From: Datnioides undecimradiatus
Taxonomy: Eukaryota > Chordata > Actinopteri > Lobotiformes > Datnioididae
DNA: 64,000 bases
Assembly: GCA_008933995.1 (NCBI GenBank)
Contig: WARS01000013.1
Coordinates: forward strand, 8,036,329-8,100,328
Direction of reading: 5' to 3'
Of the stretch, positions 1-64,000 are shown one piece after another; position 1 is the stretch's first letter, and each line of letters opens with the position of its first letter. Made by a program: the position numbers and the translations under genes. The notes below the pieces were generated by a model that saw nothing but the letters and a program-made list of their open reading frames with translations, ran no database searches and had not been told where the DNA came from.

Positions 1-3000
1 TACAAGATGATAACCGGATTGCTATGAGTCCATGTAAGTAGTCATGCATTATGTGATATTATGTGAATGTAAAATGGGGCAGAAAACATCAGCAACATCA
101 GTCAGTGGACCATCATCACTATTGATTAAAAGCCTAAAACAAATTTCCTCTGGTGTGGCTATAGCTGTACTTTGATACTCTACAATCTATCTCACTGGAA
201 TTCCAAAGAAAGTTAAAGAAATCACCTGATTTGTTTGCTAAGATCATTTGAGGATGTACATTGGGCATCAGTGGGTGGCTGCATTGCAATGTCATTCATG
301 GTCAAAGTGGATTTAAGAAAGACATGGACCACTGAACCTAGTTACATACATTGTTAGAACCATGATGAATCTGGATCATCTAAATTTTGTGATTTCTTAT
401 TGATTATTGGCAAAAATGGGTATTTTCACCTAAATCTGATATCAAATATATCTAAGATCTCAAAACCACCTAAAACTGACACCTAAAACTCTCCCACACT
501 GAGAGTTTTAATCATTCACTGTATAAAAGAACTGCACAATTTTGGGACTTTATATTTTGCTCAGGCAAAGTTCAACCAGGAAGCAGCTCTGCAAAATCTA
601 ATGGAAATGGCAATTGGTTTAATATCCACCTGATTTTGTTTCTTTTCCAATTCAGTGGCACAGTGAATAAGGCTAAACCAATGGTTTCTTTAAAACCTGT
701 GTCATGTCTAGAGCTGTGTCCCTGGTGGACTGTTAGTAGTAATAATGCCACATCCCAACATGTGAGTACATGTGAGGTTTGTGAGTGCAACAAGACTAAG
801 TAGGAATTATAAACATTACTGACGTCGTAGATCATCATGCTCCTTTAAAAATACCATTTGCCATTCAAATGGCAATGGTAAATTGAGAAATGAAGAACAA
901 CCGAAGAATTGGTTTCATTTTCAAGCAAATACTATTACATCTTCCAAGGTGCAGTGTTTTGACCTGCTTTGTTTGATAACAGCCTCACATTCATCTGAGC
1001 TTTCAGTATGCAGACTACCTTTTTTTTCCTCCCAAGCCTTGGTGGTAGACAAAATTGTGTAATTCTTTTCATAATAAATTCTCCTCAGTTTTATTAAGTT
1101 TTATACATGCAAGACATTAGACGTTTTCATTGAATTTAACCAATGGCTACTAAAAGGGGAGGGGGATACTTACACTAAGGTAACAATCTAAAGATGTGCT
1201 GCGTGTCACTGACTTTTTAAACAAATAATAAAGACACACATTAAGCCCCCACCCCCCCCCCCAAAAAAACACTGTGAGTAAAAAAAACTGTATAGTGACA
1301 TCCATTAAGATTCACAAACAAAATATTATAATGTACTGCTAATTATAAAAACAGATAGTACTATTTGAGTGAAATAAAAATGTTACATATTGTGAATATT
1401 ATAAAAAATATTTAAATGCAAGCACTCCCGTTTAGCAAACACTCCTGTATATGTGCACAGATTGTATGGTAAGTCCTGAAGGTCAAAAGGATAAAGCTCA
1501 ATAGAGGCGTTAGGGTTCATCCAGTAAGGAGATTACTGTTGTTTGGTCATGTAAATCAAACCATCCTTCATGGCTTGGCGCAGGAGCAATGACTGAGGTC
1601 TTCCAAAAGTAAGATGAAGTCAGAAGAAATTAGACATTTCTTAGCTGTTTATAAGCTATTTAATACATAAATGACTGGGACGTCACAACTATGATGTGGT
1701 GTTATGCTATATAATGATACTGTCATATAGAATTAATTAAAATTGCTTCAATATTGCTGCACTTACAGCAGGATTGTTATTGTGGACAGTTTCACTGAAA
1801 CAAATTTTGCAATGAGGACCCACCAGGACTGGTTGCTCCAATTACCACAACAATTTCTCAGCATGTTAATGCAACATCTCAGTGGCTACTTACCACACTA
1901 TCGTCAGACATGAACATGATGAGTAATTCAGCAAAACCACAGATAAAGGTCATCATGGTCCACGGTACTCATGAATCAATTAGTTCTCCTTACACAAGAC
2001 ATTAACAACCGAGTAGAATAAAACACAAGACAAGTAGAAGAAATGCAGAAGAAGAAAACAGCACCTGGGTTATGAAATAGAGACATGCCTCTGTCAAAGA
2101 AACATCAGCTGTAGCATGTTGTGCTGTTTGACCTTTGGTCAAATCTCCCTTTACAGAGTCTTTGGGGAATGCCAACCCCTGCACAGATGAATCGATGTAC
2201 TAAGGAGAATCATACAATGACTGTCCAAATGATCCACATGTAATTGGCCCAAATCAATCATATTCATGTTTGTAAGGCTCAAGGAAGCATAGCATATTCA
2301 TTGTTTCATCACCAGTTCTTTTCAATATTTGTGTATTGGTGAAATGCTTTTAACACTAATGTGTGTCATGTGATGAAGAAATTGCAATACAATGTGCAGC
2401 TACTAAGCCAACAACACTTCCCACTCAAGGCCCATGATTTGCTACATGTCAGTACACCTGATATTCAGAACTTTACTTTTCACCTCACAACATCAAAGGA
2501 CACACTTCTTCCTGTATTGTATGAACCAAATGCTGGCATCAGCTGTTTATTGTTTTGCTTATCATGACAAACTGTGTTTGCCTATTGTTAAAAATGAGTC
2601 ACAAAGATTCAACAATAATTCCTTTCACTGTCAACACTGGCAGACTGAACTTTAGTGCCCATTCAGAGGGAACAAGTCATCTAGGTCCTGAGATGACCAA
2701 CCAAATGAAATGAAAATCTGGAGGGAAGAGCCGCAACCCCCTGAAAGCCTTAGATGCAACAATAATATAATAAAACAAAAACAGTCCTTATAATAAAGCG
2801 ATGTAAAAATTTTTAAAAGTTTTTTTTTTAACTGCTGTTGTGCAGGAGCATAACAATAATTTGAATTCGAGAATTTTCTTTCCTTCCTTTCCTTCCTGTT
2901 TTGCAATTAAAATCCACTTCATGTCTGGCACTTATTAGATTTATTATCATCACTTATCGGTAATGAAGCATTATCAGAATGCTTGACGTCTAGGACATGA

Positions 3001-6000
3001 CCATTGCCTGAAACCTTTTCAGGAGCATGCAGTAGTAGCAGGTAGCTTTATCTTAGCTTAGCTTAATACTTTGGAAGCTGGCTAGTGTTACAGCACCTGC
3101 AGCTTTGATGCTGCTCTATGCTGAGAAAGTTAGAAGCACTGACAAAGTTTATGATGTTTATAATACAAGCATGCAATTTTTCTCTGAGTACAGTCAAGTA
3201 TTAATTTATCTTAGTAAGCTTTGTAATAGCTATGCCTTTAGGACTGGTAGTTTTACTGGACTTTGACATTTTTACTTCCCTACTACCAGAAACAAAAATG
3301 TTTTACATCGCTTCCAGCAAGCCACGGCAAGTGTTTGAATCATTTTGAAGTTCCACACTAAATCTGCAGTAGCTTTGGGCAGTAGATCAGATATTACAAC
3401 TACAGAATTACAACAATTTATTGATGATGGTTTTGTTGGATACATAAAAGAAGGCATCACTATTATTATCGCTTTGACCTTTATAATTTGAAATCTTACG
3501 CAGAGCTAGAGGCTCTTTTTTTCCTGGCCACTCTTAACTTCACTGTTAATATTAAGACATAGCTATGATGTATCTCTGTGGCACATGGAGCCACCAGCTG
3601 CAATGTTTCACCTGTCAGCCAGGAGCTTAGATGTTAGATGTACGCCGTCCACAATCACCCGTCAGGTCCCACATCCTTTAAGCATTCTACCCAACTTTTG
3701 CGATCCATGAGTGAACAAACAAATTTTAAAAAATTAATTTGATTCATTTTTAAACATGGAGTCAATGAGTTCAGCCAATTCAGTTGAACATTCAGACAGT
3801 AGTAGGATGGCTGAATGGGGGGAGGGTAAAACCATAAGGGAAAACTGGTCTTTCAAGGCCATTGCTTTTTCCAACAAATAAACATAAAGGTTTTCACAGT
3901 CATTTGACGATAAGAAGGTAAAGGCTGGAATAAAGGAACTTACTAATAGAAATAATTTTTAAAAATTATATTAAACACACACATTGGGTTGTGTTTACTA
4001 CTATTAACCAAGCCAGAAAAAATGCTCACACATCTTTGATAGTCTGGTTCAGTTCTAAGAAAACCTCCTTTATTTGGATGTGGTAAACTTTCAAAACCTT
4101 AAATGTTTGGATTTTTTGCTGTACAGTATATAATATATATAATAAACTTGGAAAATTTCCAAATTCAGATATGACTTGGACTTGTGTGCCAGTAAAGATT
4201 ATGTTTCACTTTAAAACTGAGAAACATCAAATTTCTTTTTTGTTACTTTGGCATGTCTATGCTGTATACCTACAGACCAGTTGAATCAGAACTGGTTATC
4301 TTAAAACACAGCCAGAACCCACTTTATTAAAGGCTGTGTATACTTATGCAATTGGGGTGTTGTGCTTTAAATGTTCAACGGATTTTTTTTTTTAATTATT
4401 CTCAAATTATAGCTAAAACAAGGCTAATATTTCCATTGTTCTTATTTCTGTCTTTACATTTCAAAAATTCTATAAGGGTGTATCAATTTTTTATATCGAC
4501 GCCTCATTTAAAAAACAAACTGCTCAGAAATGTCACTGATGTACTGACATGATGCTCCAATCAGCTTATGACGGCAACAAAGTCACATATGTCAGGAAAT
4601 ACTCTTGACTATGTGGCTACTAGTTCCCACAGTCTCAGTTAACCCTGTGGGATAATCCATTTATTGTGCTGTCCTAATTGATTTCCTTTTTAATTAGCCA
4701 AGGCAGAACCTATTACCTCATTATTATAGACTTGCAAATGACATCAGTTGAGGTTAAACAACTCATTAAAATGTTAAATAGAGTTACACTGTCACTGTCA
4801 ACAGAGTCACCAGAGTCTGCTCACTTTTGACACCGATGACACACACAGTAATCACTTATCAACAATTCCAGATATTCCACAAGAAAACAGTATTTTCATT
4901 TTTGCTTTTTCCATGACTTGACAAAAAACAAAAAAAATAAGAGAAAAATTCAGGTAACCTTTGTACTGACAGCCAACAAAAGATTTTGAAAAGGAAACCA
5001 AATGGGCAGTGAAGAAACCTTCACTCTTGACATGTGGCAAAGGCACAAACATGATCTTTTGTTCACTTAAATTTTCAATCAAACTTTATTTTAAAAATCT
5101 CAGTATCAGAATATGCATTATCAAAAGAGACAGTTTTTTTAAATTATATTTGACACCACAAAAAACAAAATCTCACTATATCAAATTGTTTTGTTTTTTA
5201 CTGAAAAAAAACAACAAAATTCCACTTAAATTCAGTGCCTTCAGTCGGTTTAAAACTGCTCTTTCCTTCTCTCTCATACTGTTTCAGCTTGACTGCCCTG
5301 CATCATCTTGTTTAGAGGTCTGCTTAATTAGTTGACTCTGCGCTAAGTCATTTACTGAACACTCAAAGCCTTTGGCTGCCTCACACTGTAGATGCACTAA
5401 TACCAATTTAAATTACTAGATTACTGGCTGCACTAAGACATTGTGTCCTGTATTGAATAAAGTTTGGGAGCAGGTAATCCCTTTATAGGATGGTCCAGTC
5501 TTTGATGAGGAAAGTGAGCTTACTTCATTGGAAATGTAAAATTCCATTACCTGATTAAAATCTGAGGATAAAGCTGATTGAATACTGATTGAACCACTTT
5601 GCTTTACAGTAAATCTATTACCTTAATTTGTGACCCTTGGCATACAGTGGTGTGTAGTATATTGTGCGAAGTTGTCATGGTTAATGTTTGTATTTCCAGC
5701 TATTATTGACAACAGTGGTGATTTAAGTGATAAGATACATGAAAGTTTCACGCTAAAATGACAAAAGACATTTTGTTGTTTTTTTCTTTGTTACAGAGGA
5801 CTTCACTGATTCTCAGAAATGATAAATATTTTTATCTTAGATTTTTTTACATTATTTTAAAAAGTAAATTTGATTACTTTGTGATCACTTTGATATTTCA
5901 GTGATGTTTGTCAACTGTACTGTATATTGGCCCCGTTATGAAATGATTGGTGTTAACTCAATAACAAATAATGTTACAAATGATAAGATAAACAAAACTG

Positions 6001-7519
6001 AACATGTCATCACTTTAAGCATAAAAGTGTGCACAATTTTAAGCATTATGTAATTAAGTGGAGTTTGTATGTGATAATGTCATATTATAGTACAGTGGGA
6101 TCAAATAATGATCCATAATTTTAAGTATTCTGAGTATTTTGAAACATGAATATAGCGTGTATATACAGTTATCATGTTTTTGAGATAGATAATAGACACA
6201 TTTGGAGTTAAATGGGCCACATTATACTGTACAGCTTTCAGCTCATTAACTCTGTATAGTATCATGATTAGATTTCATACACTTTATGACAATTAAATAA
6301 CGAGCATTTCGTCAAAATCAAAAGGTTTCACACTGCCCACAGTGGACTTTTCTAATCCTATACAGTAGAAACAGGCTGCGGGTGTACTGCAGATTAGTCA
6401 CTTGAAAAGCGACTAATGTGTTTTATTAATAAGAGATCATTGTCCAATAATGTCACACAGTGTTTCAAAAGTTCAGATATTGTAGTACATAACAATCACT
6501 TAAATTAAACCGATATATTATCAGTATGAGAAATCAGGGTCATCACATTTTTAAAATGTCAGCTCTTCTGTAAATGCATTCTCAAAACCTTTCTGCACTG
6601 ATTTCAACCTACATTTTTAAGCTTTCAAATACATCATAATACAAAGTTATATGGACTGCATGAATAATATATAATAACATTTTTAAATACAGGTTAATGA
6701 CTTTGCAGTAATCCATGCCTCCTCTCTTAATGTTTTTGTTTTTTAGCTTCTCTTGCTCCCTTATACAAAATGTCCCTTTGAGTCTATAACTTAATTAAAG
6801 AGATCTATATATTATACAATCTGAAAAAGAATAAAACCTGTGTCTCTAGAACTTAAACATATAGGGTAAAGAGTATTCACTGTGACCTAAATACTGCTGG
6901 TTTGGGTTAGTCGTGAGTTTAAAATGACTGAAATTAAAAAAGTGTTTCTCATTTACAATCAACATAAAGTGTTTATTCTTTCTTTTACATGATAAAGTGA
7001 TCTGATGCATAATATCTTATGAAAATACAACCATGTATGGTAATGTCCTGGAATGACAAACAGGAAGCCATCTGTCACACAGCTTTCAGAAGTATGCCAG
7101 TTCCCGCAAGGGGGATTTCTAGACCAAGGAGCTTGTGTTCATCTGCTTAGCATCCAAAAATTGTCACTAGCAAGCTGTTAAACCGGAGGGGTTAGGCCCT
7201 TTCTAATCTTCAGTCCTCACAAATTGGATTCACACGTTGTGCGCAAGTCAGAGGTGTTGAGCAGGTTGTCCAGGAGTCAGGGCACCGTTAGAGGTGACAC
7301 CTCTCTCCCTCAATTCACGTAGTCTTCAAAAGTGATTACAGCAATCACATAGTGGCTCTAAAGGCCAAAGACCTGAAGGTCCAATGCATTTTATCATGTT
7401 CTTTCTCTCTAGTTTGTCTTTGTCTATTTATGATGAGATTTTTCTGCCTGTAGGGGGAACAGTCAAGGGCAGATTCCCCCCTCTGCCAACTTTGATCACT
7501 GAATTAGACAGACAGACAC

Positions 7520-7520
<1 letters not shown>

Positions 7521-7583
<63 letters not shown>
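7521..7583. repeat. (CTAT)n microsatellite
   Basis: About 16 uninterrupted copies of CTAT, preceded by a short ACAG run. The repeating open frame read through it is an artefact of the repeat. Confidence 0.98.
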
Positions 7584-8380
7584 CCATAAAATCAGTGCAA
7601 TCAAATGGTCAGTGCAGTGATCTGCTGGTGATTTGGACATCTGGTACAATGAGGATGTGAGAGCTGAGCTGTAAATGAGATTAATATAGGAGCTTGAAGG
7701 AACTCATAAGCCTGAGGCAGGTGAGAAGTCTAAAAAAGCTTAGATCAAACGGATGCCTGCCTCACACCTCAAGTCACACGTAAATAACAGTTAATTGGGA
7801 TTAGCTTTCTGCTTTACAGCTATGCAAGTACTTAACACACTCTTGCGGAGATTGAAAGTGTATTGAAAGTGTAACAGGAAGTGCTGCACCTGTGTCAAGC
7901 AGGAACTGTAGCTAATCTGTTATTAGGTCAACAAGACACATTATATGATTGATCTAGAACATATTGTACCACATTAGTGTCACCAAAGAAAACACACAAA
8001 AATGTCATATTTTTGTGTGTTTTATTTTTTTGTGTATGCACAATACACTGTATGTTTCAACATGTTTTAATGAATGAACTTTAAAGTAATATTTACTTAA
8101 GAGCCTCTATGTTACAACCTCTTAACTTCTGATTTACTTGTTCCTACATATTAAATGCTGAAATAAAATTGATTAGAATAAAAAGTATAAATATTCTCAT
8201 CACAGCACAATCTTGTATCTGAACATCAGGAGCAGGAAGCAACAGATGATGTTACAAATGATAAGATAAAGAATTACAGACCATGTTCAATGTTGCATAT
8301 CCTTGTTTTACAGAATACATAGTGGGTTTAAAAGAGGTCCACAAACAGGCTAAATAATAAAAAATGAATATACAGTGAAT

Positions 8381-8416
8381 AATGTCCTGTGGAACCATAA
8401 TGTCCTGTGGAACCAT
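8381..8416. repeat. 18-bp tandem duplication
   Basis: Two exact head-to-tail copies of AATGTCCTGTGGAACCAT. No wider structure is visible around them. Confidence 0.95.
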
Positions 8417-9328
8417 AATAACAAACTATTGCACTGAAACACAAGAATATATGTATGTCCATGAGCTGTTTCAAGTAGAGCTGGGGCATTTAGTTGATGA
8501 TCAGGGAAGTCAACAAAATGGATGTTTGTTCTTATGTTTTCTAAGGTTTGTTGGTGGGTTTCTTTGCTTGTTGCAGTTGGTTTAATTGTTGCAAGATGAT
8601 GGATAAATGTAGAGTTTTGGGGGTGAACCTCAAGGGAAAAGTCTACTATTAAGTCACTGCGTTCCCATGGGATTAACATACAATATTATTTAACAATAAG
8701 TGAACACTTAGACCCTTCTGTCACAGACTCACTCCATGGTGCCTGATGAGATCTATGCTCTGCCTCCAGACACCCAGACACTCATGTGCACTGAAGGATT
8801 AAGATCTCATGCTCTCTTCTTCCCTCCTACTTACATGTGTATAGATATCAGATAGTATTGATACTGTGTCTAGCCAATTTCAATCATTCTTCAAAATTAT
8901 ATCAAAAACAGATCTACAGATCTACCCCACCCCTCCCTCTAAGTGCTTATAATTTTACAAATTACAGATAACAAACATGATAATGACTATGACTGGTTGA
9001 ATGCTCTCACTGGTCGAGTGTTTTGAACACGACTAAAAAATGTCTTAAAAATAAAATACATGGTCTGACAATGTTATGTGGATATCTACAGCATTCATAG
9101 ACCATTCATAAACGTGATTATAGTTGTCATTTCTGAAACTGTTCACACAGGCCAAATACATGAGAATGGTTTTAAATATTTGCATGTGTCATGTTTTTTT
9201 TACTTTTTTTTATATTTTCCACTAAATGTGGCCTATGTGATCCTTGACTATAATAATGTGAAATCTCCTTATCATCCTGGATATCATGAGACGTTTACTG
9301 TGACTGAATGTTTTCATCTGCAGCTGTA

Positions 9329-9342
9329 GCGCCCTCTGGTGG
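9329..9342 (-). promoter_or_regulatory. CTCF-like motif
   Basis: The sequence GCGCCCTCTGGTGG matches the reverse of the vertebrate CTCF core (CCACnAGGGGGCGC) at all but one defined position. Occupancy cannot be judged from sequence. Confidence 0.4.
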
Positions 9343-10578
9343 TCTTAGTTATGCTGTTCCACACAGTTAAATCGCAGCAAATTAACGCTGGTGGTTGGTT
9401 ATTGTTGTTGTCTGTTGTGGTAACAGGATTACTACCAACAGTAGAAACATCATTAATATGTTTATTTATACTGGTTCAGTTAAAATGACTGGTATATGAT
9501 TTTTTCATGTTTTTGGTTATATTGTATGAATTCTAAGTCAAAATGTTTAAGATTTCATCCAATGTTTTTGCCTGTTGCATTGGTCTTGTTCTTAGGTGAT
9601 TATCAATGTGATATAACTGTTTTCATTTTAAATAATCAATTGTATTATTGCCTATTATAGTTTTTTTTTTCCTTTTTTAAAAGTGAGCAACAATAATATC
9701 CTCTTGGAATATGAGCTCGTCTGCCAGTGTTGATATTTGAGTGGTATTATGTTGTCTGACTGTACCAAAGAATAAATGTGTTATATAATTCCCAAGAATT
9801 ATTCCTAATTATAAGATTATACCTTTGCAGACATTGTACTGTTTGTTTGTACTGTTTGTACAAAAATTTCTATTGACAGCTTAATGTGCATAATATTTTC
9901 AGAAGCTGATCTGTGTTGGATTTTTATTTTATCTTGTTTTTGATTGTTTCTCTGTATGTCCCAGCCTCATGGTCTCTGTGCATCTGTGTGTAATGTGAAA
10001 GGTCAGTCAGCAGGTGTCCCACTGTCAACTTCCACGAGACAGCACTGCACCTAGGCTACACTGAAGTGCATTTTAACCATAGGTCTGCAGCACCTCCCAG
10101 GGGCTAAACCATGCAATAGATCATGACCATAATGATGATGTTGTTGCTGAGGCGACCATTTACGGCCACTCTCAACTTCATCCCAACATAAAAATCATTC
10201 AACATAAAGAGAACATTCAACAATCTCCACACAGAAATGTAGAAAAGTATCAGCTCATAAAGTGGTTGTGATATAATTTAATCAGAAAATGTGCTTTACA
10301 AAACTGTACCTTTGGGTAAGAACAATAATTTCATACTAATGTAATAATTTTATGCATAATGATAAATAGTGATAAATAATAAATAAATAAATAATGATAA
10401 ATTACCTATTTCAGTAACTGATACTGTGTGTGTGTGTGCGCGTGTGTGTGATATTAGCTACTTCAAGTAATTATGGTGATGAAAAGGCATACACACTAAG
10501 TTTTACACTGTGGCCCACAGACTTGTACTTGTACTCCAGAATTTTTTCCTTGGGGGGGGGGGGTCAGGTAGGGGCACA

Positions 10579-11171
10579 GCGTTGTCACGCTGTTGTAAAG
10601 AGTAAATCTTGTGGAGAACCCCCAAGGTGCAGACAGACACGCAGAAACAGTCAGCGAAATGAAGATAATGACCTGGTTTATTAGTAAATGAGAACAAACT
10701 TAATTCAGTGAGGCAGGGAGTAAGGCATGGGCAGGCAGGCGTCCAGGGGACCAGAGGGTGAGAGGATGTCTCCGAGTTGAGGGCAGACTGGGTCGGAACA
10801 GGGGTTCCAGGTTCCTGAGCGGAGTGGGTCCCTGGAGCTGGAGCAGAGGGTTGGCTTGGCGCAGCGAGCTTGCAGAGATCAAGAAACGAAACAGGAGCTG
10901 GAAGCAGGGTACCAGGAGTTGCTGAGGTTTGCAGACAATCTGGTGAAGACTGGAGAGCTGAACTGGGTATTTAAGCAGGTGAGTCTGTAGATGGCTGATC
11001 AGTGGATTGATTGATTGCAGGTGTGCAGAATGAAGCAGCTCAAGCTCCGCCCAGCACAGGCCAACCTCAAACACACAAAAAAACCCCACAGGGAAACAGA
11101 CAAAGAAATACACGCCCACAAAAGGAGAGGAGGGAAAGGGGGAATCAAGGGAAAAAACACTGGGATCTTGA
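10579..11171. mobile_element. Candidate GC-rich non-autonomous element
   Basis: A GC-rich block of about 590 bp stands out sharply from its AT-rich surroundings. It starts with TGTCACG, just after a run of 12 G at 10,552-10,563. It ends in GGGATCTTGACA, so both ends read TGTCA inward on opposite strands. Such GC-rich interspersed copies are common in fish genomes, but I cannot assign a superfamily. A 158-codon frame on the minus strand (10,700-11,176) is low-complexity, has no recognisable domain and is probably not coding. Boundaries are approximate. Confidence 0.45.
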
Positions 11172-11451
11172 CACACGCTGAAATTTTTTTTAAAATGCCC
11201 TATAGATTGTAATGAATGGTAGGCTAAGGTATGAATAACAACTATTTATTTACCCAAATAATACACATTGAACAGTGTAGCATGTAAGAACTTTGTAGTG
11301 GACACAAAATCTGAGGCATCCTAAACACAAATAGACATTTGATTAAATCACAGTCTCACTATACACCATCAAAGAACTAGTCTGCCTGTGCATGTGTCTT
11401 TAATGTGAGAACTGAAACTTGAAACTCTAATCGAACAAACTGAGCTCTGAT

Positions 11452-11520
11452 GGGGGTGGCCAGGGAGGGTGGCCAATCAGAGTCCAGGGTTAGCCGGTGC
11501 CACCCTCCAGCCACCCTGGT
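11452..11520. repeat. Imperfect GC-rich inverted repeat (MITE-like)
   Basis: GGGGGTGGCCAGGGAGGGTGG at the left is mirrored by CCACCCTCCAGCCACCCTGG at the right, giving arms of about 20-24 bp around a spacer of about 20 bp. It has the look of a small DNA-transposon remnant. The family is not assigned. Confidence 0.5.
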
Positions 11521-11602
11521 TCCACTGTAATTAAGGTGTAAAACGGTTGAACTATGATCCTTTATATTCCTCTGTAATTAAAATGAACAAAGCTCTGAGC
11601 TC

Positions 11603-11641
11603 TGACACCTGAATCCTTGCAAAACAAGGATTCGGGTGTCA
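11603..11641. repeat. 17-bp-stem hairpin
   Basis: Arms 11,603-11,619 and 11,625-11,641 pair over all 17 positions (TGACACC...CCTTG with CAAGG...GGTGTCA), with a single T/G wobble and a CAAAA loop. It lies about 80 bp beyond the GC-rich inverted repeat and may be the terminal or central part of the same decayed element. Confidence 0.8.
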
Positions 11642-12320
11642 CACAAGTGTCTATTATACCTGTGACACCAATGAACAGCCAAATTGTAAAGTGCTATACT
11701 TCTTATACCTCTCATTCACTTAAAACTATTGTCCTACATATTTTTAGTAGTATATCAATATTTTAAAAAACACAAACACAAATTTTGCTACACACTTTTA
11801 TTTTCAAACATATGATGTTTTAAAAATATGCCAAAAACCTCTTTAGATTATTGTTTTTTATTGGTTGTATTTTTAGTATTGATAACCAGTTGTTTCAACA
11901 CATGTTGTTTCAACCCTACCCTTTCTTATTTGGCAGAATTAAGAATTTCATAAGGGTATAATGCCTACCAAAAAACAATAATACTGTATACTACAGATAC
12001 TGTATAAAACACAGTTTATAACCAAAGATATTTCTTTCTCTCCTAAAAAATATTCAGAAAGCTTTTTTTATAGCTGAATTTCTCAGAAAATCCTCTTTTC
12101 CAAGAAGTCTTGTTTTATTCCCATGTAAAAATAACAATTCACCCATTAAAAAAACCTTAAAGCGTGATTTCCAAAACCTAAACAATGATTAAAATATACT
12201 GACATCTGGAACACACATACGTAATAAGACTGTATAACTTGTATAAGTCATTCACCTCAAAGATCAGTTCCCTTAATTGCCAACCAATACTGCAAACACT
12301 GTAATATATTCAAATTTGTG

Positions 12321-12326
12321 TTTATT
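12321..12326 (-). terminator. Candidate poly(A) signal of the minus-strand SLC6 gene
   Basis: TTTATT on the plus strand reads AATAAA on the minus strand, 117 bases beyond the stop codon. It is the nearest canonical hexamer in the expected direction. Cleavage is not demonstrable from sequence. Confidence 0.35.
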
Positions 12327-12442
12327 GGTGTTTTTGTGGTCTTCTTGTTGTTTGGGTCATCATTTTTGACTAACATGTAAAACTGCTTAGGATCAGCACT
12401 CCTTATGGTTTTGGTTTTATTTCAGTCCTTTTGTTTTGCAGT

Positions 12443-15400
12443 TTAAATGATGGATGTTCTCTGAGATCTGTCACCTCTGTCATCAGGGCTCTGTGATGGT
12501 CGCAGTGTGTACAAGTCTGTGAAAGTCTGAAATGCTTCTGTATTTGAAGTCCTCTTTAATTTCGCAGTAGGCAAGTCCTCTGCTGGAGTGCACAAAATTT
12601 TCAGTCTCTGTGTGGAGAAAGATAAAGTTCATTGTAATAAAATAACTTTTGCTTAATTTGCAGTAGTGCATGATTTCCCTATCATCCCCTTCTATCTCTG
12701 TAACACTTGTGTTTGCACCATCTCCAAGACTCCAAGACTGTCCTCTCACTGCATCACTAATTTCAGCAGATACCACAAACTATTTATTTACATTTGAGTG
12801 ATATAGCCCTCTGGTGGCTGCAGTCTAATTTTTGCCCATCATGAACAAAAAAGGAAACAGTTTGTTATTGCTGTGGGGCAACAGCCCGCAGAGACGTCAG
12901 TGAGGGAGGGTGTGATTGATTGGATGTTTCAACAAAACATCAGACTTGAACATGTAAAAGACTTTTTGTTTCCTATGTCTGACAGTCAGTGACCAGGTGG
13001 TTACCATAACCAAAACTAGATCCAAAACACACCACACTGGCATTGGCTTAAATAATGACCTTTACAACCTTATGTGTTCGACTGTGACTGAGGTATATAT
13101 TGTCCGTGTGTGTGTGTTTGTGTGTGTGTGAGTGTGTATTACACACAATATAGTTTATTTGTTGTCAGTATTAAAATTATGCATTTGTCTGCATCTTCAT
13201 TTTGTCTGTATATGAAATTGGACATCAGGCCTCATAAAGTGAAACCAAAATATCTTAATCACCCCCTGGTGGCTGACTGCAGTACTGCAAAAACCCAGCC
13301 TCCTTCATGTGAAGCTAAAGATTACAATTACATATCAATAAAGAATATGAATACCTTTGACATGAGTCAGGCAGGTGTATGGGTGTGACCCTCAATCTAA
13401 CACTAACAACATGTAGCTGTACCTGTCTCAGTGTTCCTGGGGTGACACACACAGCATACAGCATCCATAGAGGAACCATGAGTGTTGAAGACAGAGTGAA
13501 GAATCCTCCAATGGTGTATCCCCACCAGGGGTACTCATAAATATTGTTGAATTTGAGCGGCGTATATTTGACCAAGGAGAAGAGAAATGTGAACTAGAAA
13601 ACACACACACAGAAAAAAAGAGAGGTGGTACAAACACTGTGATGATCCAATTCTTTCACAAACATAAAAGCAAATTCACGATTGGTTGCTTGGTTTTATA
13701 TGTTTAATGCAATAAACTGAGACTCTGTTATAGCTCAACATTGCAAATAGTTGTTTGCTGACAACTTTAACCTTTAACCTCTATAACCTTTGAGTCAAAC
13801 TTGCATCCGTCGACTGGTCAAATTGTGATATTCACACGTGTGTGCAGAACAGCCTACCTGTATTTTCACTGTTTACGAGAACATAACATTAAATAATAAC
13901 ATCTTTTCTTCATGTTTCTTACTTTGCTAACATCTAATGTCCTCTTTGAGTTCTATATGATGTAATGATTTCTTGTTTTGTTGAAATATAAGTGTTTCTA
14001 TTTGTAACACCGAAAATGGTCTGAAACAAAATCAAAAAACATTTGAAAATCAGCTTTACTGTTCCTGTGCTACTGACATTATTTTTTGCCAACACAAAGC
14101 TTTGGTCTTATACAAATTCCTTATACAATTAATTCAAAATGACATTGAACAACCGTCAGTTTCAATACAACACCTTATCCATGGTACTGGTTTCCATCTG
14201 TTTGAGACATGGACAGACGCCCCTGGCAGCTGTCAGATACACTTGCTTGTTAGTACAGCATGAACAAAGTTACACGATGGGCCCACCCACTTTTCTAATA
14301 CTTACAGTACAGATAGCTGGTGTGAAGTACTGCCAACAATATTTCATAAAAGGCCATGGTCGGTAACCAATCATGTCCTGTATATTATCATACTGTCGAT
14401 CTGCACCTGATTGAAGTACGAAGTAGTCATTATCAGCATTATTGTGCACACAAAATGTAAGATAAACTTGAATTTTGCATAATATTTTGTATTTGTGTGT
14501 TACAAAACATCTCATAAAAGCTGTATTTAGTAAAAAATTCAAACCCATGACTATTTTCATCAAATTGAAATATTGTATTATACATAGTTGTGCTGTATGA
14601 TTGCAGTCAGCTTACCATAGATCCATCCAACGCAGACAGACTGAATAATAGCAAAAAGCAGGAGTGTCATCCCACTGCAGGCATAATAGTCAAACAGCTG
14701 GAAAATATAAAGGCCTCCCTGCAAATAAGAAGACCATGAAAACAAAGTTGTCATAATCCACACACTCTGTTCATCTGCTATTGTAAAACATGTACATTAT
14801 AAAGCAAATTATAAAGCATTACTATACAATAAGTAAAATCTTAACTTTCACCACTCACCTCGGTGACCATCAGGAGACCAAGAAAGAAGCTTCCAACAGA
14901 AATGGCAAGAAGAAGGAGTTTACGGCGACAGTTGTTTTGAAAGAAGGCAGGATACATGTCGGAGATGGTTGTGACCAGTGCCTCTTGATATACAAACTAT
15001 GGTGACCAAACACATTATTTTGTAAGAATACAACAGCATTGTATAAATGTGTCTAATCATAACACACTTGATACATGGTCCTACCTCACTATCTAAACCT
15101 AAGAAGACAATCATAATGAAGAAGAAAACAGCCCAGAGCTGTGGAAGTGGCATCAGAGCCACAGCGCGAGGATAAGCAATGAACGCCAAACCTGGACCTG
15201 CAAAGGTACGTGGGAAAATGGTCACATCCTTAAACAGTTCACAGCATTACAGCATTGCTCTGGGTTTCTGTAAAGCATCAGTAGCCCTTCATACCTGATT
15301 CAGCCACCATGGATATGTCCACACCTTGCTCCTTTGCCATAAAGCCCAGCACAGAAAAGATGGCAAAGCCAGCAACAAAACTGGTTAAACTGTTTAACAG

Positions 15401-18207
15401 GCACAGGTATACACAGTCTCTGTAGGTGAAATGTTAAAAAAATGTGAAAAATTAGTCAACTGGTGTTTCAGCCAAACTACAGCAGGTAGGCTGAAACAAA
15501 CAAAAGTAAGTATCAAGTCAGTGCAAATGAAATAAATACAAACCTGTAGCAGTTGTTGCTGTACTTGTTGTAACTTCCTAATGATGTAAGAACACCTGTG
15601 CAAACTCCATAGGAGTAGAAAATTTGGCTGCCAGCATCCATCCACACCTGTGGGATTAGGACGAGTTAAGGGTTGGTTTGTAAAGATGCAAAGATCCTAG
15701 AAATTAAGGCCACATACTTCTAATGAGGAAATGTTTTCAATGAAGGTAAATTCCAAGTTGCAAAACTGTGACAATGAAAGCCATGAAAAAGCATTCACAT
15801 ATGAAGTATCTTTCATACAATGTACACAATGTTGCCCAAACTGGAATGGTGGCTCTAAGGATGACATTAAGGATGTTAATATCTCACCAGCTGGAGGATA
15901 GATTGCCATTAAAATATATACATTAAGACATTCAAGGTCCCCTGAGGATACAGCTCTCTGACTTTAATCCCTAGACATTTCCTTGAGTACCAGTATGACG
16001 TTGCCATTTTTGGTTTTGAGTGAAATGTCCTAACCATCACGTCAACATTTCTTTTTATCCAGTGTGGTTTCTAAGCAAATACCTGTACAACTAATGAGAA
16101 CCTCATTGTCCATGGCTTTGTGTTTAGTGGTAATTAGCAAGCGTTTACACGGTAAACAAAGATGTTTCCATTGACCCTGCGAGTATGTTAGTATACTGAT
16201 GTTAGCATTTAGCTCAAAGCAACAGTAAGTACAGCGTCACAGATTAGCTACAGTTGTGTTTATAGTTATATTGTGGTTAAAGTTGGGGAAAGATCCTACC
16301 TCTGGATCAGTGAGGCGGGATGGGTCTGGGTAGAGGTAGAATGTGATTCCATCTTTGGCTCCTGGTAATGTTAGACCACGAACAAGCAGCACTACCAGCA
16401 TTACATATGGAAATGTGGCAGTGAAGTAAACTACCTAAAACAGAACAAACAGCTAAGTTTTGTGTCACTTTTTAAGATTAAATGTTTTATTAGAAGGATT
16501 TACATAAAATTAGACACAAATTATAAATTAACATTACGGCTGTGCTTTACCTTTCCTGTTGACTTCACTCCGTTCCAGACACAGAAGTAACACAATATCC
16601 AGGCGAGAAGAAGACAAAGGGCCAGGTCCCAACGAATATTGCCAATTTTGTCTATTCCACTGGACAAGCCCAGGATTCTCCTCCTGAAACAAATTTTATT
16701 AAAAAAAGCAATACAACAAGAAGCTGCAAACCTTATATGATGCCTCAGTTCATGCTACTTACTCCCAAAATTCTACAACTGAAGATGTGCTATTTCCATA
16801 CAGGAGCAGAGCGGCTGTTTGATTGTGACCATGCACAAAACAGGCGTCTTACATGAAAGAATAAGAGAGGTTGTGAAAAACATGAACACACTGTATACTT
16901 CATATGTGTCATAGCATCACAATTAAGTGTTGGTACCTGTGTTCCAGCTGTTGTGACAGCTGGCCCATGGAAGCACAGAACTGAAGGATGAAAACAGGTA
17001 AAGAAACGTCCAAGCCAATATGATGATATAATACACCCCAGTGTATAAGACAACCACTTGGCTACCATAGCCTAAACCTGAAGAGAGACAGAGATTTCAC
17101 ATAGTAAAATGATAGTGTTGATGGAAAGCTTCTAAAATTTCACAGATTATATTGTATAAAGAATTAAATACACTAAAGCAGCTTTAAGGAGGTTTTTTGG
17201 CCACTTGGGAGCAAAACTCAACAACAAGATGAACATCAGACACACATTTGACATGCTGTGGCCAGTACTGGAAAGGAGTTAAATTAACATGTTTGTTACT
17301 GTGAGTGACTGTTTGTGTATGCACATGATTTGATGTATCATTAATATTAATATATTATACATGTTATAAATTAGTGTCTCTTTAAGTACACAAAACTTAA
17401 CACTAACCCTAGTGGTTTTAGCTTCTTACACTGGTTTCAGCAACTACAGTCTGTGTTCATATGCAACAATCATTTCCACACAATGCTGTTTTAAATATTT
17501 TCTTGTTTTTGCAGCTGATCAAAAAGCAAACAAATAAAAAAAACCAAGCTACATTACAAAATCTTACCTTCAAAAAGAGGGCAGATCTTTCTCCAACATG
17601 TTATTCCACCCTGACTAGTGTACTGGCCCAAAGATGTCTCCAGGAAGAACAGTGGGATGCCACAGGTGAACAAAAACAACACATATGGGATGAAGAAAAC
17701 CCCTTTAAAATAAGAATTCTTGTTGTTAAAATATTGATACAACTGGATATTTTTTATTCACACTAATAATGATTTGTGAACATAAATTATTAAATCCTCC
17801 TTTAAGGACGATGGTGCTGCTGCTGCCAAAGATGTGCAACCATTTAAGTCAAGAAATCACTTTATAACAGTAATGATGGAGTTATGGGTTTTCCCCTCTG
17901 CATTAGCAATTTGTTATGCTGAAAGCCGACTATTAACTGAACACAGTCTTAAACCCTGACACAATACAACACAGCCTTTTTTTACATGATCCACACGTGG
18001 TCACAACATAAAGGATTTACCTCCTCCATTTTTGTAGCAAAGGTATGGAAACCTCCAGACATTTCCCAGACCAACAATGTGTCCGGCCACAGCAAGGATG
18101 AACTCAATCTTACTGCCCCACTGGTCCCTGTCCTCACGTTTAGGCGGTATATGTCCTGGTCTGGTCATCAGGTTTGTTTTCACCTGTGAGTTTTGTCTTT
18201 GGTCCAT
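12443..18207 (-). CDS. slc6a13-like: SLC6 Na+/Cl--dependent GABA/taurine-type transporter (GAT2-like), paralogue A
   Basis: Complete 14-exon gene, 611 aa. Coding exons in transcript order: 18207-18021, 17702-17568, 17077-16937, 16847-16763, 16683-16551, 16434-16300, 15647-15544, 15419-15295, 15197-15085, 14996-14859, 14718-14616, 14406-14306, 13593-13423, 12607-12443. All junctions are GT-AG and the frame stays open. The SLC6 fold is clear: TM1 [18 protein letters not shown] (from residue 46), TM2 [10 protein letters not shown] in TM3, two EL2 cysteines and N-glycosylation sites (N163, N172), and TM10 [17 protein letters not shown]. Chloride/sodium-site residues are kept (Q280, S284, N316, S320, D384, S385), so it should be an active plasma-membrane symporter. 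Odd points: His43 where GAT2/GAT3/BGT1 have Glu, and Thr289 in TM6. The C-terminus ends SII, a class I PDZ-type ligand. The start ATG follows an acceptor at 18217, so a 5' UTR exon lies upstream. It could instead belong to a fish-specific group such as slc6a22; substrate is inferred only. Confidence 0.94.
12806..12817 (-). promoter_or_regulatory. CTCF-like motif
   Basis: GCCCTCTGGTGG, inside the last intron of the minus-strand transporter gene. It has the same orientation as the sites near 9.33, 13.26 and 23.6 kb. Confidence 0.3.
13261..13273 (-). promoter_or_regulatory. CTCF-like motif
   Basis: ACCCCCTGGTGGC, also in the last intron of the minus-strand transporter and about 450 bp from the previous copy. 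Both are followed within about 10 bp by CTGCAG-type sequence, so the two could instead be related repeat copies. Confidence 0.3.
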
Positions 18208-18369
18208 TTCCGCCTTCTGTAAGAATTGAATTAGTGTGTGTGTGTGTTCTCAGACAGCATAAATAGGTTATCGGGTTTCTCTACCACATCAGGAAGATTT
18301 CGTTTATGAAATGAAGCATGAATGATTTCCTGAAAGGCCTACCATTCAACATTATCACTCCAAATTAAT

Positions 18370-20161
18370 AGAGGAAAATAAGAACAACCCCAGGTCAACC
18401 ACAGCTCTGTTGAGCCAACTATTCCCTCAGCTCTCAGCAGCAATGACTTTATGGATTTCTTTACTAGTAAAATCATACATATTAGAGAAAGAATTAATTA
18501 CGCGCTCCCTTCAACTGTTAGAGATCCATGTGTGTCAATTGCAGCAGCCCCTGAAATGTCTGCAGGCCCTGATTTATCTCTAGACCACTTCTCTCCTATA
18601 GATCTCACTGAACTGTCCTCAACAATTATTAGATCCAAACCCTCAATTTGTCTTTTGGACCCCATCCCAACTTGTCTTCTCAAAGATGTTTTGCCCCTGA
18701 TTGGCATTTTTATATTAGACCAGATTAACTGGTTACTAACAGGTTATGTTCCACAGGCCTCAGAGACCTGTTATCTGACCTTGCTGTCACTTTGGATGAC
18801 ATTACCCTGGCCTCCAGTTAAACCGTGAGGAACCTGGGAATCATATTTGACCAGGACATGTCCTTTCAGTCCCATATTAGGCAGGTCACTAGGACTGCCT
18901 TCTTTCAACTTGTGCAACGTAGCTAAGATTAGGAATATCCTGTCCAAAAGTGACACCAAAAAGCTAGTCCATGCATTTGTTACCTCAAGGCTTGACTACT
19001 GTAATTCCTTGTTGTCAGGTTGTCCAACTAGCTCACTGCGAAGCCTCCAGCTCATCCAAAATGCTACAGCAAGGGTTCTGATGGGAATTAGCAAGAGAAA
19101 TCATATTTCTCCAGTTTTAGCTTCTCTTCATTGTCTCCCTATAAAGTCCAGAATAGATTTTAAAGTCCTTCTTCTTACCTACAAGGTTCTTAATGGCCAA
19201 ACTCCATTGTACTTCAATGAGATGCTAAGTCCCTATTACCCCAACAGATTGCTTCGCTCCCAGAGTGCAGGTTTGCTTGTGGTTCCCAGAATTTCCAAAA
19301 GTAGAATGGGAGGCCGAGCCTTTAGCTATCAGGCTCCTCTCCTGTGGAACCAGCTGCCAGTTTGGGTCCGAGAGGCAGACACCCTCTCTACTTTTAAAGT
19401 AAAGCTTAAAACCTTCTTCTTCGACAAAGCTTACAGCTAGCTCTAGTTACCGTGCCAACTGCACCCATAGTCAAAACTACCCCTTCATGCCACCCCTTAG
19501 TTATGCTGCTATAGGCCGAGGCTGCTGGGGGACATCCCATGATCGTCTCCACACTTCTCCTTTCCCCTCTCTCTCCTCAAACTCAATTAAACCATCACAT
19601 ATTAACCATTAACTCTGTGTCCTCTCTCCCCTAGTACTGTGCTTGTATCTCTCTGGTCTCTCTCTCTGTACCTCTCTACAGATACCTGTGGCTCCAGAGC
19701 TGAACATATGATCTGTGGCTCCACAGACCTGCCCTGTGTCCTCTGCTGCCATTTATTATCATTATTCTATATTGTTCTGCAAATAGTTGCCATAGTTAGG
19801 AGTCAGTTGTTCTACCATTCTGTTAGTTTCATCTAAAGTTATGTATTCCTGTATCTCTGTCTGCGACATGGTGTATTCTCTCTCTCTCTCTCGCCCCTCC
19901 TGTCTCTCTCTATCTTTCTCTCTTTCCCCCCAACCAGTCAAGGCAGATGGCCGTCCACCTAGAGCCAGGATCTGCCCATGGTTTCTGCCTGTTAAAAGGA
20001 AGTTTTTCCTTGCCACTGTTGCCAAGTGCTTGCTCATGGTGGAACTGTTGGGTGTAATTAATAGTAATGCGTGTGGTCTAGACCCGCTCTGTTTGTAAAG
20101 TGCCCTGAGATGACTTTGGTTGTGAATTGGCGCTATATAAATAAAATTGAATTGAACTGAA
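18370..20161 (+). mobile_element. L2-clade LINE, 5'-truncated and internally deleted
   Basis: The left part (about 18,440-18,760) encodes the segment before the reverse-transcriptase core, with motifs such as FSPIDLTEL and SKPSICLLDPIPT, up to GYVPQA. The reading then jumps straight to the region after the RT core (LDDITLASS, FDQDMSFQSHI). A frame from 18,847 to 19,440 gives the C-terminal part (SRLDYCNSLLSG, LIQNATARVL, GGRAFSYQAPLLWNQLPV). The catalytic RT motifs lie in the missing piece, so this copy is dead. The 3' UTR is CT-rich and ends in the L2 tail GGCGCTATATAAATAAAATT plus TGAAT-like repeats. It sits in the presumed 5' UTR intron of the minus-strand transporter, in opposite orientation. 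The left boundary is approximate. Confidence 0.88.
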
Positions 20162-20256
20162 GTGAACATTATGAAACCAGCCTCTACACAAAAGTCCACA
20201 GCTACTGTATCGGCTTTGTGTGGCTGCACTAAGGGATAGTGGAACACCAGTATACT

Positions 20257-20302
20257 GGCATGTCACTATGATGGCATGTCACTATGAAGGCATGTCACTA
20301 TG
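20257..20302. repeat. Three-copy 16-bp tandem repeat
   Basis: GGCATGTCACTATG occurs three times at a 16-bp period with two variable bases between copies, about 95 bp beyond the L2 tail. Confidence 0.95.
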
Positions 20303-21125
20303 CTAACCTACGAATAATAATCAAGAACCTTATTTACCTTGTTTGATAAGCTTATTATCACCAAAATACAGCTCAGACTTATGAAAGTACTGGACAAATT
20401 AAATTTTCTGACCAGATAAAGGTTGGGCGATGATCAACATACTTGCTACATAACCTGAGATATAGCTGTGGTTGTGTACAGCAAGTTTCATGGCAACTCA
20501 CCAAATAGTCAAGTGAAAACTTTAATCTCATTTGGTACAAACCATATTTTCACTACGGAGACTTGATTCAAGCTTTAAAACATTTAGCTCTATTAGGATA
20601 TGCCAGGTTTTACTCATTTATACATATATTTCATATGTTAAATGTTTGACAGAAAATATTCCTCATTCAAATGAATGGGCCCAGTGTTCGCAACTTACAC
20701 ATCTCCAAACTTTTTCATGCATTTTCAGCTCTTACTGACTCATTTATACTTTTAGTCAGACACTTCTTTCAAACTTTCAAAAGTTCATGACAATCTTATA
20801 TTATTCACATTAATGTGTATTGGTAGCAGTGTTAGGGCAGAGAGGAGCTGTAAAATCTTCTAAAAGTTCTCTCAAACTTGTTCTTACACAGATTTCGCAT
20901 TCATTATTTTTACACAGAAAAATACACAGAAATATCTGCTGGTTCTACACGTGGTACTGTAGACTGATATGTTTGGAAACTGCTGCATAAACTCCAAGAT
21001 GTTTCAGAGGTGCATGTCAGCTCAAATTTCCACCTCCAATCTATGAAATTAACTTTCTGAGCCACAAGTCACAAAGCTGTGGACACAAATCTGAAAAAAA
21101 CTTATTAAAAAATTAGTGCAGTTTG

Positions 21126-21127
<2 letters not shown>

Positions 21128-21156
<29 letters not shown>
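21128..21156. repeat. (CA)n microsatellite
   Basis: About 14 CA dinucleotides without interruption. Confidence 0.97.
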
Positions 21157-21159
<3 letters not shown>

Positions 21160-21676
21160 CTTTCTGATTGTATTTCAAAAATTCAGCAAAGTATTAGTTT
21201 TGATCAACTTTGAAATCCCATTCCTTTTAATTATATACTTTTCCAACAATCTGTACCCCTTCCTCATACAATGCAGCTTGGTGTCAGCGTTGCTCCTGTT
21301 GTTGTTTTTCCTCCAAAAATTCATTGTAATAAAAAGACTAGTTAAATCAGAAACACCAAAAAGTGGCATGAATCATTGCCAGTTAAATGTAAACCTACTA
21401 AATTTGGGGTATTTTTATGATTAAATACATTTCTTTCTTTTTTTTAAAAAAAAGTGAAATGAATCAGGACACATGCCATTTATTTAAGGTTTACATGTCC
21501 TTTTCATAATATTTAACTTAATTTTTTACATTTCTTTATAAGCCCGTAAATGCAATAAAGGAAAATATCTAAATTTAACATAGGCTAATTAACATATGCT
21601 GATTTCCATGAATACCTTTACCTTTAACTTTAATATAAGTTAATATAAAGGCATTACAAAGTTAAAGTTAGCTTAC

Positions 21677-21900
21677 CTTTATCTGTTGAAGTGTTTCCTC
21701 CCCAGACAATTGTTTGCTGAAAGAAAACACCAGCTCCTTTCCAAGAATAAGTAGAGTGAAATGGGTTTCTGTGAGGAGTGGCCAACAAGACGAACCATCG
21801 AAACCAGTAGAACGAGGCACACAGACACACATACACACAGACAGTGCCACTGTCTGTTTTGACTGTTTGGCAAGATAAACCAGATAAGCACTTGGGGGTC
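21677..21900 (-). promoter_or_regulatory. Candidate 5' non-coding exon of the minus-strand SLC6 gene
   Basis: On the minus strand a strong donor (AAAG|gtaagc) ends an exon-like stretch at 21,677. The first coding exon, 3.5 kb downstream, begins with an acceptor (18,217) only nine bases before its ATG, so an upstream non-coding exon is required. This is the best candidate I see. The upstream limit and start site are guesses. There is no clear TATA box, though a CATTTAAGAG stretch reads inward near 21,930. Confidence 0.35.
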
Positions 21901-21999
21901 TGCTTTATCTCTGGGCTACACTCTTAAATGCACCAAATTTGTTTCCCTTGTTGTTCTGTGAAATACAGAGCAGACGGAGCCCGATCATATCACAAAGCA

Positions 22000-24900
22000 T
22001 CATCATTGCAGTCAAGGGTTGCATGAACCAGTAGTAACATCTGTTTTCTTTTTGGACTCAAGCTGCATTACACAGCAGTGCCACTTCATTTTTAATTAGC
22101 AATTAGTATTTTTAATCAATTCATATACACAAAATTCTGTTTAAAGACATATTTTCAACAGGACCAAAAGCATAAGATAAAAACTTTTCATCTTTCCATG
22201 TCTGATTGTCCTCAAACAAAATTAAAGCCCTACTTTTCGATATGAAATGGTCTTGTGGTATCTGTACATAAATATTGACAATTTTACATAAACATAAATA
22301 GTGGGAAAGTAGAAAACATTTTTCTGTCTTTTGAAAGAGCTTAATCATTATTACAGAAAATAAAACAAGTAAATGGTAAAACATTTGTCCACAGAGAACT
22401 GCGAATGTATATATAAATATATAGATAATAAAATATCCAGGTTTTATTCTAATCGGTCTTTAATTCAGTTGCAAGAAATTTGTTTAAAATATTGATTCTT
22501 TATATAGTAATGGAGGATAGGAGTTACAAGGGATACACAGTTTAATACACAGACTAAACAAAGCCCAATACCGTACAACAATCAAAGCAAAATGGAGTAC
22601 AAACGAAATTTATCTCCAAAAACCTTTTTGGTTGCAGTTTAACTTGCTGACATGAGAGAAAGACTTGAGAAAAGGACCTGCACTGAAACAATTACAACGG
22701 CAGAAACTGATGCCACAAAAGGGATCAGATTCCTGGTACTGTAATATACAACAATATATTAAACTTGCTGAGAGAAATATGGCTGCTTTGAGCTCTTTTG
22801 TGCCAAAAATCAGGATTCAGCTCCTAACATATACAATACGTACAAAAAATGACAGTGGCAGCAGTCTGAGAACTGCACTTGTCCATTGTTAATATTATAC
22901 CCACTGGATAACTTATACTCAGTGGGTCTGTGCTGCAGCCAGCAGGCTTGAGTTACAATAGACTTGCTGATGTAAACAACAGCAGAGTTGTTTAAAGCCT
23001 CAGCACATAATAGAAATATTCAAGAAAACAATGGCATGTTGTATGCGTAGAGCATGTAAGGACATGATGGGTGCAGGACATTTTGGTGATGGGATATGAA
23101 AACATATATACAGAGATGTAGGATGAGAGCTCACAACAGGATTCATGGCAACACTCATTTTGTGTTTAGTGAGGACAAAATGGGGAACAAATAAGAAACA
23201 AACTGCTGGTTAACCAGTTAGTTAATGAATAACTCCTGATCAAATTTTATTGCTTAGGCTATGATTTGTTAATGATTAGTTAAGACTAAACTAGTGATGA
23301 ACAAATCAGAGGTGATTTGATAATTAATGATTAATGATTAAGTACTTTGCTGATAATTCCTAATGGAGGACTAGATATTAGATAGAAGAAACACTACAGC
23401 TCATGCATGTTTACAAGGTAGAGCAGCAAATGAGAAGTAATGATTAAAATTCATCATATCAAAGTCATATCAAATTGATTCTGATTAACTGTATGTGTTT
23501 CCATAATTAATTAATACAATTTGTATTTTTAATACACTGTAATTTTATGTATTTAAAAAGGTTTATTTTACCCGTGCAACTCACTGACACAGGTAGGTGA
23601 TGCCCCCTTGTGGCCAAAGTTAGTCTTCAACTCTCAACATTAATGTAAGTGAAATTAACTAAATGAAGTTCTCCTACAACATTGTGGACATTAACATATT
23701 CAAACTAAACACAAGTACATCACATAATGTGACCACACATTATATAAAGCCCTATCTGTTTTTATAGTAAAATAGTGATTTTCAATCTTTATCAGTGGCT
23801 GTAAAGTATATAATTTAACATGAGGCATAAGGATAATAAAATAAGTGGATGTAATGAAGCATTTCTCACACTTTCTTTTATAATTGTGTTAAATCCTCAG
23901 AGTTTCAAGATGACAAGAAACCTGTTTTAGACATGATTTGCACATCCCTAATTATCACTAATCACTAATTATCACATCACTCATTATAAGGTTACTATTA
24001 AAATAACACGATAAAAAATACACAAGTTAAATTTAATGATTAGGCTACATGTATGTGTAACCCAGTTCGATGAAGAAGTAAGACTTGTCCTGTTAAAAGA
24101 CAGCCAAAGATAATTCATTAACCACTGGTTTTATAATTTGTCCAACATCTACATACTACACCCTACACACTTGTTGCAAGTTCAGCTGTCAGAAGTACAC
24201 AGACAGACATTAGCATTGAATTAAGGATAAGCATATTAACATGAAAAACACCGAAACAAACTCAGAAGCAAATCAACATGGATATCAGCCTGCAGCAGAG
24301 GAAGACAAATTGTGAGTATGCACAGGATCTGATTCCCCTTTTCATAGGTAAGATAAGGAATCTTAGTGCAGTTTCGTGGGAAGTGTGTGTGCACTATGTA
24401 ATTTATTTCATTCAGTTAAATTTCATGACAAATGATTTGAATGAAATGAAATATTAAACTTAGTAACATTGGTAAGGCTGGTTAAATGTGCTATGTGTTA
24501 TAATTAAACTGACATCACTGTCAGCTCAGACTCTGTTCACATTTTTACTTCTTAAATATTGTTTGTGCATTGAGCACAGCTGCACACTGGCAAATTTCAA
24601 ACTCAATGAGCTGCACTGGTATAATAAGGAACACAAACATTGCTCACTACAGTGTTGCAAAAGCAGGTTGTACAATTGAGTTTGAAAGTTTATTCGTAAA
24701 CAGTGAAAACTGTATTATGGTGATGTAATCTTAAACTCTATTTAGTGGCTGTTTCCATTTAAGCATTTAACCAAATGTTAAGCCTGTTAAGTATACAACC
24801 TTGTAATGTTAGTTTCATTACTGTGAATGTGAGAGAAAAAGACACATTCCTACACTATAAACACTATATGATACTATATAACATTACATGAAAACATGAC

Positions 24901-26600
24901 TGTTTAGCCTGCAGTAGAAGATGAGCTGTGACATTGCCCTGACTTCAGTGGAGAGTTTATTCCGCCTCCGTGGTCCCGTGCAGGAAAGACACTGCACTGG
25001 TTAATAGTCGGCAAGGGCCAGATGAGTTAACCTGTTGGTGAGAGGGTCAATGTAATGAACGCACAAAAAATGATTGCCTGGATCTGCAGCTCCTCTCAGC
25101 TTTACTGAGCTTTATCGGCTCACTGTTTAGCTGTCCAGCCTGTAGCTTTACTCTCACCACTCTCATAGTTTTCAGCTGGCAGCATTTTGCAAGAACCAAA
25201 CACCCACCATACACCACCTGTTCAGCACCGAGCGGCTGACAGACACAAGTTTGTGGCTAGGAGCTAGATCCTTAGCTGCTATATTAGAGACTAAAAGCAT
25301 TTTATATAGACAATAAATGTTTAACTAATAATAATCATAATGTTGCTCTGCAACTGCTGGATGTGTCAGTGAGCAGCTATTTGCCAACTAGCTTAGCATT
25401 TCAGCGTTAAAGGTAATGACGCTATATGTCAGTCTTGTGTTCACAGCCCTGTCCTCAAAGAGCCAAAAAATCATTTGACTACGCCTTGTGTACGTAAACA
25501 AACAGTTACAGTTATAAAAGGAAACAGTGTTACTACAGTGCCAGTAAAGCTCAGACTGTGGCAATGCTCCTTGTGTGTAAAAACAGGATGTTAAACACAC
25601 CACAGAGGGATTTTGTGGGCTTCACATATCGCATACATTTGTGGTATTTCACACAACGCATGTTAAAAATCATCTGTGTTGAATGTAACGAAATGTTGTA
25701 CTGGACGATGTTGAATGCTGGACCTCATTTTGCTTCTGAGGACAGAGACTGACGCAGAGGGAGGGAGAGAAAGGATCATCTTTGGTCACCAGCTGTGCCT
25801 TTGAGCCAGGAAAATTATTTTGTGTCTGTGTAGAAATGTTTCCACTCATTACTGTTAATCCACTCTGAGACCATGCAGTTTTGTAGATGTTACTTAAATA
25901 CTTCAGGGTAATTATAACTATGTGCAGTTATATTCATTTTTTTCATTTTCAGCACTGTAGTTCAATAACTTATCCATATTTTGTTGACCGGTCATTCATT
26001 TGCAATGGTATGTTATCCCTATGTAATGTCATAAAATAGAAATAGAGATCAATCTCTGCATTAATAGTCTGGAAAAAACAAAAAGCGTCATAAAGGAAAA
26101 CAGCACGTTTCAGTTAACAGTGTCGTCTTGTCCTCAGATGGCGTTTCAACCAGAGCAAGTCATAATAAACAGCAATAACAGAGCCAACTCTTCGGCTCCA
26201 CAGCTGTCAGCTCTTCAGGCCGCTGTGCAGTCACCACAGGCTTGTCTTATTAGGAGAACCATCTCCGGCCTTCATTTTGAGTCCTTTGTGGAGGATTTGA
26301 GCATTCATTTGAAAAGTCACAGGTGTGGTTAAAATTAGTCACCCTGTGTTTATCCATGCTAAGTCATGAGTTGTAACAAAGATTATAAAATGACTCACAT
26401 ATCCCACAGCTTCACTTTCTTCACTTAGCATCACAGAAATGGTCAATCCCTTTTGGACACTGGATCTGGACACTTTTTTTAAAAAATGACCTGATGCTTG
26501 TCCATGAATCATGGCTATCCATTTAATTTACTCACACTTTTCACTAGAACCCTCAGAAATATGTCTCCCATCCTCTGTGGATCGACACAGTTGCTTGGAT
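22000..26600. other. Gene-free spacer between head-to-head transporter genes
   Basis: About 4.6 kb with no recognisable gene, bounded by the two candidate 5' exons. It is AT-rich, with TTAATGATTAATGATTA-type simple sequence near 23.3 kb and a CTCF-like site at 23.6 kb. It would be expected to hold shared or separate enhancers for the two genes, but I cannot point to a specific element. Confidence 0.5.
23602..23613 (-). promoter_or_regulatory. CTCF-like motif in the divergent spacer
   Basis: GCCCCCTTGTGG is a full match to the reverse of the CCACnAGGGGGC core. It lies roughly midway between the two divergent transporter promoters. Confidence 0.4.
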
Positions 26601-26619
26601 TTTAGAGCCTGGAACAAAG

Positions 26620-27028
26620 TGGTGGACATACCAACGACCTACATTGCCACCTACAGAGCCATACTGCCGCTGTCGCCGCTGCGCAAATCCCTTCTCTTTA
26701 CTGTGCGGCCATGTGGCCACGCTCAACAGTCTCCGCCTTAAGTCGCTCATTCAGAGACGCATGTCACCCCCGCCCCCTGCTCCCTCACCCTGTCCCTACT
26801 GCTCTCTCTCTGTCTCTCTCTCTCTCCCTAATTGTCACACAAACAGAGCTCTCTCAAACCTCCACTCATGGGCTCACTGATGGTCAGAGCTGAAAAGCGC
26901 ACTTGTCCTGGGGAGACTGGGGGATCTAGACTTTTATTTTGCCCATAAAGCACCAGATGAATCCCTCCTATGGCTAAATGGAAGCATAGCACAGAGCCAG
27001 ACTACTGACGTGAAGCGATCTCTCTCAG
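26620..27028 (+). promoter_or_regulatory. Candidate promoter and 5' non-coding exon of the plus-strand SLC6 gene
   Basis: This stretch is GC-richer than its surroundings, with several CpGs and CCCCGCCCCC near 26,767, followed by a CT-rich tract. A CRE-like TGACGTGA lies at 27,006-27,013. A consensus-like donor (CTCAG|gtactc) follows at 27,028. The first coding exon of the plus-strand transporter starts at an acceptor (30,914) only four bases before its ATG, so a non-coding exon must exist upstream. The start site is not located. Confidence 0.35.
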
Positions 27029-28104
27029 GTACTCTTTACCAAACCCTTTCCCGTAAGGTCACAAGCAGTTTTTTTATGTCTTTATCTTTTTTTCTTTCTA
27101 TAAATTGTATATTTGCACTGGCGCGGTTTACTGTCTTGAACAGGAAATAAGCGGTGTCTTTGCAGTTTAGTGACAGCTGGGCTTTTGTGGTTGCACTTAT
27201 GCTTGGCGCTTGTAGCTGTTTTATGTAGGCCAAAGGTTACCGGCTGTGCTGTAGCGAGAGCAGCTATTTCCCTTGTTTAGTGGAGCACCTCAGACCGCCG
27301 TTGTTGCAGATTATTCGAGCAGATTGCAACATGACACACCGTTTGTATTTTGATTCAAAATTTACTCTGACAAAATTGGACTAACACTACCTGAATCAGT
27401 TTCTTGCTATGATGTGTTTGGAAAATACAAAGTTCTCAATTTTGCAATTATATTGACACCTGAAAGCAAAACAGCTCTTCATTTTTATATACAGTAGTGA
27501 AACAGAGTGGACTTAATAAATATTATCATTAATGTGTTTATATTCATGATATGTCTGAGAAAGAAAACTATTCACCACTGAGTCCATGCTTCAATAAAAG
27601 AAAAAAGAAAAACAGAAGTCACCAACAATTATTCCTTATACTGCGAAGTTTCTCAACTATTAGTTACATGTTGAACAAAAATATCATCTGAGATATTTTT
27701 GAAAAACCACCACAAGCTCTTGATAGATGTTTTTTTTTTTTTTTAAATTTTGCCACATTTTACTGTAACTTTCCACCAGATTGCTCAAGGTTTTGTGATG
27801 GCCCAGTCAATTTTATTTATATCACCCTACATCCCAATGTACCTTAATAGACTTTAATGAGCAGCTTGGATGATCTGATAGGTGCAGTAAGGACTTGTTT
27901 TCCTGTGATCACCTCGTCCCCCATGAATTGCATTCCAGTGCAACTAATCTGTGATACCATATCTGCTCCACAAGCATCAGGCAGACTAAATATTTTCCCA
28001 TGTTTTTTAGGCTGCTCATAATACTGGGCTTTTCTGTCTAGTGATCAACAGTGGAGCACTACTTTTTAGCTACATTAGAAGTGTCACTGTAAAACCCGCA
28101 GTGC

Positions 28105-28105
28105 C

Positions 28106-28140
<35 letters not shown>
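28105..28140. repeat. (CTGT)n microsatellite
   Basis: Eight to nine CTGT units ending in TTGT. The frame read through it is an artefact. Confidence 0.97.
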
Positions 28141-28510
28141 TTATCAGTTCTGGTGGAGCATTAATATCAGAGCAGCAGTTTATTTCTATGAAATTTTGGA
28201 CAAGAGCTGATATTTCCCAGCAGATGAGTCCTGCAGACTTGGGCAATCTGCTGATTTTCTTATCTTGTGCCCCAAGCAGGTCAAATATTTTTTCATGTCC
28301 TGTACTTTCTTATAGTCATTGTGAGCACTTTGATGTTTTCATTTAGCACAACTTTACCAAAGTACTGCCTTACATGTCCATACTCAATACCTATTTCAAG
28401 CAGAGAGTGTGCTCACTAAAAGTAAAAAACTAAAATAAATACTAACTGCTAAAACAGTATATCTTATAAATATATAGTTAATACTGCAGTCAATTAGTTT
28501 TGTTAATACT

Positions 28511-28640
28511 GCTTGCTCACAGTGGGAATTGTTGGGTGCATTTAAAGAGTTTGGTCTAGACCTGCTCTTTGTGTTAACTGTCCTGATTTAACCTCTGGTA
28601 TGATTTTGCACTATACAAATAAAATTGATTTGAATTGAAC
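28511..28640 (+). mobile_element. L2 LINE 3'-end remnant
   Basis: It aligns by eye with the 3' end of the L2 copy at 20,026-20,158: GCTTGCTCA, GTTGGGTG, GGTCTAGACC, then a degraded GCACTATACAAATAAAATTG and GAATTGAACTGA. Only the tail survives. A still shorter L2-type tail in the opposite orientation (TCAATTTTATTTATAT) begins near 27,807. Confidence 0.8.
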
Positions 28641-29719
28641 TGACTGTCAAGGTTTTGTGCAGTAATGCTCACTGGACATTTAGATAAAACTGCACAAGGA
28701 TATACCCTTCATTGCATGGAGCAGCTTCAGTATAGAAGACTACCATAGCCATTAATCTAAGGTCGATTAAAATGTGTTATTTTTACAGCTTTTATGGTAG
28801 TCTGGGCAAAAATGTGTTTTTAGACGTTTGCCTTTCTGTGTTTATTTGTTCATAAGTGGCATAAGGACAGTATGCAGCTCTGTCCTATTAGAGGACAACA
28901 ATGTCACCATTTAGAGGACATTAGAAGACTCAGTAGATCATAGGGTTCAAACCCTGTTGAGCTGAACACCTAAACTTTGAGGATATCATCCAACTCTGAA
29001 TCACTGTATTGCTCTATGTTTGTTGTGAATCTCCCACCTTTTAACATTCAAATCAAATTCCTCCAAACTGCTCCTCTTGCTGATCCTGTTTCACTCTGAG
29101 ATACAACACAATATGGAGGCAACATACTCTCAAAGTCAGAGGTATCTTAAAGAGATCAAGCACTAAATACTTGATGATGATGCAATAGTGGGCATCTTTA
29201 GATGAAATTGGTCTTCTCAGATGCAAAAACTACAACCCAGATATCAAATGTTGAAAAAATGATAAGATTAGAAAAGTATAACAGCGTAAAGTCTATATCA
29301 TCTTAAACCCAGGGGTTAAGCTCTGAATCAAAACTTCTTTTGAATCTTTTAGCTGTTCTGAAAACTCTCATGGAAATGAACCATTAACCACATCTATTAC
29401 TAAGGTTCTGCAAGTCCAGGTCACTAAAAAGGTGACATGATCAAAACCCAAGGGTAACTGACTGATAAACTCATATTCAAGGTTCATCTCAGTGGCATCA
29501 CCAAGGCTGATTTTTTAGCTCAGAAAGGTCTCCACAATCAGAGGCTCTTACACAAACTGACTCCTGAGAAAGTGACTCAGAGTTCATGCAATTTTCACAA
29601 GCAGGCAAAGTTACTGAAACTGCCTGTTTATTTGTCTTCAAACAACCAATCCATCACAACCTATAGAGTTCAAAATCTCCCATAACTCAGCTGATCTGGT
29701 ACTAATAAGGACCAAAAAG

Positions 29720-29885
29720 ATCAGTCGGTATAACGCCAGTCCTCTGCAACCTTCACTTGTTGCCTTTTGCTCTCAAAATTCATTTAAAATCCACCTTTTA
29801 ATTTGCAAAGCACTTTCTGGTCGAGCTCCACAGTTCATTTCAGACATGCTTTCAGTATATTTAACCAGTCGCTCTTTGACATGGT
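29720..29885 (+). mobile_element. Decayed L2/CR1-like RT C-terminal fragment
   Basis: One frame reads as a worn version of the segment after the RT core of L2 elements: a QNSFKIHLLICKALSGRAP-like run followed by ISDML and ending near SRSL. This matches the order of FKVLLLTYKVLNGQ..EMLSPYYP..LLRS in the copy at 18.8-19.4 kb. It is too degraded for firm assignment. Confidence 0.4.
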
Positions 29886-30918
29886 GTTCAACAGTTATGC
29901 TACACTTACTGCTACTCCAAACTATCCATTCTGTTTATTTGAATAACCATCTGTGACAGGGTTGTTATTCGAAGGCTTATCATACATACATGTGTACATT
30001 TCTATAAATCCAAAATATTTAACATTTTTCATGTCCACTAGAGTTTAGTCTCCAGGCTGTATTAGCATAATTCATTGTAGATATATCATATCGGCATACA
30101 AGTTGGCCACGTAACAGATAATAACAGAAAGCCAAAATAGGTTTGCTGTCATTGAGAAACTGGTGCCAGTTTACACATTGAGGTTTTTTTAAAGTGATAA
30201 ATGGAAAGATTGTTTATGTATGCTGTTTGTGAAATACCACCATCACTCCTGAAGATCAGTGTCAGTCTGGATCATAGCTATATATTAGTATCCGTCAGGC
30301 TTTAGTTGCCACTCGTCAAACTAGCTGTTCACCAGTGTTGAACTTTATCTAATTTCGTGTTGTTCTTGTTTTAAAATACCACTCAACTGCTGTTGATACC
30401 ACACCCTCTGCTGAGCGTCATCATCACAAAAAACACCAAGGAAAGTCCTTTTGAGATTCTCAGGATTTGAATCTTTTTAACAGTAATGTAGTGGCACACA
30501 TATTTTCCAGGCTATTTGCTTCACCCCCTCATCAAATCCAAGGCAGCGACACAAAAGCAACATTGATGGAAGCATTATCCTCATGCCAAGCAGCACTGAC
30601 CCTCTGTTGACCCAATACAGCCATACTGCTGGCATTGTGCGGACTTTGAACATTGATATACACCAATTAAATCATGTCAATATTACTGTGGTGGTTAGTG
30701 ATTATGTCATTTACACAGCACTGAGATGTGAAATACTGAGAATGTGCTCTTAAGTCACCATTTGTTACTGCAAAACAAAATCCACAAACAACATGAATAG
30801 TTAGAACTAGTAAAAAAGCACAACATAGTTTTAAAGAAATTACATGATTTGTTTTTGGACAGGAATGCAGAATTTACTGCCATCTTCATCATGATCACAT
30901 TTCTGCTGTTGCAGTGTG

Positions 30919-33900
30919 ATGGATGAGCCTTTTGGTCCAGAGGTCAAGCTCAGGCTGGATGTGAGCACAGCCCATCCTGTACCCACCACCCCTAGCAGAG
31001 GACAGTGGTCAAGCAAAATTGAGTTCCTCTTGGCTGTCGCAGGACAAATCATTGGCCTGGGAAATGTGTGGAGGTTCCCGTACCTGTGCTACAAAAACGG
31101 AGGAGGTGAGTTTTAATTATATGAAAAGGAATTAGGATCAACAGTGAAAGAAGCAGCTACTTTCTTCAGTTGTACATATGCAGAAGTTATAAAACAGCTT
31201 AAATATTTAAGATTGAAAGCTGCAACAACAAGTATAAAATAATGTTTACCTGTGTATTTTCAGCAGCAATCTCTATTCAGGACGACTGTGTAAATATTAC
31301 CTTGATTTTAGGGTCAAGATTTACCACTCCCAACTGTGTGCAATCAAGAAACCACAAGCAAATAGACAAAACGCAACTAAATAAAGAAAACATCTGCACC
31401 ACTGTGATGAGACATATATTGCATTTACGAAAATAAAAAAAGACAAAAAAAACCCACTGCAAGTAACTAAACTTTACTATCTTTCACAACACCTGTGGAA
31501 AGGAGGACATGGAAACTCTAGCCCCCTAAAATGCTGCAATTACAGAAAACACAAGAATAAACAGATAAACTTCAGATTGAAAGCAGACCTACAGAAGCCG
31601 ACCACTGCTAGACTCCTGAAGCTAAGCTTGAAATTGAGCTAATAATCTTTACTTTAGTTTTTGTATTTTTAGTTAGTTTATGAGTCCGACCTTGTTGGAG
31701 ATTAGATGTAGGTTCACTTTTATTGATTATTGAACGTACAAGCAACATACGTGGTGTGTCTTTCCGTTTTCCTCAGGGGTGTTCTTCATCCCCTATGTGC
31801 TCTTCCTCTTCACCTGCGGGATCCCCCTGTTTCTCCTGGAGACGTCTCTGGGCCAGTACACCAAGCAGGGAAGCATAACCTGCTGGAAGAAAATCTGTCC
31901 CCTTTTTCAAGGTAAAGATCTAGAGGTACTTGCAGAGCACCTATGTGAAATCAGACAAAAATGTGCAATTAAATGAGAAAGTTATGCACAACATCAAGAT
32001 TTCTACATTTTCTGCAGGGAATTTAGGACAAAGCATGCGTACACACCCATCAAGAAATCTAATATTACAGACACAGTTTATGTGTGTGCAGTCTGTATTT
32101 GAAATCAGTCCACAGAGCAGGGATTTCAGTTTGAGATGAACATTTGCCACGAATGATGAAGTGAATTCTCACCACTCAGTTTGTGTTTTTGTGCTCTGCT
32201 ATGACATAAAAATAGCCTCATTAGGGAAGACAGCATGGATTCAATCATAGTAGTGTAGTGATCACTTTGATTTCAATACAAAATACAGTCTGCACCTTGT
32301 TTTAAATGTGTCACTACATGTTTTACACAAGTCTGGACAGAAATAGATTTAACTGCAACTTGACTGCCTATTCTAGTTTATGTTTATCATGCCTGTTGCT
32401 CAGACTCTTTTGCAGCGAAGGTATTAAAAATAAAACTCGCTCTTCCAGTTTCACACCATCTTCCCAATGAAGCCCAGCAGATATGAGTCAGGTTTGGTGA
32501 ACTAATCCTTCACCCATAATAAACTGGAGATTCGTCTTCAACTTAGCTCCTGTTGCTTAAACATTGCCTCCTGTCAGCTATCAAATCTGTGCAAATGATT
32601 TACAAAAATCCCATTCTTGTGTAAACCTGCACTCAAGCACACTGTTTAGTAAATCAACTACAGTAGAGAAATTATCCTTTACTGATCAGTCTGTCTCTAT
32701 ACAACCTAAAGCATATTATTTGAGACAGATGTCAGAATTACATTATTAGAATATTTAATTAATAATTGAATGCTTGTCATTCTGCCATGTAATGCTACAG
32801 AATAATGACACCCTCCCTATTTAGATTGGTTCTCTGTGTTCGCCACCCGGTATGATCTCCAGGGAAAAATCTCCTCCTCCTGCTTTGATGTCTCAATTAG
32901 ACATCACTTGAAGTTATTTAGTCTTTAGACTAAATAAATGAATGAAATCACACTTTTTTCCTAATGCTTTCTTCCCTGACGAACCAGATGCGAACCCCTG
33001 CTGCAGTTACTCAAACTCAATATAAAATGATTACATGCATCTTTCATCTCTCTTGCCCTAATGTGTTGTAGATAGTGTCTTCATAGAAAGTCTGGAACAA
33101 ATACAATGAGTCCCAGGTTGTTGCTGGTTGCTTGATTTTGAGGAGAATGGAAACAATCTGGTTGCCTTTGCGACAGGGGTGAAAACAATGACAACTCTAA
33201 AAGCCTTTTAATTTTGTGTATAAAGAAGGGACTGGGTTTCCTTTGTGAAAAAAAAATACTATAATAAGATAAGACATTAATGTTAATGGTTTCCTTTCTC
33301 AGTACATTTTAGTCAATTCAAAAATCTGGTAGTATTTCATTTTAAGTGCATTAATTGATGTCTTATTTCATGCATTTTATATCATATTCAAATGAGGGTA
33401 ACATACCTTTGGAAATTGATGGTTTATAAACATTTAGTTACTACAATATTTTACTTTTACCTATACTTAAATTTTTGGTATATCATTTTTATATATTATA
33501 TATTATAGTATAGTATTAGTTCACTAATATTTTCAGTGTTTCTTATTAGTTTGTATTTAACTCTAAATTATTTTAGAATTAGTTGCACAGTTTGGGACCT
33601 TAATTTACTCCAGAACTACATGACGACCATAATTAGATGCTGTTTACTTGAAAATGTTGTGCTTGTAATGGAAAGACTTCTTGTTTGTCTGTTTCAGGGA
33701 TTGGTTATGGAAGTCAGGTGGTTGTTTTATACTCCAGTATCTATTACATCATCATATTGGCCTGGGCTTTCCTCTATCTCTTCTTCTCTTTCAAATCTGA
33801 ACTTCCCTGGGCGAGTTGCAGAAACAGCTGGAACACAGGTAAGACTTAGGGTGTGATCTGACTGAACAAACACATGTGGAAACAATCAGTAATGTTACGA

Positions 33901-36900
33901 ATCTGAGATAAAACAATGACACATTGCCGCTGTACAAAGTTGAGGCAAATCATAATGTTACTGGCTGATTGTTTCCCTTCCAGCGTCCCTCCCTTCCAGG
34001 CTCTATTGTACTAGGTACTACTGGCTGCTTTAAGAATTAATCAGATTTTGGGCTTATTTGAGAGTCTGGTTTTGGATGTTGAGTGCAAAATCCAGTTGCT
34101 GGAAACATTTCAGGTCCTGAGTTGCCAGGTTTTTTTTGTCTTGTTTCTTTGGCTTGATGTTCAATTCAAGTTACATAACATACACAAAGCCAGACAAAAT
34201 ATGAGTAACAACTTGTCGTGTCTGATGTGGCTTTTCCACAAAATGGTTCTTATATTGTCAAATACTGTCCAGCAGCATTATGAAACATGCTTTTCTGCTT
34301 CTGACGTCAGGTCAACACAAGTGATTGGCAGTGCATGAACAGTGCTAGCAAACTCTTCCCAGGGTTCCTCTCTCCAGCTCTTACTCGTGTTTCTACAGCC
34401 ATCTTCCTGCAACAGAGCACTCTCACAACTGTCACCAGATTTCAGAGCAAGACCTCTCCTCTGCCTCATAATGTTGGCAGTAAATATTAAGTAATTAATT
34501 GATTAATACCAACCTGAGCATCAGTCAGTGAGGCAAACACTTTCAGTGGGCGAACAATGATGGGGCAAAATTGCCCTACACAGTTCTATTGCAGCCTGTT
34601 TCCTGACTAACCACTCACTCAATACTGGACCACACATTAGTAGTCAGCAGTCATTCAGACCCCAGAACATGGGAAAATATTGCCCAGTTTGTTAAAACAA
34701 CTACAAAAGTTCCCCTTTAAACTTGGATTTTTTGATGAATATAGAGAAACATTCCTCCTTCAAATACCAGAAAATAATTAAATAATAATTGATCCAAATT
34801 CCAGGGTAGGGAGAGCTATAATCCCACTGAAGGTCTAATGTGCTCTCTCCACCAGGGGCATCAGTTGAGTTGAAGTTGGCCTCCATTTTGATCCCAAACG
34901 CATTCCTGTAACATTTCATGACTGCACCTCCACAGGAATATAACCACTCATAAAACGATTTAAAACTGCTTCTGTGTGGTGTCAGTTTCTGTGTGATGTC
35001 TTGTCTAAAATGTCCTGTCTTTCTTGTCCTCAGAGACCTGTGTAGAGTTTGATCATAGGGGTGATTATTTGAACTGGACTGCAGCTGAAAATGCAACATC
35101 ACCAGTGAGGGAGTTTTGGGAGTAAGTGCGAATCAAAAATTCAAATATGACACTAATCTCGGAAAGTGACATTTATACATTATAATTGAAAAATTATATA
35201 ATTGATTTTTTGCAGGAGGAGAATTTTGAATGTCACAGGAAGTGTCAATGAGTTAGGGGGCATACGGTGGGAGCTGGCACTGTGTCTTCTCTTGTCCTGG
35301 GTCATTTGTTACTTTTGTGTCTGGAAGGGAGTGAAGTCCACAGGGAAGGTAGGACAAGAGCTTTTTTTTATGTTGTATTCAAAGTGTCAGAGAAACTCTT
35401 AAACTGTTGAAGTACAGCAGATTAAGAATGAGGTAACAATATCTTTGGCAGATGATCTCTTCTACTACGCAAACACTCCATTATGAACTCAATTATCACC
35501 CCTGACAAGATGCACTGTCACTGCAGTGCAATTGCAGATTTGGAACATGCTGTGCTTGCACAAAGTTTATGTGTCAAGTATTAAAGAAATGCTCACTGAA
35601 AGAACTGTGCGTCAGAGAGACATGACATGGGACCTGAGCTAATTGTTACAGTACTGAAAACATAATATTGAAACCAGGTGTCATAGTTTACTTTTTCATC
35701 CATGCTAGAGAAGTGGCTCCAGTGATGGAAATGTCTGTCTGAGAGCAACTTCACAATGTTGGTCCTGACTGAAATATCTCAACCACGGTTAAATCAATTG
35801 CCATTATATTTGGGCACATTTTTGTGGCGGCCAAAGAATAAATTCTAATTAGTGTGATGATTTTCTTACTCTTCTTCTTACGTTTTGGGTTAAATATCTA
35901 CATTTGGATGGATTACCATGGTATCTGGTGCAAACTTCCATGATCCTTTAACTTAAAGATGACTGCCACTGACATTGCCACCTGCGTCAGCTATCCTTTG
36001 TGGTTTGTGCTATTAAGCAAAGGATACGAGTAAATACAAAGAGGAAACATAGATAAACCAGTCACTTCTGGAGTTGGTATGACTATGGCCACACAACATC
36101 CATTCTGTCGTCACAGCCATCAGTGTCCACAGTTTTGCAGCAAATAAACCACCACCATGGCTCTTTCACAGGTAGTTTACTTTACTGCCACATTTCCATA
36201 TCTGATGCTGATGGTGTTGCTTGTTCGTGGACTCACTTTGCCTGGGGCATTAGATGGGATCAAGTTCTACCTCTACCCAGATCCATCCCGCCTCACTGAC
36301 CCACAGGTATGAGCAGATTTCTATGTCTCAGTCTTCATAGACCCGTGAAAAGTTTTTTTTCGTGGAAAAAAGTATCAGTTACTTATACATGGTTTTAAAT
36401 GGTGTGAGGATTTTCACTCTAACTGACGTCTGTGTGAGGTCGATGTCGGGTTAAACATTAAATAATATTCATAAGGTGGTTCTGTAGAGATCCACTGCAA
36501 AGTTGGAACACAAGGTGAAAGCTTTTCATATGTAATTTATTGCGGATAAAAACGTGTCCTTTTCATGTATTGCAGGTGTGGATGGATGCTGGCACACAAA
36601 TATTTTATTCCTATGCAATTTGCATTGGGTGTCTAACTGCACTTGGCAGTTATAATAAATACAACAATAACTGTTACAAGTAAGTTTTGTTTAATTTATC
36701 TGATGCATTTTTCATTCTGGATGCCATAGATATACATTCAAACAGAGACCTTTCACCAACAAACAGCTTTAGGAGCCCAGTGAAAGAATTATAACATTTT
36801 TGTTATCTGTCATTTAGAAGTAAATTTCAAAATACAGCTCAGGGACTTCCGTCAGAGTGTAGCTGGTTCTGTGCATCACGGCTGCGACACATAAGACCTT

Positions 36901-39900
36901 CGGAGACAGTTGCCAGAACTTTTGAGCTACTGTAATGCCCATTTTAGGTCAGATATTTCAGAGTAGTTTAAACAATTGCAATCCCATTGTGCTGATATAT
37001 AATTTCTCCAGACATATTTCACATCTGCACAAAGAAAAATGTGTGCATTTATAAACCTAATATAAACTAATGGGGTATAAAATGTATTTTTTTCTTTTTG
37101 TCCGCAGGGATTGTGTGTACTTGTGCCTTCTGAACAGTGGGACCAGTTTTGTAGCTGGCTTTGCCATCTTCTCTGCACTGGGATTCATGGCATACGAGCA
37201 GAACACAGACATATCAAAAGTGGCAGAGTCAGGTGAGAATACAGAAAATGTTACCAACAAGAGAATAAAACATGGAATTAATTAACACTTAAGTTACTGA
37301 TCTTGATAGAAATATTTTGACCCAGCGTCCAGTCCGTTATTTGATTTGATTCACTGTCACTGCAGGTCCTGGCTTGGCGTTCATTGCCTACCCCCGAGCA
37401 GTTGCCATGATGCCTTTTCCTCAGCTCTGGGCGATATTCTTTTTCATGATGATCATCCTGCTTGGACTGGACAGTGAGGTTAGCTGAGTCTTCTTTAGAA
37501 CTGAAAGAATAATCCTGAAATAAAATGATAAAATTATAATCTTTTGTTTAGGATCATCTGGACAAAAGATACAATAGTAATAATAATTTTAATATAATAT
37601 TATGAAATGAACTTGACTTGCATTTTCCTCTATTTTGATGCACATGTAGCAGAACAGTTGTTGTAGGAAGTTTTGCTTTTACTGTTGGCCCTTGTTTTAA
37701 GGTCTGTGGATGTCTCACTGTGGAGAAAAAAACATTTTGTGATTTGTTTGGTCATGTTGGTTTGTATCTCTGTGTGGTAGTCACCCAGATATCTCAAAAT
37801 AAGCCAGGAAATTTACATTAACTGCTAGAATTTATCATTACCATGAATTATTTCACATGACAAAAATCAGGCTCATGTGTCCCATGATTTTTTGTCACTT
37901 TGTGTATTTTGATGCAGATCCGGATGTGGATGCAGATTAAAAATTTCTAATCTTTATCATTGTCAAAAAAAAATAATTAGATTAGAGGATTGTGCACCCT
38001 TGGCAGAGGTATGCACTCTCTTGAGTACTTACTAAATTATGAAATTATCTCTGTAAAGTTGGTATGTGTGCAGCTTGTCCTGCCTTACTGAGTAACTGGG
38101 GGTCTGTGTTTCAGTTTGTAGGTCTGGAAGCTCTGACAACAGCGATTTCTGACATGAATCCTTCATTCTTCCATGTTGGCCACAGACGCAAACTTCTTCT
38201 TCTTGCCATCAGTGTGGTCAGCTTCTTCATTGGTCTTGTGATGGTTACAGAAGTAAGATCAAATTCAAATGTCACATCATTCTCCACAGCTCTGACCATA
38301 CCATTGCTTCAGTTTTATTTCATATGTTTAAAAACCATACCACAACTACCTGAGGTCCCGTCTCACACACAGGGTGGACTGTACATCTTCCAGTTGTTTG
38401 ATTACTATGCCTGCAGTGGGATGACTCTACTTCTCTTTGCAATACTGCAGTCTGTGTGTATCGGATGGGTTTATGGTGAGTCAGTAAACTAGTAGGATGT
38501 CCATGGTTTCTTAACTGTGATAGGAAATTCCTTCACCACAGCATTTCCATCTCATTACAGGTGCAGACCGCTTTTATGAAAACATAGAGGACATGATTGG
38601 ATACAAGCCTTGGCCCCTGATAAAGTATTGTTTGAAATATGTCACTCCAGTAATATGTATGGTAAGTTGCAGTTGCAGTTTATATGCCAACTGACCATTA
38701 GCTAAGCCCCACCCTCTTAGTTAGTGTTGCTACACAAACCTTTGCACTTCCATAGCACGTGTAGTTTACAGAGATGGATTTTGGATATTGATGGAGTTGC
38801 CATCTGAAAAACATGTGATTTATGAGAGGCAGAAGTAGGGAGACTTCCCATTTCTAGAGGGCAACCATGAACTTTGCTGGTTGAAATGAATGAACCCCAC
38901 CGGAAGATTGTGTCTGTAGCTGGCTGCAAAAAGACAATTGTAGGCACATGAGTAAGTTGAAAACGCCCCAAACTACTGGTACTTAGTTTATGAAGTGCTC
39001 CTTGGCCTTGGATGTAATGCTATCAATACCATTGGAACTGGTTAGCTGGTTATGCTTCTGATTTGAGGATATATGAGAGCCAAACACTTCTCATTTAAAA
39101 CTGCTAGTGCTACATAAAAATGATACACATGCTTATAATCATGTTAACATGAAACAAAACATTTCTGTCTAACCACCTTGAGCACAGTTTCTCTCGTGTT
39201 TTTTGTTTGTTTGTTTTTGTTTTGTTTTGAAAAGACAAACTGTATAGCTTGCTGTCATTGCTGTTGCAGCCTCGTGAAGAAATCCAAACCTGTCATACCC
39301 ACACACTTTGTGCTACGGCTGAGTCATCACTAAGAGAGGTTTAGCTAACAGTCAGCTGAGGATTTAAGCTTGTCAGTTGTGTTAAGGAAAAACTTGGAAC
39401 TTGTATTTTTTTAATTACATGTTGATCTAGCTTTAAATGTTAAATTTAAATGTTTCCACTTCATTGAGGTGATTTATAACATTTCTTCCTAATGCTGTCA
39501 TTGTTTTCTCTATTATTTTCAGGGAACATTTGTTTTCTCCTTAGTTAAATACACTCCACTGAAGTTCAACAACACAACCCCGTATCCATGGTGGGGTTAT
39601 GCTCTTGGGTGGTGGTTCACTCTCTCCTCCACACTCATGGTTCCTCTTTGGATGGTGTACAATGTGAGCGTCACTCCTGGGACACTGCGACAGGTAAAGT
39701 GCTTGTATATAGAAATGTGCCATCATGTCTCCAAAAAGTTTTTTGCTTTTGTTTTATTTATTATTTAAACCTATATTCCTCTTTGTTAGAGAATCTCCAT
39801 CTTGTGTACTCCAGCTGAAGACCTGTCTTTGAACAAATCAGAGAAGAAAACTCTTGAACTGTTCAACTTAACCTCATCTCCTGATAGCATCGTGACCTAG
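30919..39900 (+). CDS. slc6a13-like: SLC6 Na+/Cl--dependent GABA/taurine-type transporter (GAT2-like), paralogue B
   Basis: Complete 14-exon gene, 594 aa. Coding exons: 30919-31105, 31777-31911, 33698-33838, 35034-35121, 35216-35348, 36172-36306, 36576-36679, 37108-37232, 37366-37478, 38115-38252, 38373-38475, 38561-38661, 39523-39693, 39790-39900. All junctions are GT-AG. Exon lengths match the minus-strand paralogue except exon 4 (88 against 85) and the last exon (111 against 165). A GTG three bases before the ATG is not needed as a start. It has the SLC6 signature in TM1 ([18 protein letters not shown]), LETSLGQY in TM2, YY in TM3, EL2 glycosylation sites N168 and N174, and Na/Cl residues Q281, S285, N317, S321, D385 and S386. 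Gln43 replaces the Glu of GAT2/GAT3/BGT1, and Ile290 sits at the GAT1 Leu300 position. The cytoplasmic tail is short, contains CTPAEDL and ends SIVT. It probably acts as a plasma-membrane symporter for GABA, taurine, betaine or a related solute. A fish-specific slc6a22-type identity is possible. Confidence 0.95.
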
Positions 39901-39992
39901 TGACAACAGACAAACTGGAGCAGCTTCAGATTTACAAATGCCGTAAGACATGAGGAAAAGCTCAGTGGTCCTACTGCAAACTCCTTTCAAAG

Positions 39993-40475
39993 CAGTGGTT
40001 CGCAATCTTCCCAGTGTCTCCCCTTTAAAATCCATCTGTTTAATGTCTACTTGGGACCACCGTCACTTTTGACATAAGTATACCAACAAGACATGGCAGT
40101 TTCAACCAAAGATTCATATTTTGGGTCTGGAAACGTCTAAAATTATTCAATAATTAATAAAAAAAAAAAGAAATATTTAAAATCTGGAAAATTGAAAAAG
40201 TGCAGCACAAAATTATGTTTTCTGCAGCATTTAAAGTTTTTTTCTGCTTCATGAATATCTTGTGACCCCTTATTGGGCAAGTGACCATAGTTGAGCACTT
40301 GCGCACATGTTGAAAACTAATTTTTTTTTCAAAATGTTACAAAAGTAAAATGGTCATGTTATGTGCTCCAACAACACTGGAGTTGAAATTTTGAATTTAC
40401 AAGTATTTCAATGAGTGCACCTTTAAAGGGTTAAACCGCATGGAGGGGTCCTGAGTTTCTGGTTGGGAATCACTG
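39993..40475. mobile_element. hAT-like MITE in the 3' UTR of the plus-strand SLC6 gene
   Basis: The left end CAGTGGTTCGCAATCTTCCC is mirrored at the right end by GGTTGGGAATCACTG, i.e. CAGTGATTCCCAACC inward. This is the CAGTGGTTCCCAAC-type terminal repeat of hAT (Charlie-like) non-autonomous elements. Length is about 480 bp with no coding capacity. Flanking 8-mers (TTTCAAAG and CACTAAAG) agree only partly, so the target duplication has decayed or the ends are slightly off. It begins 93 bp after the stop codon of the transporter gene. Confidence 0.65.
40156..40161 (+). terminator. Candidate poly(A) signal of the plus-strand SLC6 gene
   Basis: AATAAA, directly followed by a short A run, 256 bases after the stop codon and inside the hAT-like MITE. 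It is the first canonical hexamer downstream of the gene. Confidence 0.35.
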
Positions 40476-40479
40476 CACT

Positions 40480-43370
40480 AAAGGCATTACTTCAAGTTAT
40501 TATGATTTCATTTCATGAATCACTGCAAAGCTCCTGTCTTTGTAGAAATATCTTCAAGCATGTGATAAAGGTCTAAGCTCTTAGATCTACTTCCTGTGCA
40601 GGGAACATTTGTTTGTTCCCTTGTTTTCTGAGCTTCTGCTTCTTGGTCACATGTCATCACATGAACAGTTTTGTTTTTAAATGTCAGAAAATAGTGATAA
40701 ATACACATCACATTTTCCAAGAGCCCCAGGTGATGTTTTCAGATGGCAAAATACAGATTTAACAAAGGCATTAGATTTACAATGAAGTAAACATACATAC
40801 TGGAGCTAGAGCTTTTACTTGATAATAACTTTAGCAATTTACCAGTTACAGATTTAAATTCTGTTGATCACCTAATTGATGTATCCACTCAGCTCTTCAA
40901 GTGAACCTTAATACTTTTATCTTCATGAATGAACATCCATGCTTAAATTTAAACTGATATTTTACATTATAATTTATTTGTTCATTATTTGTTCATTTTT
41001 AACCAAGTTGTTAACTACTTGGAGTAAAGTAACATTGTTAAAAACATTTGCCAAATAAGCCATATGGATTGAAAACTTGAGACAATTTGTGGTCACTGTA
41101 AATGACTTCAATTAAAATTTCAAATTATCAGTGTAAATTATTTTTAAGAAAATCATGCTTTGACATAGAAGAAGAATACAGGAATATGCAGTAAGAGCCA
41201 GTTTCAAACCTTGGACGCTGTGTGCACCTGAGCCGCCATGCTATTCCAACACTAAAGTGTTTCTGACCTGTAAATGCATTTCTATTATAGGGAGGAAACA
41301 GTTCAGCATTTTCAGGTTCATCTTTCATGTTCGATACAACAAAATATTAATGTTAACGAGTTGTATTGTGATGATTAAAGCACCAAATGTAAAAGCGAAA
41401 CACTGTGCAAACCTGTTGGCTATAACAGTCCAAATCAGAAAAAGGATATTTTTAACAGAGTTATAGATTATATTTTTTACTGTAGTGTCAACTTTATCCT
41501 TGTTTAATTGTAGTTTTTATACAGAATACTCATTTATCAAGTTTGCTGATCATTTTGTACCATATATCACTGAAAAAAATATGGAAATCACATTCACATT
41601 TAAGGATAAATCAAAATTAGCTTTTAAAATAAAAATGTTATTCATTGTCACATTTTATGTTACCTACTGTTCACACTAAATATGTCATGAAAAGCCAATT
41701 TGTTAATGTTATATTAATGAAAATGTTTGTTTGATTAAATAATAATAAGATTGGTATATAATAAGTCCATTGGAGATTTAAATATTTAACAATGTGCAAT
41801 TTAATATCTAAGATTTGGGCAATCAGGTTTTAATGTGATTAAGTATCAGTATGCATTCTTATTCAAATTTCATGTGTTAATTTCATTATTTGGTCAAACT
41901 GATTCAGCCTTAATGTTAAGAATCAACTCCCAACTCTTTATGAGTTAATTAGATACAAATCAATTAGGGACAGAAAATGGATCAGTTGAAATAAGTAATA
42001 AATTAAGTAAAAGTAATAAATAATTTACAAACATTCAGTAATGATCAGTGACCAGTTTCTTGTTTCAGAGAAAAGTTGTCTCATGATTATTTTTTGACCT
42101 TTTTAGACCAATAAAATGTGAAAACAAACCATTTATAAAGTGAAATTGTTAATGAAATGATGAAAAATGATGTGTTGTCAACACTACAGCTCACTAAAAG
42201 AGTATTAAACTGTTACTAAACTGTTCTGTGTCCTTAAATGCACCCACACCAACATTTTCAAATCATTTCTCATAACGCTGCAATATCTCACTTCAGTAAC
42301 TTAGTTCAGAAAACAAAATCTATTTAGCAGGTCTGTTGCTTTTGATCAGATTACATGACTTTCCTCAGCAGATGGAGCTCCTCCAGCTGTGATGGATTTG
42401 AAGACGTTCAATTTTCCAGGTTTTTTCACAACCATGTTGACACACAGGCTCAGGTTCAAAGTTCATTCACGTGGTCACCACACCACATGGTCTTCATTCT
42501 TAGATAATAAGCTAATATGAATAAGCGGTGCCCTGAAAATTTCAACATCTACCACTACGTGAAAACTGAGCAAACTCCATCTGTGGATAAAGATCATGTA
42601 ATATAACCCAAGGCTTGAGAGTAGCTACCAAACAGACATTGTGTGGGGAGTGTTCTTTCAACTGCTGTTTTCAAGGTCAGAAATCTTAATTGTGAAACTG
42701 AGGATCAATATCAATACTGCCTGTCTGCTGTTTGGTGCTAAACAAATAGTGCACAAAGGCCTCAGTAAACATAGTGGAGCATTCAGAACCAGACATTTCC
42801 CTAGGAAATGTCTTCCATAGGAGATGGTGGTCATTGTTCTTTCAGCAATCTTGTTTCTGCTGCCCCCAAGAGGCCAAATATAAATCTGTTATTGAAGGTT
42901 TGAATTAATCTGGTAAATGTAATATATAATTGCTATAGTGCTGAAAAAATAGAAAGCTGTATTATACAAAGTCTGCTGTTAGAGCTTAAATTCAGAGAAT
43001 TAACTGGTATTTCCACAAACTGTTTCAGCATTACATTGGCTAAATTAAAATCTCTCTATTAAGTTTTCATTTAACTGTGTTTATGACAACACCTGCACTG
43101 ATTTTAAGAAGTCAACGATCTTATTAGACTAAACTGAACTATAACTTGAAGAATGACATCTTTCTTTAAATACAACTCTTGGATTTATTTAATGCTTTTA
43201 AAGTGCAAAAAAAAAATATTTATAGAAGACAGGAACAAATGTACCATACGCATTTTTTTGTCTGAAAATATTTCTTTTGCATAAATGCCAGTTTAGAACA
43301 TTGATCACATTTTGCATTACAGGGTGAAAATCTTTTAATACATGTAAACATTTTGGATGACATAATGAAA
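40480..43370. other. Gene-free AT-rich spacer
   Basis: No gene recognised. Short frames (for example near 41.3 and 41.6 kb) are AT-rich and lack any family signature. A weak CTCF-like match (GCCCCCAAGAGG, two mismatches) lies near 42,862. Confidence 0.55.
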
Positions 43371-45405
43371 AGTTACATGTAACTTAGGTTCTCTGAGACA
43401 GGAGACTATCCCTTCACCCTACATATTTCATATGTACGGGTGTGTAACATCATAGGTGCGGCTTATGTGGGTACTCTTTGAGACATGCCACCTGTAGCAC
43501 CCATGCACTGATCAACATGTGAGTATATCAGTATAAAACTACACCTGCTCTGGTTAACTTTGATGTGTTTGTATTTCAGTGCAGCTTTTAGCTGGATCGA
43601 TAGTCTCTTCACTCAGAGAGGCTGGGTTACACCTGTAACCTCCTGTTCTTTATCGAGACACACAAACAGATCTCTCCACTCTACTCTATATTCCATGTGT
43701 TTCCATATTCAGTACGGTGACTCTTGAAGCAAGACACACTGCAAAGAAACCACGTAGACCCAGCTTCTCCTGGAGAGCCTAAAATGGCAGTTGAGTTTGA
43801 ACTGAGAGTGGTCACCCATAGGCCAAGGGCTAACTATTTACAGTATGTACACATCCATAGCCTTGGTTCAAGATGCCTTCAAGGCTTAGCTGGACCTGCA
43901 AATGGGTGGGAGGCCACTTTGCCTATAGGTCGAAGGCTAGCTTTGAAAGAAAACAACATCACTCCAAGCAAAGTGTCGTGGTCCTGGAGGCATGGTATGC
44001 CAGGCTGTGTCCTGCTGCATTGATTAGTACAGTTCACATGACACAGTGGTTGTGCAAATATGGTGAGTGGACAGTGCCAATTTAAGGATTACACCAAGAA
44101 AGAGGAGTAGTCTACCTTGCTGTCACCTGTGATTCAGATGGCAAACCAATGGCGGCATTAAGGCGGTGCATAGAAGGAACATTAACCTGCAGTGTACATG
44201 TAATCTGTACAGATGTACACGGTCAAAGTCAAAAGAAGGACTGTAAGGCCGCTAGCCACGCCACATGCTTAGTTATTGCATCTACATAATTCTTATACAA
44301 TTCATATCTTAACTACTGAAGCACAAAAAAATGTTTTTATCTTTGACTTTCTGGCACAAGTCAAGCAATTTACAAACAGTGAAAGTGCCATCAAGTGATG
44401 GCATTAGAAATCCTTCCATCAACAAGAATAAAATTTCTTTGGAAGAGAAACTAAACAGATAAAAAGAGGAACATATAATCACTGATATGGGAAAGGAAAA
44501 AACTGAATGGTTTTCACAGTTTTCCAATAATTATTACTGTAATTGGTCACTGTTTTATAAGCCAAAGCAAAAATGATATCATTGAGGGACAAGAAAAGGT
44601 ACTTCATTATATTATGTGTGAAGACAAAAATATCACAACTGTGGAATGGGTCTGTTTGAATTCTCAAAAAGATGTTCATAGTGATCAGGAGTGTTATTAC
44701 AAAGCTCACGTTGTACCTAATTGTATAATTAGTGATTTCAGGCCATGGTTGACAATGTATTGAGACGAGCCTTGTGACAATCTCACACATAACACTATCA
44801 ACACATTCAGGTGGCTGCACTTATCAATGACACTTAAGTAACATTGAAAACAGTGTGATACACCCACTCTTCTTATGTAAATGTCACATGATGGTCTCCT
44901 TTGGTAGGTAATTGTGGCACTATCCACCCACCATAAGAGATGGGTCTATCTACAGACTCTGCACACAACGCACCCACAGGACACACACCCTGAGATCTTT
45001 ACTTAAATCTCACCAAGTAGCTTGGTGTCTTAAGCTAGGGTGTATCATGTAGTGGGCCTGCCCTCTATTACTGTGTGTCCACAGATAGACCTACGTGCAC
45101 CATAATGCAAGCAGAGCAGCTGCCACACTTCCACTAGCTCTCCTACTCACTTTTTACGCAAACAACACACTAAACACAAAAGCACACACACACAAACACA
45201 TGCACAAAACACACACATATCTGACTGCTTGATTGTGGGAATCAAGATATTGGAGCACCATGTGTTGCTAATCAGTGTGTGGCCCCCACAGGTGATGTCT
45301 TAAAGAGTATCCACGACCCACGGTGGGAGTTAGCTCTGGCCCATACATGTGAAATATGTAGGGTGGAGAGACAGTCACGACAAGATAAAGAACACTTTGG
45401 TTATG
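43371..45405. mobile_element. Inverted-repeat-bounded element of about 2 kb, superfamily unassigned
   Basis: The left end (about 43,385-43,520) and right end (about 45,255-45,405) are imperfect inverted copies. Shared blocks in order are ACCCTACATATTTCA, a TACTCTTT..AGACAT block, CACCTGT and CACTGAT. Small palindromes accompany the left end: AGTTACATGTAACT at 43,371-43,384 and GGTTACACCTGTAACC at 43,625-43,640. Internal frames (99 codons at 43,724-44,023 and 113 at 44,479-44,820 on the minus strand) show no transposase motif I recognise, so it is probably non-autonomous. No clear target duplication was found. Confidence 0.65.
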
Positions 45406-45409
45406 TCAA

Positions 45410-47700
45410 AATTGTCTAAATTATTCCTGTAATTTGCTGTTATGATGATGAACAAAGCACTAAGAAGCCTGGGAATCTCTTTGTAGTTGATAGTGGGGGA
45501 TAAATATTCTATATACCCTTAAACTCAGTCGCTAGAAAAAGTACTTCATGCTCATTTCCACTGTACAAAATGTTTGAATGTTTAGAGCCAGCAGTACTTG
45601 AAAACATTTAGCAATAAGCTGTTTAAAAACCTTGCTAACATACAATATATATTAACATACACACGCACACACGCTGTTGATTTTTTTTTTTACACAAAAT
45701 ATTTAAGACAGCTAAGGTTTTCATTCTGAACAAACCAATGTTTATAAAACATCTCAAGATTATTGTCAAGATTACATCCCGACATTTCATGAAAAGATAA
45801 CAGTGTTGGCTTGACAGTCACCAAAGTGCATTATTGTCCACTATCTACGAACATTCACACATTTAAAAAAAAAAAAAAAAAAAAATAGATAAGGTGAAAT
45901 AAAGAGACGACTGTTTCGGGACTGAGGCAAAAAGAACTACACAGATCTAAAATTATGTAGTTGATCACATTAGCAGAGTTGAAAAATTCATGACATTTGT
46001 GAAAGCTTGGAAAAAAAACTGTGGTTCTGGTGATTTTAAAGCTTAATCGCAGTTTGTGTGTCCCTCTCCCACTTGAACTCACACTATTTGAGTCAATGCT
46101 AGTGCATCTGCTCTGTCAGCTACAAAGGTGGGAATCAGGTGATTTTATGATCAAATGCCTCCTGTTGCGGGACGTTTGAGTCATAACTATGAGGATTTTT
46201 GTCAATAGAAGTAATGCTGCTTGTGTTCACCTGTTGAATGAAGGTTTTATGTGCGTTGAGAATTGTGCCATACTGTAGATGCAATTAGCTTTTAGATAAA
46301 CATACAATAAGTGCAACAGAAGAAGAAACTTTGAGTCATCAGTCACTAAAATCCACCGAAGCTCAGACGCAGAAACATTTACTTTATATATATTTTAACA
46401 TTTGTAGTTTTTGCAGCTGCCGCCCGATTAAATTGTAATCAGTCCATAAAAATTAAGTTGTCACCTGTTATCATTCCCACAAACACATACCATCAATTTA
46501 CTTGATGACAGACTGGTGGTCATGGTGTGTCCTGTCTGATGTGTTTAATGGATAAACACAAATTAATAATGACTTGCTTGTCACGCATGTACACATGGAT
46601 AAATTATTTTAGAGCATGACTGTGGTCTTATCTATTTCCGGAAAACAATTCCACATATTTGCCCAAAACACTGGGGCTAAATTTGCATTTCTTGAGATAA
46701 TCTCTCAACACCCCAGTTTAGGTTTGGGTAAAGGCTTTAAAAAAAAAAAACGTGTACTGATTTGGTTTAATAGGTAGTGGCTTAATGTCACAGATTAATC
46801 TCATATTACTTCAGCTGTTACTGGCAAGAACCAAATACAGGAATTTTACCAGAATGCCAGAGTTACAGACTTGTGTTTTGGTATAATTTAGTGTCTGTAG
46901 TTTGTGCTTTTTTTTCCGAGTCTATTCTCTGATGTCCACGGATTGTTTTCTATCTGTGATATATGACATTTTTGAAGATTATGGTTTGTAGTAGAATTTA
47001 TTTTTCTTGAATCCTTGATTTTTAGTATTTTAATATTTCTGTATTGTCTGCATGTCCCAACTTTTAATGAATGAATGCAGACGTTTCTACACTATGATTA
47101 TTTTTCCTGAACCAATGTTATCAATAAGGGCAGTTTTTTACCCTAATATACCACTTACCTAACGGGGGCTTCTTACACTTTTTATCAAAAGTACATATTG
47201 CACATAAAATAAAATTAGCAAGGTTTCAAGTCTGAATCCCAAACACCTCATGATACATGCATGCAGCTGCCCAAGTAAAGGCTTAAAACCAAATACAAGT
47301 CAGAGTACAGTTTTGGAATTAGAAACACACTGTGGAGGCACATCTCAGCTCTACACAGTAGCCTAATGACAAAAAGAATGGAATTCCTCCGTGTTTTCGA
47401 AGAAATAAATTATATTTTTTCGAGATAAAAGTGGGGGCTAGAAGTGATCGTAAATTGTAACTCACTGATTTTGCAGTCCTAACTCCACTGGAAGGTGCGT
47501 CCTGGCAGCTGCACAGTCCGTGTGACAGGGGAAATGCTGTTTGGCTTGCAAACATCCCTGCTAACACTCTGCTTTATATGCAGGAATGGTAATGTTGGAT
47601 TTTGGGATGAAGAGGTTTGGATTAGAGGCCTTTATACGACTTTGTTCCTGCCTCAGCTCCCAGGGCTTGGAAAGCAAAGAGGCACGTCATTCTTCTTCTC
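45410..47700. other. Gene-free spacer with possible fkbp5 3' UTR at its right end
   Basis: No gene recognised. A 21-base A run lies at 45,865-45,885. fkbp5 is transcribed leftward and stops at 47,718, so its 3' UTR should occupy the right end. A minus-strand AATAAA (TTTATT at 46,997-47,002) is one possible end, giving a 3' UTR of about 0.7 kb. Confidence 0.45.
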
Positions 47701-47717
47701 CCTTTGAGTTTTCACCA

Positions 47718-48866
47718 TTATGATGGACAGTCCTGACTCCTCCGCCGTCGTTTAGTGCCCACTTCACCATTCATGCTGCTCCTCATGCTCTCATCCCGCC
47801 TCCTCTTTGTCTTCCCAGTCTGTTGAAGAGAGATGAAGCACAAGTCTTAAATAAACCATTTTGACAAGGCAACTCATTAGAGTGCTGAAAATAACTCAAA
47901 TAGTCATAATGTAATGAACATCTGAAATGAAACTGTTGCATCGTTGTATAACAGCTGTAAATCAAGTACATAGAATTCAAGCAAAACTGTTGAAAAAATA
48001 ATTCATTTTTAATTTGTCATTAATATTTGTGTTTCTTCAACATTTGTGTGTAGATATTATCTTAGTTTTTAACATAGAAGGGCATCTGCATCACTAGCTG
48101 AGAAAACCAACACATCCATAAATGAACACTAGAGGTCAGCATAATACTGAAGAAACCACCATAAAACACAGGAGGACAATACACCAAGACAGTTTACCGA
48201 AACAGTAACCAAACCCTTTTGAAAACAAATTATTTAGCCATGTAAATGTTATGTATTTGAATGAAATAGTCCTGTTATGAATTTTAAACATGTTAGTGGC
48301 CATTGGGCAGGTAGTGATGAGATGGAGCTTCATTCATTGGATCGATATTTCTCACCATGATGATAAAATGGCTGACCACGAGCTGAACAAAGTCCCCCAC
48401 CCACCTAGGAGAAGCAGTGTGAAAGGTTGTATAGGAGTCAGATGATTTGTCAGATGTGCTTGTACTGATGTGCAATGTAATTCCCAAAGTTGAATTACAA
48501 ATGAAATTTAATGTCTAGTCCTCAACTATTTGTTGCTTGAGGTCAACTTGTCAGCACTGATTTAGACGTGAGTGGAAAGTCAGAAGGAAGTGGCATTTTC
48601 ATGGTGCTGATTTGTTTAAATAGACAAAAATTTGTTTGTTTTGTAAATTATTTTATAACGGTGTTTTAAAAGGTTTTATATAAACTCAAACACAAACACC
48701 AACCTGATTGCCTGATTACTCTGTGAGGTCACAACTCAGAAGGAACAACTGCATTAAGCAAGGACAGAACTGCTTTGGTAGGTCATTCATCTCTTGAGCA
48801 CAAAATGATTTCTCAAATAGGTTTTAACGAAAGAGCGCGATTGACTGAATACAGCAGTTTCATGGT

Positions 48867-48904
<38 letters not shown>

Positions 48905-51900
48905 CAGAGCCAAGAGGTCATGATATAATTTTCAGAGGTGTAATTGTTTTTATAAACTGAAATTATTGTTAATATTTAATTAGTGTGAGGAAGAAAAGAA
49001 AAGAAAAGAAAAGAAAAGAAAAGAGAAGAAAAGAAAAAAAGAAAAAAAAAGACTAACAAGGCTGACTTTTTGTCCACATTTAGCCGAGAACAGTGAGTAT
49101 ACAGACCTTGGCATCCCGTTCTGCAAATTTCTGGAACATGTTGGCGTAGGTCTTCTTGTCCTGCTCGTGATGTTCCTTAATCTTGCTCTGGCAGATGGAA
49201 ATCTGAGCACGAGCTGCTCGATTTGAGGAGTTGACTTGCAGAACTTGCTGAAAATCTGCCATGGCCAGGGTGAACTCGTTACGAAGGAGACGCGCTTCCC
49301 CTCGACGATACAAAGCCTTCTCATTTCTCCCATCGAGCTCAATCACCTTACGCACACAAACACAAACAAAGTCACTATTTAAGGATATATACTCAACATT
49401 CAGCAGCTACAGAGAGAAAATGCAGGGATATTTAATGGTGTTTAAATGTGGACCATCGTCAGGGTCTTGCAGATCACCTTGTTGCAGTTCTCCACTACTT
49501 GCGAGAACTCTTTCAACCGCAGGAAACACAAAGCTAAATTGAGGTGTGATGTCAAAATAAAGTCTTGTATCCTCTTCTGCTGCTCTATCCCCGTACCACA
49601 CTCCATTTCTAGCCAGGAAACTATGCGTTGGTACTGGATGACTGCCTGGTAGTGCCGTCCTGCCTAAATGCAGCAAGATAATACCATTTTATAAACACTT
49701 TAACATTAAAAATAATAGTTTGTTAAGACAAGTGATATGCATGGTGGCTATACCTTAAAATACTGATTCCCTTTATGTTTCACTCCAGCAGCCAACTCCA
49801 GCTTTTCTTTTAAGTCCATTTCCCAGGATTCTTTAGCCTTGTGGAAACAAAGTTAACGTCACAGACAGTACATAGGACGTGATGAACTTTGCTCAAATTG
49901 TGTTTGAATTTGTTTGTCTCTGATGGAAAAACAGACCAGAACCACACTCATCGCCACTCCAGCTGTTTAATTCTTAAGATAGGAAAAGAAAAAAGCCAGC
50001 TTTACCCTTTTAAAGTCTTTGAGGGTAACCTCATATATGATGTCTTTGTCTGGTCCAATTTTGTACTCCGGTTTACCTTCACTTCCAAAGCCATACCTGT
50101 GAAATAAGGAAAAACATGTCAGAGCAAGAGCATTTTTATAACACAGTTCAGAAGAATAGCAGAAACAAACAATCACTGTTAAACCTTCATTTCACTCACA
50201 ACAACAACCACAGTCATCTCAAGCCGTGTGTCATTTAAACTACAGGGTGGGAAATCACGTCTGTTACAAAATTTAAAACCTGACACTGGTGAAAATTCCC
50301 TGAATGCTGCACCTGCCAAAATGAATACATGTCAACGTAATATTCCAGAGACGTGGTCAAATGGCCATGATGTAAAAGGAAAATCTTATAAAGTGCAGAT
50401 GAGAACGCAGGTTCGTGAGGAATCTCAGACAGTACATCACACAATACAACAATACAACAGTTGGTTTTAATACACCTCCCATTACACCCTGTTTATGATC
50501 CTTCGCCTAATCATTTTAATACAAAACAGAGTATGTATTTTGCAATCTATGTGGATTAAAACAGAAGAAAACACATGTTGCTAAATAGTTCTGACTCGTA
50601 AGGAGCGGTACAGCTTGTGTTTTAAATCCTTTATTTAATTTCAGGTTTGCTTCTGTTGTTTTTTTCTGTGTTAGTTGACTTCTTGCTGGCATTGAACTCT
50701 CAGTATGAAGTATTTGTGTACTAAGAATTCCTACAAGTTAATACCAGTACTGTGTATTGCTTTTGCCTGAGGGGATAGTGGAGAGGGCGGGTGTGGGTGG
50801 GGTTACAGCAATGATATGATGTGGTTTGGGCAACACAATGTGCTCCATTTATTTTTATAATTCCCTCTTATTTCTGTCTGTTTTCTTTGTCTTTTTTTTT
50901 AATCAGGGGAATGATATGATGTTGTTTGGACTGTATGGTATGTGTCTTATTTATTTATTTATCATTTTTTGTCTATGGTGTTTACAGAGAGAGCTGGATA
51001 AAGTTCACAACAGCAATTGAATCTGCTTTCTGTATGAGCAAATGATAGAAAAGTGCTTTTAGCACTTTAATAATAATCTGAATTTATTTCTTATTTTTCT
51101 GGATGACTGACCTCTGAGTCAGGTGTTAAAGACCTGACAGTCATGTCCCTATTCAAGCTTTACGTATCAAGAGAGTGATGGGACTTTTCAAATCCTGACA
51201 GTTGAGACAGGAAAAGCACTGTTCATAAAGTCCTTTTACCAGTACGTCATATCACTCAAGCTGTGTCACTGTATGGCTTATGTATTTATATTCACATATA
51301 TTTTGGTCACTTACGTGTACATACATAGTAGTTATGTGTTCATTTTGATCTCTCTTTGTTCAGCTTTGTGTCTTTGTTTTTAGCTGTATATGTATTTCTA
51401 TCTTTGTGTAAATTGTTCTTGGGACTGTGGTTAAGATTTAGATCAACTGGAGACTGGAGTCAAATTCTTTGTGTACACACACTTGGCCAATAAAGCTGAT
51501 TCTGCTGAAATACTGAATGTTTGTAAATTTAGGGGTTTGTTTGATTATGGTATCGGTCTTTTAAACCTCATATAGACAAACAAGGAGAGGAGAACAGCCA
51601 CATATTAAAACAGCACAATGAATATAATCATCATCTGACAAAAATCCTACATGAAGTATCATGAAATAAAAACATCCTGGGAACGTAATTATAGTTTGGC
51701 TTAAATGGTGTAATGATGGACCACAGCAGAGATAATAACCCAAGTGATCTCACATAAAGACTGACTCTAATTCTAAAAGGCTAAAAGATGTGACAGGGAC
51801 CAAGAGCTTTTTTCAGTAACTTACTTTGGTTTTAAGTAAAGTACACAGCACTCTCCTTTCTGCATCTTGTCCATGGCTCGGTCCACTCCGAGAGGAACAC

Positions 51901-54900
51901 CTTTATCTTCAGCCTCGCCGACAATAAAGCTGACGTCTCTGCAGTCAAACAATCTGCCTCCACAGCTTCCCTCAAGATGCACTGTGGGATATAAAACATG
52001 ACGCAATCAAACCTCTGATGTGACAGTTCACTGTAATGTTATCTGGTAAGCTGGCACAATATGAGTAATTATCAGTGAAGAGAAGAAAGGGTTTACCATC
52101 AACACTTGCTCCATCGTTGGGATTTGAGTAACCGTCCCCCTTGACCTTTATTCTTCTTAAGATGCCGCCATCGTCTGTAAGCATTTCCCCTTCAAACCTG
52201 AGTAGCTCCATCTGTTTGGTTGCAAACGATTACTTAATCATTGTGCTAAGAGCGATTTAAAGCAGAATAGAAAATTACAGCTCTGCTTAACTTGGTGTAG
52301 GTGTGGGAGGAGGAAAAAAATACATAATGAAAAACAAGTAGGAGTCATCAGATAAGTCAGGGAAATGAAAAAAAGAAAAAAGAGAAATGATGACTACTGG
52401 AGATTCAGTACAGGTAGGTCATCAGACATACATGTGTATATACTATATATAAACTTCATACCTCTATTAGGAAAACAATAATACAATAGATCAACAGGCT
52501 AAATACATTCGTCTCAGCTACATAACACCTTAACATCCATGTCTCCCTCTTTTATCACCTCGAGGTAGCTTTAGGTTTGAAAAAGGATTTTCATGATGGT
52601 CTTGAGTGATTTACTCTTTCTGACAGCATGTGTATGTCTGTAAATATGTTGCAACTCTTTGAATCTGTGGTTTGTTTTTTGGGCTACCCATTTTTTGAAC
52701 ATTTTACCCAAAAATATAACTACATATTTGCTATCTATGTAAACTTTGGGATCTCCGCTAGAATTTAAAAAAAAATGGCTGGCTAATGGCTGTCCAGTTG
52801 GTAGGTCTCTTTGAGTTGAAACAAAGAGAATGAATGCCAACTAACTGCAGCACGAGCACCATTTCCAAACAGTACAAAATAATTTGATAAATAGTTTACA
52901 ACACACTGTAGTGCAGCTACAAACAGAGATGAAGACATTTTCTAATATTAACAATTCTAACTTAGTGTAAAGACATATTTGATATGAGTCCAACTTTGTT
53001 TTAATTTATTTTATTTCATAAAAAAGTAAATAAATAATCTAAATAAGTCAGCTTGTGCTGCCCGCAGTATGCAAACGCATGAGAGATTACCACTGAACAC
53101 CTGTTTATATGATGCTTGGTAACATATGACACAGTTGGGTTGTTGTTGGCCATGACATAGGGGGAGCACAGACAAAAGAAAATTTATGGGGGGTAGAATA
53201 ATGATGTGTCCATGGGGGGCAACTTGTAAAGTAGAGCAGTTGGCTAAATCTCTTCCTTTTTCCCCAGAACTAAATTATAATTATCATTGATTATACAGGA
53301 CGGAGAAAGCCTGACTTGTATCCCCACTGAGCTCCAAACAGATTTCTAAGAGTGGCAGCTGAACTACTCTGGGTGTTTGACTGAGAGGGATTAAAATAGA
53401 CAAACCAGTTAATTTTATGACCAGAGAGCTCCATCTGCAGAGACTGACACATGCTCCTAAATTATCAGGGTCCCTCGGTGTGATGCAGAATTAATGTACG
53501 GCACAAACGGCAGCACTGACATGGTGCACCTACCTCAAACACTACTGGAGAGCTGGGAGGAATTTTGTCAGGATTACCAGCTGTTCCATAAGCATACTCT
53601 GGTTTACACAATAATGTGCACACTTCACCTCTCTGCATGGATAGCACACCGATATCCCAGGCCTTGAGCACTTGTCCTGTGAGTGGATGAAGCAAAAAAA
53701 CACAGTGAAAGGAGATTCTTCTGGTTTATAAAACTGTCTCAAAGATTATGTAATAAGTTACAGTTTAATGATGTGAATCAAAGATATAGATTGACATATG
53801 ATATACATATATAAAGATATATGCATGTTCATTTTCTTAAGGTAGAGCAAAAGATTGACACCATTGTAATGTCTGTCCATTAATATACGATAACAGAAGA
53901 CCATCAGCTTACCATAAAGAATGGAGGGAGGGACAAAGCAAACAAAAAACAAAATCTGCCCACCAGCAGCTCAAAAGCTCATAAATTAAACAGGTTTGCC
54001 TGTTTTGAATTGGGTTGTTTGATGTACTCATCCTTAGTGTATTACCTACAGCAGGTGGTGGTCAGCACACCCCCAGTTTGGAGAAGCTAAGCAGTGTACT
54101 GTTCTGGACAGGGTCAGTAACTAAATGTATTTTTGCCCCCTAGAGAAGGCCCAGATAAAAAAAAAACAACAGCATCACTTATGTGCGCACTATATTTAAA
54201 ATATTTCCACCACTTTACCCAGCTGTCACACAACCCCTTCCAATGGGAAACAAATGCTGCTATGTCGCTCTCTTCAAAGCCACCAGACAGCTTTGACAAA
54301 AACAGTAATTTCACCTCACAGTACAGGGGAGTTGCAGACCGCAGCCTCGATCAGATAGTTGGTTTGTCTTTTTGTTTTTAAAACACAGAAGTCGAACCAA
54401 ACTCGGAGAGATATAACAGCTTCATGTTCCTGTGGAAAACGCTGTCTGCTATGTAACGCTGTGAAAATATTCGAAATACAGAGTAAATTTTGATTTTCGA
54501 CTTCATATCAATTTTTAAAGGTGGGTCATTTTATAGGTGGCTATAATACATTTTGCTGCTGAACCCGTCCACAGTAGCGAATTGCTTAGCTTCCTACACT
54601 GGCACTCCAGCTGCTTCTCCAAACCATCCTTTTAACACATTATATCCATTTCGTTTATTCCATGGAAAGGTAAAGATGTTGGAAATTGACAAGCCGTAGT
54701 TGTTATGAGGAGGTTTGCTTACATGCTGGGCTGTTCACATACATACACATACACACACACACATATATATATGTGTGTGTGTGTGTGTGTGTAGCCAAGC
54801 AATAGTCTGCCTCATTTTGTGTAAATTAAATAAACAACATACAGTTAAGTTAATTAGTGAGTTTTAGAGACATCAGTATATGAAATACTTTGTCTTTGGC

Positions 54901-55566
54901 TGTTTTCCAACTTTTAAAGTCGTTATGCTAAGCTAAGATATCTATCTCCTGACTATAGCTTCAACTTTAAGACACAAGAGGGGTATTAATCTTCTCATCT
55001 AAATCTCAGCAAATAAGCAATCAAGCATATTTTCTATTATTAACTATTCCTTGAGGTAAGAGACAACACTTCAGCACTATCAGGTTTCATAGTAATGTAT
55101 AAAGTCACCTACCCTTGCCCACATTGAAGCAAAAAGGCTCTTTACGATCTCGACTGCAGTCAAACTTCTTCCCGTTGAGCAGCTTCCCAGTATAGTGGAC
55201 AGTCACTCTGTCCCCAATCATTGGCCGTTCTCCATCGAGCCCCTGATGCTTCACAACCTGCAGGAGTCAAGTTTCCAGTTTAACTGAGAACCTTTTTGAC
55301 AGAGACTATAGAAGAGATGGGAGCTACAAGATCCAGAAGGAACAGACAAAAATCCTGACCATGCCATATGGTGGAACAATGAGTCCAACTCGTGCCTGAA
55401 CACCTACAAAGAAAATGTTACAGTTTAAAGCAAAGATAGCTAATGAATAGAAAATAAATACCTTGATAACTCCTTGGTCTTTATTAGGTGTTATATCAAT
55501 GCCCTTTGCAGCAAACACAACTGTGGCTGACTGGCCATCCATAGGCAGATCCTGATCAGTGGTCAT
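47718..55566 (-). CDS. fkbp5: FKBP51, Hsp90 co-chaperone peptidyl-prolyl isomerase
   Basis: Ten coding exons in transcript order: 55566-55462, 55257-55113, 53676-53534, 52211-52097, 51981-51825, 50096-50006, 49837-49754, 49663-49478, 49346-49107, 47819-47718; 455 aa. The first 422 residues run collinear with human FKBP51 without gaps. The FK1 PPIase domain keeps pocket residues Y57, F67, D68, V86, W90 and Y113, with L87 for Ile. FK2 follows (about 145-255, [10 protein letters not shown], then YGFGSEG). Three TPRs run from about 268 to 400, including the clamp segment [11 protein letters not shown] that binds the Hsp90 MEEVD tail, then [14 protein letters not shown]. It acts in the cytosol and nucleus on steroid-receptor-Hsp90 complexes. 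Odd points: Pro119 as in FKBP52, a GTCTGT donor after exon 9, and a short very basic last exon (KRRR and KRRRR) instead of the acidic mammalian tail. The last exon is the least certain part. The ATG lies two bases after an acceptor, so exon 1 is non-coding. Confidence 0.95.
48869..48902. repeat. (GT)n microsatellite in the last fkbp5 intron
   Basis: About 17 GT units. Confidence 0.97.
48991..49051. repeat. (AAAAG)n polypurine tract in the last fkbp5 intron
   Basis: About 60 purines in a row, mostly AAAAG units, with A-rich degenerate copies at the right. On the transcribed (minus) sense it is a long polypyrimidine tract starting about 55 bases inside the intron. Confidence 0.97.
51449..51505 (+). 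mobile_element. Non-LTR retrotransposon 3'-tail-like fragment
   Basis: GGAGTCAAATTCTTTGTGT, then CTTGGCCAATAAAGCTGATT and TCTG, resembles the recurrent 3' end of a fish non-LTR element that finishes in GATTCTG repeats. Only the tail is seen, in an fkbp5 intron and antisense to the gene. The clade is not assigned. Confidence 0.45.
54737..54792. repeat. Self-complementary (AC)n(AT)n(GT)n tract
   Basis: ACAC repeats run into ATATATAT and then GTGT repeats, so the two halves are reverse complements of each other centred near 54,766. Alternating purine-pyrimidine and palindromic, it could adopt Z-DNA or a cruciform. It lies in an fkbp5 intron. Confidence 0.95.
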
Positions 55567-56748
55567 TTCTGCGTGTGGGCATCACACAGTAGCACTGTGG
55601 AAATGATGAACACAGAAGCCTACGTATTAGCACCATAAATAACATGTCCTCATGTCTCATGTTTTCACTTTGGGACAAACTGGCAGCAAGGAAAAAGGCA
55701 CAGGCAATAAATTTAATTTGTGGAGCTGGAAAATCACGATCTCTGGCAAAAATATCAATACAAGATCTCCATAATCCACCCAGTAAACCTTTTTTCCTCC
55801 ACATTATATAACTTGCAGCTATATAAGGGCACATGTTCTAAATCCTGTCCTGTACTGGAGATATATTTCCAGTTTTAGTGCAAAAGCTACATTAACAGTA
55901 TAAAGAGAATAACTTTGCACTGCAGTTGTGATATCACTGAACTGTACTGCACCTTGCCTGATCCCCCACTGATGAAGTAATTACGTGACTATAAATATGT
56001 GAAAGGCAGCAGCGTGTTGCTTACTACTGTCATTTTTATTTTGTAACACACGCCACGCTCACCAAAGTACAGTGCGTTCCAGGCCATTAGTTTATGGCCC
56101 TTTGTGCTCTCTGTCAATCTATAAATAACATCCACATTTCCTATGAACACCAGAATTAAGTTTGCAGTGCACCAGAACCTCATTTTGATATTTTCAGTGT
56201 TAATTTTGCAATGAGTATTTCAGTCATCTTCCTTGTATGCTCAGGAAAAGTGTGGGCTCGACTATGCTCGCAGACTCTGCACTGATAAAGCTGCGCCATC
56301 ACAAATACAGTCCTGTAATCTCTCACAGGGTGTGATGAGGCAGGTAAAAACTTCAATTTAATCATGTTTTTTGAACTCAGCTGTGATTCAGTGATGTAAT
56401 ATCTTATCAGAGTATGAGGCTACATATTGTCTGGCTATGATAGATGATGTGATATACTGTAGCTCCAGTGTTGTCTCTCTTGGTTCTTTCATGTTTTCTT
56501 CTTCAGATTGTCTTTCTTTTGAAGGTACCACTTCTCATCCCAAATACAGCAAAGTCTTGTCACCTTATTGATTTTAGAGGAATCTGTCATTGCCAATTTT
56601 TTAATATATATATATTTTTTCTTCTATTTCCTTGAAACTAATAGCTTTCTCACATCAAAACCATCACACAAATCAATTTTTTTCTTCATAACAACATCTT
56701 AATACAACAAGGTCAGCCAATGTTTCATATAAATATATCAGACCAGAC

Positions 56749-56820
<72 letters not shown>
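56749..56820. repeat. (ATAG)n microsatellite
   Basis: About 18 perfect tetranucleotide units. Confidence 0.98.
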
Positions 56821-58499
56821 GTTACTGCTGCAGTCCTACACCTCCGTGCAAAAAAACCAAAAACAGGCAGCTTTGCCAGAGTAATAAAACTGTAATGACC
56901 TGTTGGTGTTACAGCTGTTAAATGCTGCCTCTCTCATCACAGGAGCAATGATTGTTGACAAGCATTGTTACCACATGAATACACATGGCTGCAGGCGTTC
57001 TTTCAGTCTGCCCTGGCAGAAGAATCTTGACATTGTTTGAAGACAATGAAAAAGCTAGTTAGCTATGTTAAGCATGTTGGCAAATATTATTTGGTGATTA
57101 TTATCACATGCAACAGCTGAGACGTTAACACTTGCTCAAATAGCATCAGCGCACAGCTGCTCTCAGACTGCGCTGGGATGTTACTAATGCAAGGACTTCT
57201 GTCAGAGTTGTGAAGTACTGATCACAAACAAAAATGTAACATCTACAATGGTAAAATAAATGTTAGGCTCACAGGCACAAACTGCTTTGTCCAAGACTTA
57301 CAACACGGTTGAGTGCCCCCTTTAAAAACAATTTGATTTTTTAGTATTTAGATGTGCAGCATCACAATCCAAAACTGCCTCTTCATCAGGAATGAAGGAA
57401 TAATGCCAATTTGGCATCAAAATGTTGTACGTTTCGTACTTTTTGTTTTGGTTTGTTCTTTTTTTAAATAAGAGCGTTAAAAACATTTTAAAGTGAGTGT
57501 TTTAGCAGAAATTATAGGACAAGTATTGGACTCAGCACCTGCACGTGTTTTGCATGTGTTTTTCAACGTAATCAAGTTTTGGCAAAGATAACAAGATCTT
57601 TTATTTTAAAATGAATATACTGCAAGCAAAAAATAAAGTATATTCTCTTTAAGAGTGTTGTTTGTGTACTGGTAAGCAGAGATTAATATAACAGTTGTCT
57701 ATTTTGTTTGTGTTGTCTGTGTCAGTGTACAAATACAAATAAGAGGTGATCTCACTGATGTCACAGTCAAAAGTCTTGGCTGAAACATTTGATAACATCA
57801 CACCTCATTCTGACTCCCGCCATCATCTGAGCTGTAAAATCTGTAAAATCAGGACAAGTTAAGATAATAAATCATACTTAACTTGTCAATCCGAGTCAAG
57901 TCAAGTTCCAAGCCTCAAGGTGGACAGGTCATATGATGGACAGGTTATGCAGTTCACTGATCAGACAACACTTACAGCCACTTGATATTTCCACAAAGAT
58001 GCTTTAGGGCTACAGACTTTGCTCAAGTACAGTTGGTTTTAAGACATAGGTATAGCAGCCATCATTCCCTCCCTCAGCTTTCTAGATTTTTCCAGCAGTT
58101 GAACCGTCTTCACTTTCAGGACATCCCAGATGCTGTTGATGGCCGTGTGCAAATATTTGGACATCGTGCTGTGGTGACTAAGTTCTTCAAGTGCCAGTAT
58201 GAAAATGAAGCAACAGGGTTTGGCCCAAAATGAACCATTTTGGCAATAAGATGACTGTATTGATTGAGAAATAGGCTTGAATCTTGAGTTCATGGTGCCA
58301 CCCGTAGAATAAAACCATAAAGATCTGTCTGCGCAATTTATCCTGCTTCTTCAATTTAGTGTCACTCTCAAAGATCAAGTGTTTATCCAACTCCTCTACA
58401 CGCAGCACAAAACGTCTGTATGTTTTGGAGCAACACCTTGTCCTGTGTCTTTTAAATTTCATGGATGTCATTTCAGATGTAACTCGTTGTATGTGCGCA

Positions 58500-58504
58500 A
58501 GTGT

Positions 58505-58550
<46 letters not shown>
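58500..58550. repeat. (GT)n microsatellite
   Basis: About 25 GT units with one CT interruption near the left end. Confidence 0.97.
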
Positions 58551-58551
<1 letters not shown>

Positions 58552-60090
58552 TGAACACAATGTTCCTTCTATTCACAGTTCCCCGCTAGCAAAGCCTGAT
58601 GGTGTTCACCAATCTGAGACTCCATAACGTACAACCCAGCTTCAGTTTTGGACATGAAAATAAGCAGATTCTTAATTATTCAAGTTGACTGTCCTATAAA
58701 TTAACATTAACCTAGGATTTAAACTAACAGTGATAGTGCTATGAATTAAAATCGTCACTGCATTCCTATTATTAAATGTTATTCATTCTATCAAGGTTAT
58801 CATTTAACTTTTTCCTTTTCCTGTATAAACAATGTTTTTAATACAACTCTGAAAAGACAAACAAACTACAAATAGTTACAGGACACCAATAAAATAGCAT
58901 GTAGACTACATGTGTATAAACTCAGATACCCTCCGGAGGAATGCAGTAACAGAAGACAATGAGGCAAAGATTACATCCACAGATGTACACAGTGTATCTG
59001 TACATTCTGTCTCACATCCGTGCTCTGCTGCTGATTCACATATGAATGTGTGAGCACTCAGACCCATAAACTGACATCCTGAAGCAGAGCATTGTCTGAC
59101 ATGTCATTTAACCAGAAACATGCTGAATTTAAAAGGAAGCTGCTGAAAACTTGTTTTTAGAACATCACTTTGTGGAAATGCTGCTACAGTGGCACAGGTT
59201 TGTGGCGTACGTACTTTGAATGTGAAATGACGGTGCGGACCTTTGAATTTTGACTGTTTTTCTAACAAAATGACAAAATGAACTTGTCACAATTAAGTTA
59301 CATATCTTTTCATGCCAGTGTTTCTTTTCTTCGGACCACAAGTTATTTATCCTCATTAAATGTCTCCCCAAGGCGATCTGATTCATCTCTGGGACTTTGC
59401 CTCAACCCGTGTCCATGTCAGCAGGCCAACCCTGCCTCTATCTCACCTCCCTGTCAAAATCTATACATGAATGATAAGTTCAAGTTAGTCAGGGGCTTAT
59501 GTTATGTCATAAGATGCACAACTTGGTCCAAAAAGAATAAGAATCAGTGCAGAATTAACTCAAGTTATGTCACTATTTCTCAAAAACAGGGTTAGACAAC
59601 CTGTAATTTATGAAGATACACCTAAGCCTAAAGGGATTCTGGATGTAAACTGTTGTCCTCATCTACCTCCTCTGGGAACCACAGCCAATTGCCACATTCA
59701 CAAACACTCTCACCCAACACACAGAGACACACAGAAGGAGTCTTATCAGCCCTTATTTTTCCAGAGCACACTGGGATACAGCTGTAACCTCAAAAGCCCC
59801 AACACGTGTGGCAAATTCAACATCCATCCTAGAACATCTTATACTGAGACACCAACAACTAGCTGTCTGTTTTACTCTAAGCAGTCACGATATGATCAGA
59901 CTCGTTTTGCTGCTCCTCTTTTATTTTGAATCCTCTGCATCAAAGGTAAATCTTTATGATAAATAACAAGTGCCCCTTTAACTCAGGCAGGCGTGAACAG
60001 AAAGCGTTAGAAAGCCGGTAAACATTATGTCTTAATTAACTCCTTAATTAAGTCTCTCAGCTGCTGAAGAGAATAAATGAAAAGACTCAC

Positions 60091-60190
60091 GTTTCCTCGC
60101 GCTCCTTTCCTTTTTGCTTTTCTTTGCTTTTTTTTCAGTCTTCCCAGAAACGGCCGGTGACCCGCTGGATTTTCAGTCGGTAGATTTTGT
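60091..60190 (-). other. fkbp5: Candidate non-coding exon 1 of fkbp5
   Basis: On the minus strand GCGCGAGGAAAC|gtgagt gives a good donor at 60,091 within the CpG island. The first coding exon starts with an acceptor two bases before the ATG, so an upstream non-coding exon is needed. The right (5') limit is approximate. Confidence 0.55.
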
Positions 60191-60587
60191 AACCGCGTCC
60201 TATTCTTTCTAATTCAAGCCCGCCCCTCGCATATCATGTCCAGGGTACTAAATGTTCTGCCCATGCGGTTACTATGTAGCGCTGTTTTTGTTTTTTGTTT
60301 TTGGGTCTTTTTTGTTTTCTTCTCCCGTTATCCCTGTCCGCGCTAGTGACGATAAACGTGCCGGTGAAGTAGCCACATGGATCTGAGACTTCAAAATGAC
60401 ACTGGTGAGGGAGAGAGGCAGACACTCTGAGGGAGAGAGAGAGGGGGAGAAGAGAGAGAGAGAGTAGAATAGAGTAGAGTTGTGGGAGGGCGTTTAGTGT
60501 AAAATTAAGGGGCAGGTCTTGGAAAGCAGCCACAAAGTAACACAATGTTCCGGCTGTACTGTAGCTGTACCGCTGCCGCTGCTGATG

Positions 60588-60602
60588 AGAACACTGTGTT
60601 CC
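60588..60602. promoter_or_regulatory. Glucocorticoid response element
   Basis: AGAACACTGTGTTCC matches the palindromic GRE AGAACAnnnTGTTCT at 11 of 12 defined bases, the last C being the only mismatch. It lies about 400-500 bp upstream of the presumed fkbp5 start site. Steroid-receptor induction through GREs is established for mammalian FKBP5, mostly via intronic and distal elements. Use here is inferred. Confidence 0.65.
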
Positions 60603-60869
60603 AATAGACACCCTGACCTGTAACCCGTTCCGTGCCGAGCCAGGCCGGGAACAGCCTGTACCGCAGCAGGCTGTTCTCTCCGCTCAGCTGACAACACATA
60701 TCATCAACACTGCTGTGTAATAGCCGAGCCTTGCTGCGTGCCCGACACACACACATACACGAACACATACACAGACGCGACGTGTAAGCACCGAAATAAA
60801 AGCAGAGCACACTGCCCGATAAGGCGCGCGGTGGGACGGATTACTGTTTCTGTAAGAGACGGTAATAAC

Positions 60870-62700
60870 CACGCTTTCTTTTATTCATGTTTACTGGAGA
60901 TTTTCATGCTCGCAGTGCAATTGCTGTAACGTTTCTATAGCTTACATGAAGGTAGGGATCTCGACAAATGCAACAAAGTGAATGCTTGTAAATGTACATT
61001 TTTGCTATAAGCCTACTGCCTCGTGCTAATTTTTATTTTTGTAGTGACTTTGACTGGGTGGAGATCATTTGTCATCTTTTCCCAAATAACAAGTGTTTAC
61101 ATTTCTACTGTGGCGACGGTGGGGAAAACTAGTATTTTCATATATATTTATGTAAGAGTAGCTACCCTGTTGTGGAAAAAATACCACAAGTTTCAGTTTC
61201 AATTTTTTGACCAAATTTAATTAAACAAGGAAACTTAGTTGTAAAATCCATTTAAGGAGTAAGACTGAAAGTACTCACCAAAACTGTACTGGTTCATGTT
61301 ATTTCTTTTCATTTTGGGGAAGTATTATAAAGTTGCATTTTATGACTACTTATTTTGCAAGTCAAATCTTAATCTGCAAAGAGAGTAGCACAGCTGTTTT
61401 GCAGTAAGTATATCTTTACTGCAGCCTTTTTATAAGTATAGGTCTGTCTACATAAACTGTTACTGAAACCTAATTAAGTTTTCCATCTTAGTGTCAAAGT
61501 GCAAGTAAATGCTGACTGTAGGCTCTGAGCAGGTTTGCCTTGACCTTCTAAGTCTCAAAGGCTGGGTTTGCAGTCTGTGCAGAGGCAGTTAGAGTGATCA
61601 ACATGGACCGCTCTGTGTATTATGATATTAGTATTGGGACTCCTCACACATCTGCAGGCAATGGTGCCAAATAGTAGCTAGAAATTTGGTGCAGCGTGAC
61701 TGATATGAAAGAAAACATATAGCCCATGTGTGCATTTCATCCTTCACAATAAAAGATGGTTGCAGTAAATAATTTCCTTTTCTTTTGCAGGATAGCATCT
61801 CTACACTATCTCCAATACACACTTTTGTTTTAATTATCGGAATTAGTGTTTAGCCATAATAATTAGAACGTTTTTGATTATTTTACAATTTGGTTAAACA
61901 CATAGATCTGCAACCAGTAAATCCAAGGTGGGACATTATGTGATAAAAAATAGAGTTTCATCAAAAGTAGGAGCCCAACAAATTTATTTGCCTCTGTAAG
62001 TCTGTTAAAGTTACAAAGTAATGGTAAGAGTTGATGACATTATGTCTTTGCAAGAAGCCATTCCTACAAAACTAATTTAGGGTAGCGTTATATAAACCTG
62101 CATTATTGTTTGTTATATGTTAGGTAGCTCTTATCTAGTGAACTACAGGAAAAAATGTTTTGTAAGGATGTAGTTTAAACTATAAAGTTGATTATGTGAC
62201 AACTCCATTAAGTTGAATTTGTTACAAAAGTATTACTTTTCAAAAATTACCTACAGATGGATCAGCAACAGCACATCAACAGCTAGGAACCAGTGGCCTA
62301 CTGAACCCTTTGACAGCTGTTCACAGCTCCTTCCACTCTTCCTGGGTGTGCAGATTGATGTTCGCCTGTGCAGCTTTCTGAGATTTCACTATGTACTTTT
62401 TCAAGAATAACTTTCTGGGAATCATCAGGAAATGATCTGGAAAGGTTTCCCCAAAGTAAACTTTTGGGAACATTCCTAGAACCACAGTACATCTACTTTT
62501 GTTCCAAAAATATAACTTCAAGGAAATCATTTGAGAACATAAACTTAAACTTATGACCCTAGTTCAGTGGTTTAATTAATTCTTTGGGGATGTAAGATGA
62601 TGCATTGTATTTTATGTCTAATCTGGATATAGAAAGAAAATAGTCCAGCTGTCTTGCAGTAAAACATAAATTCATGTCATATAAGTATGTAGCACAGGAC
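60870..62700. other. Gene-free flank right of fkbp5
   Basis: AT-rich with short frames only and no family signature. Nothing supports an exon or RNA gene. Confidence 0.55.
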
Positions 62701-62837
62701 AGATGTTAACCCGTTTGTGCCCAGATTTTTTTCAGAGTTGTAAGGCACATCATTTTATCAGTTGAGTCCCACTGAATCATGTTATGTATTTATTTTTTCC
62801 ATTTTGTACTTGTTTTGAAGAAAATAGCATTTTTATG

Positions 62838-63130
62838 ACTGGCAACAATCTCTTATATCAACAATTGTTGCCAGTAGTCACACAGCTTGTCACTAGGTCA
62901 AATGTCACCTAATAATAATAGAGAAATAATAATAATAATACTATAATAATAACAAAATAATAATATAGTTATAATAAATAATAACAAAAAGGTGGAGCCT
63001 CAGGTTCCCCCTGTACCTTTGTCTACGTTGTCTACTAGCATATAAGTAGAAAAGTTGAATTAGTACCTTTGAGATTTTTTATTGTGAGTCAAAAATGACA
63101 GTGATACACCTTGGCAACAATTGTTGCCAG
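62838..63130. repeat. Palindromic GGCAACAATTGTTGCC block with (AAT)n core
   Basis: ACTGGCAACAAT (62,838-62,849) and ATTGTTGCCAGT (62,864-62,875) are exact inverted copies. A perfect 18-bp palindrome TGGCAACAATTGTTGCCA follows at 63,112-63,129. Between them lies AAT-rich simple sequence (about 62,911-62,988). About 130 bp to the left is TTAACCCGTTTGTGCCC (62,707-62,723). Together these suggest a decayed MITE, but no matching right end was found. Confidence 0.6.
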
Positions 63131-63139
63131 TGGGGCAAA

Positions 63140-64000
63140 ACAAAAAAACGTACCAATATGTCAAAAATGTAGGCTACACAAATACACTACCTAAGTAGAT
63201 ATGTTTAGATACTTATATCTGACACATTAGAGCTCAATAAGGTTCATTCAAGTACAAGTATAAGTTCCTGTCTCCAATTAATGTTAAATGACAAGTCATA
63301 AACCTGGTGCAAGTGTAGTCTTCTGTAAGTACTTCTTGAGAAGATAGTGCATCATATATAAGGAGCAATTGTTTTACAATTCAAATCAAAATGTCAGCAA
63401 AGAAAATAGCACAGTTATTTTGCAGTCAGCTTTTCAACAATGTTGTCATTTCCTCCCAAAACTGTTAGGGTTTTTCATCTTATCACTTTTTTAATGCAAG
63501 TAAATACTGAAACTCACTGTCAAAGTGGTGATAGGGTAAAGTGGTAAAACCTGATCCAGGCGTTCTTATGTGTAACCATCTCTTATATCATCTCTTATAT
63601 CTCTTATGTTTAGAATCAGTGTGATACATCATAGTTTAAGCTCTTCTTTTGCAAGTCAAGTCTTGATCTGAAGAGAAATGGTGCTGCAGTAAAACATTAA
63701 ATAATTTCCTTCTTGAAATGTAGGAACCTGACCTAACTTGCTACTATAGCCCAATTAAGTTTCACATGTAAGCTGTTAAACAAGAATGAAATACTTATAT
63801 TAGACTAAAACACAAGTAAATATCCAAAGTGAGAGCACTCACTGTGGATAAGGATAAGGATAGTCAAATAGGAACACGAAGTTACAAACCAGGTCCAGGT
63901 GTTGTAATTACTTCATGTAATGTAAAGTAATTATATTTCATCTTGTATTTTATTAGCGATTGTTTAAAAGGTTAGTTAGAGAATACAATGAAGTGTAAGA
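63140..64000. other. Gene-free right edge
   Basis: AT-rich with short repeats such as ATCTCTTATATC near 63,580-63,605. Nothing else recognised. Confidence 0.5.

Follow-up and report, generated by a model that had tools for sequence, protein, structure and literature searches.

The window analysed here, that is the whole stretch of 64,000 nt, belongs to Datnioides undecimradiatus (assembly GCA_008933995.1, contig WARS01000013.1, positions 8,036,329-8,100,328 of the forward strand). All coordinates given below are window positions and GAT1 numbering is used to name alignment columns. According to spliced models, it carries two adjoining, head-to-head SLC6 transporter genes of the GABA/osmolyte branch. 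Gene A lies on the minus strand (12443..18207) and its best PDB chains are BGT1 (840 bits) and GAT3 (839 bits), while gene B lies on the plus strand (30919..39900) and its best PDB chain is GAT3 (868 bits). Both genes are intact, each with 14 coding exons and with GT donors and AG acceptors at 13/13 coding introns. After splicing, protein A measures 611 aa and protein B 594 aa. The exon with the start codon and TM1 extends over 18021..18207 (minus) in gene A and, with an ATG, over 30919..31105 (plus) in gene B; the coordinates 18021 and 31105 given in the earlier note are ends of these two exons. Further upstream, gene B may have an additional coding exon (24241..24311, plus), with an in-frame ATG, a GTGAGT donor and a frame that fits the acceptor ending at 30914. 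It would add 25 residues to B and Gln43, discussed below, would then become Gln68. Outside the gene pair, a codon-usage scan pointed to seven stretches, two of them FKBP5-like. Pfam was run on five stretches: one (FKBP5-like) matched TPR models below the curated cut-offs and the remaining four matched nothing.

Judged by their sequences, A and B are intact Na+/Cl--driven transporters of the GABA/taurine/betaine group. Full-length similarity places both proteins in the SLC6 GABA branch, the best 15 PDB sequences for each of them being GAT3, BGT1, TauT, CT1 and GAT1 (E <= 1.6e-177). Within this GABA/osmolyte branch, they appear nearest to GAT2. Given the gene pair, its orientation and the published descriptions, A and B are probably the teleost inverted duplicate of SLC6A13, named slc6a22.1 and slc6a22.2 in the glossary of PMC8294118, and hence annotated genes. 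PMC5686071 describes a duplicate of SLC6A13, in inverted orientation, next to the RH2 opsins of teleosts, and an SLC6A13-like pair at the RH2 locus also appears in PMC3116502. In the same way, the window holds SLC6A13-like neighbours, one of them inverted (A minus, B plus). A few motifs and a tblastn search with a rhodopsin found no RH2 opsin in the 64 kb window (best E 0.99); it may lie outside. A literature search found no transport assay of these fish genes.

The TM1 stretch that the earlier note had described in both genes is indeed present at 18043-18072 (minus) and 31054-31083 (plus), with 0 mismatches each. A search of the whole window for the TM1 pattern, allowing <=3 mismatches, gave 2 matches, against a maximum of 0 across 100 shuffles. 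The GAT1-Tyr60 column is occupied by His43 in A (codon CAC, 18079..18081, minus) and by Gln43 in B (codon CAA, 31045..31047, plus), as previously read; counting back from the initial Gly of GLGN, these residues are however in third and not in fourth place. The contrast drawn with GAT2, GAT3 and BGT1, which have Glu here, and with the taurine transporter, which has Gly, is correct. The PDB chains of GAT3 and BGT1 have Glu, TauT has Gly, GAT1 Tyr and CT1 Phe, and the GAT2 residue is Glu48 according to the text and Table 3 of PMC11242302. This column lines the substrate pocket, as the earlier note had it: it belongs to the S1 pocket floor, and PMC10137170 and PMC11242302 tie it to subtype selectivity. 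When the TM1 exon was compared with bacterial genomes, 37 bacterial relatives were obtained, with Ser at the Tyr60 column in 37/37, and its comparison with viral contigs gave 22 pattern matches, 0 of them confirmed; no fish DNA was found in either.

From this column, a changed and separate substrate preference of the two paralogues had been proposed. Part of this proposal stands, since the column is linked to selectivity and A and B differ there and at four more of 11 pocket columns. However, it does not follow from the loss of the TM1 Glu alone. The GABA IC50 of BGT1 E52A is 25 uM versus 18 uM for the wild type, that of E52Y being 1.2 uM (PMC8476755 Table 2); as E52A hardly alters GABA potency, the TM1 change by itself predicts little. 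The case for an altered preference becomes stronger, and plausible, from the combined changes, including a Gln397 to Glu replacement on TM8 that had escaped the earlier note.

At the level of sequence, the Tyr60-column change does not stand alone: the substrate site of A and B is remodelled more widely. On TM3, a small polar residue replaces Leu136, Thr120 in A (17040..17042, minus) and Ser120 in B (33733..33735, plus). At the extracellular gate, Phe294 gives way to Tyr283 in A (15615..15617, minus) and Tyr284 in B (36606..36608, plus). According to PMC10137170, both the Leu136 and the Phe294 columns are invariant throughout the GAT subfamily. The column of GAT1 Leu300 and BGT1 Gln299 carries new residues, Thr289 in A (15597..15599, minus) and Ile290 in B (36624..36626, plus). 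On TM8, Gln397 is replaced by Glu386 in A (GAG, 15085..15087, minus) and Glu387 in B (GAG, 37476..37478, plus), in each gene the final codon of an exon, and the column of GAT1 Thr400 and TauT Glu406 holds Tyr389 in A (14988..14990, minus) and Gly390 in B (38121..38123, plus).

These changes were compared with six reference members (GAT1, GAT2, GAT3, BGT1, TauT and CT1), a set without fish proteins, so that some of the A and B changes could be general to fish. Residues unseen in the six references occupy 5/11 published S1 columns of A versus 43/356 others (p 0.008) and 4/11 versus 41/356 in B (p 0.034), whereas such an enrichment was found in 0/6 reference members, each tested against the other five. 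When the background is restricted to TM1/3/6/8, the S1 enrichment is borderline (p 0.04-0.07; permutation 0.056). Furthermore, 153 columns are invariant in the six references and six of them (56, 128, 137, 294, 397 and 401) are altered in both A and B; all 6 lie within TM1/3/6/8, which hold 57/153.

None of three subtype pockets is reproduced. Among the 12 GAT2 residues listed in Table 3 of PMC11242302, 6 differ in A and 5 in B (both differ at Glu48, Leu125, Phe288, Leu294 and Cys394, and A at Ala291 as well), which led to rejection of plain GAT2 orthologues; the Arg, Tyr, Asp and Gly-Leu-Gly columns of the GAT2 gate/S1 set are kept in both. The BGT1 pair (Glu52, Gln299) is replaced by His/Gln and Thr/Ile in A/B, and the TauT pair (Gly57, Glu406) by His/Gln and Tyr/Gly, the acid being found at 397.

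A and B are sisters in the FastTree tree (support 1.000). A fish SLC6A13/SLC6A12 pair is disfavoured, A and B being 80% identical to each other versus 69-73% to GAT2 or BGT1 in a comparison without fish SLC6A12/13. They differ at 5/11 pocket columns (60, 136, 297, 300 and 400) versus 67/356 others (p 0.044), and the 15 pairs among the six reference proteins differ at 0-4 of these 11 columns. Their divergence (dN 0.18-0.19, dS 1.2-1.8) has proceeded under purifying constraint (dN/dS 0.10-0.15). The side-chain columns Asn66, Ser295, Asn327, Asp395, Ser396, Tyr86, Gln291 and Ser331, taken to be the Na1, Na2 and Cl- ligands, are identical in A and B. The Arg69, Tyr140 and Asp451 columns are also kept.

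We would give about an even chance (roughly 0.5) to the following reading: A and B would be functional Na+/Cl- symporters, arranged head to head and of old origin. Their S1 pocket would have been remodelled before the two copies separated, and they would then have come to take differing substrates. The TM1 Glu would have been lost, most parsimoniously through GAA to CAA, followed by CAA to CAC in A, and the replacements of Leu136 by Thr/Ser on TM3, of the gate Phe294 by Tyr and of Gln397 by Glu on TM8 would also predate the split. A and B would later have diverged at columns 60, 136, 297, 300 and 400. The acidic end of the substrate would still be bound by Na1, by the unwound part of TM1 and by the conserved TM3 Tyr, and its amino or other cationic end would meet the TM8 Glu, replacing the TM1 Glu of GAT2, GAT3 and BGT1. 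This would resemble the logic of TauT (Gly57 on TM1, Glu406 on TM8), with the acid three columns earlier in A and B, and the two copies could then favour different small osmolyte- or GABA-like substrates.

According to PMC11242302, docking places Glu406 of TauT in contact with the amine, and the G57E mutant of TauT has its uptake reduced by 99.8%. The TauT acid helps but is not essential: with Glu406Cys, taurine uptake falls by 49% and the affinity for GABA rises. In the rat GAT1 structure, Gln397 contacts GABA through a water molecule. Together with Thr400, it keeps this water close to the carboxylate, where a cation could sit according to the authors (PMC10352132). Such a position near the carboxylate does not favour contact between a Glu at 397 and the amine, except if the substrate is turned round or a further cation is bound. 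A bolder proposal, which we hold to be speculative and rather doubtful, would make of A and B two additional types of pocket, built around a TM8 Glu at the GAT1 Gln397 column that reads the cationic end or holds an extra cation by the acidic end. They would carry one or two solutes poorly carried by the six members, for example a fish osmolyte or a guanidino compound, with the preference split between them.

It is quite possible, if short of likely, that A and B are instead ordinary GAT2-type carriers, in which the pocket changes are tolerated, uptake of GABA, beta-alanine and taurine is GAT2-like and the pair differs mainly in its site of expression. Their replacements at the conserved Leu136 and Phe294 columns, the extra acid on TM8 and the pocket novelty, enriched in both of them and in no reference member, argue against it. 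However, the proteins are nearest to GAT2, GAT3 and BGT1, the BGT1 mutants E52A and E52Y keep or raise the apparent GABA affinity (PMC8476755) and slc6a22.1 is called a GABA transporter, apparently by annotation, in a stickleback transcriptome study (PMC12181344). A pocket that drifted after duplication under relaxed constraint, any new preference being unselected, would agree with the number of pocket columns at which A and B differ, but is improbable in view of the overall dN/dS and of the ion and gate residues, kept except for Phe294. Furthermore, both copies share Glu at 397 and Tyr at 294 despite a dS of 1.2-1.8, which suggests that these residues are maintained. Substitutions of GAT1 Tyr60 impair transport and give a cation leak (PMC10352132 and PMC10137170), so that leak or sensor proteins of SLC6 fold, rather than transporters of organic solutes, could be imagined; the tested ion-site side chains and the TM3 Tyr140 are kept, and we regard this as very improbable. 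A gene-model or assembly artefact, suggested by the splice donor that adjoins the Gln397-to-Glu codon in both genes, is barely credible, as this codon has the same exon position in both and the models are complete with canonical coding introns.

The pocket residues of the GABA/osmolyte branch help to decide among GABA, betaine, taurine and creatine. The pockets of A and B differ from those of the six known relatives compared at several key positions and their cargoes may differ too. A natural pair with 80% identity and more pocket differences than any of the 15 reference pairs offers a ready-made selectivity experiment, and a function for A and B would apply to fish genes that, in the literature found, are known by annotation only.

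Among known systems, the slc6a22 or SLC6A13-like pair of the teleost RH2 locus is likened to A and B by gene arrangement; it has an opsin beside it, whereas none was found in this window. GAT2, GAT3 and BGT1 resemble A and B by 68-73% identity over 367 shared columns, by their ion sites and by the gate Arg and Tyr. However, they have Glu at 60, Leu at 136, Phe at 294, Leu at 300 (Gln in BGT1) and Cys at 400 (PMC11242302 Table 3), with Gln at 397 in GAT3 and BGT1, and in A and B all six columns are different. CT1 (61-63% over the shared columns) also has a residue other than Leu at 136 (Cys144) and, like B, Gly at 400, but differs from both by Phe at 60, a Phe gate and Gln at 397. TauT (67%), like A and B, is without the TM1 Glu and has an acid on TM8 in the pocket. 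In TauT, however, Glu406 provides this acid at the column of GAT1 Thr400 and Gln is kept at 397, whereas the acid of A and B is the Glu at 397, their residues at 400 being Tyr/Gly.

The two transporter genes of the window, gene A on the minus strand and gene B on the plus strand, differ from their relatives at more than the TM1 position singled out in the earlier note: the His and Gln found there are the visible part of a broader remodelling of the substrate pocket (S1), partly common to both genes and partly split between them.

Both SLC6 genes are complete and lie head to head, with 14 coding exons each after manual splicing and 13 coding introns that are GT/AG throughout (gene A, 18207..12443, 611 aa; gene B, 30919..39900, 594 aa). 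The TM1 consensus matches twice in the window, with 0 mismatches each, and the maximum in 100 shuffles was 0. The proteins share 75% identity (436/583, BLASTP) and their membership in the GABA branch of SLC6 is secure. Gene B may possess a longer N terminus (+25 residues) provided by a predicted upstream ATG exon (24241-24311, plus strand), which has a GTGAGT donor and is in frame with the acceptor ending at 30914. On the minus strand, the stretch 21680-21790, read by eye, closes with a GTAAGC donor and is a candidate 5' non-coding exon of gene A. In the same gene's 5' region, a 203-codon open stretch (18829-19437, plus strand) has no Pfam match; judged by eye, it looks like the 3' portion of a LINE-type reverse transcriptase.

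At column 60 (GAT1 Tyr60; GAT1 numbering throughout), gene A has His43 (CAC) and gene B Gln43 (CAA), as the earlier note had read, although this residue is the third before GLGN and not the fourth. The Glu it ascribed to GAT2, GAT3 and BGT1 is present in the PDB chains of the last two and is given as Glu48 for GAT2 (PMC11242302); the PDB chains also bear out Gly in TauT, and have Tyr in GAT1 and Phe in CT1. The column is indeed a pocket residue, belonging to the pocket floor (PMC10137170). In bacterial relatives retrieved using the TM1 exon it is Ser (37/37), and His and Gln lie outside all the proteins compared. These relatives come, by their record titles, mainly from Omnitrophota and Desulfobacterales, and the one inspected further (L001) shares a stretch of 11 residues with the pair.

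The comparison was extended to the S1 columns of Table 3 of PMC11242302 and to Gln397, with GAT3, BGT1, TauT, GAT1 and CT1 as references (residues listed in that order). Besides column 60, genes A and B have respectively Thr and Ser at column 136 (Leu, Leu, Leu, Leu, Cys), Gly and Ala at 297 (Ala, Ala, Ala, Gly, Ala), Thr and Ile at 300 (Leu, Gln, Leu, Leu, Leu) and Tyr and Gly at 400 (Cys, Cys, Glu, Thr, Gly). Both carry Tyr at column 294, which is Phe in 5/5 references and in the 34/34 bacterial relatives long enough for alignment, and Glu at column 397, which is Gln in 5/5. Leu136 and Phe294 belong to a group described as fully conserved across the GAT subfamily, and differences on the pocket floor (60, 297, 300, 400) as possibly key to selectivity (PMC10137170). 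Columns 63, 64, 65, 69, 140, 295 and 396 are unchanged in both genes, which also keep the Na1, Na2 and Cl- side-chain columns (66, 295, 327, 395, 396; 86, 291, 331) and the gate Asp451. The resulting pockets match neither the GAT2, the BGT1 nor the TauT subtype.

Overall divergence was weighed against six references: GAT1, GAT3, BGT1, TauT and CT1 from PDB chains, which we take to be human, and a provisional GAT2 sequence. The set tested comprised 11 of the 12 columns of Table 3, Asp451 falling outside the shared stretch. Residues unseen in the references occupy 5/11 S1 columns in gene A versus 43/356 other shared columns (p 0.008), and 4/11 versus 41/356 in gene B (p 0.034); dropping one reference at a time gave p 0.003-0.017 and 0.014-0.055, respectively. 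Each reference set against the other five has 0 to 3/11 novel columns, without enrichment (p 0.31 to 1). With the background limited to approximate ranges of TM1/3/6/8, p rises to 0.053 (A) and 0.067 (B), or to 0.045 and 0.042 when columns 295, 396 and 397, added after 397 had been seen, are included. Four of the 11 S1 columns are new in both genes; randomly drawn column sets attain this count in 0.8% of draws over the whole core and in 5.6% of draws within TM1/3/6/8. Of the 153 columns that do not vary among the references, gene A departs at 8 and gene B at 7. The six at which both depart (56, 128, 137, 294, 397, 401) all fall within TM1/3/6/8, where 57 of the 153 are located. Genes A and B themselves differ at 5/11 S1 columns and 67/356 others (p 0.044), and the 15 reference pairs at 0 to 4/11.

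The two genes are sisters (FastTree local support 1.000), and their placement among GAT2/BGT1 and GAT3/TauT is weak (0.110 and 0.732). Over 367 shared columns they are 80% identical to each other; their identity to BGT1 and the provisional GAT2 is 69-73%. Their dN of 0.18-0.19, dS of 1.2-1.8 and ratio of 0.10-0.15 (three methods) indicate old copies under purifying selection. From presumed ancestral codons, parsimonious paths would need few bases: GAA-CAA-CAC at column 60 and CAG-GAG at column 397.

The head-to-head arrangement fits an SLC6A13 inverted duplicate at the RH2 locus. The order Gene1-Gene12-(Rh2)n-Gene13 has been reconstructed in the ancestor of Clupeocephala, Gene1 being SLC6A13 and Gene12 its duplicated, inverted copy (PMC5686071); SLC6A13-like and SYNPR adjoin RH2 (PMC3116502), SLC6A22.2, RH2, SLC6A22.1 and SYNPR are consecutive (PMC8294118), and medaka LG6 has an extra GAT-2 gene (PMC3849432). 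A tblastn search with a rhodopsin query found no opsin within the 64 kb. Beyond gene B lies an FKBP5-like (FKBP51) gene (49107-55566, minus strand), whose C-terminal TPR exon matches an FKBP51 chain at 104 bits and the best FKBP4 chain at 84; its other exons were placed by tblastn with an FKBP51 query. Genes A and B are probably already annotated, while their pocket signature is absent from the passages of published work compared. Transport assays of slc6a22-type fish genes were found neither in the parts seen of slc6a22 papers (including PMC8294118, PMC12181344 and PMC7730343) nor in the titles and abstract openings of the papers listed by further searches. In tongue sole liver, a GABA transporter 2-like transcript falls at low salinity (PMC6006554).

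The earlier note had drawn a changed preference from the TM1 residue. The pockets of A and B do differ. By itself, however, a change at the TM1 position is a poor guide to GABA handling, since BGT1 E52A has nearly the wild-type GABA IC50 (25 versus 18 uM; E52Y, 1.2 uM; PMC8476755 Table 2); it does alter inhibitor binding (PMC8476755; PMC11587516). Gln397 of rat GAT1 touches a GABA-bound water between TM3 and TM8 (PMC10352132), so that a Glu there would face the pocket and could read the cationic amine of the substrate. Alternatively, Glu397 could bind an additional cation or alter coupling, as that water lies near the GABA carboxylate in rat GAT1, a spot that the authors propose as a possible cation site (PMC10352132). 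A further point against the amine-reading role is that the Glu406Cys change lowers taurine uptake by TauT by only 49% (PMC11242302). We would put a changed substrate preference of the pair at around or slightly above even odds; separate preferences for A and B are plausible.

TauT has Gly57 on TM1 and, on TM8, Glu406, which contacts the amine in docking; when Gly57 is replaced by Glu (G57E), taurine uptake falls by 99.8% (PMC11242302). Together with the TM1 Glu of GAT2, GAT3 and BGT1, this points to a single pocket acid, on TM1 or on TM8, as a pattern of these four transporters; GAT1 and CT1 have no acid at either column. Genes A and B fit the TM8-acid version seen in TauT, but at another column (397 versus 400).
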